A model generated the notes under the pieces. That model had not been told where the DNA came from. It did not search any database and saw nothing but the letters and a program-made list of their open reading frames with translations. Shown piece by piece: positions 1 through 64,000 of a stretch of 64,000 bases of DNA. The translations under genes were made by a program, and so were the position numbers. Source of the DNA: an uncultured Gammaproteobacteria bacterium (lineage in GTDB: Bacteria > Pseudomonadota > Gammaproteobacteria > Eutrophobiales > Eutrophobiaceae); assembly GCA_943788815.1 (NCBI GenBank), contig CALSRS010000002.1, positions 431,062 through 495,061 of the forward strand, written 5' to 3'. The stretch's first letter is position 1. Each line of letters begins with the position of its first letter.

Positions 1-41
1 AATCTCCGATTCCAGACTTGTTATTACTCAATATTCTCCAC

Positions 42-74
42 AAAAAATTATGCCCCGATAACGGGGCATAATTT
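42..74 (-). terminator. Rho-independent terminator of the peroxiredoxin gene
   Basis: A perfect inverted repeat pairs 45-57 with 62-74 around a four-base loop. Read on the minus strand it is followed by a run of T (positions 47-42). It lies just after the stop codon of the minus-strand peroxiredoxin gene. The stem is GC-rich at its centre (cccc/gggg), which fits an intrinsic terminator. Confidence 0.8.
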
Positions 75-91
75 AATAAATACAAACTCAT

Positions 92-613
92 TTATCGCAT
101 GGCGACATTTAATTCACCTAGCTGTGCTGCCATGTCTTCTGCTGAGGTTGCAGGATTAACCTCTGTGTCGATGGCAACAATAATTCCATTTTCATCGATA
201 TAAAAAGTGTGGCGAGCAGCAACACCGCGATCATCCCTAAGCACGCCATAAGCCTTTGCTACTTCCTTGCTGGGGTCACTAAGCATTGGAAAATCTGCAC
301 TGTGTTCGGCGGCGAATCCCTTGTTCTGTTCTAAGGGATCGACACTCGCCATGAAGTATGTTGCCTTGAATTTCTTTATCAAGTGCCCATTATCAGCTAG
401 CGATTTACATTCAATAGTACACCCACGGGTAAAAGCCTTGGGGAACCATGCAATGACTATTGCCTCTTTCCCCTTAAATTGAGACAAGGTATAGGTGTTT
501 CCGTCCGTTCCTTCAAGTTCGAATTCTGGCGCAGCATCACCGACTTCAAGTGAGAACACAACAGATGAAATACTAAACATAATAAAAACAAATAACACTT
601 TGAGCTTAAACAT
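92..613 (-). CDS. Exported thioredoxin-like peroxiredoxin (AhpC/TSA, PrxQ/BCP-like)
   Basis: Predicted thiol peroxidase of the AhpC/TSA-redoxin family, 173 aa from the chosen start. Residues 1-22 form a hydrophobic signal peptide (MFKLKVLFVF onward), so the enzyme should act in the periplasm. The peroxidatic cysteine is Cys65 in FTRGCTIEC; a second cysteine, Cys69, could be the resolving one. This spacing is one residue shorter than the CxxxxC of E. coli Bcp. The start at 613 is preferred over an upstream in-frame start at 643 because a strong ribosome site (GGGAGAGGGA) precedes it and the signal peptide then begins at residue 1. A terminator follows the gene. The physiological reductant cannot be read from the sequence. 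Confidence 0.85.
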   Translation of the reverse strand: MFKLKVLFVFIMFSISSVVFSLEVGDAAPEFELEGTDGNTYTLSQFKGKEAIVIAWFPKAFTRGCTIECKSLADNGHLIKKFKATYFMASVDPLEQNKGFAAEHSADFPMLSDPSKEVAKAYGVLRDDRGVAARHTFYIDENGIIVAIDTEVNPATSAEDMAAQLGELNVAMR

Positions 614-852
614 GATCCCTCTCCCTAAATTATAGTTTGGCAAAAGTATAAACCCCCTTTAAGGTGGATGCGACAGTAGATAATAATGATTCAATGAAAT
701 TGCACATTACAAACCTAACTAACTGATAAATATATAAATTTACTTTCTTCAATTTATAAAAATAATCTTATCCAGACATGATCTTCATCATATTGTCTCC
801 TCATTAATGACTGTAATGTTAAGATATCGGAACAGTAACCTGGAGATAAAAA

Positions 853-1308
853 ATGTACAAAAATATATTAATCGCCACAGACGGATCTGAATTTGCCCAG
901 ACAGCATTTAATCATGGTATTGACCTGGCCCGTTCCATGAAAAGTGCGGTCACTGTTGTGACTGTTACCGAACTGTGGTCTGCACTGGAAATGGCACAAA
1001 AGGTTCGTAGTGGCAAAACTAATCCAACTGAAGAATATGAAAAACATGAAGATGAAATTGCTAATAATGTTCTGAGTAAATCTGAAGAAATAATCAAGAG
1101 TCATGGACTGGATTGTGAATTGATCCATATCAGAGACAAACATCCAGCTGATGGGATTATTGAAACAGCTGAAGAAAAGGGATGTGACCTGATTGTTATG
1201 GCTTCTCACGGAAGGCGGGCTATACAAAAAATTCTCCTGGGGAGCATCGCGTCTGAAGTCCTGGCACACAGCAAAGTCCCCGTACTGGTGGTTAAGAAAA
1301 ACAACTAA
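853..1308 (+). CDS. Universal stress protein, UspA family
   Basis: Single-domain Usp protein of 151 aa, the family's usual length. The N-terminal strand ILIATDGSEFAQ carries the conserved Asp of the nucleotide pocket. The C-terminal motif ASHG-x9-GS matches the ATP-binding G-2x-G-9x-G(S/T) loop, except that the first glycine is alanine. A ribosome site (GGAG) lies 7 bases upstream of the ATG. The gene stands alone between divergent and convergent neighbours. Usp proteins bind ATP or other nucleotides and help stress survival, but the specific role here is unknown. Confidence 0.9.
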   Translation: MYKNILIATDGSEFAQTAFNHGIDLARSMKSAVTVVTVTELWSALEMAQKVRSGKTNPTEEYEKHEDEIANNVLSKSEEIIKSHGLDCELIHIRDKHPADGIIETAEEKGCDLIVMASHGRRAIQKILLGSIASEVLAHSKVPVLVVKKNN

Positions 1309-1312
1309 GGCG

Positions 1313-1340
1313 TGGGAGGTTCGATATATTGAACCTCCCA
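1313..1340. terminator. Bidirectional hairpin between convergent usp and iorB-like genes
   Basis: A perfect 10-bp stem (1313-1322 with 1331-1340) with an 8-base loop sits in the short gap between two convergent genes. The flanking T-tract is weak on both strands, so termination strength is uncertain. Confidence 0.55.
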
Positions 1341-1362
1341 TATTTCATAAGAAATTTCTAGA

Positions 1363-3537
1363 CTAGGCAGTTAATGCCGCTTTTACCCGGTCTTGAGTAA
1401 AGGGCATATGAGATAGGCGTTTCCCAGTCAAATGAAAGAAGGCGTTCGCAATTGCTGATGCAATAGGTGGATTCCCTATTTCCCCTAATCCAGTGGGTTC
1501 TTTTTCATCAGAATCTACAAACTCAACGTGTAGTTCTTCTGGAGCATCAGACATGCGCATAACCTGGTAGTCATGATAATTTGATTGTTGAACAGCACCG
1601 TCTTTCACAGTGAGACGTTCATGTAATATGCTGGATATTCCATAAATAATTCCACTTTCCACATTGGCTTTTGCGGCATCAGGTTGTACTACAAGTCCTC
1701 CGTCGACTGCCATCCAGACTTTATGAACATTGATTTTTCCCAATGACTCATTTAAGGATATTTCAACCACAGCGGCTCCTAATGAACCGGACCTTTCAGT
1801 AATTGATATACCCAGTGCCCTGCCTTTGCCTGCTTGCTTTCTCCAATCAGACATCTCAATGACTTTCTCAAATACTCGCCTACCTTTGTGTGTAATATTC
1901 ATATTATTCATACGAAAATCGATTGGATCGACGCCTTGGGCCACTGCCATCCTGTCAATAAACTCTTCAATGGCAAATATGTTGAAGGGATGGGCAACTG
2001 CACGCCAATGTTTTAGCCGGATATTATGTGATGCCCCCCTGCGGTCTATAAACTGGTTTGGCACCTTATAATAAGTATCTATCTCCATACCGCCTGAAAT
2101 CAAGCTGCCACCATCCCCAACCACGCAATGCTTCCAGCCGGATACATTCCCATTATTGTCCAACGCCGCTTCAAGACACTGGAAATTTTGTGGCCGAAAC
2201 ATTCCATGAGCAATGTCTTCTTCGCGTGTCCAGATTAATTTAACTGGCTTTTTAACCTCTCTTGCAATCAGTGCTACTTCTGCAGCGTAATCTCCCAGTG
2301 AACGGCGCCCAAACCCACCGCCCATATAACACTGGTTGACTGTTACCTGATCTTCGCTAAAGCCTAGTGTCTTGGCAACCATTTCCCGAGTACGATCCGG
2401 AGACTGGGTGCCATCCCAGACCTCTACATGATCACCGGATTCATTAAATCTGGCGACGGCATTGAGTGGTTCCATCTGGGCGTGGTAAGCATAATCAGAT
2501 TTAAATTCCTCACGAAAAACTTTTCTAGCGCTTGCAAATGCAGCATCGGTATCACCCTTTTCAAATACTGTCGTAGTCGCCGCATTGGGGTCAGCATGGA
2601 CCATGGCATATTCATTATCCAACGTTTCCTCTGAATTGTATTTTCTAGCCTGGGCATTATCCCAGTCAATTTTCAGTCTTTTTCTGGCAGACATAATTTC
2701 AGGGAAACTACTACCAATGATGGCAATACCATCAGGTAATTTGACACTTTGTATTACCCCATTCATCCCATCGACTTCTGATTTATTCCAGTTTACAGGT
2801 AAACCTCCCTGCACAGGTGCATGCACAGTCGTAGCATATACCATGCCTGGAAGTTTAACGTCCATTGCAAATTCTGCGGTTCCATTTACTTTGAACGGTA
2901 TGTCATACCTTGGCTGTGATTTTCCAATCAGCCTGTACTCATCTGGTCTTTTGAAATCAGCCTCGGAAACTTCCGGCATTGAATCAGGCACTTTTGCAAT
3001 ACTTGCAATTTCACCATAGGTCATTCTACGATTTGATGGCGCATGTATTACAACACTGGGTTGTGTTGTTAATTCATTTACGGGTACACCCCATTGCTGG
3101 GCCGCAGAGCTAAGCAAAACCTTTCTTACCTGGGCACCCGCTGTGCGCATAACGTTAAAATAGCTTCGTACTGCACGTGAACCAACGATAGCCATGGATT
3201 TCCGACTGCCGCTGCCATAACCGTATAAGGACTTATCCGCGGGGGCCCAATCCAATTTCACCTTGTTCCAGTCGGCATCCATTTCCTCGGCCAACATTAG
3301 AGGAACACTGGTCATGGAGCCCTGTCCCATCTCGGCACCCGGCGTCAAAATGGTAATAGTATCGTCACTGTCTATACTCAACCAGGCAGAAATATTACTT
3401 CCAGCACGCTGGGCTTTTACTGATGATGAAAGCAACAGGCTGCTTGTGCCACTAACTGCAACAGCAAAACTCAGGCCAGTAGTCCCTTTAATAAATTCAC
3501 GACGGGTTAATTCACTCATTTTCATATTAGTAGCCAT
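1363..3537 (-). CDS. Molybdenum hydroxylase large subunit (IorB/aldehyde dehydrogenase-like), Tat-exported
   Basis: Large molybdopterin-binding subunit of the xanthine oxidase family, 724 aa, closest in layout to isoquinoline 1-oxidoreductase beta subunit and periplasmic aldehyde dehydrogenases. A twin-arginine signal (TRREFIKG, Arg12-Arg13) followed by a hydrophobic stretch predicts folded export by Tat. The cofactor motif MGGGFGRRS and the C-terminal GLGEIGNPPIASAIANAFF segment are typical of the molybdenum-binding domain and its active-site glutamate loop. It lies 3 bases downstream of the small iron-sulfur subunit, so the two are one operon. The substrate (N-heterocycle or aldehyde) cannot be decided. 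No cytochrome c subunit or XdhC/CoxI-like maturation gene is adjacent. Confidence 0.85.
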   Translation of the reverse strand: MATNMKMSELTRREFIKGTTGLSFAVAVSGTSSLLLSSSVKAQRAGSNISAWLSIDSDDTITILTPGAEMGQGSMTSVPLMLAEEMDADWNKVKLDWAPADKSLYGYGSGSRKSMAIVGSRAVRSYFNVMRTAGAQVRKVLLSSAAQQWGVPVNELTTQPSVVIHAPSNRRMTYGEIASIAKVPDSMPEVSEADFKRPDEYRLIGKSQPRYDIPFKVNGTAEFAMDVKLPGMVYATTVHAPVQGGLPVNWNKSEVDGMNGVIQSVKLPDGIAIIGSSFPEIMSARKRLKIDWDNAQARKYNSEETLDNEYAMVHADPNAATTTVFEKGDTDAAFASARKVFREEFKSDYAYHAQMEPLNAVARFNESGDHVEVWDGTQSPDRTREMVAKTLGFSEDQVTVNQCYMGGGFGRRSLGDYAAEVALIAREVKKPVKLIWTREEDIAHGMFRPQNFQCLEAALDNNGNVSGWKHCVVGDGGSLISGGMEIDTYYKVPNQFIDRRGASHNIRLKHWRAVAHPFNIFAIEEFIDRMAVAQGVDPIDFRMNNMNITHKGRRVFEKVIEMSDWRKQAGKGRALGISITERSGSLGAAVVEISLNESLGKINVHKVWMAVDGGLVVQPDAAKANVESGIIYGISSILHERLTVKDGAVQQSNYHDYQVMRMSDAPEELHVEFVDSDEKEPTGLGEIGNPPIASAIANAFFHLTGKRLSHMPFTQDRVKAALTA

Positions 3538-3540
3538 AAC

Positions 3541-3993
3541 TTAACCCTCCACTACTGCACGTTCAATTGCAGCTAGAATTCGATTATAGGTCCCGCACCG
3601 GCAGATATTTCCATTCATATGCCTGATGATCTCATCTCGGTTAGGTTTGGGGTTTTCCGCAAGCAGCTCAGCAGCTTTCATGATCTGTCCAGATTGGCAA
3701 TATCCACATTGAGGGGCTTGTTCTGCAATCCATGCTTTTTGCAGTGGATGTGAGTCATCTGGTGATAAGCCTTCAATGGTAGTGATCTGCGTATTTACGA
3801 CATCACCAACTTTTATCGTGCAGGACCGCATGGCTTTTCCATCTATATGGACTGTGCATGCACCACATAAGCCTGCACCGCATCCATATTTTGTCCCGGT
3901 AAGATCAACATGATCCCGTATCACCCAAAGTAAGGGCGTATCATTTTCAATGTCCAGGGATACCGCTTTCCCATTAAGGGTAAATTCGACCAT
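3541..3993 (-). CDS. Molybdenum hydroxylase 2Fe-2S subunit (IorA-like)
   Basis: Iron-sulfur subunit of 150 aa, typical for IorA/CoxS. The N-terminal plant-ferredoxin-type cluster is seen in CGAGLCGACTVHIDG and the following conserved Cys (MRSC). The C-terminal helical-domain cluster is seen in CGYCQSGQIM and ICRCGTYNRI. It would pass electrons from the molybdenum site of the adjacent large subunit to an acceptor, probably after co-export with IorB since it has no signal peptide of its own. A ribosome site AGGTGG precedes the ATG. First gene of a two-gene operon, divergent from a RidA-family gene. Confidence 0.9.
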   Translation of the reverse strand: MVEFTLNGKAVSLDIENDTPLLWVIRDHVDLTGTKYGCGAGLCGACTVHIDGKAMRSCTIKVGDVVNTQITTIEGLSPDDSHPLQKAWIAEQAPQCGYCQSGQIMKAAELLAENPKPNRDEIIRHMNGNICRCGTYNRILAAIERAVVEG

Positions 3994-4292
3994 ATTTCCA
4001 CCTATTCAGTAATAGAAATTAAAGTTTGATTTGATTTGAATCTAATGATGCAAACGCTACACTTAAGCCTAAATCCTGTCAAACCTCGTAAATATTCTGC
4101 CGCTAAAATAATATGAATATTTACTGAATAAAAAGAATTATTAATGATTACAAGTGCTTACAGATGCTCGTTTGACACCTACCTGGAGAGTTGAATCTCC
4201 AAGATTCCCATAAATTACTAATGCGGAAGATAGTAGCATCTTGCATATACCTGCGGGTATCATTTATGGCACACAACATAATCAGGGTTACA

Positions 4293-4676
4293 ATGGAATC
4301 CATCACACAAATTACAAGTACCGAAGTACCTGAACCTGAAGGAAATAACTTTAGTAATTGCCTGCAGGTAGGTAAACAACTATTTCTGTCAGGCATGATT
4401 GCATCTGATCCGCAAACGGATGCGTATAGCCAGTCAGTCTCCTGTCTGTCAAAAATTAAAACGCTCATTGAAGCAGCAGGTGGCAACATGTCTGATATTG
4501 TAAAAATTACAGTTTTTCTGACTGATATTAATTTTCGTACGGATTTCAGCCGTGCGCGGTCCGAATTTTTTCCAGGCAGGAAACCTTGTTCAACCCTTGT
4601 GGGAATAAGCTCATTAGCAAACCCGGGGCTCGTTGTGGAAGTTGAAGCAATCGCAGTTATTGGTGCGGGGGAGTAA
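4293..4676 (+). CDS. RidA/YjgF/YER057c/UK114 family protein
   Basis: Rid-family protein, 127 aa from the ATG at 4293 (AGGG ribosome site about 6 bases upstream). An in-frame extension to 4191 exists but would add residues before the normal family start. Family signs are LFLSGMIASD, the helix around SKIKTLIEAAGGNMSDIVKITVFLTD, and the C-terminal VEVEAIAV. In KPCSTLVGI the position of the imine-deaminase arginine (Arg105 of E. coli RidA, usually in PAR) appears to be Ser. It may therefore belong to one of the Rid subgroups that lack 2-aminoacrylate deaminase activity. It is followed 7 bases later by an ABM-domain gene, probably co-transcribed. Confidence 0.85.
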   Translation: MESITQITSTEVPEPEGNNFSNCLQVGKQLFLSGMIASDPQTDAYSQSVSCLSKIKTLIEAAGGNMSDIVKITVFLTDINFRTDFSRARSEFFPGRKPCSTLVGISSLANPGLVVEVEAIAVIGAGE

Positions 4677-4683
4677 TTAATAT

Positions 4684-5001
4684 ATGTATTTGATATTTAA
4701 TCGAATTAAGGTACGAGATGAACACCTTAACGAATTTCTGGACGGTGTGAAAATTCATGCGAACCATTCAAATAATGAATCAGGATGTGTACGCTATGAA
4801 GTCTTACAGGACATAAGCGACCCTCAAATGATTTTTTTATACGAAGTATTTGAAGATGAGACAGCTTTTAAATTACACCAGACTCATGATTACTACAAGG
4901 AGTGGATGGAAAAATCAAAGCTTTGGCGACATAGTGAAGAACGGATACGACACGTGCTCGATTATATTTACAGCCCGGAAAAAGAATATAAAGCAAAATA
5001 A
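4684..5001 (+). CDS. Antibiotic biosynthesis monooxygenase (ABM) domain protein, YgiN-like
   Basis: Small dimeric ferredoxin-fold protein of 105 aa. The pattern is that of ABM/quinol monooxygenase proteins such as E. coli YgiN: an N-terminal beta strand with RIKVRDEH, a helix with HANHSNNESGCVRYEV, FLYEVFEDETAFKLHQ, and a closing helix around HDYYKEWMEKSKLW. Members act on quinols, polyketides or haem, and the sequence gives no substrate. Probably translated with the RidA-like gene 7 bases upstream. Pairing of RidA and ABM genes next to a molybdenum hydroxylase suggests a shared aromatic or amine-related pathway, but this is inference. Confidence 0.8.
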   Translation: MYLIFNRIKVRDEHLNEFLDGVKIHANHSNNESGCVRYEVLQDISDPQMIFLYEVFEDETAFKLHQTHDYYKEWMEKSKLWRHSEERIRHVLDYIYSPEKEYKAK

Positions 5002-5010
5002 TTACGATAT

Positions 5011-5039
5011 AAAAAAAGCCACCTCATTGTGAGGTGGCT
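5011..5039 (-). terminator. Rho-independent terminator, TonB receptor side
   Basis: A perfect 10-bp stem (5017-5026 with 5030-5039) with a 3-base loop lies between convergent genes. On the minus strand it is followed by seven T (5017-5011), making a strong terminator for the TonB receptor. The plus-strand side (attatta) is weaker but may also stop the RidA/ABM transcript. Confidence 0.85.
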
Positions 5040-5073
5040 ATTATTAGTTATAAATTGATTAACTTAGGTATGT

Positions 5074-7032
5074 TTATCTATAGTTATACTCAAACCGGAT
5101 TCCATAGGAACGAAATGACGCCTTTGAAAGACCGCGATCTTCAGAGAATTTTATCCCTGTCCGGGTCAGATCATATTCGGGTCTAAAAATAATCCGATCT
5201 TCCATCAGGTTGCGGACAAAGCCGGTTACCTTCCAGGTACCGTCCTGGGGACCAAACCCACCTGAGAGATTCATGTCCCAGTGGCCACTATTATACATGC
5301 GTGACCGATCCAGGTTTTCAGCAAGGATGGTTTTTTCACCTTCTACATAGCCCTGTGCATTGATGAAGACTTCAAAACTGTCCAGCACCGGCAAGGTATA
5401 CGTACCACCCAGGACAAACTTAAAGGGAGGCGCAAAGGCCGGTCTACGGCCGGAACTGTCGATAGTAAGTTCTTCCCCCAGCGATGATGTCTCAGCAGCA
5501 AATTCAGGTGTATCTTCCAGCCGACAACCGCCGTTGATCAATAATTCGCTGGGAAGTGCACTGGCACTGGGAAGGGTATTCCAGAGTTGTCCCATGTTAT
5601 CGCGGATGTCCGAGGCAAAGGCCAGTTCACCTGCTGTCCTGCCACCCGGGTTATCAAGGGCATCAATGGAAGCAGCGATGATCTCCGTATCGGTACAACC
5701 ACGACCATCAAAATCGGTAAATCGAGCATCCATAATGGATCCTGCCAGGAACACAGTCCAGTTGTCGGTGATGGCGGCATTGATATTAAATTCAATACCG
5801 TCAACCTTTTGTTTACCGGCATTCAGGCTTTGTCCCTGCTGGTCTATCGTGTCAGTGGGATCAAAGGACGCCACCGCCGCATCTGTCTGCAGGTCAGTGA
5901 ATTCCTGAAGATATCCGGAAACACTGTACCTGGCCCGGCCATCCATTATCGTACCTCGAGCACCAATCTCGTATGCCTCAGCAAATTCCGGAGTAAACTG
6001 GATGGTTTCCAGGGAGTCCGGCAGGGTGGAGGTTCCGGTATCGGTTACCGGTCCCTTGAAGGCCTCTGCATACTTGGCATAAAAGGTATGGCTACCGTCC
6101 AACGCGTCCGGTGTAAAACTCAAAACCACCTGGCTGCTGTAATTGTCCGCGTCCTGGACAATATCTTCGATACAACTATCACAAGGCCCCCAGGGTCCGT
6201 TGCGGTTTGGATATTCTGGTGCGGTGAGTCCCACTGCTTGGGCCTGGGCGCCACGGTAATTTAGTGGTATGTTAATTCGTCTGCGCCACACTGACGTGGT
6301 CCAGAGATTGTCCATATCCGCAGGCAGATAAATGCGCGGACTGTCCACCCGGACCTGTCTGCTGGCCCGCCATCCACTGGTACCGTCCCCACCTAATCCG
6401 GTGGCACCTGTTCCAAGTGGGTCAAACGTATCGACTATCGTGCGAGTCGTCAGGCTTGGGTCCACCCGCTTGAATTCATCATGAATGGGGCAGGTCGCAG
6501 GATTGTCATCCAGGGTGGGGTTATTGCCCGGGTCATCATCACAGGGTGTAACATCAAAGATCAACGATGCGCCATAACCCTGCATAAAGACCTCTTTATG
6601 GACATCAGCATACCGACCTCCCACCTGCAGGGACAACTGATCATCCAGGAAACGGAAATCCAGTTCCCAGAACGCGGACTTCCAGTTGGCATCCTCCCAG
6701 ACACTGTTGAACCGTTGGCCACGCCTGAGATTACCCCGGATGTTGCTGGAGAATACGTCCAGATCATGTTCCTGGTAAAAACCGCCAAACATGAAATTGA
6801 CATTGACACTATCAGATAATTGGAAACCAGCGCCTTCTACCCGGATCTGTTGGCTGGTCTGGTACATATCCACCCGCCGATGTTGGTTACTGTCTGCAAA
6901 CGGCTGATTTCCACTATCCGCGTTGGCATCACGGAGATATCTTACATAGGCAGTCTGAGAATTAACCGAGATACCATTATCAAATTCATAGGTAAGGTCC
7001 ATCAGGGCATGATAGGAATCAATATTATCCAT
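5074..7032 (-). CDS. TonB-dependent receptor, C-terminal part (frameshifted from the N-terminal part)
   Basis: Beta-barrel portion of an outer-membrane TonB-dependent receptor. The 652 aa from the first in-frame ATG are rich in alternating strands (QVVLSFTPDALDGSHTFYAKYAEAFKGP; FAEAYEIGARG; FKFVLGGTYTLP) and end in a barrel-closing strand YGIRFEYNYR. The frame is open upstream of this ATG to an in-frame TAG at 7363-7365, and the extra translation (ending in GNGNRGMDNIDSYH) reads as ordinary receptor sequence. The real start is therefore in the gene part at 7253-8182. The two frames differ by a one-base loss (or equivalent) within 7256-7362. Substrate unknown. As written the gene is broken unless the indel is a sequencing error. 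Confidence 0.85.
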   Translation of the reverse strand: MDNIDSYHALMDLTYEFDNGISVNSQTAYVRYLRDANADSGNQPFADSNQHRRVDMYQTSQQIRVEGAGFQLSDSVNVNFMFGGFYQEHDLDVFSSNIRGNLRRGQRFNSVWEDANWKSAFWELDFRFLDDQLSLQVGGRYADVHKEVFMQGYGASLIFDVTPCDDDPGNNPTLDDNPATCPIHDEFKRVDPSLTTRTIVDTFDPLGTGATGLGGDGTSGWRASRQVRVDSPRIYLPADMDNLWTTSVWRRRINIPLNYRGAQAQAVGLTAPEYPNRNGPWGPCDSCIEDIVQDADNYSSQVVLSFTPDALDGSHTFYAKYAEAFKGPVTDTGTSTLPDSLETIQFTPEFAEAYEIGARGTIMDGRARYSVSGYLQEFTDLQTDAAVASFDPTDTIDQQGQSLNAGKQKVDGIEFNINAAITDNWTVFLAGSIMDARFTDFDGRGCTDTEIIAASIDALDNPGGRTAGELAFASDIRDNMGQLWNTLPSASALPSELLINGGCRLEDTPEFAAETSSLGEELTIDSSGRRPAFAPPFKFVLGGTYTLPVLDSFEVFINAQGYVEGEKTILAENLDRSRMYNSGHWDMNLSGGFGPQDGTWKVTGFVRNLMEDRIIFRPEYDLTRTGIKFSEDRGLSKASFRSYGIRFEYNYR

Positions 7033-7252
7033 CCCACGGTTGCCGTTCCCATCAGTACCGACTTCTCCCGGAACACCGGGGCCCGCAGGTTGGGAGTGAA
7101 AGGCATTTTGCAGATCTGCGATATCCAGAAAACCATCGGTAATATCATTTTGCCCTGACCTTACTATATTGGTAATAACTGGTTTGACCCACGGACCATT
7201 ACGGCTGATCCCGTAATCATCCTCGAAACAATCTTCACCACGAAAGGCCGGG

Positions 7253-8182
7253 TCAAACTGGACGATACCCCGGGCGATCGGCGTTGGAAAATCCGCCTTC
7301 TGATTCGGGTATCCAGACCCGGTCTGCCAGACCTCTGTCGAGACTGAGATCGTCGATTCCTTCTAGGGGGGACTCCGAATAACCAAGAGGGCGCCCTGGT
7401 GCGACACAGCCAGTCAACATTTCTCCACCATTTCGCTGGCGGTTAAGCTCAAATTTTGTCATGGCTGTAAATTTCTCATTCGGGGTCCATTCCACAATAC
7501 CGCGCCCACCCAGAGACTCAAACTGGGGAAACTTGTTGTGGCTGACACGATCTATCAGAAGACCGTCCAGGGCATCGTAACTACCCGCCAGGCGAATTCC
7601 CCAGGTATCGTTTATTGGTCCACCGATTGCACCGAACAACTCGCGCTTGCCGTCATTACCAAACTCGGCCGCGATATCACCTTCCCATGCATCAGTGGGT
7701 CGTTTACTGGTGATATTAAAGGCACCGGCACTGGCGTTCATTCCAAAGTGCAGAGACTGGGGACCATTAAGCACCTCGACACGCTCGGTATCCATAAAGG
7801 CGTTCTTAATCATCGATGATTTACCAAAATGAACGCCATCGACAAACAATGGTGTGGCAGAAGTTAAGGTTAGTGACGTTCCTGCCGTTCCGAAACCGCG
7901 GATGGTTGTATTCTGGCTGGATGTACCGTCTGCAATATTGACGGTGGCTGAGTACCGGGCCAAATCATCGAGATTTTTATAACCCTGTAAATCGATCTGC
8001 TCACCGGAATAAACATTTACGGAGATAGGGACTTCCTGGAGTGACTGTTCCCGGCGCTGGGCGGTAACAACCACCTCTTCGAGTACCTGTGCCTGTAAAT
8101 TCACGGCCCCAAAAGATAATGTAATGACATTAAAAAAAAGGATTAACCATTTGATGTTTAAGGTATACAGAAATGTTTTCAT
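7253..8182 (-). CDS. TonB-dependent receptor, N-terminal part with plug domain (frameshifted)
   Basis: The first 309 codons of the same receptor. A signal peptide spans residues 1-31 (MKTFLYTLNIKWLILFFNVI onward) and is followed by a TonB-box-like EEVVVTAQRRE. The plug domain then includes VPISVNVYSG, TTIRGFG and a typical plug end, RVEVLNGPQSLHFGMNASAGAF. The first barrel strands follow. The frame ends at TGA 7253-7255. In the -1 frame the sequence continues smoothly as barrel sequence (IVQFDPAFRGEDCFEDDYGI), so a frameshift separates this ORF from 5074-7032. Together the parts give about 1035 codons, a normal receptor length. Confidence 0.85.
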   Translation of the reverse strand: MKTFLYTLNIKWLILFFNVITLSFGAVNLQAQVLEEVVVTAQRREQSLQEVPISVNVYSGEQIDLQGYKNLDDLARYSATVNIADGTSSQNTTIRGFGTAGTSLTLTSATPLFVDGVHFGKSSMIKNAFMDTERVEVLNGPQSLHFGMNASAGAFNITSKRPTDAWEGDIAAEFGNDGKRELFGAIGGPINDTWGIRLAGSYDALDGLLIDRVSHNKFPQFESLGGRGIVEWTPNEKFTAMTKFELNRQRNGGEMLTGCVAPGRPLGYSESPLEGIDDLSLDRGLADRVWIPESEGGFSNADRPGYRPV

Positions 8183-8336
8183 TGTCCCCCCCGAGAGCTT
8201 ATTGAAATATCTGCTTGAAATACTATCAAACCTAAGTATTTATGTCTAAATTACCATTTCGTTGTTTATATACCATATTCTGATATTCTAGTTTAACTAC
8301 GAACGCGAGCTATGTCGGTAATGTTAACTAAAATAG

Positions 8337-10208
8337 TTAAGCTTCATCTGACCATAAAGCAATTCTTCGCCCATATTCTTTAAGAACAGGTTGCAACCTC
8401 TCCTTCACCTTGGGTCGAAAGCGGGTATCATCAGCTTCAAGCCCACCACGACCGGGGACACAAACACCATGAGGACCTGATGGTGGATTCAGTCCTGCAC
8501 CCAGTTCAAGTAGCGTCTCAGTAGTCGCTGGCCTTGGTAAGGTTCGGTCCAGCAGACCGGTACTATCATTTGCCAATGCCAGTCCCATAGGAGTTTGACC
8601 ACAACCATTCATTACATCAACCTGTGCACCCTCTTCTACCAGAAACCGAATCAATTTGTTGGCGCCGATAAAAGCCGCTGCATGTAATGCTGTCCAGCCG
8701 CTTTCAGTTATCGCGTTGACATCTGCACCCATAGTCACCAGGCGTTTTGCAATCTGCAATGCATTTTCTTCTTCATCGAAGGTCATATCACTTCTTCTAC
8801 CGATGCCAACGGCAGCCATTAAGGTAGTCGCATTCGCCACCACCATATTATCTTCTGCTGGTAATTTAACTTGCTTGTTAAAAATCTGATTGTTTATTTG
8901 GGTTGTCATTATTGCATCAGCTGAATGCTCCAGAAGCATTGCCGCTGCAACTTCGTCCTGTGCTGCTGCGGCAAGAAAAAACGGGGTTGCATTATTTAAG
9001 GTAAACCATGGCGTAATATCCAGTCTCATTGCGCCAGGTGGTTGCTTCATTCTGGCATTAGGATCTGCCCCGGCTGCAAGTAGTGCACCAATTAAGCGAT
9101 GCATATTATGACCCGGCATTAACTTGTCACCTTTATATCCATATTTAAATCCGGAATCGGGTTCTACGGTATACACCTCAGCATTAAGCACTTTCATGTA
9201 TTCGCGTTGTTCTTCATTTAAAATCTCATAGGGTTTACATAAAAAAGTTTCATTGGCGAAATTACAAACCATGGTCTTGTCTGTAATGATGCGTCCGTGG
9301 AGTATTTTAATTCCGTCCCTGAGCGCATAATGCAACGCGGTCATGCCATTCCCATCTGCTATATTCGGATTGGCACCCTGTGCCAGAAGAAACATTGCCA
9401 GGTCTTCGTGCCCTTGTGACGCCGCCATAATCAGAGGATTACCGTCCCCGATAGAATTGGTAGTTACATCGGCGCCATGTTCCACTAGATACCTGGCAGT
9501 ATTTAGATCACCTACCCGTGCTGCAAAAAGAAGCGGTGTATACCCCCCCATCGACACAGTATCTATGGTTGAACCACCATAGCCTTCCAATTGCAATGGT
9601 ATAAATTCTTCATTTAACGGTATTGTCGATGCATTCACATCTGCACCTCGGTCTACCAGTACTTTTGCTGCTTGGGGATAGCCAAAGGAGATTGCCCACA
9701 TTAATGCACTTTGATTGCGCCTGGGATCCTGTACATTCATATCTGCGCCATGGTCCAGTAGCAAGTTCATCGCCTCGGTAAAGCCGGTTCGCGCCGATGT
9801 CATTAATAGCGTTTCACCACTCCAGTTGGCCGCATTGGCATCTGCACCAGCTTCAAGCAACAGTTTCACCATTGAAATACTTCTATTTTCCATCGCCAGG
9901 TTCATTGGTGTGATCCCATAATCATTGGCGATATCCGGATCTGCCCCAGCACCCAGTAAATCCCGAACAGACAGCGAATTATCATGATAGACGGCATGAG
10001 CCAGGGCAGTGGTCCCATCGGCCTGTGTTACATTGACGTCCGTCCCCTTGTCCTTTAATAGTGTCTGAATTGATTGCCAGTCCTGATTTCGGGCCGCATT
10101 AATTAATGTTATTTCTGAAGCACGAGGAGATATTACATTCGTGATTGATATAATGAATGCAATATAAAAAGTCGCTTTTATTAGAAAACTGGAATACTGA
10201 TTTACCAT
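8337..10208 (-). CDS. Exported ankyrin-repeat protein (paralogue 1)
   Basis: 623 aa. Residues 1-31 form a signal peptide (hydrophobic FLIKATFYIAFIISI), so the protein is predicted to be periplasmic or secreted, unlike classical cytosolic ankyrins. About nine ankyrin repeats are visible in two blocks (roughly residues 33-310 and 380-590), with recurrent hallmarks such as GADPDIANDYGITPMNLA, GADANAANWSGETLL and TALHAAAF. A non-ankyrin insert (about 315-380) separates the blocks. It is paralogous to the next gene upstream over its whole length. The GGGGGG ribosome site precedes the ATG. Ankyrins bind proteins; the partner is unknown, but the neighbouring DUF1552/DUF1592 proteins are candidates by context. 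Confidence 0.88.
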   Translation of the reverse strand: MVNQYSSFLIKATFYIAFIISITNVISPRASEITLINAARNQDWQSIQTLLKDKGTDVNVTQADGTTALAHAVYHDNSLSVRDLLGAGADPDIANDYGITPMNLAMENRSISMVKLLLEAGADANAANWSGETLLMTSARTGFTEAMNLLLDHGADMNVQDPRRNQSALMWAISFGYPQAAKVLVDRGADVNASTIPLNEEFIPLQLEGYGGSTIDTVSMGGYTPLLFAARVGDLNTARYLVEHGADVTTNSIGDGNPLIMAASQGHEDLAMFLLAQGANPNIADGNGMTALHYALRDGIKILHGRIITDKTMVCNFANETFLCKPYEILNEEQREYMKVLNAEVYTVEPDSGFKYGYKGDKLMPGHNMHRLIGALLAAGADPNARMKQPPGAMRLDITPWFTLNNATPFFLAAAAQDEVAAAMLLEHSADAIMTTQINNQIFNKQVKLPAEDNMVVANATTLMAAVGIGRRSDMTFDEEENALQIAKRLVTMGADVNAITESGWTALHAAAFIGANKLIRFLVEEGAQVDVMNGCGQTPMGLALANDSTGLLDRTLPRPATTETLLELGAGLNPPSGPHGVCVPGRGGLEADDTRFRPKVKERLQPVLKEYGRRIALWSDEA

Positions 10209-10268
10209 GACTCTGATCCCCCCTAGATCTGATCTAATAAATTAGTCAGCAAATTATCCTTTATTTAC

Positions 10269-10304
10269 AAAAAAAAACGGGGCTTAAGTCTCTCTTAAGC
10301 CCCG
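10269..10304 (-). terminator. Strong intrinsic terminator between the two ankyrin genes
   Basis: A perfect 11-bp stem (10278-10288 with 10294-10304) and 5-base loop are followed on the minus strand by nine T (10277-10269). It lies after the upstream ankyrin gene and before the downstream one, so the two paralogues are probably separate transcription units. Confidence 0.88.
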
Positions 10305-10338
10305 CTTTCTAAAAAGATCTAAATAAAATTAACTCGAC

Positions 10339-12207
10339 TTATAGCGAAGCCCGGTCCTGCCATTTTGCTTTTCGCTCTTCAAGTCTTTGATTAACCACCT
10401 TAATCGCGTCCAGTACTAACTGATTCTGGGCCGTATCATTTTCCAAACCACCTCGACCACCTATACAAAACCCTACCGGCGGTGATGGCGGTTTAAGTCC
10501 AGCCCCCAGATCCAGTAATAAATTAGCCGTATCGACACGTGGTAAGGTTCTGTCCAACATACCCGCAGTACTATCTGCGAGCGCAAGACTGATAGGCGTC
10601 CTGCCACAGGCTGTTGTTGCATCAATATCTGCACCATTTTCAACCAATAGCCTAATCAGCATATCGGAACCCAAAAATGCCGCAGCATGTAATGCGGTCC
10701 AACCAGACTCTGTCGTTTCATTCACATCAGCGCCCTGGGTGATCAGAATTTCGGCAATCTTGACCGCGTTTTCTTCTTCATCAATCGTCATATCGGCACG
10801 CCGACCCATACCAACCGCAGCCATTAAAGTAGTTGCGTTACCTACCACAGAATTATCCTCTGCAGGTAATGCCGATTGAGATGAAAATAATTCTCTCGGC
10901 ATATCTGTAGTCATCATAGGTTCCGCACCTTCTTCCAGAAGGATTGAAATGGCATCCAGATCCTGGCTGGCAGCGGCAAGGAAAAATGGTGTGGCATTAT
11001 TCATTGAAAACCAGGGATTACGCTCCAACCTGAGAGCAGCGGGGGGATATTTCATTTTTGCATTAGGATCAGCACCTGCATCGATTAATGCTGAAGCCAG
11101 TTTTAGCATATTAGGCCCCGGTAATGGCTTGCTACGGTCATATAATTTAGGTTTGACTAAATAGACCTCAGCTTCAGGCGAGGCAACATATTCACTTTGT
11201 TGTTCATTTAATGTCTCATACGGACGGCAAAGAAAGTTTTCTCCACCAAAATTACAATACAGATCCTTATCTGTAGTGTATAAGCCATGCAAGGCTCTAA
11301 TACCTGTGCGCATTGCATAATGAAGTGACGTCATACCATTTTCATCTGTGACATTGGGATCGCCACCCTTTGAGAGAAAGTACAACGCCAGGTCTTCATA
11401 TCCCAGAGAAGCAGCCATTAGCAGAGGGTTGCCGTCTGTTTGCGATACTGCATTCACGTTGGCACCGCGGTCCACCAGGTATTTTGATGTCTCCATATCA
11501 CCGTTACGTGCGGCAAATAACAAAGGGGTATATCCACCCATAGGCAAGGTAGTGACTGTCGAACCCTCATACCCTTCCAATCGCAACGGGGTAAAATCTT
11601 CCTTCAACTGAATTGTCGATGCATTCACATCGGCCCCACGGTCGATCAAAAATTTTGCAGCATCCGGATAACCAAATGATATTGCCCACATCAAGGCACT
11701 CTGCTGACGCCGTGGATCCTGAAAATTTATATCCGCACCATGGTCCAGTAATAGCTTCATTGCTTCAGCAAAGCCTGTCCGGGCCGAGGTCATTAACAGC
11801 GACTCGCCACTCCAATTCGCCGCATTGGCATCGGCACCCTCTTCAAGCAACAATTTCACCAAGGGTAAACTGCGGTTTTCCATTGCGAGATTCATTGGCG
11901 TAATCCCATAGTCATTGGCCATATTGGGATTCGCGCCTTTCTCCAGTAACGCTCTAACAGACTCTACGTTGTCATGGTAAACAGCATGGAACAGGGCAGT
12001 TGTCCCATCAGGTTCCGTAACATTGACGTCTGTGCCCCGAGCTTTTATCAAGGACTGGACCAATGTCCAATCCTTGTCCCGGGCAGCATCAATCAATTTC
12101 GATTCAGAGGCGATACTTACAGTACTAACACTCGAAAGCATAAATGCAATCAGTATAAACACCACTCCTTTAATCGAACAAACGTCTTTCGTAAAGTCTG
12201 TATACAT
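10339..12207 (-). CDS. Exported ankyrin-repeat protein (paralogue 2)
   Basis: 622 aa from the ATG at 12207. That start is supported by the strong ribosome site GGAGAAGG about 8 bases upstream; an in-frame TTG at 12225 would overlap this site and is not used. Residues 1-35 form a signal peptide ending near SVSIASES. Ankyrin repeats match those of the downstream paralogue repeat by repeat (for example GADANAANWSGESLLMTSAR and TALHAAAFLGSD), with the same central insert carrying Cys residues in CNFGGENFLCRPYE. The cysteines are also conserved in paralogue 1 and could form a disulfide in the periplasm. It lies 19 bases or more after the DUF1552 gene, probably in the same transcript as DUF1592-DUF1552. 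Confidence 0.88.
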   Translation of the reverse strand: MYTDFTKDVCSIKGVVFILIAFMLSSVSTVSIASESKLIDAARDKDWTLVQSLIKARGTDVNVTEPDGTTALFHAVYHDNVESVRALLEKGANPNMANDYGITPMNLAMENRSLPLVKLLLEEGADANAANWSGESLLMTSARTGFAEAMKLLLDHGADINFQDPRRQQSALMWAISFGYPDAAKFLIDRGADVNASTIQLKEDFTPLRLEGYEGSTVTTLPMGGYTPLLFAARNGDMETSKYLVDRGANVNAVSQTDGNPLLMAASLGYEDLALYFLSKGGDPNVTDENGMTSLHYAMRTGIRALHGLYTTDKDLYCNFGGENFLCRPYETLNEQQSEYVASPEAEVYLVKPKLYDRSKPLPGPNMLKLASALIDAGADPNAKMKYPPAALRLERNPWFSMNNATPFFLAAASQDLDAISILLEEGAEPMMTTDMPRELFSSQSALPAEDNSVVGNATTLMAAVGMGRRADMTIDEEENAVKIAEILITQGADVNETTESGWTALHAAAFLGSDMLIRLLVENGADIDATTACGRTPISLALADSTAGMLDRTLPRVDTANLLLDLGAGLKPPSPPVGFCIGGRGGLENDTAQNQLVLDAIKVVNQRLEERKAKWQDRASL

Positions 12208-12244
12208 AGCGTTAACCTTCTCCAAATTTAATATTACAGGCTTA

Positions 12245-13588
12245 TTAAGCTGGTTTACTCAGATCAAGCTCACCGTCTGACATACCCAGTTCACCGCCAA
12301 AACTCTCTGTTTCAATACCCATCTTGTTAAGCATGGCGACATGAAGGTTAGAGAATGGCGTACCCTCTTTATAGAGTACGTGACGACCACCCTTCAGAGT
12401 TCCGCGTCCGCCACCAACTAATGCAACGGGTACGTTCCACTGACTGTGTATATCAGCATTCCCCATACCTGCACCGTAGACTAACATGGAATTATCCAGC
12501 AGGGATGTCCCATCAAGGTCCTTGGTTGCATCCATTTTGGCAAGGAACTCACCAAATAATTTCGCATGATAGGCATTGATATCGCCAGCCCTGCGGATTT
12601 TGTCTGGATTACCCCTGTGATGGGTTGTGGGGTGATACGGATCGGTATGGCCCAGATTGGTAAATACCAGCTCACTGTATTCACGCGCAATCATGAAGGT
12701 AAAGACTCTGGTCATATCTGTCTGGAAAGCCATATGCAACAAGTCATACATCAAGCGTGAATGTTCCTCATATTCAGGAATACCCACTGGCCTTTGCATG
12801 TCTGGCAACTCCATGTTTACTGTTGATTCAGCTTTCTGGATACGTGATTCCACATCCCGTAAAACGGTTGTAAATTCTTCCAGTTTAGCCTGATCTGCTA
12901 CACTCAATTTTTTCTTGGCACGCGCAAAGTCTTCCATCACAAAGTCCAGAATACTTTTCTGTTCTGCAATACGTTCCTTACGGGCCTGAGGGTCGGTGCC
13001 CGCATCACCAAATAGCCTTTCAAATACATCGCGCGGGCGATGCATCATCGGCATTGGTGAAGTAGGGCTACTCCAGGATATGGTATTGGTATAAGCGGAG
13101 CTGTACCCACCTGCAGATTGTCCTGCAAGCTCTGCGGCATTCTCAATACACAGTTGTAATGAATTAAGAGGTGTGTCCTTACCGAATTGTCTGGCTATGA
13201 CCTGATCAACTGAGATTCCTGCATAGATTTCACTTAGGGACTCATTTGGCTTGGCTCCGGTCAGGAACATAGTGCTACCACCAACGTGCCCACTGACACT
13301 TTCGGCATCACCGTTATTCAGATTACTGAGAACCAGGACTTTATCGCGGACATGTGCCCATTCTTTTAAAACTTTTGACATCTCATAATTGCTGCCCGCA
13401 CTAGTTGGTCGGAAAGCATCTTTGATTATGCCATTGGGACTATAGGTGTACCCTACTCGAAGTGGCATCTTGACAGCATTGGTGTTTGCCAGCGCTGGAA
13501 ACATCGCATCCATCATTGGCAGGGCAACCGAGGCCCCAAGTCCACGTAAAAAAGTTCGGCGCGGTATTGCTTTCTTAAATATCATCAT
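12245..13588 (-). CDS. DUF1552 domain protein, Tat-exported
   Basis: 447 aa protein of family DUF1552, found beside DUF1592-type cytochromes in planctomycetes and proteobacteria; the molecular function is not established. A twin-arginine signal (PRRTFLRGLGASVALPMMDA, Arg10-Arg11) predicts Tat export of a folded protein. The body shows an alkaline-phosphatase/sulfatase-like flavour (YSPNGIIKDAF; SNLNNGDAESVSGHVGG; NSMLVYGAGMGNADIHSQWN), but I do not identify a catalytic residue with certainty. Its ATG overlaps the stop of the upstream cytochrome gene (ATGA), so the two are translationally coupled and probably act together. Confidence 0.88.
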   Translation of the reverse strand: MMIFKKAIPRRTFLRGLGASVALPMMDAMFPALANTNAVKMPLRVGYTYSPNGIIKDAFRPTSAGSNYEMSKVLKEWAHVRDKVLVLSNLNNGDAESVSGHVGGSTMFLTGAKPNESLSEIYAGISVDQVIARQFGKDTPLNSLQLCIENAAELAGQSAGGYSSAYTNTISWSSPTSPMPMMHRPRDVFERLFGDAGTDPQARKERIAEQKSILDFVMEDFARAKKKLSVADQAKLEEFTTVLRDVESRIQKAESTVNMELPDMQRPVGIPEYEEHSRLMYDLLHMAFQTDMTRVFTFMIAREYSELVFTNLGHTDPYHPTTHHRGNPDKIRRAGDINAYHAKLFGEFLAKMDATKDLDGTSLLDNSMLVYGAGMGNADIHSQWNVPVALVGGGRGTLKGGRHVLYKEGTPFSNLHVAMLNKMGIETESFGGELGMSDGELDLSKPA

Positions 13589-16011
13589 GATCCTGCCCTC
13601 CTGTTTTGAAATGGTAAGCTATTAACAATTCCTAATACGATACTTGAAAATCTGTAATCATCTTCTGCTGCCTGCTCAAGTACTTTACGAACAGACGGCA
13701 TGTCGTAATGTTCTAATGGTCGACCCAATGCATAGGTCATTAGCTTCTGAGTAAACGCACCCGCAATGACTTCAGGTGTGCTTAGTAAAGCTTCTTGTAA
13801 TTCAGCCGGACCTTCAAACTCAACACCACTGGGCAACCTGCCTTTGGCATTAATGGGTTTACCCACATCAAGATCCCGCCACTGACCAATGGCATTATAA
13901 TTTTCGAGACCGAAACCAATTGGATCCATCTGGTTATGACACACAGCACAGACAGGATTGGCCGGATGGATTTCCATCCGCTGACGGAGCGTAAGGACTT
14001 CACCGTCCTGACCCTTGACATCTTCCAGAGGTGGTATATCCACAGGTGGGGGTGGTGGCGGTGAAGCTAGAATATTTTCCAGCACCCACTTACCCCTTAG
14101 CACTGTTGAATTCCTGTTAGGGTAAGAAGTGATTGACAAGATTCCAGCTCGAGCGAGTAATCCTCGTTGATTCTCATCGATTTTTACTTTACGAAATCGA
14201 TTTCCATATACACCCTCGATGCCATAGTGCTTGGCCAGTCGTTCATTCAGATAGGTATAATCCGCATTAAACAGATCCAATATGGAACGATCATCTTCAA
14301 AGATACTACCAACAAATAGTGTCACTTCATCATAAAAGGCGTTGCGTAATTCCTCATCGAAAGTTCGAAACACGTCACTACTCTTATGAGCTTGTGGTAA
14401 ATTTCTTAGTAACAGCCATTGTTCAGCAAAATTATTTACCAGTGATGCAGAACGATTGTCTTCCAGCATCCTCTTGACTTGAGCCTCCATGACCCTGGGG
14501 TCATTTAGTTTACCTCTCTCGGCCAACGTCAATAATTCATCATCCGGGATGCTACTCCACAACAGGAATGACAACCTCGAAGCCAGGGCAATGTCATCTA
14601 ATCCATAGTTCTCACCCGGCTTAATGCCCTGGGGATCGGCCTCTATCCTGAACAGGAATTCTGAACTCATCAATAGACCTTCCAGAGCCTTGCGGACTCC
14701 CATATCAAAAGAGCCGCTACCCTGACGCCCTTGCTTATATAGTCCCATTAGTGGAGCAATATCCGCATCATTAACTGGTCTGCGATAAGCCAACCTGGCT
14801 CGTTCGGCAATAATTTCTTTTGCGCAGGATTCTTCCTGTGATCTATTTTTTGGCGTACAGGTGAAGACCTTTTCACGGCTAGCTGTATTACCAACTCCTT
14901 TAACCTCGTAAGGCCCGTTAATTGTAATATTTGCTATTGCTGGTTCATGCCAGGCCCGCTCGTAAGGTTCACGAATTCTAGCCGAGTAGTAATTCTCATA
15001 GTTAGGCTGAGGAACGACTACCCCTTCCCAGGCAAAATTCTCCTTGAGAAATGCCACCTGAACCGAATGTGAACCTGCCGTCATGGGGAAACGTACTGTT
15101 AATGCTTCATCCGCGGTTCTTTCATACATGGATTGAGCAGGATCCGGTGGGACAGTATCAGAGGCCTCACGACCCAATCCGACGCCGATATTGTCGCCTC
15201 CAACTGTCATTAATTCGACTCGTTTTCCATCTACTCTAAAATCCAGACGATTGGGTTTGGCCAGACCAACAATTAATCCGCCACCCTGATTCTGCAGAGC
15301 GACCTGTAATTCATAGATACCGTCAACGGGGAAACGATGTGCAACAGACAATCCACCACGTGAACCATACGGTAAGTCTTCGCTCATGCGCTCATCTTGC
15401 AACAACTTGGGATCCACCGTGTACTGAAAGCTGTCCAGTTCTGTCTTCGGGTCACCAATGGCAAGACGGGTCACCAGGCGTGCAGCAGACATATATTTTT
15501 CAAGCAGAACCTGAGAAACACTCAAAAGATCTCCCAGGTTATCAAAACCACCTGAGTTATCAGGTGGTAGGCTTGCGGCTCCATCAAAATCCACCCCCAT
15601 GAGGTCGCGCACAGCATTGGTATATTCAGTACGGTTCAAACGGTGAGTGGCAATTTCCCGGCCAGGGTTAGGGTTCTGATCAGAAATCTGGTTAAGTTCA
15701 GTTTTCAGGTGGGATACAAATGAACTATAAAATTTTTCATCTGGTCGTGGCATACCTACCGGAGGCATAGATCTGAGTGATAATTTGGTTATGACTCTTT
15801 CCCAAATCTCGGGGCTTTCGCTCAAGTCATTCAGGTTTGCCTTGTCCAGTAATAGATTTGCAGTTTTTAAGGTCTCGTTATGACAGGTCACGCAATATCG
15901 GTTTATGGTATTTTGATATTCATCAATACTCTGTGCTGCAAGAGATGTCCCAATTGTGATTAGACAGATACTTGTTAGTACCCTGAAGATAGATCGATAA
16001 AATTGATGCAT
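13585..16011 (-). CDS. DUF1592/DUF1588/DUF1587/DUF1595/DUF1585 multidomain cytochrome c-like protein
   Basis: 808 aa protein with the planctomycete-type PSCyt domain set. A signal peptide covers about residues 1-26. A c-type haem motif CVTCH is at residues 40-44. The middle holds a carbohydrate-binding-like segment (FPVDGIYELQVALQNQGGG) and helical DUF1592 regions (LASRLSFLLWSSIPDDELL). A second haem motif CAVCH lies near residue 690, followed by MDPIGFGLENYNAIGQWR, the hallmark of DUF1588. It should be periplasmic and redox-active. The start has a GGGGGA ribosome site. It heads the unit DUF1592-DUF1552-ankyrin. The substrate is unknown in the family. Confidence 0.9.
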   Translation of the reverse strand: MHQFYRSIFRVLTSICLITIGTSLAAQSIDEYQNTINRYCVTCHNETLKTANLLLDKANLNDLSESPEIWERVITKLSLRSMPPVGMPRPDEKFYSSFVSHLKTELNQISDQNPNPGREIATHRLNRTEYTNAVRDLMGVDFDGAASLPPDNSGGFDNLGDLLSVSQVLLEKYMSAARLVTRLAIGDPKTELDSFQYTVDPKLLQDERMSEDLPYGSRGGLSVAHRFPVDGIYELQVALQNQGGGLIVGLAKPNRLDFRVDGKRVELMTVGGDNIGVGLGREASDTVPPDPAQSMYERTADEALTVRFPMTAGSHSVQVAFLKENFAWEGVVVPQPNYENYYSARIREPYERAWHEPAIANITINGPYEVKGVGNTASREKVFTCTPKNRSQEESCAKEIIAERARLAYRRPVNDADIAPLMGLYKQGRQGSGSFDMGVRKALEGLLMSSEFLFRIEADPQGIKPGENYGLDDIALASRLSFLLWSSIPDDELLTLAERGKLNDPRVMEAQVKRMLEDNRSASLVNNFAEQWLLLRNLPQAHKSSDVFRTFDEELRNAFYDEVTLFVGSIFEDDRSILDLFNADYTYLNERLAKHYGIEGVYGNRFRKVKIDENQRGLLARAGILSITSYPNRNSTVLRGKWVLENILASPPPPPPVDIPPLEDVKGQDGEVLTLRQRMEIHPANPVCAVCHNQMDPIGFGLENYNAIGQWRDLDVGKPINAKGRLPSGVEFEGPAELQEALLSTPEVIAGAFTQKLMTYALGRPLEHYDMPSVRKVLEQAAEDDYRFSSIVLGIVNSLPFQNRRAGS

Positions 16012-16319
16012 TCGTCCCCCTTAATATTGACGCCTGAAATAAGTACTTTCCCACTAGATACTTGGATAGCATTATAGTCCAATTTATACCTTATAAAAGG
16101 GGTATTATTTTCAGATAGGTGAATTACAAATATCACTTAAATATCAAGTAGTTATAATTGATATATCATGTCGATAATATCGTAATAAATTAGGTTCAAA
16201 GATGGCATTGTATGAGCGATCCAGAATAAGAAGACCTGACAATCCGGTTTAATACAGATTTTATCGGGTGTAATGCGACTATCTATGGTCGCCTAATAGC
16301 TTGGTTTCTTATGGTTAAA
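16012..16319. other. 308-bp AT-rich intergenic region with no gene recognised
   Basis: Lies between the start of the DUF1592 gene and the 3' end of tRNA-Leu, both on the minus strand. It must hold the promoter of the DUF1592-DUF1552 unit. I see no tRNA, no ORF longer than about 20 codons with family resemblance, and no clear integrase attachment repeat. Confidence 0.5.
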
Positions 16320-16404
16320 TGGTGCCGATGGGGAGACTCGAACTCCCACGGGTTTCCCCACTACCCCCTCAAGATAGCGTGTCTACCAATTCCACCACAT
16401 CGGC
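16320..16404 (-). tRNA. tRNA-Leu (anticodon GAG)
   Basis: The minus strand folds as a class II tRNA. The acceptor GCCGATG (16404-16398) pairs with CATCGGC, the D-arm is GGTGGAATTGGTAGACAC, and the anticodon loop is CTTGAGG with anticodon GAG. A variable arm follows, then the T-loop GTTCGAGTC, and the encoded 3' ACCA occupies 16323-16320. It closely resembles E. coli tRNA-Leu(GAG), which likewise follows secG. Confidence 0.95.
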
Positions 16405-16415
16405 ATGGAAAGTCT

Positions 16416-16799
16416 TTATTGTTGAGGCAAATCAGGTATCTCTGAAATCTCAGAATCAGGATCAATGGGGATTTGATTAATGACTGAAGAAGTCGGCTCC
16501 GCTACCTGTTCAATAATAGCGGTGGCATCATCCATTAGACTGGTATTGGAACTTTGAATGCGTTGATTTGAGATGTAAGCCAGACCCAAACTATTTGCTA
16601 GAAATACGAACGCCAAAATTGCCGTTGTCTTGGTTAAAAAATTCCCGGAACCCTGCGAACCAAAAACCGTGTTTGAAGACCCACTGCCAAAAGCAGCACC
16701 AGCATCTGCACCTTTTCCATGTTGAATTAATATCAATCCAATCAGGCTAATTGCGACTAAAACCTGTAAAACTAGAAATATTGTTTGTAACGTTTCCAT
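16416..16799 (-). CDS. secG: Preprotein translocase subunit SecG
   Basis: Small inner-membrane subunit of the SecYEG translocon, 127 aa. Two transmembrane helices lie at about residues 3-24 and 57-77. They flank the conserved cytoplasmic loop GLILIQHGKGADAGAAFGSG and the segment NTVFGSQGSGNFLTKTTAIL. The C-terminal acidic tail is variable, as usual. It sits directly between tpiA upstream and tRNA-Leu downstream, the conserved gammaproteobacterial order. Confidence 0.96.
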   Translation of the reverse strand: METLQTIFLVLQVLVAISLIGLILIQHGKGADAGAAFGSGSSNTVFGSQGSGNFLTKTTAILAFVFLANSLGLAYISNQRIQSSNTSLMDDATAIIEQVAEPTSSVINQIPIDPDSEISEIPDLPQQ

Positions 16800-16806
16800 A
16801 TATTTT

Positions 16807-17562
16807 TTACCTCGTTGACTGACATATCGTCAGAAAATCTGTTGCTATCAGGGAGGCTCCACCAATTAGCCCACCATCGATGTCTGCCCGGGAAAACAAT
16901 TCGGCGGCATTATCCGCCTTGACACTGCCGCCGTACAGAATTTTTATTCTATCGGCGATACTATCGCTATGCCTGGCCAGTTGCAGACGTATAAAAGCAT
17001 GTACTTCTTCAGCCTGTTCCGGCGTCGCTGTAAGCCCCGTACCAATTGCCCACACCGGTTCGTAAGCGATAACGGCATTTTCAAAACTATCAATGCCAGC
17101 GATATTTATCACTTCTAGTAATTGCCTGGAAACAACCTCTTCTGTAATTCCAGCTTCTCTTTCATCTAACAATTCTCCAAGACACAAAATCGGAACCATG
17201 CCACAACTGACGACCATTTTAAACTTTTCAGCCACGACATGATCGGATTCCCCATAGATATTGCGTCTTTCCGAATGGCCCACGATGACATACGTACAAC
17301 CATAATCTTTCAACATGGACACTGAAACCTCACCTGTATAGGCACCACTTTCATGTTCAGAGACATTCTGTGCCCCTAGTTGTATCCCACAACCATCAAG
17401 CAATCTTTGAATTTCTGGTAAATATGGATACGGTGGACATATGACGATCTCTGTAGATAAATCCGAAGCCAGACCACTTTTTATGTCCGAGATCAGCCCC
17501 TGATTTTCGGACAAGGTTCCGTTCATCTTCCAGTTTGCTGCTACCAGGGGTTGTCTAAGCAT
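16807..17562 (-). CDS. tpiA: Triosephosphate isomerase
   Basis: Glycolytic enzyme interconverting dihydroxyacetone phosphate and glyceraldehyde 3-phosphate in the cytosol. From the ATG at 17562 it has 251 aa, the usual length. An in-frame TTG at 17589 would add nine non-family residues. Active-site elements are NWKMNG (Lys), VGHSERR (electrophilic His), AYEPVWAIGTG (catalytic Glu) and the phosphate-binding LYGGSV. It is followed 7 bases later by secG, probably as one transcript. Confidence 0.97.
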   Translation of the reverse strand: MLRQPLVAANWKMNGTLSENQGLISDIKSGLASDLSTEIVICPPYPYLPEIQRLLDGCGIQLGAQNVSEHESGAYTGEVSVSMLKDYGCTYVIVGHSERRNIYGESDHVVAEKFKMVVSCGMVPILCLGELLDEREAGITEEVVSRQLLEVINIAGIDSFENAVIAYEPVWAIGTGLTATPEQAEEVHAFIRLQLARHSDSIADRIKILYGGSVKADNAAELFSRADIDGGLIGGASLIATDFLTICQSTR

Positions 17563-17641
17563 TAATTTATCCGCTAAAAAGGTTGGCAAGCTTACAATAT
17601 TTCATCAAAAAAACCAAAAATTCCCGACAAATCGATAAAAA

Positions 17642-18304
17642 CTAATTAAATGGTCGCTCCACAAGACAATGATCGCATTCACCGGTGCGATTACATTTCT
17701 GTTTTGCATGTCGAACGATCAAGGCATGGTATTCATTAAATACTTGATAGTCCGAATCAAGACATGCTTCAAATTTATTTTGTAGGCTTTCATAAGTTTC
17801 ATCGCCATTGACCAGACCAAGGCTACTCAACAATCGACGTGTATAAGTATCAATAACAAAAACGGGACGATTAAATGCATATAGCAATATATCATCTGCT
17901 GTTTCAGGCCCTACCCCATTGACTGCTAATAAGCTGTCACGAAATTCTATAGTACCCATCTCGTAGAGTTTATCTATGCCTCCCACAGACTGTACCCAGT
18001 GACAAAGATTCTTCAATCGTCTTGTCTTAACATTAAAATATCCTGAAGGACGAATTAGTTCCGCCAGCGCCGTGTCAGGTAATTTTATAATTTCTTCAAT
18101 ACGAAGTTTGTTTTCGTGTTTTAGGTTAGCAATGGCTCTTTCTACGTTTTTCCATGCGGTATTTTGAGTAAGAACCGCTCCGACCATTACTTCAAAATCA
18201 GAATCTGCAGGCCACCAATTTTGGGGGCCATAAGCATTCATCAGGCGTTGATATAACTCCAATATTATCTCCCTGTTAAATGACACAGGGAGCTTTTCAT
18301 TCAT
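17642..18304 (-). CDS. Endonuclease III-related DNA glycosylase (COG2231, MagIII-like)
   Basis: HhH-GPD superfamily DNA glycosylase of 220 aa. Overall pattern matches the COG2231 group that includes Helicobacter pylori 3-methyladenine glycosylase MagIII (VMVGAVLTQNTAW; IRPSGYFNVKTRRLKNL). The helix-hairpin-helix is VNGVGPETADDIL, and the catalytic Asp is in VIDTYTRR. The lysine used by bifunctional EndoIII (LPGVGRKTA) is replaced by Glu, so a monofunctional glycosylase without lyase activity is expected. A C-terminal CNRTGECDHC gives three cysteines of an EndoIII-type Fe-S loop, but the usual fourth is absent. The start overlaps the rluB stop by 4 bases. Confidence 0.82.
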   Translation of the reverse strand: MNEKLPVSFNREIILELYQRLMNAYGPQNWWPADSDFEVMVGAVLTQNTAWKNVERAIANLKHENKLRIEEIIKLPDTALAELIRPSGYFNVKTRRLKNLCHWVQSVGGIDKLYEMGTIEFRDSLLAVNGVGPETADDILLYAFNRPVFVIDTYTRRLLSSLGLVNGDETYESLQNKFEACLDSDYQVFNEYHALIVRHAKQKCNRTGECDHCLVERPFN

Positions 18305-19104
18305 TTTTTCGTCCTGCCACCTCTTCTGTTAGTCACAGGTCGAGGCGTAGGTTCAACATCAATTCCAACAAGATTGTGGAGTAGTTTAAAATCACGCTGT
18401 GAAATATCCCAAACAGTGCCAGTACGTTTATCCCTGGGTAATAATACTGGACCAAAGCGGACTCTGATAAGACGACTTACAGTAAACCCCGCCTCTTTCC
18501 ATAGTCTCCTGACTTCGCGATAACGACCTTCATTTATCACCACATTAAACCAACGATTTACTCCCTCACCACCTTTTGCGACTATATTTTTAAATGCCGC
18601 AGTCCCATCATCCAGCTTAATTCCTGATTTTAATGATTCTAATTGTTCATCTGTGGGCTTTCCCATAATCCTTACTGAATATTCACGTTCAATTTCAGAA
18701 GACGGGTGCATAAGCTTGTTCGCCAGCATCCCATTATTGGTAAATAACAATAACCCAGATGTATTTATATCCAGTCTCCCAATACTGATCCATCGCTGCT
18801 GTTTTATTGATGGCAATTTTTCAAACACTGTTTTCCTACCTTCACTGTCCTTACGGGTACTGATCTCACCTACAGGCTTGTGATAGGCAATGACTCGCGT
18901 TTGAATATCTGCTGCATTGCTAAATTTAACAGGCTTATTATCAATTAATATTTTATCTTGGGGAGTTGCCCTGTCTCCCAGCGATGCAACGACACCGTTG
19001 AGTTTTATTCTGCCTTTCTCAATCCAGCCTTCAATTTCACGACGTGAACCATAACCAGCATTAGCGAGTAGTTTTTGAATACGATCAGAATTCAGTTTGG
19101 GCAT
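18301..19104 (-). CDS. rluB: 23S rRNA pseudouridine synthase RluB
   Basis: RsuA-family pseudouridine synthase that modifies position 2605 of 23S rRNA in E. coli. An N-terminal S4 RNA-binding domain (IQKLLANAGYGSRREIEGWI) is followed by the catalytic domain with Asp in GRLDINTSGLLLFTN and by EGRYREVRRLWKEAGF. The ATG at 19104 is favoured because a GGGTGA ribosome site precedes it; an alternative ATG lies at 19116. The C-terminus is basic (RRGGRTKK). It follows scpB by 37 bases and overlaps the glycosylase gene, in a run of minus-strand core genes. Confidence 0.93.
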   Translation of the reverse strand: MPKLNSDRIQKLLANAGYGSRREIEGWIEKGRIKLNGVVASLGDRATPQDKILIDNKPVKFSNAADIQTRVIAYHKPVGEISTRKDSEGRKTVFEKLPSIKQQRWISIGRLDINTSGLLLFTNNGMLANKLMHPSSEIEREYSVRIMGKPTDEQLESLKSGIKLDDGTAAFKNIVAKGGEGVNRWFNVVINEGRYREVRRLWKEAGFTVSRLIRVRFGPVLLPRDKRTGTVWDISQRDFKLLHNLVGIDVEPTPRPVTNRRGGRTKK

Positions 19105-19141
19105 TTTGTCACCCATTGAAAAATCTTATGATTAATCCCGA

Positions 19142-19954
19142 CTATTTTGAAAATGGAACCACGTTACCATCTTCGACGGTTTCAGGTAGTTGCTCTTCGG
19201 GAGGCACGTCAGTTGAATTTTCTTCTTCCGGAAGTTGCTCTTCAGAAGACACGTCAGTTGAATTTTCTTCTTCCGGTAGTTGCTCTTCGGGAGGCACGTC
19301 AGTTGAATTTTCTTCTTCCGGTAGTTGCTCTTCGGGAGGCACGTCAGTTGAATTTTCTTCAGTAGCAGGTTTTTTAGACGGAGGTGGAATATCCAGTCCT
19401 TCAAACAGGTCTGGATTTAATTGATCATAATCTTTTATTTCAGAAAGTGGGGGAAGTTCTGATAATTTTTGTAGATTAAAGTAATCAAGAAATTCCCTGG
19501 TGGTAGCCAGCAATTCCGGTTTTCCCGGGACATCACGATGACCGACTACCCTTATCCATTCCCGCTCTTGCAATGATTTAATTATATTTGTATTGACGCT
19601 CACTCCACGTATATCTTCTATCTCACCACGAGTGACAGGTTGGCGATAGGCAATGATTGCCAATGTCTCCATAAAAGCACGGGAATAACGTTGTGGTTTG
19701 TCCTGGAAGAGCTTGTTTATCCAGTCAGCATATTCAGCGCGTGCCTGAAATCTAAATCCACTTGCGACTTCTTTTAGCTCAATTCCTCTGCCTTCATAGT
19801 CTATAACAAGTTGATTTATGGCAGCTCGAATCTCATCTTTATCTGGTTGTGGATCGTCCCCTTCAAATAAAACCTGAAGCTGTGCAACCGTCCGTGGTTC
19901 ATCAAAGGCCATTAATGTCGCTTCAATAATATTTTTCAACATATCTTCGTTCAT
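19142..19954 (-). CDS. scpB: Segregation and condensation protein B with repetitive acidic tail
   Basis: Kleisin-interacting subunit of the SMC-ScpAB condensin. Residues 1-175 carry the two winged-helix domains (IEATLMAFDEPRTVAQLQVLF; FMETLAIIAYRQPVTRGEIE; LATTREFLDYFNL). The tail holds four tandem 15-residue units (ENSTDVPPEEQLPE type), making it far more acidic and longer than in E. coli-like relatives without such a tail. The ATG overlaps the scpA stop (ATGA), giving translational coupling. The tail is probably disordered. Confidence 0.95.
   Translation of the reverse strand: MNEDMLKNIIEATLMAFDEPRTVAQLQVLFEGDDPQPDKDEIRAAINQLVIDYEGRGIELKEVASGFRFQARAEYADWINKLFQDKPQRYSRAFMETLAIIAYRQPVTRGEIEDIRGVSVNTNIIKSLQEREWIRVVGHRDVPGKPELLATTREFLDYFNLQKLSELPPLSEIKDYDQLNPDLFEGLDIPPPSKKPATEENSTDVPPEEQLPEEENSTDVPPEEQLPEEENSTDVSSEEQLPEEENSTDVPPEEQLPETVEDGNVVPFSK
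19185..19364. repeat. Four 45-bp tandem repeats inside scpB
   Basis: Four in-frame direct repeats begin at 19185, 19230, 19275 and 19320, each 45 bp. Copies 1 and 3 are nearly identical; copy 2 has several substitutions that change a PP pair to SS, and the last copy diverges in its final bases. Each encodes one 15-residue acidic unit of the ScpB tail. The length suggests expansion by slippage or recombination. Confidence 0.93.
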
Positions 19955-20760
19955 GAGGCTGCCTTCAAATAAATAGGCCCATTGATTTCATTTTGAACAA
20001 CTTCAACCAATGATTCTTTTGCAAGCTCAAGGACAGCTAACAGGCAAACTATGACACCGGCTTTGCCTTCTTCTACAGTAAATAAGCCGATAAAATCTAT
20101 AAATTCGTCACCACGTATCCTGTCGAGAATAATAGTCATTCTTTCTCTCACAGACAGGGCCTCTCTGTGTATCATATGATGTGAATACATCTCTGCTCTG
20201 GCAAGCACATCTGCAAATGCATGTAATATCTGGTCCATACTAACTTCCGGTGGTTTTTGTGTACTACGTCTTTCAGTGAAATCAATCACTGTGTTAAATA
20301 CTTCTCGTTCTAGCCGAGGAATCGCGTCTAGATCTTCAGCCGCCTGCTTATATCTCTCAAATTCCTGTAATCGTTTAATTAATTCAGCACGCGGGTCATC
20401 TTCATCTTCCTCAATTTCAGTCCGAGGTAATAGCATTCTCGATTTGATCTCAGCCAATACAGCACCCATGACCAGGTATTCACCAGCAAGCTCCAGCTGC
20501 AATACTTCCATTAAGTCAATGTATTGCATGTACTGAGCGGTAATCTCTGCAATGGGTATGTCCAGAATATCGAGATTCTGCTTTCTGATGAGATAGAGTA
20601 ATAGGTCTAGTGGTCCTTCAAATGCTTCAAGAAATACTTCCAGGGCCTCAGGAGGAATATAGAGATCATGTGGCAATTCCGTCATGGGTGAACCCTGGAC
20701 CAAAGCAAATGGCATTTCAGACTGGCCAGGTTTTGTAACGGAATTTTCGTCTGAAATCAT
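19951..20760 (-). CDS. scpA: Segregation and condensation protein A
   Basis: Kleisin subunit linking SMC heads and ScpB, 269 aa from the ATG at 20760 (a GTG lies one codon earlier). The N-terminal SMC-binding region is recognisable in EAFEGPLDLLLYLIRKQNLD, followed by ITAQYMQYID and GEYLVMGAVLAEIKSRMLLP. The C-terminal winged helix VCLLAVLELAKESLVEVVQ binds the SMC cap. It is translationally coupled to scpB and lies 44 bases after trpS, an arrangement seen in other gammaproteobacteria. Confidence 0.95.
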   Translation of the reverse strand: MISDENSVTKPGQSEMPFALVQGSPMTELPHDLYIPPEALEVFLEAFEGPLDLLLYLIRKQNLDILDIPIAEITAQYMQYIDLMEVLQLELAGEYLVMGAVLAEIKSRMLLPRTEIEEDEDDPRAELIKRLQEFERYKQAAEDLDAIPRLEREVFNTVIDFTERRSTQKPPEVSMDQILHAFADVLARAEMYSHHMIHREALSVRERMTIILDRIRGDEFIDFIGLFTVEEGKAGVIVCLLAVLELAKESLVEVVQNEINGPIYLKAAS

Positions 20761-20804
20761 CACGACATATTAACGCACAGATAAAGTATTAGAAAGACCC
20801 ATAA

Positions 20805-22016
20805 TCATTTGTAAGTTAATCCCATTGAAGATCTGACTTCATCCATCGTCTCTTTTGCCACATCTCTAGCAGCTTCACAACCTTCGGAAATAATGCCTCT
20901 TACAACCTCAGGATCATCCGCATATTCTTTTGCTCGCTCCCTTATGGGTTCTTGTTCTTTAAGAATAGTATCAATTACGGGTTGTTTACACTCAAGGCAT
21001 CCAATGCTGGCAGTTTTACATCCTTGTTCTACCCAATTTTTTACACCATCATCTGAATAGATCTTATGAAATTCCCATACCGGACATTTTTCTGGATCCC
21101 CTGAGTCCTTTCTTCGTATTCTGGCAGGATCTGTTTGCATAGTACGGATCTTGTCTTCAACAGCATTGGGATTTTCCCTGAGCCCGATAGTATTGTTGTA
21201 TGACTTGGACATTTTTTGCCCATCTATCCCGGGAAATTTTGGTGTATGAGTCAACAAGGCCTGTGGTTCTGGAAAAATCACTTTCCCTCCACCTTCGAGA
21301 TACCCGATCAATCTTTCCCTGTCACCTATGCTGATATTTTGCTGTGATTCAATAAGTGCGGTGGCTTTTTCCAATGCTAGCTCATCACCTTTTTCCTGAT
21401 AGTCCATTCTTAGCTGATGATAGAGACTATTATTTTTCTTGCCCATTTTATTCGCTGCACCTTCCGCCTTTTCCTCAAAACCGGGATCCCTGCCGTAGAG
21501 AAAATTAAACCGTCTCGCGATTTCCCGGGATAGTTCTACATGAGCAACCTGATCTTCACCTACAGGGACATATCCCGCTTTGTAAATAATAATGTCCGAG
21601 GTCTGTAATAAGGGATAACCCAGAAAACCGTAGGTAGATAAATCCTTGTTTAATATTTTCTCCTGCTGATCCTTGTAAGTAGGGACACGTTCAAGCCAAC
21701 TTAAGGGTGTCATCATTGACAATAAAAGATGTAACTCTGCATGTTCAGGTACACGCGACTGTATAAATATTTTTGCAGACCCTGGATTTATACCCACCGC
21801 CAGCCAGTCAATAACCATCTCCCATACCGATTCAGATATCGCCTGGGGATTTTCATACTCTGTCGTTAGTGCGTGCCAATCTGCCACAAAGAAAAAACAT
21901 TCATATTCATTCTGAAGTTTTAACCAGTTTTTAAGAACGCCGTGATAATGTCCAAGGTGTAACTGTCCTGATGGGCGCATCCCGGACAGGACACGCTGAT
22001 TTCCCGTAATTGCCAA
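20805..22016 (-). CDS. trpS: Tryptophanyl-tRNA synthetase
   Basis: Class I aminoacyl-tRNA synthetase charging tRNA-Trp, 403 aa. The HIGH-like motif is in SGQLHLGHYHGVLKNW and the KMSKS loop in IDGQKMSKSYNN. It belongs to the longer form with an insertion of about 60 residues before KMSKS (MGKKNNSLYHQLRMDYQEKG region), compared with the 334 aa E. coli enzyme. The start codon is TTG, supported by AGAGG seven bases upstream and by family alignment of VLSGMRPSG right after it. No leader-peptide attenuator is apparent in the short upstream region. Confidence 0.95.
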   Translation of the reverse strand: MAITGNQRVLSGMRPSGQLHLGHYHGVLKNWLKLQNEYECFFFVADWHALTTEYENPQAISESVWEMVIDWLAVGINPGSAKIFIQSRVPEHAELHLLLSMMTPLSWLERVPTYKDQQEKILNKDLSTYGFLGYPLLQTSDIIIYKAGYVPVGEDQVAHVELSREIARRFNFLYGRDPGFEEKAEGAANKMGKKNNSLYHQLRMDYQEKGDELALEKATALIESQQNISIGDRERLIGYLEGGGKVIFPEPQALLTHTPKFPGIDGQKMSKSYNNTIGLRENPNAVEDKIRTMQTDPARIRRKDSGDPEKCPVWEFHKIYSDDGVKNWVEQGCKTASIGCLECKQPVIDTILKEQEPIRERAKEYADDPEVVRGIISEGCEAARDVAKETMDEVRSSMGLTYK

Positions 22017-22103
22017 AACTTTACCTCTTTTTATTTGAAAACTGATTATACAATGTTGTGTAAATTTACGCTTTTGAAATTTACAACAGAATTTAACAGG
22101 GCT

Positions 22104-22712
22104 TTAAACTACTCCTTTTCCTGTTCTGATGATAATGGGTTCATTTCCAGTCATGTCAATCACAGTCGTAGTTTCTACACCAATCATGCCACCGTCAATA
22201 ATCAGATCAATTTGATTTCCAATTTTCTCATCTATCTCATCAGGATCAAATAATGGCAAATCATCACCCGGCAAAATTAAACTTGTGCTTAATATAGGCT
22301 CGCCGATTGCCTCCAGGAGCATCTTACAAATCGTGTTGTCTGGGACCCTGAGTCCGATTGTACTTCTTTTATTGTTTTGTATCCGGCGAGGGACTTCTTT
22401 TGATGCCTTTAATATGAACGTGTAGGGCCCAGGGATATAACTCTTGATTAGCCTGAATACAGAATTATCCAGCCTGGCCAATAATCCCAGGCCAGTCAGG
22501 TCGGCACAAATAATAGTAAATAAATGGTTTTTATCCAGCCCCCTGATACGTGAAATACGTTCAAGGGCGCTTTTATTATCCAATAAACAACCCAGGGCAT
22601 AGCTGGAATCGGTTGGATAGGCAATCACGCCCTGATTTCTGAGTATCTCTACTGACTGGGTAATCAGACGTTTTTGAGGATTGTCCGGATGAATTTTAAA
22701 AAATTGTGCCAT
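22104..22712 (-). CDS. yciO: Sua5/YciO/YrdC family protein YciO
   Basis: 202 aa protein matching E. coli YciO along its length (FFKIHPDNPQKRLI; VIAYPTDSSYALGC; VPRRIQNNKRSTIGLRVPDN; VDLIIDGGMIGVETTTVIDM rewritten here as DLIIDGGMIGVETTTVID). The YrdC-like fold binds double-stranded RNA and ATP. YciO has been linked to threonylcarbamoyladenosine synthesis, but its role is less certain than that of TsaC. It is the last minus-strand gene before the divergent yciI. Confidence 0.9.
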   Translation of the reverse strand: MAQFFKIHPDNPQKRLITQSVEILRNQGVIAYPTDSSYALGCLLDNKSALERISRIRGLDKNHLFTIICADLTGLGLLARLDNSVFRLIKSYIPGPYTFILKASKEVPRRIQNNKRSTIGLRVPDNTICKMLLEAIGEPILSTSLILPGDDLPLFDPDEIDEKIGNQIDLIIDGGMIGVETTTVIDMTGNEPIIIRTGKGVV

Positions 22713-22903
22713 ATACTTGCAGACTTTCGTTAGTTAACAATGATCCGATTAATAAAATTCCATGAGAATTTATATCATATTTAGTTGACCAGCTAATCAT
22801 GTTATTTGGCCTGTTGTGACTGACAGTAATTTTTTACCATTAGGCTGGCAATTAACCTCGCCAAATATTTACCAGAAACACAACGAGAGAGTGAATCAAC
22901 TTT

Positions 22904-23203
22904 ATGCTCTATGCAATTATTAGTGAAGACGTCGAAGATAGTCTTGATAAAAGAAAAACAGTACGACCTGAGCACCTGTCTCGACTCCAGCGATTAAAGG
23001 ACGAAGGAAAATTAGTCATTGCTGGACCACATCCTGCCATTGATAATGATGATCCAGGTTCCTGTGGATATACCGGCAGTCTTATCATAGCAGAATTTGC
23101 TTGCCTGGCCGATGCTGAAATCTGGGCAAAGTCTGATCCCTTTGTGGAAGCTGGTGTATATAAAAACGTCACCATTAAACCATTCAAGAAAGTATTGCCC
23201 TGA
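22904..23203 (+). CDS. yciI: YciI family protein
   Basis: 99 aa, nearly the length of E. coli YciI and similar throughout (KRKTVRPEHLSRLQRLKDEG; AGPHPAIDNDDPG; YTGSLIIAEF; VEAGVYKNVTIKPFKK). It has a ferredoxin-like dimeric fold with the conserved His in RPEHL and Asp in SDPF; no reaction is firmly assigned. It is the first gene of a plus-strand run with bolA 5 bases downstream. Confidence 0.92.
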   Translation: MLYAIISEDVEDSLDKRKTVRPEHLSRLQRLKDEGKLVIAGPHPAIDNDDPGSCGYTGSLIIAEFACLADAEIWAKSDPFVEAGVYKNVTIKPFKKVLP

Positions 23204-23208
23204 TTATC

Positions 23209-23478
23209 ATGGACAGAATAGAGAAAATACGCCATAGAATAATTAATCAACTAGATGCAATTGATGTGGTGATACGTGATGATTCGCATCTTCACGCTGG
23301 GCATGCTGGCGCAGCATCCGGTGGAGGACATTTTGCAGTTAAAATAATTTCAGATAAATTTATTGGCCATTCATTGATTGAACGTCATCGATTGGTTTAT
23401 GGCGCGTTGGACGATCTTATGCCAAATGATATCCACGCACTGAGTATTGAGACTTACACATCGGAAGAACAAAAATAA
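23209..23478 (+). CDS. bolA: BolA family protein
   Basis: 89 aa class II KH-fold protein of the BolA group. Signature elements are the HLHAGHAGAASGGGHFAVKI loop, which holds candidate Fe-S ligand residues, and the helix IERHRLVYGALDDLMPNDIH with the invariant His. BolA proteins partner monothiol glutaredoxins in Fe-S handling and affect cell shape genes in E. coli. The stop codon TAA at 23476-23478 overlaps the proposed dam start by two bases. Confidence 0.92.
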   Translation: MDRIEKIRHRIINQLDAIDVVIRDDSHLHAGHAGAASGGGHFAVKIISDKFIGHSLIERHRLVYGALDDLMPNDIHALSIETYTSEEQK

Positions 23479-24296
23479 GTACGCTTAAAACAAGACCATT
23501 TCTGAAATGGCCCGGAGGTAAATACCGTTTAATTCATCGGATTCGTAATGCATTGTCTGATGGAAAAAGATTAATTGAGCCATTTACTGGTTCTGGAGCA
23601 GTCTTTTTAAATACAAATTATCAAAACTATCTGCTTGCAGATACTAATCCGGATCTGATTGACCTGTTTCAATTATTAAGCAAGGAAGGGCAAACATTTA
23701 TTCGTTATTGCCGAAAATTTTTCACACCACATAACAATTGCCAACAAATTTATTACCAGTACCGAGAAGAATTCAATACCACTTCAAAAAAACGCAGGAA
23801 AGCTGCTCTCTTCTTGTATTTAAACCGGCACTGTTATAACGGACTTGTAAGATATAACCGCAGCGGGGAATTTAATACCCCATTTGGCCTGCACAAATCG
23901 CCCTATTTTCCGGAACAGGAAATGTTCAGATTTCACAAAGCATCGCAAAAAGCCGAATTTAGTAATATTAATTTCAAAGAGTGTATGCAAAGCGCCTCTA
24001 GAGGTGACATTATTTATTGTGACCCACCCTATGCACCTCTTTCAAAAACTGCCAACTTCACTGATTACCATAGTGGTGGTTTCAAATGGGAGGATCAGGT
24101 TCAATTGGCAGAAATTTCAAGCAGCCTGGCAAAGCGAGGCATACAAATCGTTGTTTCAAATCACGATGTGCCCCAAATCAAGAAACTATATAAACATTGT
24201 GGTGCGAAAATAGAACAATTTTCTGTTCAGCGGATGATAAGTGCAGATACCTCAAACCGTGGCCGCGCTGGTGAACTGATTGCAATATTTGAGTAA
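23475..24296 (+). CDS. dam: DNA adenine methylase (Dam), apparent AUA start
   Basis: N6-adenine methyltransferase of the Dam family, about 273 aa (E. coli Dam 278). The AdoMet loop is LIEPFTGSGAVFLNT and the catalytic motif is YCDPPYAPL. Upstream of the first ordinary start candidate (TTG 23553) the frame stays open and encodes the essential family N-terminus RPFLKWPGGKYRLI, so the true start must lie earlier. No ATG, GTG or TTG exists between the in-frame stop at 23448 and 23553. ATA at 23475, with GGAAG seven bases upstream and overlapping the bolA stop, is the best candidate. No restriction gene is adjacent, so it is probably an orphan GATC methylase. Confidence 0.88.
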   Translation: MSTLKTRPFLKWPGGKYRLIHRIRNALSDGKRLIEPFTGSGAVFLNTNYQNYLLADTNPDLIDLFQLLSKEGQTFIRYCRKFFTPHNNCQQIYYQYREEFNTTSKKRRKAALFLYLNRHCYNGLVRYNRSGEFNTPFGLHKSPYFPEQEMFRFHKASQKAEFSNINFKECMQSASRGDIIYCDPPYAPLSKTANFTDYHSGGFKWEDQVQLAEISSSLAKRGIQIVVSNHDVPQIKKLYKHCGAKIEQFSVQRMISADTSNRGRAGELIAIFE

Positions 24297-24322
24297 TAAA
24301 CTAACGGGCAAGTGTAATACTG

Positions 24323-25294
24323 TTAAATTTGAATCAGAGTACCCATGGTTTTTCTGGAAGTTCCGAGATAACGTTTAACCAATTTAATCGCTTTTTTCTG
24401 TATTTTTGTTTTCAGATTTTCTTGTTCTTCAATTAAATGATTTATTGCTGAGCGACTTGAATTAGTTAATTCATTCTTTAGTAAAATTTTCATTTCAGTT
24501 AATAAATCCACCTGCACCTCCAGGTCCTGCAGCCTGCCAAGACAATCCTGAAATTTCTTCAACTCCTTCATTGTGCTTTTAACTGTTTTTTTTGGATATA
24601 AGTCAGAAAACAAATCAATCAGGTATCGTAATCTTTTGCCGGACTTGCGTAATTCATGAATTTTTTCCGTTTCATAGTTTTTGCCGGAAACTTTTTTTGC
24701 CTGCCGGATAGTTTTTAGATATCGCAAACAAATAGACTCCGTACTCACTAATCTGATTGGAAATTTTGACCTTTCAAGTCCATGTTCTATCTTGTTGATT
24801 TTCTCAAGATAGTTTTTCCATTGCTTGCATTGCACCCTAAATTCTTCCGAGTCCAAATAATTAATGAAAAATTTACGCTCCTTATTCTCATTAAGATGAA
24901 CATGCGCCAGAACAGCTTCCAATTCCCCATTTGCAAATATCTTTTTACTCTTGTTTTCTTCTAATATCTGGATACAAACTTCAAGGTCTCGTAACAATCC
25001 TGTTTTATCCATCATCTTTCTAAAAGCATCTTTATTTTCTGTCAGTCCGGGTTCAGGTAATATCCCATCCATCTCTGCTAGCAGGCATCTGATTTTTCTT
25101 ATCGTAATTCGAAAATCATGTAAGGATTCTGCAGATAGATTATTAATAATGCAGTGACGAAGAGTGTTTAATTTATCTGTAAGCCCCAATAGCAATATTC
25201 GAGCAGCATCTATGGCATCAGTATAAGGTGCTATAGACCCGTTGCTATCCACATGGGCATGATTTACCGAAGATTCGTTTGCAAGGGAATCCAT
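24323..25294 (-). CDS. CHAD domain protein
   Basis: 323 aa all-helical CHAD (conserved histidine alpha-helical) protein. Paired conserved motifs are SLHDFRITIRKIRCLLAEMD and IHELRKSGKRLRYLIDLF, and LGRLQDLEVQVDLL is the third typical helix. The domain is strongly basic and is known to bind polyphosphate. No N-terminal CYTH (triphosphate tunnel) domain is fused here, and no ppk gene is visible nearby. A strong ribosome site GGAGAACGA precedes the ATG. Convergent with dam. Confidence 0.88.
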   Translation of the reverse strand: MDSLANESSVNHAHVDSNGSIAPYTDAIDAARILLLGLTDKLNTLRHCIINNLSAESLHDFRITIRKIRCLLAEMDGILPEPGLTENKDAFRKMMDKTGLLRDLEVCIQILEENKSKKIFANGELEAVLAHVHLNENKERKFFINYLDSEEFRVQCKQWKNYLEKINKIEHGLERSKFPIRLVSTESICLRYLKTIRQAKKVSGKNYETEKIHELRKSGKRLRYLIDLFSDLYPKKTVKSTMKELKKFQDCLGRLQDLEVQVDLLTEMKILLKNELTNSSRSAINHLIEEQENLKTKIQKKAIKLVKRYLGTSRKTMGTLIQI

Positions 25295-25380
25295 TCGTTC
25301 TCCTTGTCATTATATTATTATGTAGTTTACGTTAAGTATCTTGCCAAAAGTATACCGTGATGAGGAATACCTAAAATAAA

Positions 25381-25968
25381 TCATTCAGATTTTGAGCCTG
25401 ACCAACGCTTAACGATAGATGTATCTATATCAAATAAATCCAACACGCGACCAACGCTATGATTAATAATATCGTCTAATGTCGTTGGACGGTTATAAAA
25501 TGCCGGGACAGGTGGGGCAATAAATATGCCCATTTGCGATGCTTCAAAGAGCAACTTGCAATGACCTGTATGTAATGGCGTTTCCCTGGGCATTAATACC
25601 AGTCTTCTACCTTCTTTCAGCACAACGTCGGCTGCGCGTGACAGCAGGTTATCCGAGTATGATGATACGATACTGGACAAGGTTTTCATCGAACACGGCG
25701 CAATTATCATACCTTCGGTTTTATATGAACCACTGGAGATATTTGCTGCCACATCCTGATATTTATGCACAACATCCGCCAAAGCTTCCACCGCTTTCAC
25801 ACTATAATCAGTTTCAATCGGCACATTCATTTTGCCTGCCGAAGACATGACCAGATGGGATTCAATCTCCTCTATATCTTTTAAAATTTCGAGCAGGCGT
25901 ATACCGTAAATTACTCCACTTGATCCGGATATCCCGATTATTATTCTCTTTTTCACCGCGCTCTCCAT
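25381..25968 (-). CDS. ubiX: Flavin prenyltransferase UbiX
   Basis: 195 aa flavoprotein making prenylated FMN, the cofactor of UbiD-type decarboxylases used in ubiquinone synthesis. The FMN-binding loop is IGISGSSGVIYGIRLLE. IIAPCSMKTLSSIVSSYSDN and the dimer-forming LMPRETPLHTGHCK (normally LVPRETPLS) are family signatures, and FIAPPVPAFYNRP closes the site. No ubiD is in the window. Confidence 0.94.
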   Translation of the reverse strand: MESAVKKRIIIGISGSSGVIYGIRLLEILKDIEEIESHLVMSSAGKMNVPIETDYSVKAVEALADVVHKYQDVAANISSGSYKTEGMIIAPCSMKTLSSIVSSYSDNLLSRAADVVLKEGRRLVLMPRETPLHTGHCKLLFEASQMGIFIAPPVPAFYNRPTTLDDIINHSVGRVLDLFDIDTSIVKRWSGSKSE

Positions 25969-26030
25969 GTATTAACATCCTAATACCTTGCTTCATATTA
26001 ACAAATACAGCTAATTAATACTTACAGTAT

Positions 26031-27023
26031 TTAAACCTTCTTTATTAAAAACAGACAAAATAATGACAGAGCCAAAATTACAATAAACGGCATTGTGATA
26101 TCTTGTGTTTGACTTGGAACATCCAATGCTGGGTTTTCTACCAAGCTTGACCTTAACGCGTCAATCAATTCTTCTGTCTGAGATTCATGAAAATATATCC
26201 CCCCGGTATTATCTGCAACTGATATAAGGGGAGATTCCAATAGGTGTGTATAAAATTCCTTCCCATTCGCCCGCTCAAACTGACCGGAAATACATTGTCT
26301 ATTAGCATCTAGTGTTGGAATGGGAATACCATCATCACTACCAACACCAACACTGTGTACTACAATTTCAGATTGGGACACTAAGGGAGAAACATCTTTC
26401 AAAGCATTAATTTCTTCTTCTGAAATATCGCCATCTGAAATCAATACCACATGCTTAACAGATTCATAGATAGGTGGCTGATCCATTTTCTTTTCCATTA
26501 AAACATGTAATGCGTTTGCAATATCAGATCCTGGCATTGGTATAACCTCAACAAATATTCCATGATTTATGACATCAAACATGTATTGCCTGTCAAAACT
26601 TAATTCACTGAGAACAAATGTCAAACCAGCTACACCCATAAATCCAAATTTTGCTTCGGGAATTTCTGATATAACTTCTGACATGATTATTTTTGCACGG
26701 TCCAGCCGTGTAGATTCATTACAAGATTGCCTTGCAGCCATACTTCGTGAAACATCGACCATAATGACAAAATCTCCTGAAAGCTTACGTTCTCCTGAGT
26801 TAAGAACACGCTTGGGGCCAGCAGAAATTATTAACAATGTCACCAGAACACAAAAAGAAAGGATACTTACTAACCAGGCACGATGATGACTATTAATTTT
26901 ACTGCCAGCAAACCTGTTTAGCATTTTTTCACGTAATGCATAACCATAGTGAATAAAGTAGACGACAGGAAGCACTAACAGCATGAGAACGAGAAGTTGC
27001 GGGAACTGAAATTCTATTTCCAT
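26031..27023 (-). CDS. VWA-domain membrane protein (BatB/MxaL-like)
   Basis: 330 aa from the ATG at 27023, which directly follows the stop of the upstream gene (TAATATG), so translation is coupled; an in-frame TTG at 27056 is less likely. Two N-terminal membrane segments lie at about 9-26 and 50-70. A von Willebrand factor A domain follows with MIDAS motif DVSRS, and a C-terminal membrane helix (FIVILALSLFCLFLI) ends the protein. Such proteins work with MoxR ATPases in metal insertion or assembly of envelope enzymes. Last gene of a five-gene unit; by order it would match MxaL. Confidence 0.82.
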   Translation of the reverse strand: MEIEFQFPQLLVLMLLVLPVVYFIHYGYALREKMLNRFAGSKINSHHRAWLVSILSFCVLVTLLIISAGPKRVLNSGERKLSGDFVIMVDVSRSMAARQSCNESTRLDRAKIIMSEVISEIPEAKFGFMGVAGLTFVLSELSFDRQYMFDVINHGIFVEVIPMPGSDIANALHVLMEKKMDQPPIYESVKHVVLISDGDISEEEINALKDVSPLVSQSEIVVHSVGVGSDDGIPIPTLDANRQCISGQFERANGKEFYTHLLESPLISVADNTGGIYFHESQTEELIDALRSSLVENPALDVPSQTQDITMPFIVILALSLFCLFLIKKV

Positions 27024-27024
27024 A

Positions 27025-28059
27025 TTAATAATGTGACTTATGCAATCTGGTTTCAAATAAAATCATCATTGCAATTGCAATAAAAAAACCCAGGAGAGAA
27101 ACCAGCCATTGCATGTCTTGCACATAATTAAGACTTGCTCCTTGGGTTAACCTCTGGCTCTCTATTGATTCTATATGGTTAAATGTTTCTTCCAACTCGG
27201 CTGCTGAATTCACTGGATATAAACGGATGCTTTCCTGGTCATCAAAAATACTTAAAAACATCCCAAGACTTTCTTCTGGTGCATCCAATGCAATGACATG
27301 GACGTAGATATTATGTTCATGTAAATCACGAATCCCTTCTATCACCTCATCAATATTATCAATCAGGTCACCAATCAGAATTAATGACCGAGTACTAGAA
27401 CGTTGATTTATTAATGTCTCTTTGGACATGTTCAAACCAGCCAGGGTGGCCGTGCCTCCTGCAAACTGGGCAAGTTGTGATGTTCTCTTACGCATAGGAT
27501 TGGTAAATCGCATCCCTTCACCCAGGACATCATGGAAATTGAATTGCGTATGAATAGTCGGCCAACGAACCAGCATGGGTTGTATGCTGAATAAAATCAT
27601 TCCAAGGTGAGCATTGGGGTGATTTTCAGCAAACTCAAATATCTCTTTTTCAGACGCTTGATACCGGTTAGGTCCATTGAGATTAAGTTGACCTTCAACC
27701 ACATAACCTCCAAGAGGTTCCGTCATGCTCCCTGAAACATCTAATGCAAACAGATACACGGGCCTTAACTCTTCAACTGGTCCAATCAATAAGGGTCGAG
27801 ATGTTCGTAACTCTGGAAAAGAATAAATAATTCCTGCAATGAGAATCAGGCTTGAGACTATTATTAATCGATAATTTTGTCTGTTATTCGCTTTAATCAG
27901 TCCATTATCTAAATAGTATTTCAGCCCACCAAATCTGATGGCATTTTTGTCAACGCGTCTGCGATTCTGCCAGATACATAATATAAGCACTGGCAGCGCT
28001 AGCAGAATCAACTCTGGATTATTGAGAGAAATCGCAAGAAATGAAAAATTTAATTCCAT
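27025..28059 (-). CDS. VWA-domain membrane protein (BatA/MxaC-like)
   Basis: 344 aa. The N-terminal membrane helix FLAISLNNPELILLALPVLI and a second helix near 65-82 precede a VWA domain with MIDAS DVSGS and the later Asp in LILIGDLIDNIDE. A C-terminal helix (WLVSLLGFFIAIAMMILF) closes the protein. It sits between the 526 aa membrane protein and the second VWA gene, with 18 and 1 base gaps. By analogy to mxa clusters it would be MxaC; no enzyme target is encoded in the window. Confidence 0.82.
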   Translation of the reverse strand: MELNFSFLAISLNNPELILLALPVLILCIWQNRRRVDKNAIRFGGLKYYLDNGLIKANNRQNYRLIIVSSLILIAGIIYSFPELRTSRPLLIGPVEELRPVYLFALDVSGSMTEPLGGYVVEGQLNLNGPNRYQASEKEIFEFAENHPNAHLGMILFSIQPMLVRWPTIHTQFNFHDVLGEGMRFTNPMRKRTSQLAQFAGGTATLAGLNMSKETLINQRSSTRSLILIGDLIDNIDEVIEGIRDLHEHNIYVHVIALDAPEESLGMFLSIFDDQESIRLYPVNSAAELEETFNHIESIESQRLTQGASLNYVQDMQWLVSLLGFFIAIAMMILFETRLHKSHY

Positions 28060-28077
28060 GGTTGTCGTGTAATCTTA

Positions 28078-29658
28078 TTAAAACAATAGAGGATTCATGT
28101 CTCGGGAAAACCCTGGCGTAGGAGGTCCTAATTCACCCTCAACTTCACCGCTTTCTTCTTTTTTCTGATTCTCTTTGAGCCCGATAATAATTTCCAGGTT
28201 ACGTCTGATATCTTCGTCTTCAGGGTTGAATCTGACAGAATTTGCCATTAGTAGTAATGGGAATTCAAAGGTAGGTGGCTCAGGTACTTCTTCCTCTTGA
28301 TCGCGAGGTGGCATAAGCAAGATGGACTTGTAAATTATCGTTGCTAATGTCCCATAATTGTAAAGATAACGACTTCTATACAAGTCTGACTGTGTATTTT
28401 CCAGGACGCGCAGCTCATCTGAAATGTGACCGAGCATTTCAATGTCAATATTATTCAAGTCATGCCGTTTTTCTTCTTCTAATAACTTGTCTGGCAAACT
28501 ATTTATCCAATGATTAAAAATCTGTGCATCCTGATTTATCCAGACATGCTGATTTAAAGACAAATAAAGAAAAATAAAACCGATAATGGCCGCCATAATT
28601 CCGGCCATAAAATTGAACCTATTGTTCTTTATTCGCTGCCTGATATTTCCCTGTAATTTTTGTTCAAGAAATGCCTTTTCCTCAGTGGACTGTTGTTCGA
28701 TACCGATATAGACACGATCAAAATTCGTCTCAATAGTTTGTATATCCTGTTCTTGTGGACCACTATCGCTATATGCACTTTCCAGGGCAGGTTTGATAGC
28801 TGCTCCGGACTGTGTCCACAGGGAATCTTCACCCAAAATTCTGGATTGCCAGAAACCCAACGCAGTCTTGCTTCCATACGACCTGAAAATTGACAATATC
28901 AACTTTTCATACTCAATGAGTTTTGTGCGTGGGTTTAGAACTGTTTGTTTAACATGCATGTATCTATTTTGTATTTGCTCAGCAATGGATAGTGCATTTA
29001 CATTCTGTTTTCTAATGACACAGATAATCAATACACCAGATAACAAAAAGAATAAAAACAGGCCGGTGATTAACAAGCCATGAATAACAGTCGCATTGTC
29101 TTCTACCGTCCCTTTAAGATCTCGCAAAGGGATATCCAATGCTTGATCTGTGTAATAACGTTTAATGATTACGGGTGATGTCTGAGCAGAGATACTTGAA
29201 ATCGTACTGGATTCTATTTGTGTATATCTAATCGAAATATCATTAAAGCTGTAGGTATTACCAGGAAGAACGTCAACACCAACGATTGAATAAGATAAAA
29301 AATATTCATTAATATTTTCATCATATGAATATTCATTAATGTTGGTTCTGCTTTTATGTTTTTGCTCAAACGGAACAAAATTAACGTCCCTGAGTAATTG
29401 CCTGAAATCTGGAATTACCTTGTCTTGTCTGTAAACCACTCTGATTTGATATTCAAATGGCTCTCCAACATAGATAGCAGGCTCAATCTTTGTAATGACA
29501 TGGATATTCTGATTCGGCAATAAGTTTATTTGGTCATCAGATTTGTCAGTTTCTGTCGTTAAAAATTTGTACAGAACAAATGACACAAACAATAAAAATG
29601 ATAGCGTTATGACTATTCCAGGAATGAGTTTAGCCCAGTTTTTGTCTTGCTTATTCAT
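28078..29658 (-). CDS. Multi-domain membrane protein of the MoxR operon (BatD/MxaA-like N-half, TPR-like C-end)
   Basis: 526 aa from the ATG at 29658 (a TTG lies 18 bases earlier). A first membrane helix spans about 9-33. A periplasmic beta-rich domain follows (ITKIEPAIYVGEPFEYQIRV; LSYSIVGVDVLPGNTYSF), reminiscent of BatD/MxaA. A second helix (LLITGLFLFFLLSGVLIICV) leads to a cytosolic helical part, then a third helix (IMAAIIGFIFLYLSL). The end resembles a BatC/TPR unit (ANSVRFNPEDEDIRRNLEII) and is acidic. I do not know a named family for the whole; it looks like a fusion of functions that are separate genes (MxaA plus MxaK or BatC) elsewhere. Confidence 0.65.
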   Translation of the reverse strand: MNKQDKNWAKLIPGIVITLSFLLFVSFVLYKFLTTETDKSDDQINLLPNQNIHVITKIEPAIYVGEPFEYQIRVVYRQDKVIPDFRQLLRDVNFVPFEQKHKSRTNINEYSYDENINEYFLSYSIVGVDVLPGNTYSFNDISIRYTQIESSTISSISAQTSPVIIKRYYTDQALDIPLRDLKGTVEDNATVIHGLLITGLFLFFLLSGVLIICVIRKQNVNALSIAEQIQNRYMHVKQTVLNPRTKLIEYEKLILSIFRSYGSKTALGFWQSRILGEDSLWTQSGAAIKPALESAYSDSGPQEQDIQTIETNFDRVYIGIEQQSTEEKAFLEQKLQGNIRQRIKNNRFNFMAGIMAAIIGFIFLYLSLNQHVWINQDAQIFNHWINSLPDKLLEEEKRHDLNNIDIEMLGHISDELRVLENTQSDLYRSRYLYNYGTLATIIYKSILLMPPRDQEEEVPEPPTFEFPLLLMANSVRFNPEDEDIRRNLEIIIGLKENQKKEESGEVEGELGPPTPGFSRDMNPLLF

Positions 29659-29683
29659 ATCCCTGACTGGAATCAATATTCAT

Positions 29684-30571
29684 TTAACGATATAAAAAAT
29701 AATTTGAAATAGATTGATGTAAGGAATCAATTTCGGGATTTGACGCATGGATGTAACTTAGTCCCCGATCATGAAGTCCCTCATGAATCCGGGAAAAACG
29801 AGATTCATTAATCTTCTTAATTTTTTTCACTTCACTAGAGTTAAACCAGAATGGATGTGATTCGCCATTCTCAGGATCTGTTAGTTCGATTAATGTTTCC
29901 CCAGGTAATTCAGGAAATGAATATTCAAATTCATCTTGAATAATGACAGGTATCAGATCATATTTTTTGGAATTAAACACAAACGGAAAGTCTGGACATG
30001 GCTTGCCTTGTGTATCCATGTAATCAGAGATATAAAAAAGTATACAGCCAGCTGGAAGCATTTTTTGTAAATTATGTGATTCAAAATCTACCTCAGGAAG
30101 TTGATTATCAGACAAGTCATCACATATGTTTTCAATGCTATCCATTAATCTCAATGAATGGCGGTTACCCATTCCCAGTCCAAGATTATGATAACCTTTA
30201 TCAGTCAGGATCGATGCCCCTACCCTCATTTCCATTTTACTTCCGCTATATAAAATCATTAATGCGGCCGCTTTCATTATTTTCGCCTTTGTGCGTATCC
30301 CCATGGAGGCGCTGCAGTCGAGTAATATATAAATACTGATATCACGCATGGCAACTCTTTCTACCACCATGCGTTTCCCTGCGCGTATAGACATGGCCAT
30401 ATTCACTGAACGTAAATCATCACCCAGTTGGTATGCACGGTGGCTTTTGAAATCCATGCCCTTACCAATGTAGGGGCTAGGCCATTCACCATTTATCTGG
30501 CTGGTCGCCAGTCTTCTTGGACTTATCGGGATGGGCCGGTATGCAACGTAACGGCAGATCTCACTTCTCAT
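29684..30571 (-). CDS. DUF58 domain protein (MxaS-like)
   Basis: 295 aa DUF58 protein with a VWA-like core. Typical signs are GMDFKSHRAYQLGDDLRSVN (the DUF58 signature) and a MIDAS-like LLDCSASMGIRTKAK. It lacks the N-terminal membrane helices of long DUF58 proteins, as in MxaS. The ATG overlaps the moxR stop by 4 bases. DUF58 partners of MoxR are thought to help assemble or activate periplasmic enzymes. Confidence 0.88.
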   Translation of the reverse strand: MRSEICRYVAYRPIPISPRRLATSQINGEWPSPYIGKGMDFKSHRAYQLGDDLRSVNMAMSIRAGKRMVVERVAMRDISIYILLDCSASMGIRTKAKIMKAAALMILYSGSKMEMRVGASILTDKGYHNLGLGMGNRHSLRLMDSIENICDDLSDNQLPEVDFESHNLQKMLPAGCILFYISDYMDTQGKPCPDFPFVFNSKKYDLIPVIIQDEFEYSFPELPGETLIELTDPENGESHPFWFNSSEVKKIKKINESRFSRIHEGLHDRGLSYIHASNPEIDSLHQSISNYFLYR

Positions 30572-31593
30572 TGACTCCAGACTCTCTGAAAAATCTTGTC
30601 TAGTATTTCAGTTAGTATTTTTTCTCTTTGTTTAACACTATTCATGGAAAGATCAGGACGAAGTATCAAGCGGTGCCTGAGTACCGGTATCATGACAACT
30701 GAGATATCTTCCGGAGAAACGAAATCTCGACCACAGATTGCAGCATGCGATCTCGCTGTTCTTAATATATGTATACCGGCTCTGGGTGATGCACCACCTC
30801 CATCCTGTGCATCCAAATACTGATTAATCTCTTCAATATCGGTATATCCAGGTCGGGTCAATGAGACTAATTGCTGAACTTTTTCAACAATCTCGTCACT
30901 GACTTTAACCTGATTAAATATTGCCTGCCTGATTGCAAGGATGTCATCGGTATGCATTACAGAATTGATCGTCGGCATGACGGCATGATCGATATTACTT
31001 CGAATTATCGCCCGTTCCTGATTATCCGTTGGATAGTCGACGAGTAACTTCATGACAAATCTGTCTTGTTCGGCTCGGCCAAGCACGAAGGTCCCTTCTT
31101 CCTCTATGGGGTTCTGGGTAGCTGCCACCATAAACATTTCTGCTAATGGATAGGTCCCACCCAACTCGGTTGTCACCCGGCCTTCTTCCATAGGCTCCAG
31201 TATCAGCCCTTTAGAGGAGGTTCGGGCGCGATTCAACTCATCCGCCAATAAAAAATTGGTAAACAGTGGTCCTTTTACCAAAAGCTTGACGCGGTTATTG
31301 TCACTATCAAAGTCCTCAATCCCAACGACGTCTTTGGGTAACAGATCAGCCGCGAATGATATGCGCTTAAATTCTCCGTCCACAGATTCGGCAAGACTTT
31401 TCAGGAGCAAGGTCTTGGCCAGGCCAGGAACACCTTCCAGTAATATATGACAATTTCGACCGGGACTGGCAAATACCCCCACCAGCAGAAGTTTAACCAC
31501 CTGATCCATCCCGACAATACGTTTACGAATTTCATTTTCTATGAGCTTGATACTATTTTGAATATCAGAAATGCTTTCTAATTGCATAGACAT
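30568..31593 (-). CDS. MoxR-family AAA+ ATPase
   Basis: 341 aa AAA+ chaperone-like ATPase. The Walker A motif GVPGLAKT is at residues 54-61, and Walker B is LLADELNR. The MoxR hallmark MEEGRVTTELGGTYPL and sensor ATQNPIEEEGTF follow, with the C-terminal lid SPRAGIHILRTARSHAAICGRDFV. It heads a minus-strand operon of MoxR, DUF58, a fused membrane protein and two VWA proteins, and is expected to drive their action on a target enzyme by ATP hydrolysis. Confidence 0.93.
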   Translation of the reverse strand: MSMQLESISDIQNSIKLIENEIRKRIVGMDQVVKLLLVGVFASPGRNCHILLEGVPGLAKTLLLKSLAESVDGEFKRISFAADLLPKDVVGIEDFDSDNNRVKLLVKGPLFTNFLLADELNRARTSSKGLILEPMEEGRVTTELGGTYPLAEMFMVAATQNPIEEEGTFVLGRAEQDRFVMKLLVDYPTDNQERAIIRSNIDHAVMPTINSVMHTDDILAIRQAIFNQVKVSDEIVEKVQQLVSLTRPGYTDIEEINQYLDAQDGGGASPRAGIHILRTARSHAAICGRDFVSPEDISVVMIPVLRHRLILRPDLSMNSVKQREKILTEILDKIFQRVWSQ

Positions 31594-31810
31594 TAATCCT
31601 GTTGGTTATTGTTTTTTCCTGTGACTTCATCCACTGCTATACGTTAATACAAACTAAGAATTAAATTCTAATCCTCGTATTAATGTTAATTACATATAAC
31701 GACTAGAACGATTCTGACTGGTATTGCAGGAGTCAGGCAAGTATCAGTTGCTTATTTCCATAAGCAATGCAATAGAGTAGAAATCATTCCTTTATTACTT
31801 CAGTTGATCC

Positions 31811-33652
31811 CTACTCTGATTCCCATTGATGTATCTGTCTGATGACCTGTTCAGGTTGTATCCCTACCGCTTCTACATTTAAATCTACAGCAAATTCGTC
31901 ATCTATAAACTGAACTTCTCCACCAACCAGCGTCATTAACGGGCGAACTGTTTTTAGCATCAAGTCAGAAACGGCGCTCTCATCAAAATAATCCTTGTTT
32001 AAGACGATCACATCGCCAAATTTTCCTTCCTCGAGCGTACCAAGATCATCCTCCCTATTAATGTAATAAGGTGCCCATGTGGTGGCCGTCTTTAATGCCC
32101 AGGTCCGATTGATTCGTTGATTGGGCGCGACAACTTCACCGTGGCTATTTAGGCGGTTTACCATCTGTCCTACATAAAAAAACACTCCCCTACCTGCGAC
32201 GGCATGAGAATCGGATTCCCACGTTGCTATGACACCGCCTTCGATGATTGATCGCATGGGGTCCATCCATTCCAGATATTGCTTGCCATATTCCTTAGCA
32301 ATGGTGTCAGAATTTTCTCTATCGATATAACTCATATTACAGCTCATGACCATACCCAGCTTTTTGAGCCTTGGGATCTGGTCCGGCCTGGGGTTGAGGT
32401 TACAGTGATCTGAACCATGGCGTTTGGCCCTAACCTGCTCGAGTGACAGCCCAGCATCCGCAGCGCCCTGCTCTATCATATCCATGGTAATGTCCAGAGC
32501 GCGATCACCAGCGATATGGGTATTTGAAAATTTCAAATTTGCGGCCACAATTTCTCTGGTTAGCGGCACCCTGCTCCGCAACAACTCCCGTTCCTTAATT
32601 TCAGGTGACGCTTCAATCGTTGAAGCAAACAATGGGTAGGCACCGTCATTGGACGTGGTACTCCAGCCATTAAACCAGAGCTTGTCAGTACCATAACCAT
32701 TAAAGTCGTACCCGAGGTACGGATGTGTTTTCATGGTTAAAAGATAGGTATTACCAAGTCCATACGCCACTCGTGTTGCCAGCTTTCCCTGGGCATCTAA
32801 TGCGAGCACGGCGGTCATTTGCTTAAATGATTCAATAGAACTTGAAAAGGTCGTCACGCCGTATGCTGTCCATTCCCTGATTTCCTGACCAATCATGGCC
32901 ATTGTTGCGGGAAGATCATACAACTCTTCAGCGAACAGGTGCCGGTACACGGTGGCAGATATGACTATCCCTGTTTCAGGGTCAATCTCCGGCGGGTAAT
33001 TGCCAGCATAATAATTACCATAGGTCTCCATCGCCAGGGTGTTCATTACCCCCCTGTTACCGGTAATCGCGATTCTTTGAATGGAATTCGCCTCATCTAA
33101 CATTTGCCGGGTCATGATTCTATGGGTCCTGATGGCGACGTTTTTGTCCAGGCCATCGACCATCCTGGGCCAGTTGATAAGCACCCATTGATTTGGCTCA
33201 AGCTCATCCTTCAGTCCTGTAATCAGCTCAAGTGTTTTATCAATAACATCCTGCCAGGTGTCATTTGCTTCAGCGGTGATTTGATATTCTGATATTGGAG
33301 GACCCCAATGTCCCTGGGAATAGCCCCAGATATGGGTATGGGTGTCGGTGACCCCTGGTATGGCAGTACGGCCCATAATGTCAAAGACCTTGGTGTTAGG
33401 GCCGGCAAGACGACGAATGTCCTCTGTTGTTCCCAGCGCCAGGATTCGACCATCCCGGATCGCAATGGCCTGGTAGGTAGTGCCAATATTTTCATTTACA
33501 CCGGCATCATCCATACTGACAATATTTCCATTGACAAGTATGGTCTCTGGATAGTTTATCAGACGGCTATCAAGCTGCTGAGCAATGCTCACACTAGAAA
33601 AAAATAGACACCCCAGAAAAAGCCAACATAATTTATTGATTAACCTAGCCAC
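31811..33652 (-). CDS. Exported amidohydrolase, YtcJ-like (paralogue A)
   Basis: 613 aa amidohydrolase-superfamily (Amidohydro_3) protein. The start is GTG, backed by a strong GAGGAGG site. A signal peptide (residues 1-24, ending near SIAQQ) predicts export. The metal-site HxH is in GVTDTHTHIWGY; further signatures are NTHIAGDRALDI, RHGSDHCNLNPRPDQIPRL, SDSHAVAGRG and the C-terminal GTLEEGKFGDVIVLN. It is closely similar over its length to the genes at 33745-35619 and 37336-39210. Substrate unknown; the family hydrolyses C-N or related bonds in amides, ureas or cyclic compounds. Confidence 0.88.
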   Translation of the reverse strand: MARLINKLCWLFLGCLFFSSVSIAQQLDSRLINYPETILVNGNIVSMDDAGVNENIGTTYQAIAIRDGRILALGTTEDIRRLAGPNTKVFDIMGRTAIPGVTDTHTHIWGYSQGHWGPPISEYQITAEANDTWQDVIDKTLELITGLKDELEPNQWVLINWPRMVDGLDKNVAIRTHRIMTRQMLDEANSIQRIAITGNRGVMNTLAMETYGNYYAGNYPPEIDPETGIVISATVYRHLFAEELYDLPATMAMIGQEIREWTAYGVTTFSSSIESFKQMTAVLALDAQGKLATRVAYGLGNTYLLTMKTHPYLGYDFNGYGTDKLWFNGWSTTSNDGAYPLFASTIEASPEIKERELLRSRVPLTREIVAANLKFSNTHIAGDRALDITMDMIEQGAADAGLSLEQVRAKRHGSDHCNLNPRPDQIPRLKKLGMVMSCNMSYIDRENSDTIAKEYGKQYLEWMDPMRSIIEGGVIATWESDSHAVAGRGVFFYVGQMVNRLNSHGEVVAPNQRINRTWALKTATTWAPYYINREDDLGTLEEGKFGDVIVLNKDYFDESAVSDLMLKTVRPLMTLVGGEVQFIDDEFAVDLNVEAVGIQPEQVIRQIHQWESE

Positions 33653-33744
33653 TGATCCTCCTCCACTCTAATCCAATAGAATTAATTACATACTAACGAG
33701 ATGACTTGAATTTTAATTCACTCGACAGAGACAGTTTTAAAATA

Positions 33745-35619
33745 TTAACCGCCACTGGCTTCGTGTTCCCAATGCTGAATAGTCCTGATCACCTGTTCAG
33801 GTTGTATGCCAGCAGGTTCGACCTTGAGCTCAGTTGCCAGACCTGTATCCATGTAACGAAGATGTCCACCTATCAGTGTCATTAATGGTCGAACGGTTTT
33901 GATCATGGGGTCTGGCACCAGGGTTTCATCAAAATAGTTTTTATTTAAGACAATCAGATCAGCAAATTTGCCTTCTTCAAGCGTGCCCAGATCATTTTCT
34001 TTTAACACGTAGTAGGAGGCCCAGGATGTGGCTGTCTTTAATGCCCATGTACGATTTATTTTCTGATCTTCCGCGAGGACATTTCCGTCATTACCCATGC
34101 GATTGACATATTGACCAATATGAAAAAACGCCCCTTCTCCGGCAACGGCATGGGAATCAATTTCAAATACTGCTCGAACTCCACCCTCTATTATTGATCG
34201 CATGGGAACTACCCAGCTAAGGTATTCTTCGCCGTAGTCACTGGCGACATCAGGACCGTCTCCCTGAATATATTTCGGTGCGCAGCTCATAATAATTCCC
34301 AACTTCTTCAGGCGTGGCATCTGATCAGGTCTGGGATTGACGCGACAATGGTCCGAACCGTGCCGCATGGCCCTGATCTGCTCCTCTGACATCCCTGCTT
34401 CTGCCGATCCCGCTTCGACCATATCCAATGCGGCATCGAGGGTACGATCACCGGCGATATGTGTGTTCGCCCAGCGTAATCCTCTGGAGGTAAAATCCTT
34501 GATATATTGCACCCTGTTGCGCAAGACCTCTCTCTCCTTGATCTCGGGCCTGGCCTCTATGGTTGTTGCCAACAAGGGATAGGCACCGTCACCTGAGGAG
34601 ATACTGATGCTGTTCTGCCATAACCAATCACTTCCGGTACCAGCGAGATTGGTCCGAAATTCAGGCATATCAGGCATAACCCTGAACCAGTAACTGTCCA
34701 GTGCATAGGCATAACGAATTGGCATCCTGCCCTCGGCATCCAGCGCACGTATGGCGGCAGTCTGGTTATACATTCCTATACGGCTTCCAAACGTCGTAAT
34801 TCCATACGCCGTCCATTCAAGGAATTCCTGCTCCATCATGGCCTTAAAACGGGGGATAGGGGTCAATTCCCCTCGCAATACCCGAACGACCGAACCCGAC
34901 AGGTAGATACCATCTTCTGGTGACATATCAGGATATTCATCGCCACCAAAATAACTCCCGTAGATGTCCATTGCAGGTGTATTCACAACACCACGATTTC
35001 CCAATAAAACAATATTCTGCTCAGTGTTCACTTCATCCAGCATCTGTCGAGTTAACATGCGATGAACACGCAAGGCGGTATCTGCCATCATATCTGAGGT
35101 CTGGATCCGTCTTGGCCAATCGATAAAGACCCATTCTCCCGGATTATGGTTAGCCTTGATGCTACCGACCAGGTCTACTACCTTCTGTACCAACTTAGGC
35201 CAGTCATCTCCCGGTTCCTCTTCAACCTTATAATCACCTTCTACAGGTGGCCCCCAATGCTCTTCAGCGTATTCATGAGGGTGGGAATGGGTATCAATGA
35301 TGCCTGGTAACACTGTACGACCCTTAACATCATAAATTTTGGTTTGAGGCCCGGCGAGGTTTCTAATGCCTTCGGTTGTGCCCAGGCTTAATATACGTTC
35401 ATCACGTATCGCAATGGCCTCGTAGCTAGAGCCTACATTTTCATTCACACCTTCATCATCCATGCTAATAATATTCGCATTAATAATAATGGTATCTGGA
35501 TAATGTATTATTCTGGAGTCAATTTGCTGTGAATTAACCGCCGAAATCATGGAAATCTGTAATAGTAAAGTAAAGGCGGTCTTGAACAGATGATTATTTA
35601 ATCTAAAGAAGATTTTCAT
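33745..35619 (-). CDS. Exported amidohydrolase, YtcJ-like (paralogue B)
   Basis: 624 aa paralogue of the neighbouring amidohydrolases. A signal peptide spans about residues 1-30. The HxH motif is in GIIDTHSHPHEY. NTHIAGDRTLDAALDM, RHGSDHCRVNPRPDQMPRL and IDSHAVAGEGAFF carry the remaining conserved His and Asp residues. Compared with paralogues A and C it has a divergent loop after the HxH (EEHWGPPVEGDYKVEEEPGD), which may change substrate choice. It lies in the same direction as A with a 92-base gap, so the two may be co-transcribed or be a tandem duplication. Confidence 0.88.
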   Translation of the reverse strand: MKIFFRLNNHLFKTAFTLLLQISMISAVNSQQIDSRIIHYPDTIIINANIISMDDEGVNENVGSSYEAIAIRDERILSLGTTEGIRNLAGPQTKIYDVKGRTVLPGIIDTHSHPHEYAEEHWGPPVEGDYKVEEEPGDDWPKLVQKVVDLVGSIKANHNPGEWVFIDWPRRIQTSDMMADTALRVHRMLTRQMLDEVNTEQNIVLLGNRGVVNTPAMDIYGSYFGGDEYPDMSPEDGIYLSGSVVRVLRGELTPIPRFKAMMEQEFLEWTAYGITTFGSRIGMYNQTAAIRALDAEGRMPIRYAYALDSYWFRVMPDMPEFRTNLAGTGSDWLWQNSISISSGDGAYPLLATTIEARPEIKEREVLRNRVQYIKDFTSRGLRWANTHIAGDRTLDAALDMVEAGSAEAGMSEEQIRAMRHGSDHCRVNPRPDQMPRLKKLGIIMSCAPKYIQGDGPDVASDYGEEYLSWVVPMRSIIEGGVRAVFEIDSHAVAGEGAFFHIGQYVNRMGNDGNVLAEDQKINRTWALKTATSWASYYVLKENDLGTLEEGKFADLIVLNKNYFDETLVPDPMIKTVRPLMTLIGGHLRYMDTGLATELKVEPAGIQPEQVIRTIQHWEHEASGG

Positions 35620-35702
35620 TTTTTATTGCCCCTGCATTCCGATTTAAAAAACAGATATTGAACTTAATATCCGTTTTTATAAAATTTTTTTCATACTGAA
35701 AA

Positions 35703-35736
35703 GATCAATGGGAGTTATTTATAACTCCCATTGATC
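35703..35736. terminator. Perfect 16-bp hairpin after the MBL-fold gene
   Basis: Positions 35703-35718 pair perfectly with 35721-35736 around a 2-base loop, 23 bases after the stop of the minus-strand MBL gene and upstream of paralogue B. The minus-strand flank is only moderately T-rich, so it is a probable terminator with an alternative role as a protein-binding palindrome. Confidence 0.6.
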
Positions 35737-35758
35737 GTTGTATCTTTATTTGAAATGA

Positions 35759-36637
35759 TTACTTAACCAGTTCCATACCTTCTTTTACAACTTGATCTAC
35801 AAACTGTTGTTGCCAACCATTGATAGCTTTTTGGAAACCTTCTGGATCAATATATGCCCTATACCCTTCGCCAGCCTGGGCACGTTTCATTTTGTCACCC
35901 AAACCGTACCAGTACCCATGCCCTCCCAGGTATATATCTACTGGCATTTTTTTCAACTTCGCAAATGTGCTAGAGAAATCTGCTGCCATATTGGGATATT
36001 TGGGATGCCCAAAGACAGGTCGGGCCGCTATTCTGACACCACCTAAGATGATCAAATTGTAATTTTGACCCTCTGCAACGGCATTCATGGTAAAGGACAT
36101 CGCGCCACGGGTATGGCCAGGCGTGTAATGCGCAGTAATTTCAATATCACCCAATCTAATGACTTCGCCGTCTTCCACAACCCTGTCAACTTTTACTGGT
36201 CGCCAATCACCATCTCGAAAATCAGTTTTTCCACCCGTTTCTATGGTTTCTACATCTGGACCTGAGGCGAGAATTGTTGCACCAGTCATTTCTTTCATAC
36301 GGGCGTGTCCGTCAACATGATCACTGTGTGCATGGGTCCCAATTATGTACTTCACATCTTCGGGATCAAATCCCAATTTCCTAATATTGTCTGCGATTTC
36401 AGGAACAGACTCATCGTAACCGGTATCAACAATAATGTGACCATCTGATCCTGTAATTAGATATGACGCTTCCTGCACATATTGACCAACGTAATAAACG
36501 TTATCGACGATGTTGAATGGTTCAACCTTTATCGTTCTATCGGGATGACCTTGCGGTGGTGACACTGGTGCCTGTGCCAGTGCGACTGTTGAAAAAAGTA
36601 GACTTAACAGCACACATAATATATTTGATATTTTCAT
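35759..36637 (-). CDS. Exported metallo-beta-lactamase-fold hydrolase (B3-like)
   Basis: 292 aa from the ATG at 36637, which has the ribosome site GGGGGAG and starts a clean signal peptide (MKISNILCVLLSLLFSTVAL). An ATG at 36649 is an alternative. The zinc motif THAHSDHVDGH (HxHxDH) is followed by the third ligand His in HYTPGHTRGAMSF and a distal His in LGGHGYWYGLGDK, an arrangement like subclass B3 lactamases. Residues 40-60 show the usual NVYYVGQ strand. The family also includes lactonases and other esterases, so beta-lactamase activity is not assured. It sits between amidohydrolase genes and may act in the same exported pathway. Confidence 0.85.
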   Translation of the reverse strand: MKISNILCVLLSLLFSTVALAQAPVSPPQGHPDRTIKVEPFNIVDNVYYVGQYVQEASYLITGSDGHIIVDTGYDESVPEIADNIRKLGFDPEDVKYIIGTHAHSDHVDGHARMKEMTGATILASGPDVETIETGGKTDFRDGDWRPVKVDRVVEDGEVIRLGDIEITAHYTPGHTRGAMSFTMNAVAEGQNYNLIILGGVRIAARPVFGHPKYPNMAADFSSTFAKLKKMPVDIYLGGHGYWYGLGDKMKRAQAGEGYRAYIDPEGFQKAINGWQQQFVDQVVKEGMELVK

Positions 36638-36868
36638 AAACTCCCCCATGACCTTTAGTTATAAATTAAATTTCCCTAATCTCTCTATAAGCGTTTCCAG
36701 TATAGATTTTCACCATAGCAGGCGCAATTTTTGTCTTATAAACGTGTTCGATTCCAATCTATAATCCCATATTTTTTCACAATTGCTAAATCTGCTTATA
36801 CAATCTGAATAAATCAATTTTATGACATATACTGATATTGCAAACATTTAACTAATCAGGGACTTTTA

Positions 36869-37270
36869 ATGGTAAACCGTGCTCATAGTTTAAATTTCCT
36901 TCTGCTTGCCACCTTATTGTTATCTATGGTGCTATCAACCTCATTATTAGCGGTGGATGAGGAGTATTTCATTCCCTACACCGATAACTATGGATATGAA
37001 TATGACCCACAAACAGGTACATACATAAAGACAGATCCACCACAATCCGCATCAGAACAATCTGTACCACAACAAGTGACCAATGCATCTGACACATCGG
37101 ACAATAATATCAATACTTCGAATCCCGCTATGCGAACTGATCAAATAGCAAATAGCAATGTAAGTGATGTAGATAGTAATATTTCAATTCAGTTACCCCT
37201 GTTAATTGCAGGTCTGTTAGGCATGCTGGTTATATCTATATTCCTGGTAAAAAAACTCAAGAAAAGCTAA
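36869..37270 (+). CDS. Small exported single-span membrane protein of unknown function
   Basis: 133 aa, not recognised as a family. Residues 1-30 form a signal peptide ending near LLAVDEE. The mature part opens with a tyrosine-rich stretch (YFIPYTDNYGYEYDPQTG) and continues in a Ser/Thr/Asn/Gln-rich low-complexity linker. One transmembrane helix (LPLLIAGLLGMLVISIFLV) followed by KKLKKS ends the chain. The tripartite end of helix plus basic tail resembles cell-surface sorting tails, but no known motif (LPXTG, PEP-CTERM) is present. It is just upstream of amidohydrolase paralogue C and divergent from the MBL gene. Confidence 0.7.
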   Translation: MVNRAHSLNFLLLATLLLSMVLSTSLLAVDEEYFIPYTDNYGYEYDPQTGTYIKTDPPQSASEQSVPQQVTNASDTSDNNINTSNPAMRTDQIANSNVSDVDSNISIQLPLLIAGLLGMLVISIFLVKKLKKS

Positions 37271-37335
37271 GCGGTGATGCTATCAAAATTGCTAATCCAA
37301 ACAATTACTATCTTCTGATTATTCGAGGTTCCTAC

Positions 37336-39210
37336 ATGCAGACCCCAATCAACTTATTCTTATGCATACTTATAGCTGGCCTGAGTTTATCTCTAAGTGC
37401 ACAACAACTAGACCAACGATTGATCCACTACCCTGAATCTATAATCATAAATGCAAATATCGTTAGCATGGATGACACGGGCGTCAACGATAATATTGGT
37501 TCGACATACCAGGCAATTGCCATCAGAGATGGAAAGATATTTGATCTGGGTACAAATGCCGACATCCAGAATTTGGCAGGTCCAAAGACTCAAACTTATG
37601 ACGTCAATGGAAGGACCGTTATTCCCGGCATTATCGATACCCACGCACATATCTGGGACTATGCTCAGGGGCACTGGGGACCATCACTACAGAACAGCGA
37701 GTTCAGTATTACTGCGCAAGGCGATGATACCTGGGATGACGTAGTCGACAAAACACTGGAACTGGTAGAAGACCTGAAATCAACATTACAAGAAGATGAC
37801 TGGATATTAATCAGTTGGCCCAGACGGGTCGCCGGCCTCCAAAGTGACGTGGTAATTCGGAATCACCAGATCCTCACCCGCCAAATTCTGGATGAAAGAA
37901 ACTCAGCACAAAAAATTGTTATTGTCGGAAACCGGGGAGTCATGAACACCCGGGCGATGGAATCCTATGGTAAATACTTTGATGGCGAGTATCCGGAAAT
38001 GGATCCTGAAACGGGGATTGTATTTTCAGCAACAGTAAACCGTTTGCTATTTGCTGAAGAACTCTACGATATGAAGACCCAGATTGCGATGATCGGTCAG
38101 GAGATCAAGGAATGGGCGGCATACGGTACCACTGCATGGTCAAGTTCTGTTGAATCTTATAAACAACTTGCTGCTGTTTTGGCACTGGATGCCCAGGGTC
38201 GCCTGGCAACGCGGGTTGCATATGGACTGGGGCCCAGTTTTTACCGGACCATGCCTTTGCACCCTTACCTCTTATATGATTTTAGAGGTTATGGAACTAA
38301 CAAGCTCTGGTTCAACGCCTGGAGCACGACATCAAATGATGGAGCCTATCCTTTACTTGCAACCACTATTGAAGCTCGCCCAGAGATTAAGGAGCGGGAA
38401 ATGTTGCGAGGAAGAAATGATTACACGCGAGACTATGCGGCAGCTGATCTTCGGTTTTCCAATACCCACATTGCCGGCGACCGAACTTTGGATGTAACCA
38501 TGGACATGATTGAGCAGGGCTCACAAAGGGCTGGCATGTCCCTGGAACAGATCCAGGAAAAACGCCATGCTTCTGATCATTGTCGTTTAAACCCCAGACC
38601 AGCACAGATCCCCAGGTTAAAAAAACTTGGCATAATTATGAGCTGTGCACCCAAGTATATTGGCGGTGATGGTCCTGAAGTAGAAGCGGATTATGGAGAG
38701 CAATATCTCGATTGGCTAGTGCCCATGAAATCCATGATTGATGGCGGGGTAATGGTTGTATATGAATCCGATACCCATGTGGTCGCAGGTGTTGGTCATT
38801 TTTATTATCTTGGTCAGATGGTCACTAGAGAAACTGACCAGGGTGTTCTTGGACCTGAACAACGGATTAATCGTATCCTCGCCCTGAAGACGGCTACCAC
38901 CTGGGCCCCTTATTACCTGTTTAAAGAAAATGAAATGGGGACCATAGAGACGGGGAAATATGCCGATCTTCTGGTACTCAATAAAAACTATTTTGATGAT
39001 AAAACCGTAACCGACACAATGATAAAAACAGTTCGGCCATTGATGACCATGACGGATGGAAAGGTGGAATACCTGGACCCCGAGCTAGCATCAGCATTGG
39101 GAAATACACCTGTAGGCATACAGCCTGAACAGCTAGTCAATCAGATCCATATTTGGGAACAGGGCAATACCACTCGCGACCTTGATGCCACCAGTAATAT
39201 TGATCAATAA
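37336..39210 (+). CDS. Exported amidohydrolase, YtcJ-like (paralogue C)
   Basis: 624 aa, close to paralogue A throughout. A signal peptide covers residues 1-21 (MQTPINLFLCILIAGLSLSL). Conserved elements are the HxH in GIIDTHAHIWDYAQGHWG, NTHIAGDRTLDVTMDMIEQG, RHASDHCRLNPRPAQIPRL, SDTHVVAGVG and GTIETGKYADLLVLN. It is read in the opposite direction to A and B with GAGG seven bases before the ATG. Its C-terminus has a short extra tail (TTRDLDATSNIDQ). Likely arose by duplication with inversion, or A/B and C flank an inverted segment. Confidence 0.88.
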   Translation: MQTPINLFLCILIAGLSLSLSAQQLDQRLIHYPESIIINANIVSMDDTGVNDNIGSTYQAIAIRDGKIFDLGTNADIQNLAGPKTQTYDVNGRTVIPGIIDTHAHIWDYAQGHWGPSLQNSEFSITAQGDDTWDDVVDKTLELVEDLKSTLQEDDWILISWPRRVAGLQSDVVIRNHQILTRQILDERNSAQKIVIVGNRGVMNTRAMESYGKYFDGEYPEMDPETGIVFSATVNRLLFAEELYDMKTQIAMIGQEIKEWAAYGTTAWSSSVESYKQLAAVLALDAQGRLATRVAYGLGPSFYRTMPLHPYLLYDFRGYGTNKLWFNAWSTTSNDGAYPLLATTIEARPEIKEREMLRGRNDYTRDYAAADLRFSNTHIAGDRTLDVTMDMIEQGSQRAGMSLEQIQEKRHASDHCRLNPRPAQIPRLKKLGIIMSCAPKYIGGDGPEVEADYGEQYLDWLVPMKSMIDGGVMVVYESDTHVVAGVGHFYYLGQMVTRETDQGVLGPEQRINRILALKTATTWAPYYLFKENEMGTIETGKYADLLVLNKNYFDDKTVTDTMIKTVRPLMTMTDGKVEYLDPELASALGNTPVGIQPEQLVNQIHIWEQGNTTRDLDATSNIDQ

Positions 39211-39340
39211 GCTTTATAAAAATTTAATGAAGAAGTTCAGATTCGTCCTGAACCTTATAATATTTTCAAATTTATTTTCGGGCATGACTTCATAACTATC
39301 CAGTCAATAGACTGAGCGCTTTTGGCGCAGATTAATTTTT

Positions 39341-39405
39341 TGGATGCTGGCCTTCGCCAGCATGACGTAAGAAATTTTCGTCATACTGGCGAAAGCCAGT
39401 ATCCA
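39341..39405. repeat. Pair of inverted REP-like hairpins between convergent genes
   Basis: Two 27-bp units, 39341-39367 and 39379-39405, are near-perfect inverted copies of each other. Each unit is itself a hairpin: 39344-39351 with 39356-39363, and 39383-39390 with 39395-39402. The core is tggatnctggc...gccagnatgacg, a type of dispersed palindromic element common between genes in gammaproteobacteria. It lies between two convergent genes, where it may end transcription from both sides. Confidence 0.8.
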
Positions 39406-39447
39406 GTTAAATTAAATCCACGCTTAACCTGCTTGTTTTGAGTATAT

Positions 39448-40224
39448 CTAGTGAGTAAAAGCATAAATCAGATAATTAATCCCAAATCGATAGGCCATCG
39501 CGGTCATGGGTTCAGGGTATACCGGGTCATCGGCATGCTCCCAGGCATCGCCCATATCCATATTAAAATTAATCGCTACCATTAATCGGCCTTCATCATC
39601 ATAAATGCCACGCCAGGTAGCAGGACCATGTAGCTGGGCATCGATTTCACCGGTCATGGTTCGGTATAAATGTCTCCGCCCGGGGATCTGTGTAGATCGA
39701 TCGAGATCATAAAAGACATGAAATAACTCTTCGCCATCGACCAGATCAACGACTGGCCTTTCAGGAAATACCCGACGGATACTATTGGCAAAGATTGCCC
39801 ACTCATAGTTCCCATGAAAATCATCGACAATCAAGAACCCACCCCGTAATAAATATTCCCTTAATCGCAAGGCTTCAGATTCACTCAATCCCCAGGTCCC
39901 TACCTGTTGCGCAAATAACCAGGGGTAATCAAAAATTCTGTCGTCAGAAAGACGCAAATGAATACTGTCTTGAGCGGTGTTTACATGGGTCAGACGTCGT
40001 ACACCCTGGGTAAAATGGTATTCAGCGGCTGGATAATCGATGGCCCACATCTCTCGCCAGTAACCCCGATTACTGCTGGAACTCGGCGTATAGATCAACC
40101 TGGCCATATGAAACTCTGCCTCGGGTTGGTCTCCACGGGAGTTATCATACTGTGCAAGTAATGCGCCTGATAATAAAGACAAAGAGATAAATACAGTCAG
40201 TAAATATCTTTTTGTCTTGTACAT
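39448..40224 (-). CDS. Exported DUF4159 domain protein
   Basis: 258 aa. A signal peptide covers residues 1-25. The DUF4159 body is recognisable by RLIYTPSSSSNRGYW, FAQQVGTWGLSESEALRLRE, the GGFLIVDDFHG loop with two Asp residues, and RVFPERPVVDL. The fold is related to glutamine-amidotransferase-like domains and is often met near MoxR/VWA genes; no enzyme activity is established. It starts 9 bases after the gltA stop, so it is probably read through from gltA, although no functional link is evident. Confidence 0.85.
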   Translation of the reverse strand: MYKTKRYLLTVFISLSLLSGALLAQYDNSRGDQPEAEFHMARLIYTPSSSSNRGYWREMWAIDYPAAEYHFTQGVRRLTHVNTAQDSIHLRLSDDRIFDYPWLFAQQVGTWGLSESEALRLREYLLRGGFLIVDDFHGNYEWAIFANSIRRVFPERPVVDLVDGEELFHVFYDLDRSTQIPGRRHLYRTMTGEIDAQLHGPATWRGIYDDEGRLMVAINFNMDMGDAWEHADDPVYPEPMTAMAYRFGINYLIYAFTH

Positions 40225-40233
40225 TACAAAAGA

Positions 40234-41517
40234 CTACTTTCTTTGATCAATATGAACGTAATCTCGAGCGGTCTCCCCGGTATAGATCTGACGGGGCCGG
40301 CCTATCTTGGTTTGAGGGTCATCCATCATTTCCTTCCAATGGGCAATCCAGCCAGGCAACCTGCCTATGGCAAACATCACCGTGAACATATTAACGGGGA
40401 TCCCCATTGCCTTATATAAAAGGCCGCTGTAGAAATCTACATTTGGATATAGATTTCGTTCTACAAAATAAGAATCGGATAATGCTGTTTCCTCCATTTC
40501 CTTGGCCAGATCCAGAAGTGGATCATTGACGCCACGTTTGGAAAGAATCAGGTCAGTCATTTCCTTGAGTATCTTGGCGCGGGGGTCATAACTCTTGTAA
40601 ACCCTGTGACCAAATCCCATTAATTTACTCTTGGAGTCCTTGTCCTTAACACTACTAATAAATTTTTTACAACTCGTCCCCGAGTTTTGTAAGTCTTCCA
40701 GCATTTCTATCACAGCCTGGTTCGCACCACCATGTAGTGGGCCCCATAAGGCAAGTATTCCTGCACTGACTGAAGCATACATATTCGCCTGACTGGAACC
40801 GACTAGTCTCACTGTAGAAGTTGAACAGTTTTGTTCGTGGTCCGCATGCAGAATCAACAGTATATTTAATGCCTTGACTATATCTTCATCAGCTTCAAAG
40901 GGCTCAGCAGGTACGGCAAACATCATTTGTAAAAAGTTTGCACAATAGCTTAGGTGGTTTTGGGGATACATCATTGGATGACCAACGCTCTTTTTATAAC
41001 TGAACGCAGCAATAGTCCGTAACTTTGATAATAATCTCGGGGCCTGGCTATCAAATGATTCAAATACGTTTAAAGACTCTGGATAATAAGCAGACAATGA
41101 ACAAACCATGGATGACAGTATTGCCATGGGATGCGCCGTTGCCGGGTATCCATCAAAGAAATGTTTCATATCCTCATGGATCATGCTGTGCATATTAAGC
41201 AGATGGCTGAAATTGGCGAGCTGATCTTTTGTGGGTAAATGTCCGTATATCAATAAATAGCTGGTTTCGACAAAGCTTGAGTTTTTGGCCAGTTGTTCAA
41301 TGGGGATACCGCGATATCTTAATATACCCTGCTCACCATCTAGATAGGTAATAGCACTGGTGGTTGAGCCCGTATTAACAAAGCCGGAATCAAGAGTAAT
41401 ATGTCCTGTTTGGCTCCTTAGCTTTGATATTTCCAGTGCCTTTTCATTTTCGCTACCCACAACAACCGGAATTTCGTACTCTTTTCCTTCTAAAATCAGT
41501 TTTGCATTATCAGCCAT
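40234..41517 (-). CDS. gltA: Citrate synthase
   Basis: Type II (hexameric, NADH-sensitive type) citrate synthase, 427 aa as in E. coli. It condenses acetyl-CoA with oxaloacetate at the entry of the TCA cycle. Active-site regions are HADHEQNCSTSTVRLVGSS (His), GPLHGGANQAVIEML (His) and FGHRVYKSYDPRAKIL (His-Arg). The C-terminal KIGRPRQIYTG is typical. GAGG precedes the ATG. The sdh/suc genes that often neighbour gltA are not seen. Confidence 0.96.
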   Translation of the reverse strand: MADNAKLILEGKEYEIPVVVGSENEKALEISKLRSQTGHITLDSGFVNTGSTTSAITYLDGEQGILRYRGIPIEQLAKNSSFVETSYLLIYGHLPTKDQLANFSHLLNMHSMIHEDMKHFFDGYPATAHPMAILSSMVCSLSAYYPESLNVFESFDSQAPRLLSKLRTIAAFSYKKSVGHPMMYPQNHLSYCANFLQMMFAVPAEPFEADEDIVKALNILLILHADHEQNCSTSTVRLVGSSQANMYASVSAGILALWGPLHGGANQAVIEMLEDLQNSGTSCKKFISSVKDKDSKSKLMGFGHRVYKSYDPRAKILKEMTDLILSKRGVNDPLLDLAKEMEETALSDSYFVERNLYPNVDFYSGLLYKAMGIPVNMFTVMFAIGRLPGWIAHWKEMMDDPQTKIGRPRQIYTGETARDYVHIDQRK

Positions 41518-41856
41518 TTTATTTCCTCAATTCCTTTATGTATTTCATTTCGATGTAATACATATGTTTTTGATATATCTTTTTTTGCTTGTTTTAAGAT
41601 TCAATAATCAAAACACCCTGCAATTCCCTGGATTAAATTATTTTTATTAACTATGGAGATTATAATTTAAATTCGAATGCACAGCCATGTGCCAGCAAGC
41701 TTCATTGTAATGTTTTTTACAACAAGCTGTTGATAAATCAGAGTATAACGCACTGATTGTACTGAAAGTTTCATCCAGCACTTTGTAAAAAAATTAAATT
41801 TGATATTGTCAGGTCTTCTAATTAAGATTTATTTTCACTTAGAGTACCTAAAAGAC
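41518..41856. other. 339-bp divergent intergenic region with no gene recognised
   Basis: Very AT-rich gap between divergent gltA and the exported hypothetical gene. It must contain both promoters. I see no tRNA, strong hairpin or small conserved ORF. Confidence 0.5.
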
Positions 41857-42450
41857 ATGCTAGTCAAAACCTTATTTAAATTCGCAACTATTTTTTTCCT
41901 TGTTTTTTCTGCCAGAATTGTTGTTGGTCAAGACGCTATTCCTGAGTATGAAAATTATCTTGGTAGCTGGATAGTGAATGAAGAATTAAGTGACGATACA
42001 GACAGGCAAGTGGAAATCGCCATACGTGCTGCAGGAGGCAAATTGCCCAGGACAGGAAAAAAAGGCAAAGGTCGGTATCGTGGTGGACCCAAAGAACATG
42101 AAATATATGATCATATTTCCTATGATGACAATCTGGATTTTCAATATTCACCCCCGGAATTTAAGTTAATATATGACGATGGTTTTGAACGGACTTTCCA
42201 TTCAGACAATCGTAAACGCATGGTCAGTGCAAGTGGGACCATTTCAGGTGACAATCAAGATTTCTCTTTTGCTTCCTGGAAAAACAAGCAGCTATTAGTA
42301 GAGACTAGAGCGCGAGATGGTGGATGGATTTTTGAAACCTTAGAACTATCTGAAGAAAACCTGATCATCACAATGGAAATCAAACCTTCATCATTTGCAG
42401 AACCCATCAATATTAAAAGAGTCTACATAAGGCCGGGTAAGACACAATAA
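41857..42450 (+). CDS. Exported protein of unknown function
   Basis: 197 aa from the ATG at 41857; an in-frame TTG 57 bases earlier would add residues before the signal peptide. Residues 1-24 form a signal peptide (MLVKTLFKFATIFFLVFS onward). The mature part has a short lipocalin-like opening (YENYLGSWIVNEELSDDTD), a glycine/lysine-rich basic loop around residues 60-78, then predicted strands (FKLIYDDGFERTFHSDNRKR; DFSFASWKNKQLLVETRARD; LIITMEIKPSS). The pattern suggests a small secreted beta-barrel, but I do not recognise a named family. Confidence 0.6.
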   Translation: MLVKTLFKFATIFFLVFSARIVVGQDAIPEYENYLGSWIVNEELSDDTDRQVEIAIRAAGGKLPRTGKKGKGRYRGGPKEHEIYDHISYDDNLDFQYSPPEFKLIYDDGFERTFHSDNRKRMVSASGTISGDNQDFSFASWKNKQLLVETRARDGGWIFETLELSEENLIITMEIKPSSFAEPINIKRVYIRPGKTQ

Positions 42451-42549
42451 TCTGGAAGAAACGAGATCATTTATCACATATAATTAATGACTCAAATTTG
42501 ACATTTAACGCTTTCCCTGTAGATTCACCCAAAATTTTAAAACGCTAAA

Positions 42550-43683
42550 ATGATCCTTGAAATTGCAAAAAAACTGATAGCTATCCCATCTGTTACACCA
42601 GATGACAAGGGATGCATGGAAGTCATATGTAGCTTGCTTGAACCCGATGGGTTTGCAAGTACGCGTCTTGACTTTGAAGACGTCAACAACCTGTGGATGA
42701 GTCATGGGGAGACAGGACCGATTCTATGTTTTCTTGGACATACTGATGTTGTTCCGGCAGGACCAGAAGATCAATGGGACACCGATCCTTTCATTCCTGA
42801 TATTAAAGATGGCTATTTATACGGTCGTGGTGCGGCAGATATGAAAGGCAGTATCGCTGCGATGGTATTCGCTTTGCAAAGATTCGTAAATGACTATCCA
42901 AATCATCCAGGAAGGATCTCTCTTCTATTAACCTCAGATGAGGAAGGTATTGCCATCAACGGCACAAGCAGGGTCATTGATAGCTTACGGTCCAATGGCG
43001 AGCAGATTACATGGTGTGTGGTTGGCGAGCCTACCAGCCAGACAAAAATTGGTGATATGGTCAAAATCGGCCGCAGAGGATCATTAACTGGCGTACTTAA
43101 CGTTACCGGCATTCAGGGGCATGTTGCCTATCCCGATCGCGCCCGAAACCCGATACACCAGATCATTCCTGCACTAAACGAAATCTGTAATTACACCTGG
43201 GATAAAGGAAATGAATTTTATGACCCTTCGAGTTTGCAAGTATCAAATTTAAATTCAGGTACAGGAGCAGATAATGTCATACCTGGTAGTGTTAAAACTA
43301 GATTCAATATTCGCTACTCCACGGAAACGGATGAGTCCACTATCAAGTCGACCATCGAAAAAATATTGGGCAGTTACAGCCTGGAATATGAAATTGAGTG
43401 GTTACCTTCGAGCAAACCTTTTTTAACTCAATCGGGTGAGTTAGTAACAGCAACCAAAAATGCAATCAGGGATATCACTGGCGTTGAACCGAAATTGTCT
43501 ACCACCGGCGGCACATCTGATGGCCGCTTTGTTGCGCCCACCGGCGCGGAAGTGGTGGAACTTGGGCCTGTCAATGAAACCATACACAAGGTCAATGAAT
43601 GTGTAAAAGTTGAAGACCTAGAAACACTATCGACAATTTATTACGGAATTATGGAGTCACTACTGGGCGAAAATAAGGAGTAG
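42550..43683 (+). CDS. dapE: Succinyl-diaminopimelate desuccinylase
   Basis: M20-family zinc hydrolase of 377 aa in the lysine/meso-diaminopimelate pathway. Metal-site motifs are FLGHTDVVPAG, YGRGAADMKGSIAAM, LTSDEEGIAING and the C-terminal STTGGTSDGRFVAPTGAEVV. The residues IGRRGSLTGVLNVTGIQGHVAYP define the dimerisation domain. It is distinct from the ArgE homologue elsewhere in this window (49588-50739). It stands alone, convergent with the Nudix gene. Confidence 0.93.
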   Translation: MILEIAKKLIAIPSVTPDDKGCMEVICSLLEPDGFASTRLDFEDVNNLWMSHGETGPILCFLGHTDVVPAGPEDQWDTDPFIPDIKDGYLYGRGAADMKGSIAAMVFALQRFVNDYPNHPGRISLLLTSDEEGIAINGTSRVIDSLRSNGEQITWCVVGEPTSQTKIGDMVKIGRRGSLTGVLNVTGIQGHVAYPDRARNPIHQIIPALNEICNYTWDKGNEFYDPSSLQVSNLNSGTGADNVIPGSVKTRFNIRYSTETDESTIKSTIEKILGSYSLEYEIEWLPSSKPFLTQSGELVTATKNAIRDITGVEPKLSTTGGTSDGRFVAPTGAEVVELGPVNETIHKVNECVKVEDLETLSTIYYGIMESLLGENKE

Positions 43684-43765
43684 CAAGAAGGGGAAAATCA
43701 GAAATTATACCTAACCCTGTTTTTAAATTGAAAACCATCTGTTTTTTTTCCGCACCCTTCACTCC

Positions 43766-44407
43766 CTACATCTCCATATATTGCTTCATCGCCGATAATC
43801 TGAGTTCACCTCGATTAGAGGGTTCTTCTTTAATCCACAAGAGTAATTCCAGTAACACGTCTGCGGTGACTCCCCAAACATAACCGCCGTCCCAATTAAA
43901 CGCCTGCGATTTTCGTTGTATTCCATTTACTGTAAATTCATGAATACACGAAGTGCCTGGTTCCATCAGGCTTTGAATATCTGCAGTGATAATTTTTTCT
44001 ACCTCATTAGCATCAGGCTTAAAGTCTGGTTGCTGATCTAGCCATCCAACGTAGGGTGTAATATGGAATCCAAATCGACTCCATGCATCATCCAGACGCC
44101 CCATAACAGTGACATCGCCATGCTCAATTCCCAGTTCTTCTTTTAATTCACGCAACGCTGTATATTCGGTTGTGGTATCATCAGGATTAGTCCCACCACC
44201 AGGAAAGGACACCTGACCCTGATGAGAAGGCATTGAAGCTGATCGTTGTGTAAATGCTATTTTAACACTGCCATTTTCATCCGGCCATAAAGGGATTAAG
44301 ACTGCAGCAGTACGATATTTATTGGGTAGCTGCTCTAATGGAAACAATTGCGGCTCCCTGTCAACCAGTAACTTTAATCGCGAGTGGATTTTTTCCCTGA
44401 AATTCAT
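43766..44407 (-). CDS. Nudix CoA/nucleotide pyrophosphatase (NudL/YeaB-like)
   Basis: 213 aa Nudix hydrolase of the YeaB/CoA-diphosphatase group. The UPF0035-like stretch ASMPSHQGQVSFPGGG precedes the Nudix box, seen as GGGTNPDD and RELKEELGI. HEFTVNGIQRKSQAF and YVWGVTADVLLELL are typical of the CoA pyrophosphatase C-terminus. It would hydrolyse CoA or its oxidised derivatives. Divergent from clpS. Confidence 0.88.
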   Translation of the reverse strand: MNFREKIHSRLKLLVDREPQLFPLEQLPNKYRTAAVLIPLWPDENGSVKIAFTQRSASMPSHQGQVSFPGGGTNPDDTTTEYTALRELKEELGIEHGDVTVMGRLDDAWSRFGFHITPYVGWLDQQPDFKPDANEVEKIITADIQSLMEPGTSCIHEFTVNGIQRKSQAFNWDGGYVWGVTADVLLELLLWIKEEPSNRGELRLSAMKQYMEM

Positions 44408-44538
44408 AGATATATATTAAGTCAGTAATTATGTCGTAATCACTAGTTATTTTTAAATTTCACAAAAATATCCATGCTTTGAAATTTTTTGGTTTTTGTA
44501 TAATCTAATAACACATCAGTATAATTTTTTTAAAGAAT

Positions 44539-44865
44539 ATGGCAGATAAATCTGACAATCAACAAGACCAGGAGGACGGGCTGGCTTTACAAGAAGCCAG
44601 GCCGAAACTAAAGCGACCTCCTCTGTATAAAGTCATTTTGATTAATGATGATTTCACACCCATGGAGTTTGTGGTGCACATTCTGGAAAGCATTTTCAAG
44701 CTTGATAGAGAAAATGCGACGCGAATTATGCTGGAAGTCCACACCCGAGGCAGAGGTATTTGCGGTATTTTTACCCATGAAATTGCTGAAACCAAAGTAG
44801 AGCAGGTAAATAATTATTCACGTGAAAACAATCATCCTTTATTGTGTACAATGGAAAAGGCCTGA
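44539..44865 (+). CDS. clpS: ATP-dependent Clp protease adaptor ClpS
   Basis: 108 aa N-end-rule adaptor delivering substrates with N-terminal Leu, Phe, Tyr or Trp to ClpAP. The substrate pocket motif [18 protein letters not shown] contains the conserved Asn-Asp pair, and [20 protein letters not shown] with the following helix binds the ClpA N-domain. It lies two bases before clpA, as in E. coli. Confidence 0.96.
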
Positions 44866-44867
44866 AA

Positions 44868-47138
44868 ATGTTAGATAAAGAGCTCGAACATACACTCAAT
44901 GATGCCTTTCAACAGGCACGCGAACAACGTCATGAATTCATGACAGTTGAACACCTGTTGCTTGCGCTGCTGGAAAACCAGTCCGCCGTCAGCGTATTAA
45001 AGGCCTGCGGTGCAAACCTTAATTCCCTGCATAACGAACTTTCAATATTTATTAGCGAAAACTCACCAGTATTGGATGAAGACGATGAGCGTGAAACCCA
45101 GCCAACATTGGGATTTCAACGCGTGTTACAACGGGCAGTTTTTCATGTCCAATCTTCTGGTCGCAAAGAGGTAACCGGTGCAAACGTCCTGGTTGCGATC
45201 TTTGGAGAACGTGAATCCCACGCTGTCTATTTTTTAAGTCGACAAAATATTGCCAGACTGGATGTCGTGAACTATATATCTCATGGCATTACCAAAATCA
45301 CAGACAATGAATCAGAAAACCACGAAGACATTTCTTTAGATGAAGACGGGCAAGCTGATGAGTCGTCTAGCAGTCCATTAGACGCCTTTGCGGTCAACCT
45401 GAATGAGCAGGCATTGGCCGGCAAGATAGATCCTTTAATTGGTCGTGATCTTGAAATTGAAAGGACCATACAAATCCTTTGCCGACGAAGAAAAAATAAT
45501 CCTTTATACGTAGGTGAAGCTGGCGTGGGTAAAACTGCCATAGCCGAAGGACTGGCAAAAATGATTGTTGATAAAGAGGTTCCAGAAGTCCTACTGGAAT
45601 CAACAATTTTTGCATTGGATCTGGGCGCTCTACTTGCTGGCACAAAATATCGCGGTGACTTTGAAAAACGCCTGAAAGGTGTCATCAACCAGCTTAAACA
45701 ACAAGAGGGCTCAATACTCTTTATTGATGAAATTCACATGATTATAGGTGCGGGGGCGGCCTCAGGTGGCGTTATGGATGCCTCCAATATCATCAAGCCC
45801 GTACTTGCATCCGGTGATATGAAATGTATCGGTTCTACCACCTACCAGGAATACCGAGGCATCTTTGAAAAAGATCGCGCACTGTCCAGACGGTTCCAGA
45901 AAATAGATGTGACAGAACCTTCTATCGACGAAGCCGTAAAGATATTACAAGGCCTTAAATCCAGATTTGAGGAGCATCATTCCATTAAGTACACCAACCA
46001 GGCGTTACGTTCAGCCGTTGTACTGACAGACCGTTACATTACAGATCGGCATCTTCCAGACAAGGCCATAGACATTATTGATGAGGCTGGGGCATCACAA
46101 CAATTACTAACACCTTCGCGACGGAAAAAAACCATAGGCGTACACGATATTGAAAATATTGTGGCAAAGGTTGCCCGTATTCCGCCCAAGACAGTTAACA
46201 GTACAGACAAGGACGTGATGAAAAACCTTCAACGTAACCTGAAAATGGTCGTGTTTGGCCAGGACAATGCGATTGAAACCCTGTCATCGGCAATCAAGAT
46301 GTCACGTACCGGTCTGGGAAATCCACAAACACCCATAGGCGCATTTTTGTTTGCCGGCCCAACTGGGGTTGGCAAGACCGAAGTCACCCGACAACTAGCT
46401 AAAATCATGGGCATTGAATTAATCCGCTATGACATGTCCGAATACATGGAAAGGCATACCGTCTCCAGATTAATTGGCGCCCCTCCAGGTTATGTAGGAT
46501 TTGATCAAGGCGGGCTATTAACAGATGCCGTCAACAAGCATCCTCATTCTGTTTTGTTATTTGATGAAATGGAAAAGGCACACCCGGATGTATTTAACCT
46601 GCTATTACAGGTTATGGATCACGGCACCCTGACAGACAGCAACGGCAGGAAAACAGATTTTAGAAATGTCATTATTATCATGACCACCAATGCCGGTGCC
46701 GACCGAATCAGTCGACCCTCCATGGGATTTACACTGCAAGACCATAAGTCGGATGCAATGGAAGTGATTAAGAAGGTGTTTAGTCCGGAATTTCGAAACC
46801 GGCTGGATGCGATCATTGAATTTAATTCCCTGGACCCGGTAACAATTCAAAATGTCGTGGACAAATTTCTTGTTGAGCTACAAGCCCAGCTTGATGATAA
46901 AAAAGTCACTATGGATGTTGATGAATCTGCTCGTGTCTGGTTGGGAATCCATGGTTATGACAAGGTGATGGGGGCAAGACCCATGGCAAGAATTATTCAG
47001 GACAAGATTAAAAAGCCCCTTGCAGAGGAATTACTCTTTGGAAAACTCGAACATGGTGGGCATATCATTATTTCCGATAAAGATGACGAGCTCACTATCG
47101 ACATTTTGGATAAAGAACTGGAAAAAACAACGACCTGA
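44868..47138 (+). CDS. clpA: ATP-dependent Clp protease ATP-binding subunit ClpA
   Basis: AAA+ unfoldase of 756 aa from the ATG at 44868; an in-frame GTG at 44844 lies inside clpS and is rejected because MLDKELEHTLN aligns with the ClpA N-terminus. The N-domain repeats (residues 1-145) are followed by D1 with Walker A GEAGVGKTA and D2 with GPTGVGKTE. The D2 region contains IGAPPGYVGFDQGGLLTDAV, and the C-terminus has a ClpP-binding loop type seen in MVLGAR-like MGARPMARIIQDKIKKPLAE. No clpP is in this window. Confidence 0.96.
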   Translation: MLDKELEHTLNDAFQQAREQRHEFMTVEHLLLALLENQSAVSVLKACGANLNSLHNELSIFISENSPVLDEDDERETQPTLGFQRVLQRAVFHVQSSGRKEVTGANVLVAIFGERESHAVYFLSRQNIARLDVVNYISHGITKITDNESENHEDISLDEDGQADESSSSPLDAFAVNLNEQALAGKIDPLIGRDLEIERTIQILCRRRKNNPLYVGEAGVGKTAIAEGLAKMIVDKEVPEVLLESTIFALDLGALLAGTKYRGDFEKRLKGVINQLKQQEGSILFIDEIHMIIGAGAASGGVMDASNIIKPVLASGDMKCIGSTTYQEYRGIFEKDRALSRRFQKIDVTEPSIDEAVKILQGLKSRFEEHHSIKYTNQALRSAVVLTDRYITDRHLPDKAIDIIDEAGASQQLLTPSRRKKTIGVHDIENIVAKVARIPPKTVNSTDKDVMKNLQRNLKMVVFGQDNAIETLSSAIKMSRTGLGNPQTPIGAFLFAGPTGVGKTEVTRQLAKIMGIELIRYDMSEYMERHTVSRLIGAPPGYVGFDQGGLLTDAVNKHPHSVLLFDEMEKAHPDVFNLLLQVMDHGTLTDSNGRKTDFRNVIIIMTTNAGADRISRPSMGFTLQDHKSDAMEVIKKVFSPEFRNRLDAIIEFNSLDPVTIQNVVDKFLVELQAQLDDKKVTMDVDESARVWLGIHGYDKVMGARPMARIIQDKIKKPLAEELLFGKLEHGGHIIISDKDDELTIDILDKELEKTTT

Positions 47139-47166
47139 TACCACTATAGGCCCTAAGGTACTTAAA

Positions 47167-48237
47167 TCAGATTGCGGGCTCTATCTTGGGACGTGTAAAT
47201 ATTGACACCATATTTCTTCCCTCTGTTTTGCTTTGGTACATAGCCTTGTCTGCTTTATCCATTAATTCGTCAACATTATTAGATGAATCCGGATAACTCG
47301 CGAGACCAATACTCACTGTTGAAGACACCTGGCTACCCTTATAGTCAAAAGATGAATTTTCAACAGCCGTTCGAATTCGTTCAGCAATAGGCTTGGCACT
47401 GTCTGCGTTAATAGCTGGTAACAGAACAATAAATTCATCTCCTCCTATGCGTGCAAGGATGTCATAGGTACGACATGAATCTTCCAGGATAGTACTAATG
47501 TGTTTAAGCAACTTGTCGCCTGCCTCATGGCCGTGAGTATCATTCACGATTTTAAGGTTGTCCGCATCCACCTGCATTAATGTAAATGGCTTATCGCTAC
47601 GTAGCGCCCTTTCCATTTCCGTTTCCAGGGCAGCAACCAGTGAACGCCTGTTTTGCATGCCTGTCAGATCATCCGTCTCTGATAATAATTGCAGCAGGTT
47701 TCTCCCATGCTTCACATCAGCAGATAGCATAGTAGTGAGGTAACCTACTAATAAAAATGGAGCAAATACCACCATCAATTGAATGAAATTAGAGGTGGAA
47801 AAGGTATCGCCTGCATAGATTGGGTACCCCATGTACAGATAGAGACAGGTAATTAAAGCAAACTCGAGTAATGTAGTGGTTTTGCCAAGAGTCAGTGCGC
47901 TGGCGATGATTACAAGCAGATAAAGGTTTAATAAGGGGCTATACACACCACCTGTGTAATAGATTATCCAGCTGATAAACAACAACATCGCCCAGGTCTC
48001 TACGGCGATTTTCCATTTACTCTCTTTCCTGAAAAAATTGAAATAATGAAATGCCAGGGTAAAAAAGGCAAACATGATCATGGATATCACGACGTTCCAT
48101 TGATTATCAATTATTGCACCTGGAGAAACGTAATAAAGCATCGTCAATATTAAAAGCAACCACTCCAGCTCAGCGATGCTACGAGAAAATCCCTGGAGTT
48201 CCATCTCTTCAATATTAGTAGTTTCTGTTGACGGCAT
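47167..48237 (-). CDS. Membrane-anchored diguanylate cyclase (GGDEF)
   Basis: 356 aa. The N-terminal half (about 25-170) contains roughly six hydrophobic segments, for instance IAVETWAMLLFISWIIYYTGG and LLNLYLLVIIASALTLG, forming an unclassified membrane sensor domain. A short linker leads to the GGDEF domain, starting at LTGMQNRRSL, with VDADNLKIVNDTHGHEAGD and the intact catalytic motif RIGGDEFIVLLPA. An I-site RxxD four residues upstream is not evident. It should make cyclic di-GMP in response to a membrane signal. No EAL domain is present. Confidence 0.9.
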   Translation of the reverse strand: MPSTETTNIEEMELQGFSRSIAELEWLLLILTMLYYVSPGAIIDNQWNVVISMIMFAFFTLAFHYFNFFRKESKWKIAVETWAMLLFISWIIYYTGGVYSPLLNLYLLVIIASALTLGKTTTLLEFALITCLYLYMGYPIYAGDTFSTSNFIQLMVVFAPFLLVGYLTTMLSADVKHGRNLLQLLSETDDLTGMQNRRSLVAALETEMERALRSDKPFTLMQVDADNLKIVNDTHGHEAGDKLLKHISTILEDSCRTYDILARIGGDEFIVLLPAINADSAKPIAERIRTAVENSSFDYKGSQVSSTVSIGLASYPDSSNNVDELMDKADKAMYQSKTEGRNMVSIFTRPKIEPAI

Positions 48238-48266
48238 TGAATTCTATTACTGGTGGTTTTGGATAT

Positions 48267-49586
48267 TCAACTTAACTTGTTTATGAATATCTTGGAATTT
48301 CGCTTGAAATTATATAAATTCTTTTTTTCTATCGGCAGTTTTTCAATCGCAATTTCTTCAAATCCCAACTCCCTAAACCAGTGTTCTGCCTGGGTGGTTA
48401 ACACAAATAGACTTTCAATCTGTTTGTCTTTAGCTCTGTGTTTCAAGACGGAATAAATCTGCTCTCCCCTGCCAGAATTATTATAATCATTATGAATCGC
48501 CAGGCAGGCTACTTCTGCTGTTTTTTCTTTCTCATATAAATATAAAGCACCACATCCAATAATCACATCATCACGTAACATAACGGTAAAATTATCGATT
48601 TCCAGTTCCAGCTTTTCCCTGGATCGCTCAACTAGAACACCGGATTTTTCCAGAGGCGTGATTATTTCGAGGATACCGGAGATATCATCTATGGTCGCTT
48701 GTCTTAATTCGTCAAAAGAAGTGCTGCTGATCATGGTGCCAATTCCATCACGGGAAAACAATTCCTGTATCACACCACCTTCTAAGGATGAATTGATGAT
48801 ATGCACCCTGGCAACGCCCTCTTTACACGCATCGATCGCATGATTTAGAAGCTGATATTCTGACTGATCAGGAATTTTATTATCAGACAGATACTTGTTT
48901 ACTTCTGTGACGATCATCTCCTTGATGAGCTTTCCTTTATCATCAAAGATGCCGTCCGCATTGGACAGATAGATAAGTTTGTCGGCCCCTAATCGTGAGG
49001 CGACATCCCGGGCAAGAGCCCTGGCCTCAAGATTCAAAATATCACCGGTGACTGAATAACCAAGTGGCGGTATCAGGACAATTTCATTGGCATCCAGTCG
49101 TTTGTCTATAATGGCTGTTTCAATCGACCGTACAGATCCGGTAAATAAGTGATCTACTCCATCTACGACACCCATGGGCTTTGCCCTGACATAATTCCCT
49201 GATGAGACTATCACCTTGGCATTTAGCATAGGTGTATTCCCTAAGCCTATGGACAGGGCCGCTTCAATTTCAACTCGCAGCTTTCCTGCGGCGTCCTTAA
49301 TAATCTCAAGGGTCTGGCTATCCGTTACTCGAATTCCCTTATGATAATGAGAGGTATCATCGTGGTCCTTCAAACGGGACTCGATAGAATGCCGAGTGCT
49401 AAAAACCAGGACCAACCTGATCTCCAGACTGTTCAACAAAGCCAGATCATGGACCAGACCAGTAAACGAATCCGATCCAATAACGCTGTCATCCATATGG
49501 ATCACAAAGGTTTTACCTTTGTGCACCCTGATATACGGAGAGGCTGATCGAAACCAGTGTATAAATTCTATGTTGTTGTCACTCAT
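48267..49586 (-). CDS. argA: N-acetylglutamate synthase (ArgA)
   Basis: First enzyme of arginine synthesis, 439 aa (E. coli 443). The N-terminal amino-acid-kinase-like domain (GKTFVIHMDDSVIGSD; VLIPPLGYSVTGDILNLEAR) probably binds arginine for feedback control. The C-terminal GNAT acetyltransferase domain is seen in VACLAIHNDYNNSGRGEQIY, the acetyl-CoA loop. ATG is 1 base after the argE stop (TAAGATG), so the pair is one operon with coupled translation. Confidence 0.94.
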   Translation of the reverse strand: MSDNNIEFIHWFRSASPYIRVHKGKTFVIHMDDSVIGSDSFTGLVHDLALLNSLEIRLVLVFSTRHSIESRLKDHDDTSHYHKGIRVTDSQTLEIIKDAAGKLRVEIEAALSIGLGNTPMLNAKVIVSSGNYVRAKPMGVVDGVDHLFTGSVRSIETAIIDKRLDANEIVLIPPLGYSVTGDILNLEARALARDVASRLGADKLIYLSNADGIFDDKGKLIKEMIVTEVNKYLSDNKIPDQSEYQLLNHAIDACKEGVARVHIINSSLEGGVIQELFSRDGIGTMISSTSFDELRQATIDDISGILEIITPLEKSGVLVERSREKLELEIDNFTVMLRDDVIIGCGALYLYEKEKTAEVACLAIHNDYNNSGRGEQIYSVLKHRAKDKQIESLFVLTTQAEHWFRELGFEEIAIEKLPIEKKNLYNFKRNSKIFINKLS

Positions 49587-49587
49587 C

Positions 49588-50739
49588 TTACATACAATAC
49601 TGTTTAATTAATTCTCGGGTTATATTTTTCATGGGTTCAATCGAAGCGAGTTCCAGGTATTCGTTTATCTGGTGTGCAACTTCGATGTTACCAGGGCCCA
49701 GTACTACTGTATCCATACCCATGGTTTTAAAATAAGGTGCTTCTGTTCCAAACGCAACACTAGATGCGGGTTCTCCTGCGAGTTTTTCGGCATATTTTAC
49801 AATATCTGCATCAGCTGGTGTTTCCATCGCGGGAACACCCGGAAAAATTCGGTCAAACTCCACTTTCAATCCAGTGCCATCAATTAACTCCATCACCTCT
49901 CGCCTGATTTCCGCCCTCAAGAGTTCAATTTCCATTCCAGGCAAAAATCTGAGATCAATTCTAAGTTCACAATTACCACAGATTCGGTTTGGACTATCCC
50001 CACCGCTAATGGTACCAAAATTTATTGTCGCATAGGGTACTTTGAATTTGTCATTGACGGCACGTTGTTGCATCGAGGTCCGCCATTCAAGTAAGCGATT
50101 AATGACATCATTCATCCCTTCAAGGGCATTGATACCCAGGGACGGGTCACTTGAATGTCCCGCTTTACCAATTAATCTTATGGTCTCGTATAAAATTCCC
50201 TTGTGCATGTTCACTGGTTTTAGACAGGTCGGCTCACCAATGACCGCCACCTCTCCCAGTGACCGACCTGAGGCGACCAATGCCTTGGCGCCTGCCATGG
50301 TGCTTTCTTCATCACAGGTGGCAAGAATATAAAGCGGTTTAATAAAATCATTTACTCGCATGTCACGTAATACGTCCAGGACAATGGGAAAAAAACCTTT
50401 CATGTCAGCGCTACCCAGACCATATAAGCGCTGGTCGGCCTCGGTGAGCTTGAACGGGTCATAATTCCATCCGGCTTCATCATAAGGAACGGTATCTGTA
50501 TGACCGGATAACACCAGACCGCCCTCACCCTTGCCCGCCACAGCAATAAGGTTAAATTTACCTGCCTTTTCCTCAACGGGCATAATTTCTACCTTAAACC
50601 CCAGATCCTCCAACCACTCACCCAGTTGTGCGACCACAGCGTGATTACTCATGTCCAACTGTGGCTCGATACAGCTCACACTGGGCAAAGAGATCAAGGT
50701 ATTAAATTGTTCAATCAGTCCTGGAATCTTGTTATTCAT
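49588..50739 (-). CDS. argE: Acetylornithine deacetylase
   Basis: M20-family zinc deacetylase giving ornithine from N-acetylornithine, 383 aa from the ATG at 50739 (the exact length of E. coli ArgE). A TTG extension to 50817 is rejected. Metal-site motifs are LSGHTDTVPYDEAGW, YGLGSADMKGFFPI, ATCDEESTMAGAK and the C-terminal VAFGTEAPYFKTMG and VLGPGNIEVAHQINEYLEL. Co-transcribed with argA downstream and divergent from ilvD. Confidence 0.94.
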   Translation of the reverse strand: MNNKIPGLIEQFNTLISLPSVSCIEPQLDMSNHAVVAQLGEWLEDLGFKVEIMPVEEKAGKFNLIAVAGKGEGGLVLSGHTDTVPYDEAGWNYDPFKLTEADQRLYGLGSADMKGFFPIVLDVLRDMRVNDFIKPLYILATCDEESTMAGAKALVASGRSLGEVAVIGEPTCLKPVNMHKGILYETIRLIGKAGHSSDPSLGINALEGMNDVINRLLEWRTSMQQRAVNDKFKVPYATINFGTISGGDSPNRICGNCELRIDLRFLPGMEIELLRAEIRREVMELIDGTGLKVEFDRIFPGVPAMETPADADIVKYAEKLAGEPASSVAFGTEAPYFKTMGMDTVVLGPGNIEVAHQINEYLELASIEPMKNITRELIKQYCM

Positions 50740-50831
50740 GATTATTTTAGGTTTTAAGTCACTTACAGATACGTCACGATTGTTGTATTCTATCGCACCT
50801 TTATTGATGAAACCCAATGTTTGGAATGTAA

Positions 50832-52511
50832 ATGGCTAAAAAAATTAATTCAATCAGCTCAACCATCACACAACATCGTTCACACGGCGCTGCCCAGGCC
50901 ATGCTGTATGGCACCGGGATGACAGACAAAGATATGAGTAAGGCCCAGATAGGGATTTCCAGCATCTGGTATGAAGGCAATACCTGTAACATGCATTTGC
51001 TGGATCTGGCCGAAAAAGTTAAACAAGGTGTGGAAGCTGCTGGTCTGGTTGGCATGCGATTCAATACCATCGGGGTTAGTGATGGTATCTCCATGGGTAC
51101 CGACGGGATGAGCTATTCACTGCAGTCCCGTGATTTGATTGCCGACTCCATCGAAACTGTCATGGGTGCTCAGTGGTATGACGGTAATATTTCTATCCCG
51201 GGTTGCGATAAAAATATGCCTGGTTGTATCATGGCGATGACCCGGGTAAACCGCCCAGCTTTGATGATCTATGGCGGAACCATTAAACCGGGGATCCGAG
51301 ACGGCCAGAAGATCGATATCATCTCTGCCTTTCAAAGTTATGGCGAGTATATCTCCGGGAATATAAATGACGATGATCGAATAGACATTTTAAAGAAGTC
51401 TTGCCCCGGTGCCGGTGCCTGTGGCGGGATGTATACTGCAAACACCATGGCCTCTGCCATAGAAGCACTGGGATTGTCACTACCCTATAGTTCATCCACC
51501 CCTGCCGTTGACCCCGGCAAACTGGAAGAATGCCTAAGGGCGGGTGAAGCAATTAAACACTTGCTAGAACTGGATCTAAAACCCAAAGACATACTCACTA
51601 GGGAATCCTTTGAAAATGCCATGGTCATAGTGACCGTATTGGGTGGATCGACCAACGCTGTATTGCACTTACTTGCCATGGCAAGAACAGCAGACATTGA
51701 ACTGACCATAGATGATTTTCAATCTGTTACCGACAGGACACCCTATCTTGCCGATCTCAAGCCCAGTGGCAAATACGTAATGGAAGACTTGCACCTGATC
51801 GGTGGTATCCCCGCCGTAATGAAATACTTGTTGGAAAACGATTTGATCAATGGTGACTGCATGACGGTCACAGGCAAGACCATCAGGGAAAATCTAGAAT
51901 CAGTACCTGACCTTGCAAAGGATCAAGATGTCATCCATACACTGGAAAACCCCATCAAAAAATCCGGTCATATTCGTATCATGAAAGGCAATCTGGCACC
52001 AGGTGGATCAGTTGCTAAAATCACGGGCAAGGAAGGCGAAGTCTTTTCTGGAACGGCCAAGGTGTTTGATTCAGAAGAAGACATGCTAAAGGCGCTGGAA
52101 GACAAGCAGATTGAAAAAGGTGATGTGGTGGTTATCCGTTATGAAGGCCCCAAAGGCGGCCCGGGCATGCCAGAAATGTTAACCCCAACATCTGCCATCA
52201 TGGGCGCAGGTCTGGGTAACGATGTTGCCATGATCACCGATGGTCGGTTCTCCGGCGGTTCACATGGATTTATCATTGGCCACGTAGTCCCCGAGGCGCA
52301 AGAAGGCGGTCCCATTGCGCTGATCAAAACCGGTGACAAAATCACAATAGATGCCGTTAAAAATGCAATCAATGTGAATTTATCAGACGATGAACTTCAA
52401 AAACGCAAGGCCGATTGGATCATGCCACCCTACCGGGCAACCCGCGGGACACTTTATAAATTCATCAAGAATGTAAAGTCAGCATCCGAGGGATGTGTAA
52501 CGGATGAGTGA
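50832..52511 (+). CDS. ilvD: Dihydroxy-acid dehydratase
   Basis: 559 aa iron-sulfur dehydratase of valine, leucine and isoleucine synthesis. Cluster cysteines are in [14 protein letters not shown] and [19 protein letters not shown], and [17 protein letters not shown] is the C-terminal family signature. The shorter form (about 560 aa, against 616 in E. coli) matches the plant/cyanobacterial-type subgroup that often carries a 2Fe-2S cluster. Promoter must lie in the short gap with argE. A terminator follows. Confidence 0.95.
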
Positions 52512-52565
52512 TTGCATGTGAGGTAATAGAGGTTAGACGTTAAGCTTTTATTCATATCCAAAAAA

Positions 52566-52602
52566 AAACGGCGGCGATAATATCGCCACCGTTTAGTTTT
52601 TT
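52566..52602. terminator. Bidirectional terminator between ilvD and katG
   Basis: A stem of 14 bp with one mismatch (52566-52579 with 52581-52594) is flanked by eight A on the left and a run of T on the right (52597-52602). It lies between convergent ilvD and katG and can therefore stop transcription from both sides. Confidence 0.85.
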
Positions 52603-52615
52603 GCCTTCTCAATTA

Positions 52616-54895
<2,280 letters not shown>

Positions 54896-54981
54896 TTATT
54901 ATAGGCGAACAAATAAATAGGGATAATTTTAAATTTATATTGAATTGATAGATAAATACTATTAAAGCAATAAACAATAAG

Positions 54982-55022
54982 AAAAAGCCCGGTTTATCTC
55001 AAATACTCACTTTAAACGGGCT
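54982..55022 (-). terminator. Terminator overlapping the end of the serine hydrolase gene
   Basis: A stem (agcccg-g-ttta with taaacgggct, one bulge, 54986-54996 with 55013-55022) with a long AT-rich loop runs into five A, giving T on the minus strand (54986-54982). Its distal arm overlaps the stop codon of the serine hydrolase gene. Confidence 0.6.
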
Positions 55023-56190
55023 AATTTGAAAGATATTTTGAATATAACTGCATAAACATGGGTACCACATCGCCGGCAAGTCGTGTCTCTGAGTTGGTAA
55101 GAAAGACCATTCCCATCTGTAGTTCGGTATTAAAAACCATTTCTGCGCGGGAACCTTGTACCCAACCGCCGTGATGCACGAAGTTTTGATGGTCTCCGTA
55201 ATCAAACACCCGCCAGCCAAGACCATAATAGGTACCTTCAATATTTTGCCAATCATCACCATGGTAATGAGACTGACCGCGAGTTGTTTTAGTATGCTTT
55301 GAGTGCATCATGGCGAGAGTATCTGCATCTAGAACATTCTGACTATGCCCCAACTGGGCAAGCAACCATTTATTCATATCCGTTATGCTGGCATTGGCCC
55401 CGGCAGCCGGTGCAAAATTATAATAATTTTCTTTCACCTTTACCGGTTTCCATTGTTTATTTTTTCTATACCTGACATGGGGGGTCGCATGATTTTGGTT
55501 ATTAACGAAATTATCCAGACCATAGGATGCCGTTTTCATGTTCAATGGTGTAAATAGATGATTTGTTACAAACTGGTCGTATGACTCTTTGGTGATCTTC
55601 TCGATGACATCACCTGTCATGCTGTATATGACATTCTGATAGCTATAGCAGGTGCCCGGTGCACAAACAAAAGGAACTTCATGCATTTTCAGCATAATTT
55701 TTTTATAACTGAAGTTCTCTTCAATATAATTCGTATAGGCATGGGGCACGAGGCCAGATCGTTGTGCTAATAAATCTTGAACTGTTAATTGCTTTGTATA
55801 TTTTGGATTCTTTAATTTCAAGGTCTTTACATAGTCTGTTACTTTGCTGTCCCAGTTTAATTGTCCCTTTTGCACAAGTGCCCCAACGGCGGCAGATGCC
55901 ATGGTCTTGGATACGGAGGCCAGCCTGAACACCGTATCGAGATTGACTTTGTCCTTATTGCCTATACTGGCGATACCATAAGCTCTGGTTAGAACGGTAT
56001 GACCATCAAGTACCAGTGTTATTGCAAGCCCTGGCGTGTCCGTGGCCACCTCTGTTTCGAGAAATGCTTCAAATTCTTTTTGGAAAAGTATTGATTCTGG
56101 AGCTGATTCTGAATCCACCGAATTTTGCTGATGCGCAGAAAATACCAGCAATGGCAAAAAGCAAAGAAAAATAAATAGTATTGATTTCAT
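55021..56190 (-). CDS. Exported serine hydrolase (beta-lactamase class C/esterase EstB family)
   Basis: 389 aa. Residues 1-19 are a signal peptide (MKSILFIFLCFLPLLVF). The serine-lysine dyad is SVSK in FRLASVSKTMASAAVGA. The tyrosine motif is CYSYQNVIYSMTG, and the third motif is HHGGWVQGSR in place of KTG, as in esterases and D-aminopeptidases of the family. NYYNFAPAAGANASITDMNKW is a typical conserved region. Substrate (ester, D-amide or cell-wall peptide) cannot be decided. A terminator overlaps its stop codon. Confidence 0.85.
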   Translation of the reverse strand: MKSILFIFLCFLPLLVFSAHQQNSVDSESAPESILFQKEFEAFLETEVATDTPGLAITLVLDGHTVLTRAYGIASIGNKDKVNLDTVFRLASVSKTMASAAVGALVQKGQLNWDSKVTDYVKTLKLKNPKYTKQLTVQDLLAQRSGLVPHAYTNYIEENFSYKKIMLKMHEVPFVCAPGTCYSYQNVIYSMTGDVIEKITKESYDQFVTNHLFTPLNMKTASYGLDNFVNNQNHATPHVRYRKNKQWKPVKVKENYYNFAPAAGANASITDMNKWLLAQLGHSQNVLDADTLAMMHSKHTKTTRGQSHYHGDDWQNIEGTYYGLGWRVFDYGDHQNFVHHGGWVQGSRAEMVFNTELQMGMVFLTNSETRLAGDVVPMFMQLYSKYLSN

Positions 56191-56233
56191 TTTATTAGTT
56201 AGTAATTCAAAGACAGTGTAATACTAAAACTAG

Positions 56234-56380
56234 CTATACGAATGTTACTCTGACTCCCTTTTTATTCTTATAAATTAAACCCATCAAAACACCTGCTGTT
56301 GCATAATGCAAGAAACCTAATGCCTCATGAATGATTATCCACTGCTGCATTGAGGGAATCATAAATAATGAGGCCATCAT
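56234..56380 (-). CDS. Possible 48-residue small membrane protein
   Basis: A complete small ORF (ATG 56380, TAG 56236-56234) in a gap of about 230 bp, all on the minus strand like its neighbours. It translates to a hydrophobic peptide with a coherent core (WIIIHEALGFLHYATAGVLM) and a short basic end (YKNKKG). GGA lies 7 bases upstream. No family is recognised. It could be a genuine small protein or the remnant of a larger gene. Confidence 0.35.
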   Translation of the reverse strand: MMASLFMIPSMQQWIIIHEALGFLHYATAGVLMGLIYKNKKGVRVTFV

Positions 56381-56420
56381 ATTTAAGTCCAGCTATCGCA
56401 GATGTTCCACTTAGAATGGG

Positions 56421-57026
56421 TCATGCCTCTTCCTGGTAGCGCTTATAAAAATCAATGACTTTTATGACGTAATTTTTTGTCTCCTCGTAGGGAGGGATTT
56501 TATTTCCATACTCTTTAACTGCCCCCTCGCCGGCATTATAAGCCGCCAGAGCTAACATTAAGTTATTATCGAACATGGCAAGCAGGTCGCGTAAATATCG
56601 AGTCCCACCATCCACATTATCTACTGGATTTCTTCGATTGACCACGCCATAGCGTTTTGCAGTTCCAGGCATCAATTGCATCAGTCCAACTGCGCCAGCC
56701 CGGGAGATTGCATTGGTATCATAGGCAGATTCTGCCGATATGACCGCATGCACCAAACTAGGAGGTAATCCGTAACGTTTTGCGACCCAATCTATAGTGG
56801 ATGAGTGGCGTTGCTTATTTTTATCAAAATCTTTTAGGGCAATCTGACTTTTTGCCTCTTCCCAACCCTTCCATGTTTTTACCAAGCGTTTGAATTCGGA
56901 ATTATCCGGTTTGTCGGTGAGTGTGACACGACCATACTTATCAACATATTTATAGATATCAGCGAAGGCCCCGGGAATGGAACCCACGTAAATCAATACG
57001 ATGACACAGAACAATAATCGCTTCAT
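56421..57026 (-). CDS. Lytic transglycosylase with DUF4124 and SLT domains
   Basis: 201 aa exported enzyme. A signal peptide (about 1-22) is followed by a DUF4124 segment (DIYKYVDKYGRVTLTDKP). The SLT domain of the MltC/Slt type has catalytic Glu in ISAESAYDTNAISRAGAVG, then GLMQLMPGTAKRYGV, GGTRYLRDLLAMF and LALAAYNAGEGAV. It would cleave peptidoglycan between MurNAc and GlcNAc to give anhydro-muropeptides. Its start lies 32 bases after the end of pgpA on the same strand. Confidence 0.93.
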   Translation of the reverse strand: MKRLLFCVIVLIYVGSIPGAFADIYKYVDKYGRVTLTDKPDNSEFKRLVKTWKGWEEAKSQIALKDFDKNKQRHSSTIDWVAKRYGLPPSLVHAVISAESAYDTNAISRAGAVGLMQLMPGTAKRYGVVNRRNPVDNVDGGTRYLRDLLAMFDNNLMLALAAYNAGEGAVKEYGNKIPPYEETKNYVIKVIDFYKRYQEEA

Positions 57027-57058
57027 TTACACTTAACCTGGTTTCTGTATTTACAATA

Positions 57059-57538
57059 CTATGTATATAAGATATAAGCGATTATTTGTATAATAGTCAA
57101 GCTATAAATCCCGGCAATAATGTCATCCAGCATGACTCCCAGCCCGCCTTTCACACGTTTATCCGCCAGGTTTACTGGCCAGGGCTTAAATATGTCAAAG
57201 ATACGAAACAGGATAAATCCTATCACTATCCACCACCATTGGGAGGGGGCATAAAACATGGTTATGAGGTAACCAACAATTTCATCCCAGACTATGGCGG
57301 GATGGTCATCGGTATTTAATGCTCTTGTCGTATAGCTACACATGAAGATTCCCAGCACAAATAATATTATCGTCAATGCCAGGTAATAGGTGATGCTCAG
57401 GTCCTTTACTAATAAATAAATAATTATCCCTGCAAGCGTACCCAGTGTGCCCGGGGCAAAGGGGCTATAGCCTGTGCCAAACCCAAATGATAAAAAATAC
57501 ACAGGGTTTAGAAGTAATTTTATAGGCGGTTTTTTCAT
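57059..57538 (-). CDS. pgpA: Phosphatidylglycerophosphatase A
   Basis: 159 aa from the ATG at 57538 (an in-frame TTG at 57550 is less likely). Inner-membrane enzyme dephosphorylating phosphatidylglycerol phosphate. PgpA signatures are FGFGTGYSPFAPGTLGTL near the N-terminus, AIVWDEIVGYL and GLGVMLDDIIAGIYS. Four hydrophobic segments are visible. In many gammaproteobacteria pgpA follows thiL, which is not seen here. Confidence 0.93.
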   Translation of the reverse strand: MKKPPIKLLLNPVYFLSFGFGTGYSPFAPGTLGTLAGIIIYLLVKDLSITYYLALTIILFVLGIFMCSYTTRALNTDDHPAIVWDEIVGYLITMFYAPSQWWWIVIGFILFRIFDIFKPWPVNLADKRVKGGLGVMLDDIIAGIYSLTIIQIIAYILYT

Positions 57539-57639
57539 GTCGAATAACAATTTATCATGTTTAATACACGGTATTCAGGAAATGTTACACTCTGAACTTT
57601 ATAATCAATATTTTTCCAGCTATTTTCAGGGAACAACTT

Positions 57640-58074
57640 ATGTCAATTTGGCGACTAAATCCTGACATCGAACAACTCAATCAAATCAGAAAAAACTCTC
57701 TGGTAGAAACTCTGGGCATCGAAATTATTGAAATTGGCGATGACTATATTAAAGGGACCATGCCTGTTGATAAACGTACACTTCAACCGGAAGGAAAATT
57801 ACATGGCGGAGCAAGTGCCGCACTAGCGGAAACACTGGGAAGCATAGGCTCTACGCTTTGCATAGACATGCAAAATTATTATTGCGTAGGCATGTCAATT
57901 AATTCAAATCATTTAAGACCAGCAACATCAGGTTATGTCACTGGAATAGCAACGCCTTTACATATTGGTTTAACCACACACATCTGGAATATAGATATTC
58001 AGGGTAATCAAAATAAACTAATCTCCGTATCAAGACTCACAACTGCAATTCTTAAAAGACCAGGAAAAGCATAA
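57640..58074 (+). CDS. Hotdog-fold thioesterase (MenI/EntH/PaaI-like)
   Basis: 144 aa acyl-CoA thioesterase of the hotdog fold. Family signature GKLHGGASAALAETLGSIGS contains the catalytic Glu, and VGMSINSNHLRPATSG is the second conserved strand. Closest to E. coli YdiI (MenI) and EntH, which hydrolyse aromatic or beta-keto acyl-CoA. AGGGA lies 8 bases upstream of the ATG. Only 1 base separates it from the ion-channel gene downstream. Confidence 0.88.
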   Translation: MSIWRLNPDIEQLNQIRKNSLVETLGIEIIEIGDDYIKGTMPVDKRTLQPEGKLHGGASAALAETLGSIGSTLCIDMQNYYCVGMSINSNHLRPATSGYVTGIATPLHIGLTTHIWNIDIQGNQNKLISVSRLTTAILKRPGKA

Positions 58075-58075
58075 G

Positions 58076-58513
58076 ATGTTTTTTATTATCATTATAAACT
58101 GCTTGCTTGTCGCAATTGCCGTTATGATTCACTACGAAGTATTGATGAAGCTTTCGAAAATTTTACCTGGCATGAAAATCAAGCACCGCTTTCGCGTGGC
58201 GGCAGGTTTAATAGGCGCCCTCATCGCACATGTTGCGGAAGTATGGATGTTCGGTTTTGCTTATTATTTTTTAATTAAACAGGAATCGTTTGGGAAAATA
58301 ACTGGCGTTCACGATGGTTCACTAATGGACTGTATTTATTTTTCATTTGTTAACTATACTACTCTTGGTTATGGCGACCAGGTTCCGGAAGGACTGATTA
58401 GATATACGGCAGGGCTAGAAGCTTTAACAGGTCTGGTATTAATCGCCATGACATCTTCATTTTTATTTGTTCAAATTCAGAAATACTGGTCCAAATCAGA
58501 CTTGAAGGAGTGA
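58076..58513 (+). CDS. Two-pore-helix potassium channel-like protein (Ion_trans_2)
   Basis: 145 aa membrane protein. Hydrophobic helices lie at about 1-23 and 38-67, and a pore helix leads into NYTTLGYGDQVPEG, whose TLGYGD matches the potassium selectivity filter (T-V-G-Y-G-D). A final helix (ALTGLVLIAMTSSFLFVQI) ends the protein. No cytoplasmic regulatory domain (RCK) is attached. Probably a simple tetrameric channel, co-transcribed with the thioesterase and DUF423 genes. Confidence 0.85.
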   Translation: MFFIIIINCLLVAIAVMIHYEVLMKLSKILPGMKIKHRFRVAAGLIGALIAHVAEVWMFGFAYYFLIKQESFGKITGVHDGSLMDCIYFSFVNYTTLGYGDQVPEGLIRYTAGLEALTGLVLIAMTSSFLFVQIQKYWSKSDLKE

Positions 58514-58517
58514 AGAT

Positions 58518-58895
58518 TTGTTATCTTCAGCAAAAATATTTCTTTTCCTCGGCGCGGTAAATGCTATGGTTTCTGTGCTGCTTGGCGCTTTCGGTGCCCA
58601 CGGTCTGAAAAGCAAATTAAGTGCACAGGCAATGAGCACATTTCAGACCGGTGTTGAATACCATTTCTACCATTCCCTGGGATTACTGATCGTCGGAATA
58701 CTCATCAGTCAGTTGCCAGGAATGGGCATTAAAGTAACGGGATGGCTAATGTTTGCTGGAATTATCTTATTTTCTGGCAGTTTGTATTTACTCGCATTGA
58801 CCGGTGTCCGTCAATTGGGAATGGTCACCCCAGTGGGTGGACTCTGTTTTATATTTGCCTGGGGTCTGCTTGCTTATACGATATTTAGTCAGTAG
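58518..58895 (+). CDS. DUF423 membrane protein (YgdD family)
   Basis: 125 aa with four hydrophobic helices. Family signatures are LGAFGAHGLKSKLS, FQTGVEYHFYHSLGLL and the C-terminal VTPVGGLCFIFAWGLL. Initiation is at TTG 58518, supported by GGAG seven bases upstream. Function not established; the E. coli homologue is YgdD. It is the third gene in a plus-strand unit, 5 bases from the convergent BatD end. Confidence 0.9.
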   Translation: MLSSAKIFLFLGAVNAMVSVLLGAFGAHGLKSKLSAQAMSTFQTGVEYHFYHSLGLLIVGILISQLPGMGIKVTGWLMFAGIILFSGSLYLLALTGVRQLGMVTPVGGLCFIFAWGLLAYTIFSQ

Positions 58896-58900
58896 TCACT

Positions 58901-60643
58901 TTACAACTTATATAAAGGTTGCAACTTGCCTTGAGCTTGTGGGGCTTTGTTTGTATTTGTCTCCAAACTCTTTGCCGTCACAACAAACACTGTTTTAAAG
59001 TCCCCAGCATCCCAAGCGTTTTGATGACTGGAATACAGATGAGAGTTAAGTCCCTGGATGTGCTCCTGCATTTTTGTATCTACCCTCAGGGCAATCTCTG
59101 CCAATCCCACAGGTGGGTCATCAAGCCAAACAGCATTTCCCCACTGCAATAATGCATTCTTCACTTCCAGGGGATCATTATTATCACATGCCGCGAGTAC
59201 GTTCTTCTGTGCCGTGCCTGGTGTTAGCTTTTTATTATCATTAATGGTGTTATTTGCCTTCACACGATTTTTTCGTGGCTTTTGCCACCAAACAATAAAG
59301 GTAATTAACCAGACCACCAACAACAACAGTGTTGACCATTTCCAGATATTTGACTCATTGGTATCGCTAATCGTGGTTTCGTTTTCTGTAATTGATACAT
59401 TGTCATCGGGCGCATTTAGTATTGGCTGAATCGGTGCGATCAGACTGGTGATTTCTGGTTGTCCTGAATTAGCGTCAATGGCTGGCAACACCTGGATGGT
59501 CCTTTCCGGAACGATGGCGTTTTCAAGACTATCGGTCAGGGTATTCCACCATGGGATAGCAATTTCAGGCAAGATATATACCCCAGGTTCATTTGGAATA
59601 ATGGCCGCCTTTTCACGACGTGCACTGATGATGCCTATATCTGATTTCTCATCATCAAGTTGTGCTCGATCAGGATAAAATTTTAAATCTGCCAGCGACC
59701 AGTTTGGTAATTCTGGTAATTGACTGGATATGAGACCCCTCGCTGTCATTATTAATGTCCTGGTAATTGGTTCACCAACTCGTAAGCTCAATGGATCACC
59801 AGACCACTCCTCTGCAATGGTTAGATTTTCAGCTGGTAACCATTGGGTACCAGTGAAGGTATCAGGAATGGACCGAACATTAAGGTCAATTGCCTGTGAA
59901 CGTCTGACTACTGTCCTCGGTGGTGCACCGAATGGATCGATTCCAAACCGACTGCGGGTAATCTGACCCATGAAATTTATTGGTGCGATGTTTACCTCAC
60001 CACTGGATTGTGGATAGATAGCGTAATTTCTTTCAATCACGTGATAACTTCTTCCGTTGACTGATGTCTCATAACTTTTGTCATCATCCAGGCGCTCCAG
60101 TACGGCATCACCCACAATAACTTCCGGCTCTGCCAGACTCGCCTTTGCAATGGCCACGGATCGGTATAGCTTCAAGGTATATATCACCTGGGACTGTACG
60201 TAGGGATTTAGTGGCGTTGCCGATGCTTCAAGAAATATTTCGTCCGGAGCCTGGCTATTTCCGGTTCCGGTATTATTTGACCTAACGTCAAGATTTATAA
60301 CGGGGCTTTTGTCCTGCCCAAATGAGATTGATGGAATTGCAACACGTCCTGAAGCGTTAGCCATGGCCGTTATAGTCCAGCGCTTGGAACTGGATATACG
60401 CCCGTTTATTACGCTGAAGTTGCTGCTTTGAACTGTAGATAAAACCTGAAAACTGTTTTCCAGCGGTGAAAAGTCCGGGTCACCATCCAGGTCACCTTCT
60501 GCTTCAAAAATAAGCTGAAACGATTCATTTAAGGATATCGGGTTCCTGTCTGTCCTGACATTAATAGTTGCGGCATGTGAATATTCAACAAACCCACAAA
60601 GAGCAACTAACAAATTTATTATCAACAGTGATCTAGTTACCAT
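58901..60643 (-). CDS. batD: BatD-family protein (oxygen tolerance)
   Basis: 580 aa envelope protein. A signal peptide (about 1-24) precedes a long periplasmic beta-sandwich region with typical BatD repeats (NVRTDRNPISLNESFQLIFE; KLYRSVAIAKASLAEPEV; VGEPITRTLIMTARGLISS). One transmembrane helix near 440-460 (IWKWSTLLLLVVWLITFIVW) is followed by a basic cytosolic domain. Its start overlaps the BatB/C gene end by 7 bases. Bat proteins form a membrane complex with MoxR ATPase; the role was first noted in Bacteroides aerotolerance. Confidence 0.88.
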   Translation of the reverse strand: MVTRSLLIINLLVALCGFVEYSHAATINVRTDRNPISLNESFQLIFEAEGDLDGDPDFSPLENSFQVLSTVQSSNFSVINGRISSSKRWTITAMANASGRVAIPSISFGQDKSPVINLDVRSNNTGTGNSQAPDEIFLEASATPLNPYVQSQVIYTLKLYRSVAIAKASLAEPEVIVGDAVLERLDDDKSYETSVNGRSYHVIERNYAIYPQSSGEVNIAPINFMGQITRSRFGIDPFGAPPRTVVRRSQAIDLNVRSIPDTFTGTQWLPAENLTIAEEWSGDPLSLRVGEPITRTLIMTARGLISSQLPELPNWSLADLKFYPDRAQLDDEKSDIGIISARREKAAIIPNEPGVYILPEIAIPWWNTLTDSLENAIVPERTIQVLPAIDANSGQPEITSLIAPIQPILNAPDDNVSITENETTISDTNESNIWKWSTLLLLVVWLITFIVWWQKPRKNRVKANNTINDNKKLTPGTAQKNVLAACDNNDPLEVKNALLQWGNAVWLDDPPVGLAEIALRVDTKMQEHIQGLNSHLYSSHQNAWDAGDFKTVFVVTAKSLETNTNKAPQAQGKLQPLYKL

Positions 60644-62406
60644 TGTTTTTCACCTGGGATTCTTTCACGTTGTCTTTGCTGATATTGCAATAGAAATTTC
60701 CGTCTTAGTAATCCACCTGGATCATCTGGAATACGTCTTAACCATTGTTCGGTGGCCTGTTCTTCTTCATCGGGCTGGTCCAGGTTTGCCTGCATGGGAT
60801 CCTGACGTCCTGGATCTTGCTGCTGCTCTTCATCAGGCTGCTGTTCTTGTGCATCTTCAGCTTGCTGCTCTGTCTCTTGCATTTGCTGTTCCTGATCCTG
60901 GTTTTGCTGTTCTTGATCCTGTTGCTGCTGGGCCTGGTCCTGATTTTGCTGATCCTGACTCTGATCCTGCTGTTGTTGCTCCTGGTCCTGCTGCTGATTT
61001 TGATCGTTGTATGATTGCTGGGGTTGCTGTTGTTGCTCCTGCTCCTGTTGTTCTTGCTCCAATAACTCCTTGTTATATTTGGCGTCCTCGTGTTCAGGGT
61101 CTATTTCCAACACCTCATTGTAAAGGGCGATTGCCTGCTCATACATTCCTTTACGTGCAAATGCGTTACCCAGGTTATACCGGTTTTCAATCCCCTCTAC
61201 ACTCTCAAGTTGACTAATCGCTGCTTCAAATTCTCCAGCACGATAATTCGCTGCACCCTTCCAGGCAGGATCCTCGAACAGTTCTGCTGCCATCTTAGCA
61301 TTACCATCCTCCAGTAACTTTTCTGCGCGTTGGTCTGGCCTTTTCCAAAGTGTATCCCATTCAAAAGCACTGGCGTCTTGTGGGTAAGGCAAACAAAAGA
61401 CCAGAAGTGCAATCAGAGCGCCTCTTCGAAATGCTGTTAATACCAAGGGCACTAACAATAACAATAACCAGGGCCCCTGCTCACGCCAAATATCTGTTTC
61501 AAAATCCGTTTCCGTTAAATCATCTTCAGAATAATTTGACGAAAATTTCTCAGATAATTTTGTAATGTCCTCATCATCGACTGTCATTCTTACGTATTGT
61601 CCTGAACCGGATAAGGCCAATTGTCTCATGGGTTCTTCATTTAATTTGGGTATTACAATTTGTCCTGATTGATCCTTAAAAAAGCTACCGTCTGCCAGGG
61701 TTATCGGTGCGCCTTGAGGTGTCCCTATACCCAGGATAGATAGGCGGTATCCATCATTTCTCACGGCTTCAGCGAGCACCCTGTTGCGGTCAAAATCAAT
61801 TTCATCGGTCAACAACAGGATATCTCCCTTGCCTGAACCCGCCTGTTTAAGTAGCTCCACGGCTTTAGACAGTGCAAGATCTGTCCTGTTCCCCTGGGCC
61901 GGGATAATCTCTGTTGTCAATGCCAAGAGTTGTGACTCTATGGTGGCAGTGTCATCTGTTAGCGGGGTAACCGTAAATGAATCACCGGCATAAACCAGCA
62001 GGGCTGTTTCTCCTTCCGCCCTGTTTTTCAGGATATCTGAAATCTTGAACCTGGCTCTTTCTAATCGGCTAGGATTGATATCCGTGGCATTCATGGATCT
62101 AGAAAGATCCAGTGCTATGACCAACGCTGACTGGGTACTAAATACCGGCTGAGGCAGTTTCTCCCAGGCAGGCCCTGCTAATGAGATAAGTACCAGCGTT
62201 CCTGCAAGCAAGGTCAATATCGCTGACAGTCGTTTTGATGCAGGCTCATCACCTATTAATATGTATGGCAATAATTCCTTATCGCATAAGGATTCCCATT
62301 TTTTATTTCTGAGTTTATGCCTAAACATATAGATAACCAGCAGGATCAATGGAATAAAACCATACAACCAATAAGGGCGAATAAATTGAAATTCTTCTGG
62401 AAACAT
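60637..62406 (-). CDS. Fused BatB/BatC: VWA membrane protein with TPRs and Gln-rich tail
   Basis: 589 aa. Two N-terminal helices (about 13-30 and 60-80) frame a VWA domain with MIDAS DLSRS at residues 100-104 and LLLTDEIDFDRN further on. After a membrane helix near 310-330 comes a TPR block (YRAGEFEAAISQLESVEGIE; NLGNAFARKGMYEQAIALY). A tail rich in Gln, Glu and Asp then runs from about residue 450 to 550. In Bacteroides BatB and BatC are separate; fused versions are common in gammaproteobacteria. Its ATG overlaps the BatA stop (TAATG). Confidence 0.9.
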   Translation of the reverse strand: MFPEEFQFIRPYWLYGFIPLILLVIYMFRHKLRNKKWESLCDKELLPYILIGDEPASKRLSAILTLLAGTLVLISLAGPAWEKLPQPVFSTQSALVIALDLSRSMNATDINPSRLERARFKISDILKNRAEGETALLVYAGDSFTVTPLTDDTATIESQLLALTTEIIPAQGNRTDLALSKAVELLKQAGSGKGDILLLTDEIDFDRNRVLAEAVRNDGYRLSILGIGTPQGAPITLADGSFFKDQSGQIVIPKLNEEPMRQLALSGSGQYVRMTVDDEDITKLSEKFSSNYSEDDLTETDFETDIWREQGPWLLLLLVPLVLTAFRRGALIALLVFCLPYPQDASAFEWDTLWKRPDQRAEKLLEDGNAKMAAELFEDPAWKGAANYRAGEFEAAISQLESVEGIENRYNLGNAFARKGMYEQAIALYNEVLEIDPEHEDAKYNKELLEQEQQEQEQQQQPQQSYNDQNQQQDQEQQQQDQSQDQQNQDQAQQQQDQEQQNQDQEQQMQETEQQAEDAQEQQPDEEQQQDPGRQDPMQANLDQPDEEEQATEQWLRRIPDDPGGLLRRKFLLQYQQRQRERIPGEKQW

Positions 62407-63395
62407 TATGATGACCGTCTGAACAGTGATGAGAGAAGAATAAGAGATGCAATGACCAATGCAATGGACAGGGGCAAGTAATAGAGTGATTTTTGTGGCC
62501 GAAATCGCCTCACATCACGTTCCACAGGTTCCAGCTCATCGAGGATAGCGTAAATCTTGTTAAGTTCCTGGGTATCACGCGCTCGGAAATATTGTCCGCC
62601 TGTCATGTCCGCAATATTCTGTAGTGTTTCTTCATCGAGATCTGCCGACGGATTAATCTTGCGAGTGCCAAAAAAGAAATCCACCACCATCTCATCGGCG
62701 CCGACACCTATGGTATAGATTTTTAATCCTTCCCTGGCGGCAAGTTTTGCAGCGTCAATGGGTTCAACTTCACCTGCTGAATTTGCACCGTCTGTCAGTA
62801 AAATCAAAACCTTATTTGCATTTTCTCTTTGGCGTATTCGCTTTACTGCCAGGCCGATGGCATCACCGATTGCCGTTGCTCTGCCAGCCAGGCCTATGGC
62901 TGATTCATCGAGTAATGTTTTGACAGTTTCCCTGTCCAGGGTCAAAGGTGCCTGCAAATAGGCCCTTTCACCAAATAATATCAAGCCAATCCGATCACCT
63001 ATACGCCTGTCAATAAATTCACCTCCAACAAATTTTGTTGCGGTTAGTCGGTCTACCCTTTGTCCCTTAAGGACAAAATCTTCTTCCTGCATACTGCCAG
63101 ATAGATCCACTGCAACTATCAAGTCACGTCCTGAGACTGGAAATTCAACAAATTCACCCAACCATTGCGGACGCATGACCGCAAGCACCAGGAATATCCA
63201 TCCTGCAAATGCAAGATAAGATAACCATTTTGTTGATCTTAGCTCCGGACTCTTTCCTGCATCATCGCTAAACTCATTTAAAAATGGTACACGCAAGGCG
63301 GCTTCATTGGCATTACTCACAGGTGACGCCATCCTTCTGACCAGATAAGGCAATGGTAGTAATATCAACATCCAGGGCCACTCAAAAGTAATCAT
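62406..63395 (-). CDS. batA: BatA-like VWA membrane protein
   Basis: 329 aa. Two N-terminal membrane helices (about 5-20 and 58-78) precede the VWA domain with the MIDAS motif DLSGS at 97-101 and the second Asp in LILLTDGANSAGEV. A C-terminal helix (LYYLPLSIALVIASLILLSS) completes the typical BatA/BatB topology. The ATG overlaps the DUF4381 stop (ATGA). Expected to form the membrane complex with BatB/C and BatD under a MoxR ATPase. Confidence 0.92.
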   Translation of the reverse strand: MITFEWPWMLILLPLPYLVRRMASPVSNANEAALRVPFLNEFSDDAGKSPELRSTKWLSYLAFAGWIFLVLAVMRPQWLGEFVEFPVSGRDLIVAVDLSGSMQEEDFVLKGQRVDRLTATKFVGGEFIDRRIGDRIGLILFGERAYLQAPLTLDRETVKTLLDESAIGLAGRATAIGDAIGLAVKRIRQRENANKVLILLTDGANSAGEVEPIDAAKLAAREGLKIYTIGVGADEMVVDFFFGTRKINPSADLDEETLQNIADMTGGQYFRARDTQELNKIYAILDELEPVERDVRRFRPQKSLYYLPLSIALVIASLILLSSLFRRSS

Positions 63396-63883
63396 TTTGT
63401 TTTATACCTGGCAACAGCATCAATCCATTGCGAACAATGACGAACAACAGACTCAACATCTTCCGATATAAATTCTCTGCGGTATGGTGCATCGATCAAA
63501 ATACGACCATCCCCTCCAGAAAACGGTTCTCCTTCTACATGCTGATCAAGAAATTTCAACCAATTCTCACCTGTGAGATGAGCAACGTCTGTGCGGGGGA
63601 ATATACTGATGGATAAACGTCTGATTAATATAGAAACCTGTCTTACCAGTTTTTCTGAGTTATTGTCCTGACTAAAGTCATTTTGGATCTGTTCCAATTC
63701 TTTTTTAGCCAGTGTTATCGCTGAATAGCGATTACGCTTGTTTCTGTAATACACAAAAACCATAAGCGCAAGGAGTGATATCAGAACGAATAATAATATC
63801 CACCAACCATAAGCCAAAGGCCAGGTAGCAACGGCTTCGGGCAGATGAATATCTCGTAAGGGCAAATCGAGTGGATCGTTCAT
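63392..63883 (-). CDS. DUF4381 domain protein
   Basis: 163 aa with one N-terminal membrane helix (GWWILLFVLISLLALMVFVY) and a cytosolic helical region (QVSILIRRLSISIFPRTDVA; LTGENWLKFLDQH), the typical DUF4381 layout found between DUF58 and BatA genes. Function unknown, but the fixed position implies a part in the Bat/MoxR complex. Its ATG overlaps the stop of the next gene upstream by 4 bases. Confidence 0.88.
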   Translation of the reverse strand: MNDPLDLPLRDIHLPEAVATWPLAYGWWILLFVLISLLALMVFVYYRNKRNRYSAITLAKKELEQIQNDFSQDNNSEKLVRQVSILIRRLSISIFPRTDVAHLTGENWLKFLDQHVEGEPFSGGDGRILIDAPYRREFISEDVESVVRHCSQWIDAVARYKTK

Positions 63884-64000
63884 AACTTGCTAGCGGGGAC
63901 CATCCTTGATTGTAATACTGACAATGGGTTATCGACTGTAGACGATGGAATCAGGTAGATATTTCCCATACGTGACAACCTTGCAAGACGGTCTACATGT
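63880..64000 (-). CDS. Partial gene, probably the C-terminus of a DUF58 protein
   Basis: An open frame from the right edge to TGA at 63882-63880 gives 39 residues, including LARLSRMGNIYLIPSSTVD. It overlaps the DUF4381 start (ATGA), so it belongs to the same operon. In clusters of this type the gene before DUF4381 encodes a DUF58 protein, and the fragment fits the end of one, but the piece is too short to prove it. Confidence 0.6.
   Translation of the reverse strand, partial: HVDRLARLSRMGNIYLIPSSTVDNPLSVLQSRMVPASKL

Follow-up and report, generated by a model that had tools for sequence, protein, structure and literature searches.

Five neighbouring minus-strand genes at positions 5,074 to 16,011 of the window (the whole 64,000-nucleotide stretch of DNA analysed, from an uncultured gammaproteobacterium) raise the question of whether a cytochrome of the DUF1592 type, a DUF1552 protein, two ankyrin-repeat proteins and a TonB-dependent receptor belong to one functional unit. 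The original prediction had tentatively placed all five in such a unit. We consider it about an even chance (probability near 0.5) that the locus represents one of many copies of an exported redox cassette of three genes, consisting of a metalloprotein of alkaline-phosphatase (AP) fold, a di-haem cytochrome and a dedicated ankyrin partner (ANK).

Organization of the locus

The cassette genes and the receptor are all encoded on the minus strand in the order DUF1592, DUF1552, ANK1, ANK2, TonB receptor. The features identified are as follows.

13585..16011, minus strand: exported DUF1592-type di-haem c-type cytochrome, 808 aa, first in the cassette, identified by its Pfam domains
15880..15894, minus strand: haem motif 1, CVTCH, residues 40-44 of DUF1592
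13936..13950, minus strand: haem motif 2, CAVCH, residues 688-692 of DUF1592
14899..15450, minus strand: predicted CBM35/36-like beta sandwich in DUF1592, residues 188-371, from a structure match
13585..13588, minus strand: ATGA overlap of the DUF1592 stop and the DUF1552 start
12245..13588, minus strand: DUF1552 (HXXSHH) protein, Tat-exported, predicted AP fold, 447 aa, PF07586
13544..13561, minus strand: twin-arginine motif RRTFLR of DUF1552
13286..13288, minus strand: H101 of DUF1552, start of a predicted helix, putative nucleophile position from motif and fold
12617..12634, minus strand: H319-x-x-x-H323-H324 motif of DUF1552 (HPTTHH, residues 319-324)
12446..12448, minus strand: H381 of DUF1552, fourth conserved histidine
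10339..12225, minus strand: ANK1, exported ankyrin-repeat protein, 628 aa counted from a TTG, Ank_2 213.7 bits
8337..10208, minus strand: ANK2, second exported ankyrin-repeat protein, 623 aa, Ank_2 187.2 bits
5074..8182, minus strand: TonB-dependent receptor with one frameshift, plug ORF 7253-8182, barrel frame 5074-7362
5017..5039, minus strand: terminator-like stem and T-run past the receptor, from a consensus scan

Of the five exported genes claimed originally, DUF1592, DUF1552, ANK1 and ANK2 are borne out by their coordinates, domains and N-termini, and the claimed ATGA coupling, Tat signal of DUF1552, two haem motifs of DUF1592 and signal-peptide-like hydrophobic N-termini of both ankyrin proteins were all located. 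The extent given for the receptor has to be revised. The ORF 5074-7032, taken for the whole protein, represents the barrel part only and lacks a signal peptide, while an ORF of its own in a different frame (7253-8182) encodes the plug and signal peptide, the barrel frame being open to 7362. In three sister species the orthologue is one uninterrupted gene (1029, 1037 and 1035 aa); since the window's plug piece corresponds to orthologue residues 13-306 and its barrel piece begins at residue 304, the two pieces tile one gene with one frameshift at about 7255-7360, which may be a real mutation or a sequencing error.

DUF1552 and ANK1 are separated by 19 bp, and the true start of ANK1 may lie downstream of the TTG. 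ANK2 shares 63% identity with ANK1 and is a duplicate inside the window locus. The terminator-like site at 5039-5017 has a 10-bp stem, the longest among the terminator-like sites of the region (consensus matches only, 17 against 10.8 expected in shuffles, sd 3.7), and would fit transcription of DUF1592 through the receptor as a single unit. Promoter-like sites in the region show no excess (23 against 23.5 in shuffles).

Recurrence in the genome and the genus

The order DUF1592, DUF1552, ANK is found in 17 of the 18 DUF1552 genes of this genome. Across five species of the genus, 78 DUF1552 matches were obtained, of which 75 distinct genes were examined, leaving out three contig-end fragments of G375, and 71 of the 75 lie in full cassettes (77 rows were counted, two repeating genes read from overlapping loci). 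Two solo DUF1552 orthologues (L021, L077) and one cassette-type ANK without the pair (L184, in G377) were also encountered. In G387, G136 and G685 the cassette is complete in three of three. The cassettes make up about 2.9% of the genome, calculated from nominal gene lengths, and their paralogues are old, judging by median identities of 47, 45 and 39% within the genome, the last for ANK. Mantel tests of co-divergence, run on the 67 cassettes left after short pieces had been removed from the 71 full ones, gave r of 0.94, 0.93 and 0.89 (p 0.001). Co-divergence is likewise expected from linked genes inherited together.

The TonB receptor is a looser companion that accompanies only some copies. 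Of the 35 plug domains in the genome, 9 lie no more than 10 kb from a DUF1552 gene (3.1 expected by rotation, p 0.02) and 5 no more than 6 kb (2.1 expected, p 0.09). In the genus a receptor occurs within 8 kb in at least 31 of the 77 DUF1552 rows, many flanks not extending that far. In the window's orthologous group the receptor adjoins ANK in all four species. PQQ genes are also enriched: of 11 such genes, 5 lie no more than 10 kb from DUF1552, where 0.96 would be expected (p 0.005). Some cassettes are flanked by PQQ dehydrogenases, amidohydrolases or molybdenum hydroxylases; Pfam assignment of 20 cassette neighbours showed some hydrolases among them. One neighbour, L184_07, was considered as a GMC oxidoreductase and rejected, NCBIfam assigning it to thiamine-pyrophosphate enzymes.

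Linkage in distant bacteria

The 80 named loci used for comparison are the best 80 of 550 relatives of a DUF1552 alignment that held cassette-type sequences only, and therefore lean toward the cassette clade; 79 are from outside the genus, while L146 is very probably a contig of the sister species G378. Counted by six-frame HMM matches, DUF1552 and DUF1592 are adjacent in 77 of the 80. An ankyrin gene stands beside the pair in 64, is clearly absent in 7, and the locus is cut off in 9. Its position varies: 3' on the same strand in 41, divergent 5' in 18, 5' on the same strand in 4 and 3' convergent in 1. Seventy ankyrin matches fall within 3.5 kb of a pair and two elsewhere in these loci; the ankyrin of L145 is one of the two, although it is scored as adjacent in the count of 64. 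In the complete acidobacterial chromosome G811, ankyrin accompanies 22 of 24 fetched copies, which were the higher-scoring among the matches listed, judged by eye, one of them (L195) repeating named locus L175. A TonB receptor was detected in one named locus of 80 (L106) with models built on the genus receptors.

Enrichment of ankyrin genes beside DUF1552/DUF1592 pairs, on which the original prediction had been made to depend in advance, was thus found in every count (71/75; 64/80; 22/24; 70 against 2). Because of this enrichment, the DUF1592, DUF1552 and ANK part of the proposed unit is supported; the receptor is found with only some cassettes. The linkage spans Acidobacteriota, Alphaproteobacteria and Gammaproteobacteria, including Novosphingobium. 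The Novosphingobium genomes checked have a single copy; three Vicinamibacterales genomes hold 34, 38 and 42 DUF1552 copies. At the sequence level, the trio stays linked across phyla in differing arrangements, and its members diverge in concert. A linkage that outlasts changes of gene order points to function more than to shared descent alone. Recurring 17 times in one genome and often in distant soil and water bacteria, the cassette is a real, undescribed biochemical unit.

Pairs without ankyrin are also found. The divergent DUF1592/DUF1552 pairs have no ankyrin gene in nine of nine examined, nor does one clade of 11 DUF1552 rows, indicating that ankyrin is dispensable for the basic work of the pair. 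In a quick DUF1552 tree with long branches, in which L146 is a duplicate row, the genus copies nest with acidobacterial ones. The distribution is patchy, with 6 of 53 genomes in the family and 6 of 370 in the class.

DUF1552 fold and conserved histidines

The DUF1552 protein matches PF07586 with 296.7 bits (cut-off 30) over positions 1-306 of the 307-position profile and carries the HxxSHH-like motif as HPTTHH. A twin-arginine motif of the RRx[FV][LI] type is present in 66 of 67 cassette DUF1552 proteins and HxxxHH in 67 of 67. The structure model (pLDDT 83.9) aligns with sulfatase 7stt (Z 16.4, 273 aligned, rmsd 4.1) and nucleotide pyrophosphatase 2gsn (Z 16.2), and 436 of 1000 compared chains reach Z of at least 8; Foldseek scores are modest (best E 3.8e-4, TM about 0.4). 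An AP fold is predicted on this basis. No solved relatives of DUF1552 or DUF1592 were found by sequence search.

H101 and H381 are invariant in all 71 aligned sequences. All 25 cassette-type rows have H101, H319 and H323, as do all 9 divergent DUF1552 proteins, which share only 14-30% identity with the others; H381 is present in all 25 and in 8 of the 9. From the motif and the helix start, H101 appears to sit where AP-fold hydrolases hold their nucleophile, and the metal ligands would be mostly histidines, with HxxxH replacing the DxxxH of the AP superfamily. As the DUF1552 profile gave weak local alignments only with E. coli sulfatases and PhoA, we infer this metal site from the predicted model and the motif positions.

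DUF1592 cytochrome and ankyrin proteins

DUF1592 possesses PSD4, PSCyt3, PSD2, PSD3 and PSD5 domains over cut-off, with PSCyt1 just under it (21.2 against 22), and is assigned to the DUF1592/PSD family both by these domains and by its CxxCH motifs. C40, C43 and H44 of the first haem motif, C688, C691 and H692 of the second, and M82 are invariant in 53 sequences, and two CxxCH motifs occur in 66 of 67 cassette proteins. Its sequence marks it as exported and as carrying two haem motifs of the c type. In its structure model (pLDDT 88.7) the match to the PDB is limited to the CBM-like sandwich, which aligns with 2w47 at a borderline VIA-align Z of 7.8 (110 aligned, rmsd 3.2), other jelly rolls scoring almost equally.

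A PF12796 scan of the genome identified 18 ankyrin frames, all 18 in DUF1592-DUF1552 cassettes; 17 immediately follow DUF1552, and the remaining one, ANK2 of the window, follows another ANK. By a hydropathy heuristic, 64 of 67 cassette ANK proteins have a hydrophobic N-terminus, against 2 of 67 interior controls; the stretch is of Sec type, and the ankyrin proteins thus combine ankyrin repeats with an export signal, as periplasmic ankyrins do. Ank_2 matches at E 1e-12 number 19-40 in the five genus genomes and at most 6 in each of the other 48 family genomes. Five family members without DUF1552 (G379, G382, G383, G384 and G390) have large ankyrin proteins with no DUF1592/DUF1552 match in the stretches fetched, some of them short contigs. 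These ankyrins score 58-156 bits, a range that does not set them apart, as the cassette ANK of G685 scores 108. Anti-phage defence was dropped as a reading: PADLOC matches on the window proteins (PDC-M72A and Ankyrin) are confined to the ankyrin repeats, with none on DUF1552 or DUF1592.

Comparison with known systems

The AP superfamily, including sulfatases, NPPs and PhoA, has the fold predicted for DUF1552 but uses Ser, Thr or formylglycine as nucleophile, where DUF1552 has His at the inferred position. A locus for sulfated polysaccharides was rejected, the genome containing just one sulfatase match, and PF01663 phosphodiesterase has no match in the genome. Polysaccharide utilization loci of the SusC/SusD type resemble the cassettes in that one genome can carry many paralogues coding for exported proteins, a TonB receptor being present in some. 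A SusC/SusD locus was nevertheless rejected for the window: the plug piece reaches 26.4 bits with the SusC model, far under the cut-off of 368, and the barrel piece was not listed, the two being scored apart; and no SusD was found among the ten window proteins scanned (868-16799, two small plus-strand genes at 4191-5001 lying outside the scan). Cbp2D of Cellvibrio japonicus is a larger modular protein that is also exported. According to PMC8981238, it combines a DUF1587 domain with the c-type cytochrome domain X183 and is able to reduce LPMO; it has X and FN3 domains, whereas the window DUF1592 has two haem motifs and none of those modules. A Cellvibrio DUF1592 protein with CBM2 is listed in the lignocellulose study PMC6004670.

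The PSCyt/PSD genes of Planctomycetes and Verrucomicrobia share Pfam domains and the pairing habit with the window cassette. According to PMC5615132, on freshwater Verrucomicrobia, PSCyt2/PSCyt3 genes usually adjoin each of two uncharacterized gene families about whose functions nothing is known; a search of its main text did not find DUF1552, and its passages on these genes name no ankyrin third gene. Among 16 further loci, three repeat named ones (L215 = L153, L217 = L176, L223 = L174). In four distinct planctomycete/verrucomicrobial loci, ankyrin is absent with room in two (L216; L176 = L217), absent from a cut-off locus in one (L153 = L215) and present in one (L218). The closest likeness for the ankyrin is periplasmic AnkB with catalase KatB, also an exported ankyrin tied to a haem protein: PMC7567364, on Leptospira, which names AnkB, describes ank and katE as one operon and such ankyrin proteins as probably acting by allowing haem binding. 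The partner there is a catalase, whereas the window ANK proteins are flanked by DUF1552, DUF1592, another ANK and the receptor, with no catalase.

Proposed function and alternatives

In the cassette as we read it, DUF1552 would be the catalytic part, binding at least one metal ion through its four family-wide histidines, and DUF1592 would act as its electron donor or acceptor, with the CBM-like sandwich of the cytochrome aiding ligand binding. The ankyrin protein would be a dedicated partner that docks on DUF1552 and/or DUF1592 and keeps the periplasmic complex intact. Different substrates may be served by different paralogues of the cassette, imported for some by a neighbouring TonB receptor, and adjacent PQQ dehydrogenases, amidohydrolases and molybdenum hydroxylases may act on these compounds or their derivatives. 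The role first suggested for the locus, in which substrates are taken up and processed by redox chemistry, is likewise conjectural.

ANK may instead help the haem or metal protein to mature, or protect it, with DUF1592 and DUF1552 alone as the working enzyme. The pairs without ANK favour this, as does the statement in PMC7567364 that the catalases of P. aeruginosa and C. jejuni need ankyrin proteins to be active; we regard it as possible though doubtful, because each cassette has its own ANK, at 39% median identity in this genome, and one general factor would be enough for 17 paralogues. That DUF1552 is a sulfatase, phosphatase or esterase with a separate role for the cytochrome agrees with its top structural matches, sulfatases and phosphodiesterases, and with the hydrolases among cassette neighbours. 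It is unlikely, since all 71 aligned proteins and all 9 divergent ones have His, rather than Ser, Thr or Cys, where the nucleophile would sit; the sulfatase TSDHG Asp-His falls (in a weak alignment) on a non-matching DUF1552 stretch; and DUF1592 adjoins DUF1552 in 77 of 80 named loci.

Passive duplication or lateral movement of the block, with no selection for joint function, would account for the patchy distribution and for genus copies nesting with acidobacterial ones, but is very improbable for paralogues this old, with motifs intact in 66-67 of 67 and linkage kept while gene order varies. The idea that the ankyrin proteins target eukaryotic partners, in symbiosis or grazing escape, and lie beside the redox pair by accident draws on some loci that, from their isolate codes, presumably come from sponge MAGs, and on weak matches to NCBIfam injected ankyrin effectors (at most 113 bits against a 600-bit cut-off), which any ankyrin repeat might give. 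Ankyrins of animal-associated acidobacteria are so interpreted in PMC8841776. Linkage across Acidobacteriota, Alphaproteobacteria and Gammaproteobacteria, with 70 matches near the pair and 2 elsewhere, makes this hardly credible.

Beyond the redox cassette as such, a bolder form is offered as speculation: DUF1552 would be a new class of exported metalloenzyme, in which four histidines have replaced the nucleophile and metal ligands of the AP fold and make a redox-active metal site. The di-haem cytochrome would be connected to it electronically, and the ankyrin would be its own periplasmic subunit, clamping the assembly. With as many as about 40 copies in a genome, each for its own substrate, such cassettes would be the redox analogue of polysaccharide utilization loci.

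Implications

The earlier description of the locus was largely correct but understated the cassette. No report of ankyrin as the third part of a DUF1592-DUF1552 module was found in the literature searched. For DUF1552 and DUF1592, both widely recurring domains without an assigned function, the ankyrin third member, the predicted AP fold and the four histidines provide testable handles. As all 18 ankyrin frames of this genome belong to cassettes, the exported ankyrins of such bacteria should not be counted as eukaryote-directed effectors. Given its share of this genome and its copy numbers in Vicinamibacterales, the module is probably a major part of the extracytoplasmic activity of these bacteria.

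Genes of the locus

The locus proposed in the original prediction, five consecutive minus-strand genes for exported proteins, is made up of the first six of the following features, and three more lie beside it.

13585-16011, minus strand: DUF1592 gene (di-haem cytochrome)
12245-13588, minus strand: DUF1552 gene
10339-12225, minus strand: gene of ankyrin protein 1
8337-10208, minus strand: gene of ankyrin protein 2
7253-8182, minus strand: TonB receptor plug ORF, with signal peptide
7362 down to 5074, minus strand: open frame of the TonB receptor barrel
5039-5017: terminator-like stem of 10 pairs, just past the TonB receptor
4191-5001, plus strand: two small ORFs (161 and 105 amino acids) that separate the molybdenum hydroxylase genes from the receptor
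1363-3993: molybdenum hydroxylase pair, a large subunit with a twin-arginine-like signal plus a 2Fe-2S subunit

The DUF1592, DUF1552 and two ankyrin genes are present as predicted, and the ATGA overlap joining the first two is confirmed in the sequence; the receptor placed at 5074-7032 is part of a gene only. Its plug and barrel ORFs occupy different reading frames and, since three sister species have intact orthologues (1029, 1037 and 1035 amino acids) beside their orthologous cassettes, the window receptor is judged from these sequences to carry one frameshift, either real or from sequencing. The genome has another split TonB receptor (L016:47-2874; ORFs of 595 and 243 amino acids), so that the frameshift in the window may reflect assembly indels or decay. 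The molybdenum hydroxylase pair sits past both the stem and the two small plus-strand genes, which share this bidirectional terminator-like stem with the receptor side. Elsewhere in the window, the ORF at 19142-19954, which we take to be ScpB-like, closes with a Pro/Glu-rich unit of 15 residues repeated about four times.

Cassettes in the genome and the genus

The genome (3.23 Mb, 99% complete) yielded 18 DUF1552, 17 DUF1592 and 82 Ank_2 matches in a domain search, the last in 18 open frames. All 18 ankyrin frames fall within 17 cassettes of the order DUF1592, DUF1552, exported ankyrin-repeat protein (ANK); 17 lie immediately 3' of DUF1552, and the second ANK of the window, 63% identical to the first, stands behind it. 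The eighteenth DUF1552 is solo beside an alpha/beta hydrolase, as is its orthologue in the sister species G375; the neighbours of this gene (L021:8424-9773; L077), which include neither DUF1592 nor ANK, are kept in the two species. Across the genus (five genomes), 78 DUF1552 matches were found and 75 distinct genes examined, giving 71 full cassettes, two solo orthologues and two genes at contig ends.

Among the other 48 family genomes, DUF1552 occurs as one copy in G387 and is absent from 47; any DUF1552 is found in 6 of 370 sampled genomes of the class and 8 of 398 of the phylum, own genome included. Ankyrin domains are present in 38 of 53 family genomes, with 19-40 strong matches per genome in the genus versus at most 6 in the others. 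One cassette-type ANK of the sister species G377 (L184:8623-12558; 558.7 bits) lies outside any cassette, without DUF1552 or DUF1592; it lies next to the genes of a thiamine-pyrophosphate enzyme, whose start is twin-arginine-like, and of a small protein.

Distribution beyond the genus

The ANK gene accompanies the DUF1592/DUF1552 pair in all three of G387, G136 and G685. From named genomes 80 loci were collected, the best of 550 relatives of the cassette-type DUF1552 alignment, one of which (L146) is very probably from the sister species G378; record titles include Alteromonadaceae, Novosphingobium, Sphingomonas, several orders of Acidobacteria and Pseudohongiella. DUF1592 adjoins DUF1552 in 77 of the 80, and ANK stands beside the pair in 64 (3' on the same strand in 41, 5' divergent in 18, 5' on the same strand in 4, 3' convergent in 1), nine loci being cut off. 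Ankyrin matches number 70 at up to 3.5 kb from the pair (788 kb) versus 2 elsewhere (430 kb), so the co-occurrence for which the original prediction asked a count across genomes is borne out. The seven clear absences, with room on both sides (L131, L132, L140, L142, L158, L165, L176), all fall within a single clade of 11 rows (support 99), the other four of which are cut off; this clade spans Acidobacteriota, Armatimonadota, Planctomycetes, Verrucomicrobia and Hydrogenedentota. Nine divergent DUF1552 proteins (G124, G064, G047, G126, G481, G585, G501, G765, G650), 14-30% identical to cassette-type copies, all have an adjoining DUF1592, and none has ANK within the stretches fetched.

Among 24 genomes, DUF1552 is present in as few as 1 copy, for example in those checked from Novosphingobium, Sphingomonas and Alteromonadaceae, and reaches 34, 38 and 42 copies in three Vicinamibacterales. 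For the complete acidobacterial chromosome G811, 24 of 38 copies were fetched; DUF1592 adjoins all 24 and ANK 22 (absent at L196 and L203). Among 16 further loci from eight genomes, three of which repeat named loci, ANK occurs in 10 (L218, L219, L220, L222-L226, L228, L230) and none was seen in L215, L216, L217, L221, L227 and L229, with L215, L221 and L229 cut off on one side.

The joint unit originally proposed thus stands as a real unit of three genes, and the TonB receptor is only an optional companion of it. Judged by gene content and order, DUF1592, DUF1552 and ANK form a conserved, highly multiplied module of three genes for proteins with predicted export. A literature search in one paper collection, accession and motif queries included, found no paper treating both DUF1552 and DUF1592 and no report of ankyrin as third cassette member.

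Evolution of the cassettes

Distance matrices of the three proteins are correlated over 67 cassettes (r 0.94, 0.93 and 0.89; permutation p 0.001) and within this genome alone (0.90, 0.87 and 0.82), where median identity among paralogues is 47% for DUF1592, 45% for DUF1552 and 39% for ANK. In the quick tree, six acidobacterial rows cluster with the genus copies (support 95), and at least four label changes are required; because of this grouping and these changes, an acidobacterial-like source may have supplied the cassettes, either on more than one occasion or ahead of some of the duplications.

The three proteins

Export, claimed originally for all three proteins, agrees with the predicted signals: a twin-arginine motif in 66 of 67 DUF1552 proteins of cassettes, and an N-terminal hydrophobic stretch in 64/67 ANK and 61/67 DUF1592 (interior control, 2/67 each).

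No solved relative of DUF1552 was found from the single sequence, and a profile search returned one match at chance level (E 0.72). Its predicted model (pLDDT 83.9) matches alkaline-phosphatase-fold enzymes over residues 38-447, for example a sulfatase (Z 16.4, 273 aligned, rmsd 4.1) and a nucleotide pyrophosphatase (Z 16.2, 245 aligned, rmsd 3.6); Foldseek supports the fold less strongly (best E 3.8e-4, TM about 0.4). All 71 aligned sequences carry H101, H319, H323 and H381; the first three are kept in 9/9 divergent proteins, H381 in 8/9. H324, H341 and H403 have frequencies of 0.99, 0.94 and 0.96 in the 71 sequences but occur in 0/9, 1/9 and 1/9 of the divergent ones. Sulfatases carry a C-x-P-S-R-...-LTG motif at a helix position, and the alkaline phosphatase superfamily (sulfatase, PhoA) has a DxxxH metal motif. 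H101 starts a predicted helix and is followed by LTG; on the model, it would occupy the place of the sulfatase motif, and H319xxxH323 would resemble the metal motif.

For DUF1592, a single-sequence search likewise found no solved relative. The predicted model (pLDDT 88.7) contains a CBM35/36-like sandwich at residues 188-371, with a borderline score (Z 7.8, 110 aligned, rmsd 3.2). All 53 sequences compared keep the two haem motifs and M82, a likely axial ligand. According to a Verrucomicrobia paper, nothing is known of the functions of PSCyt genes, and their CBM fusions are noted there (PMC5615132). A cytochrome domain of Cbp2D, which has a DUF1587 domain, can reduce LPMOs, as stated in another paper (PMC8981238).

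Genomic neighbours and possible role

Pfam assigns 18 of the 20 genes adjoining this genome's cassettes, among them PQQ dehydrogenases, amidohydrolases, dienelactone hydrolases, an amidase, small cytochromes and beta-propellers; the other two gave no Pfam match. PQQ genes of this genome are enriched within 10 kb of cassettes (5/11 versus 0.96 expected, p 0.005), as are TonB plugs at this distance (9/35 versus 3.1, p 0.02), though less clearly within 6 kb (5/35 versus 2.1, p 0.09). Four consecutive TonB plug domains lie beside the L019 cassette (G000:C1:707438-717003; at 707438, 710508, 713674 and 716683). Three further cassettes in the genus (L046, L050, L061) have a molybdenum hydroxylase pair at up to 8 kb, and PQQ matches, counted without background, also occur in acidobacterial and gammaproteobacterial loci. 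The mechanism proposed would involve a metal site, electron transfer and ankyrin docking, and the cassette neighbours are compatible with the extracytoplasmic oxidation of small organic molecules as a putative role.
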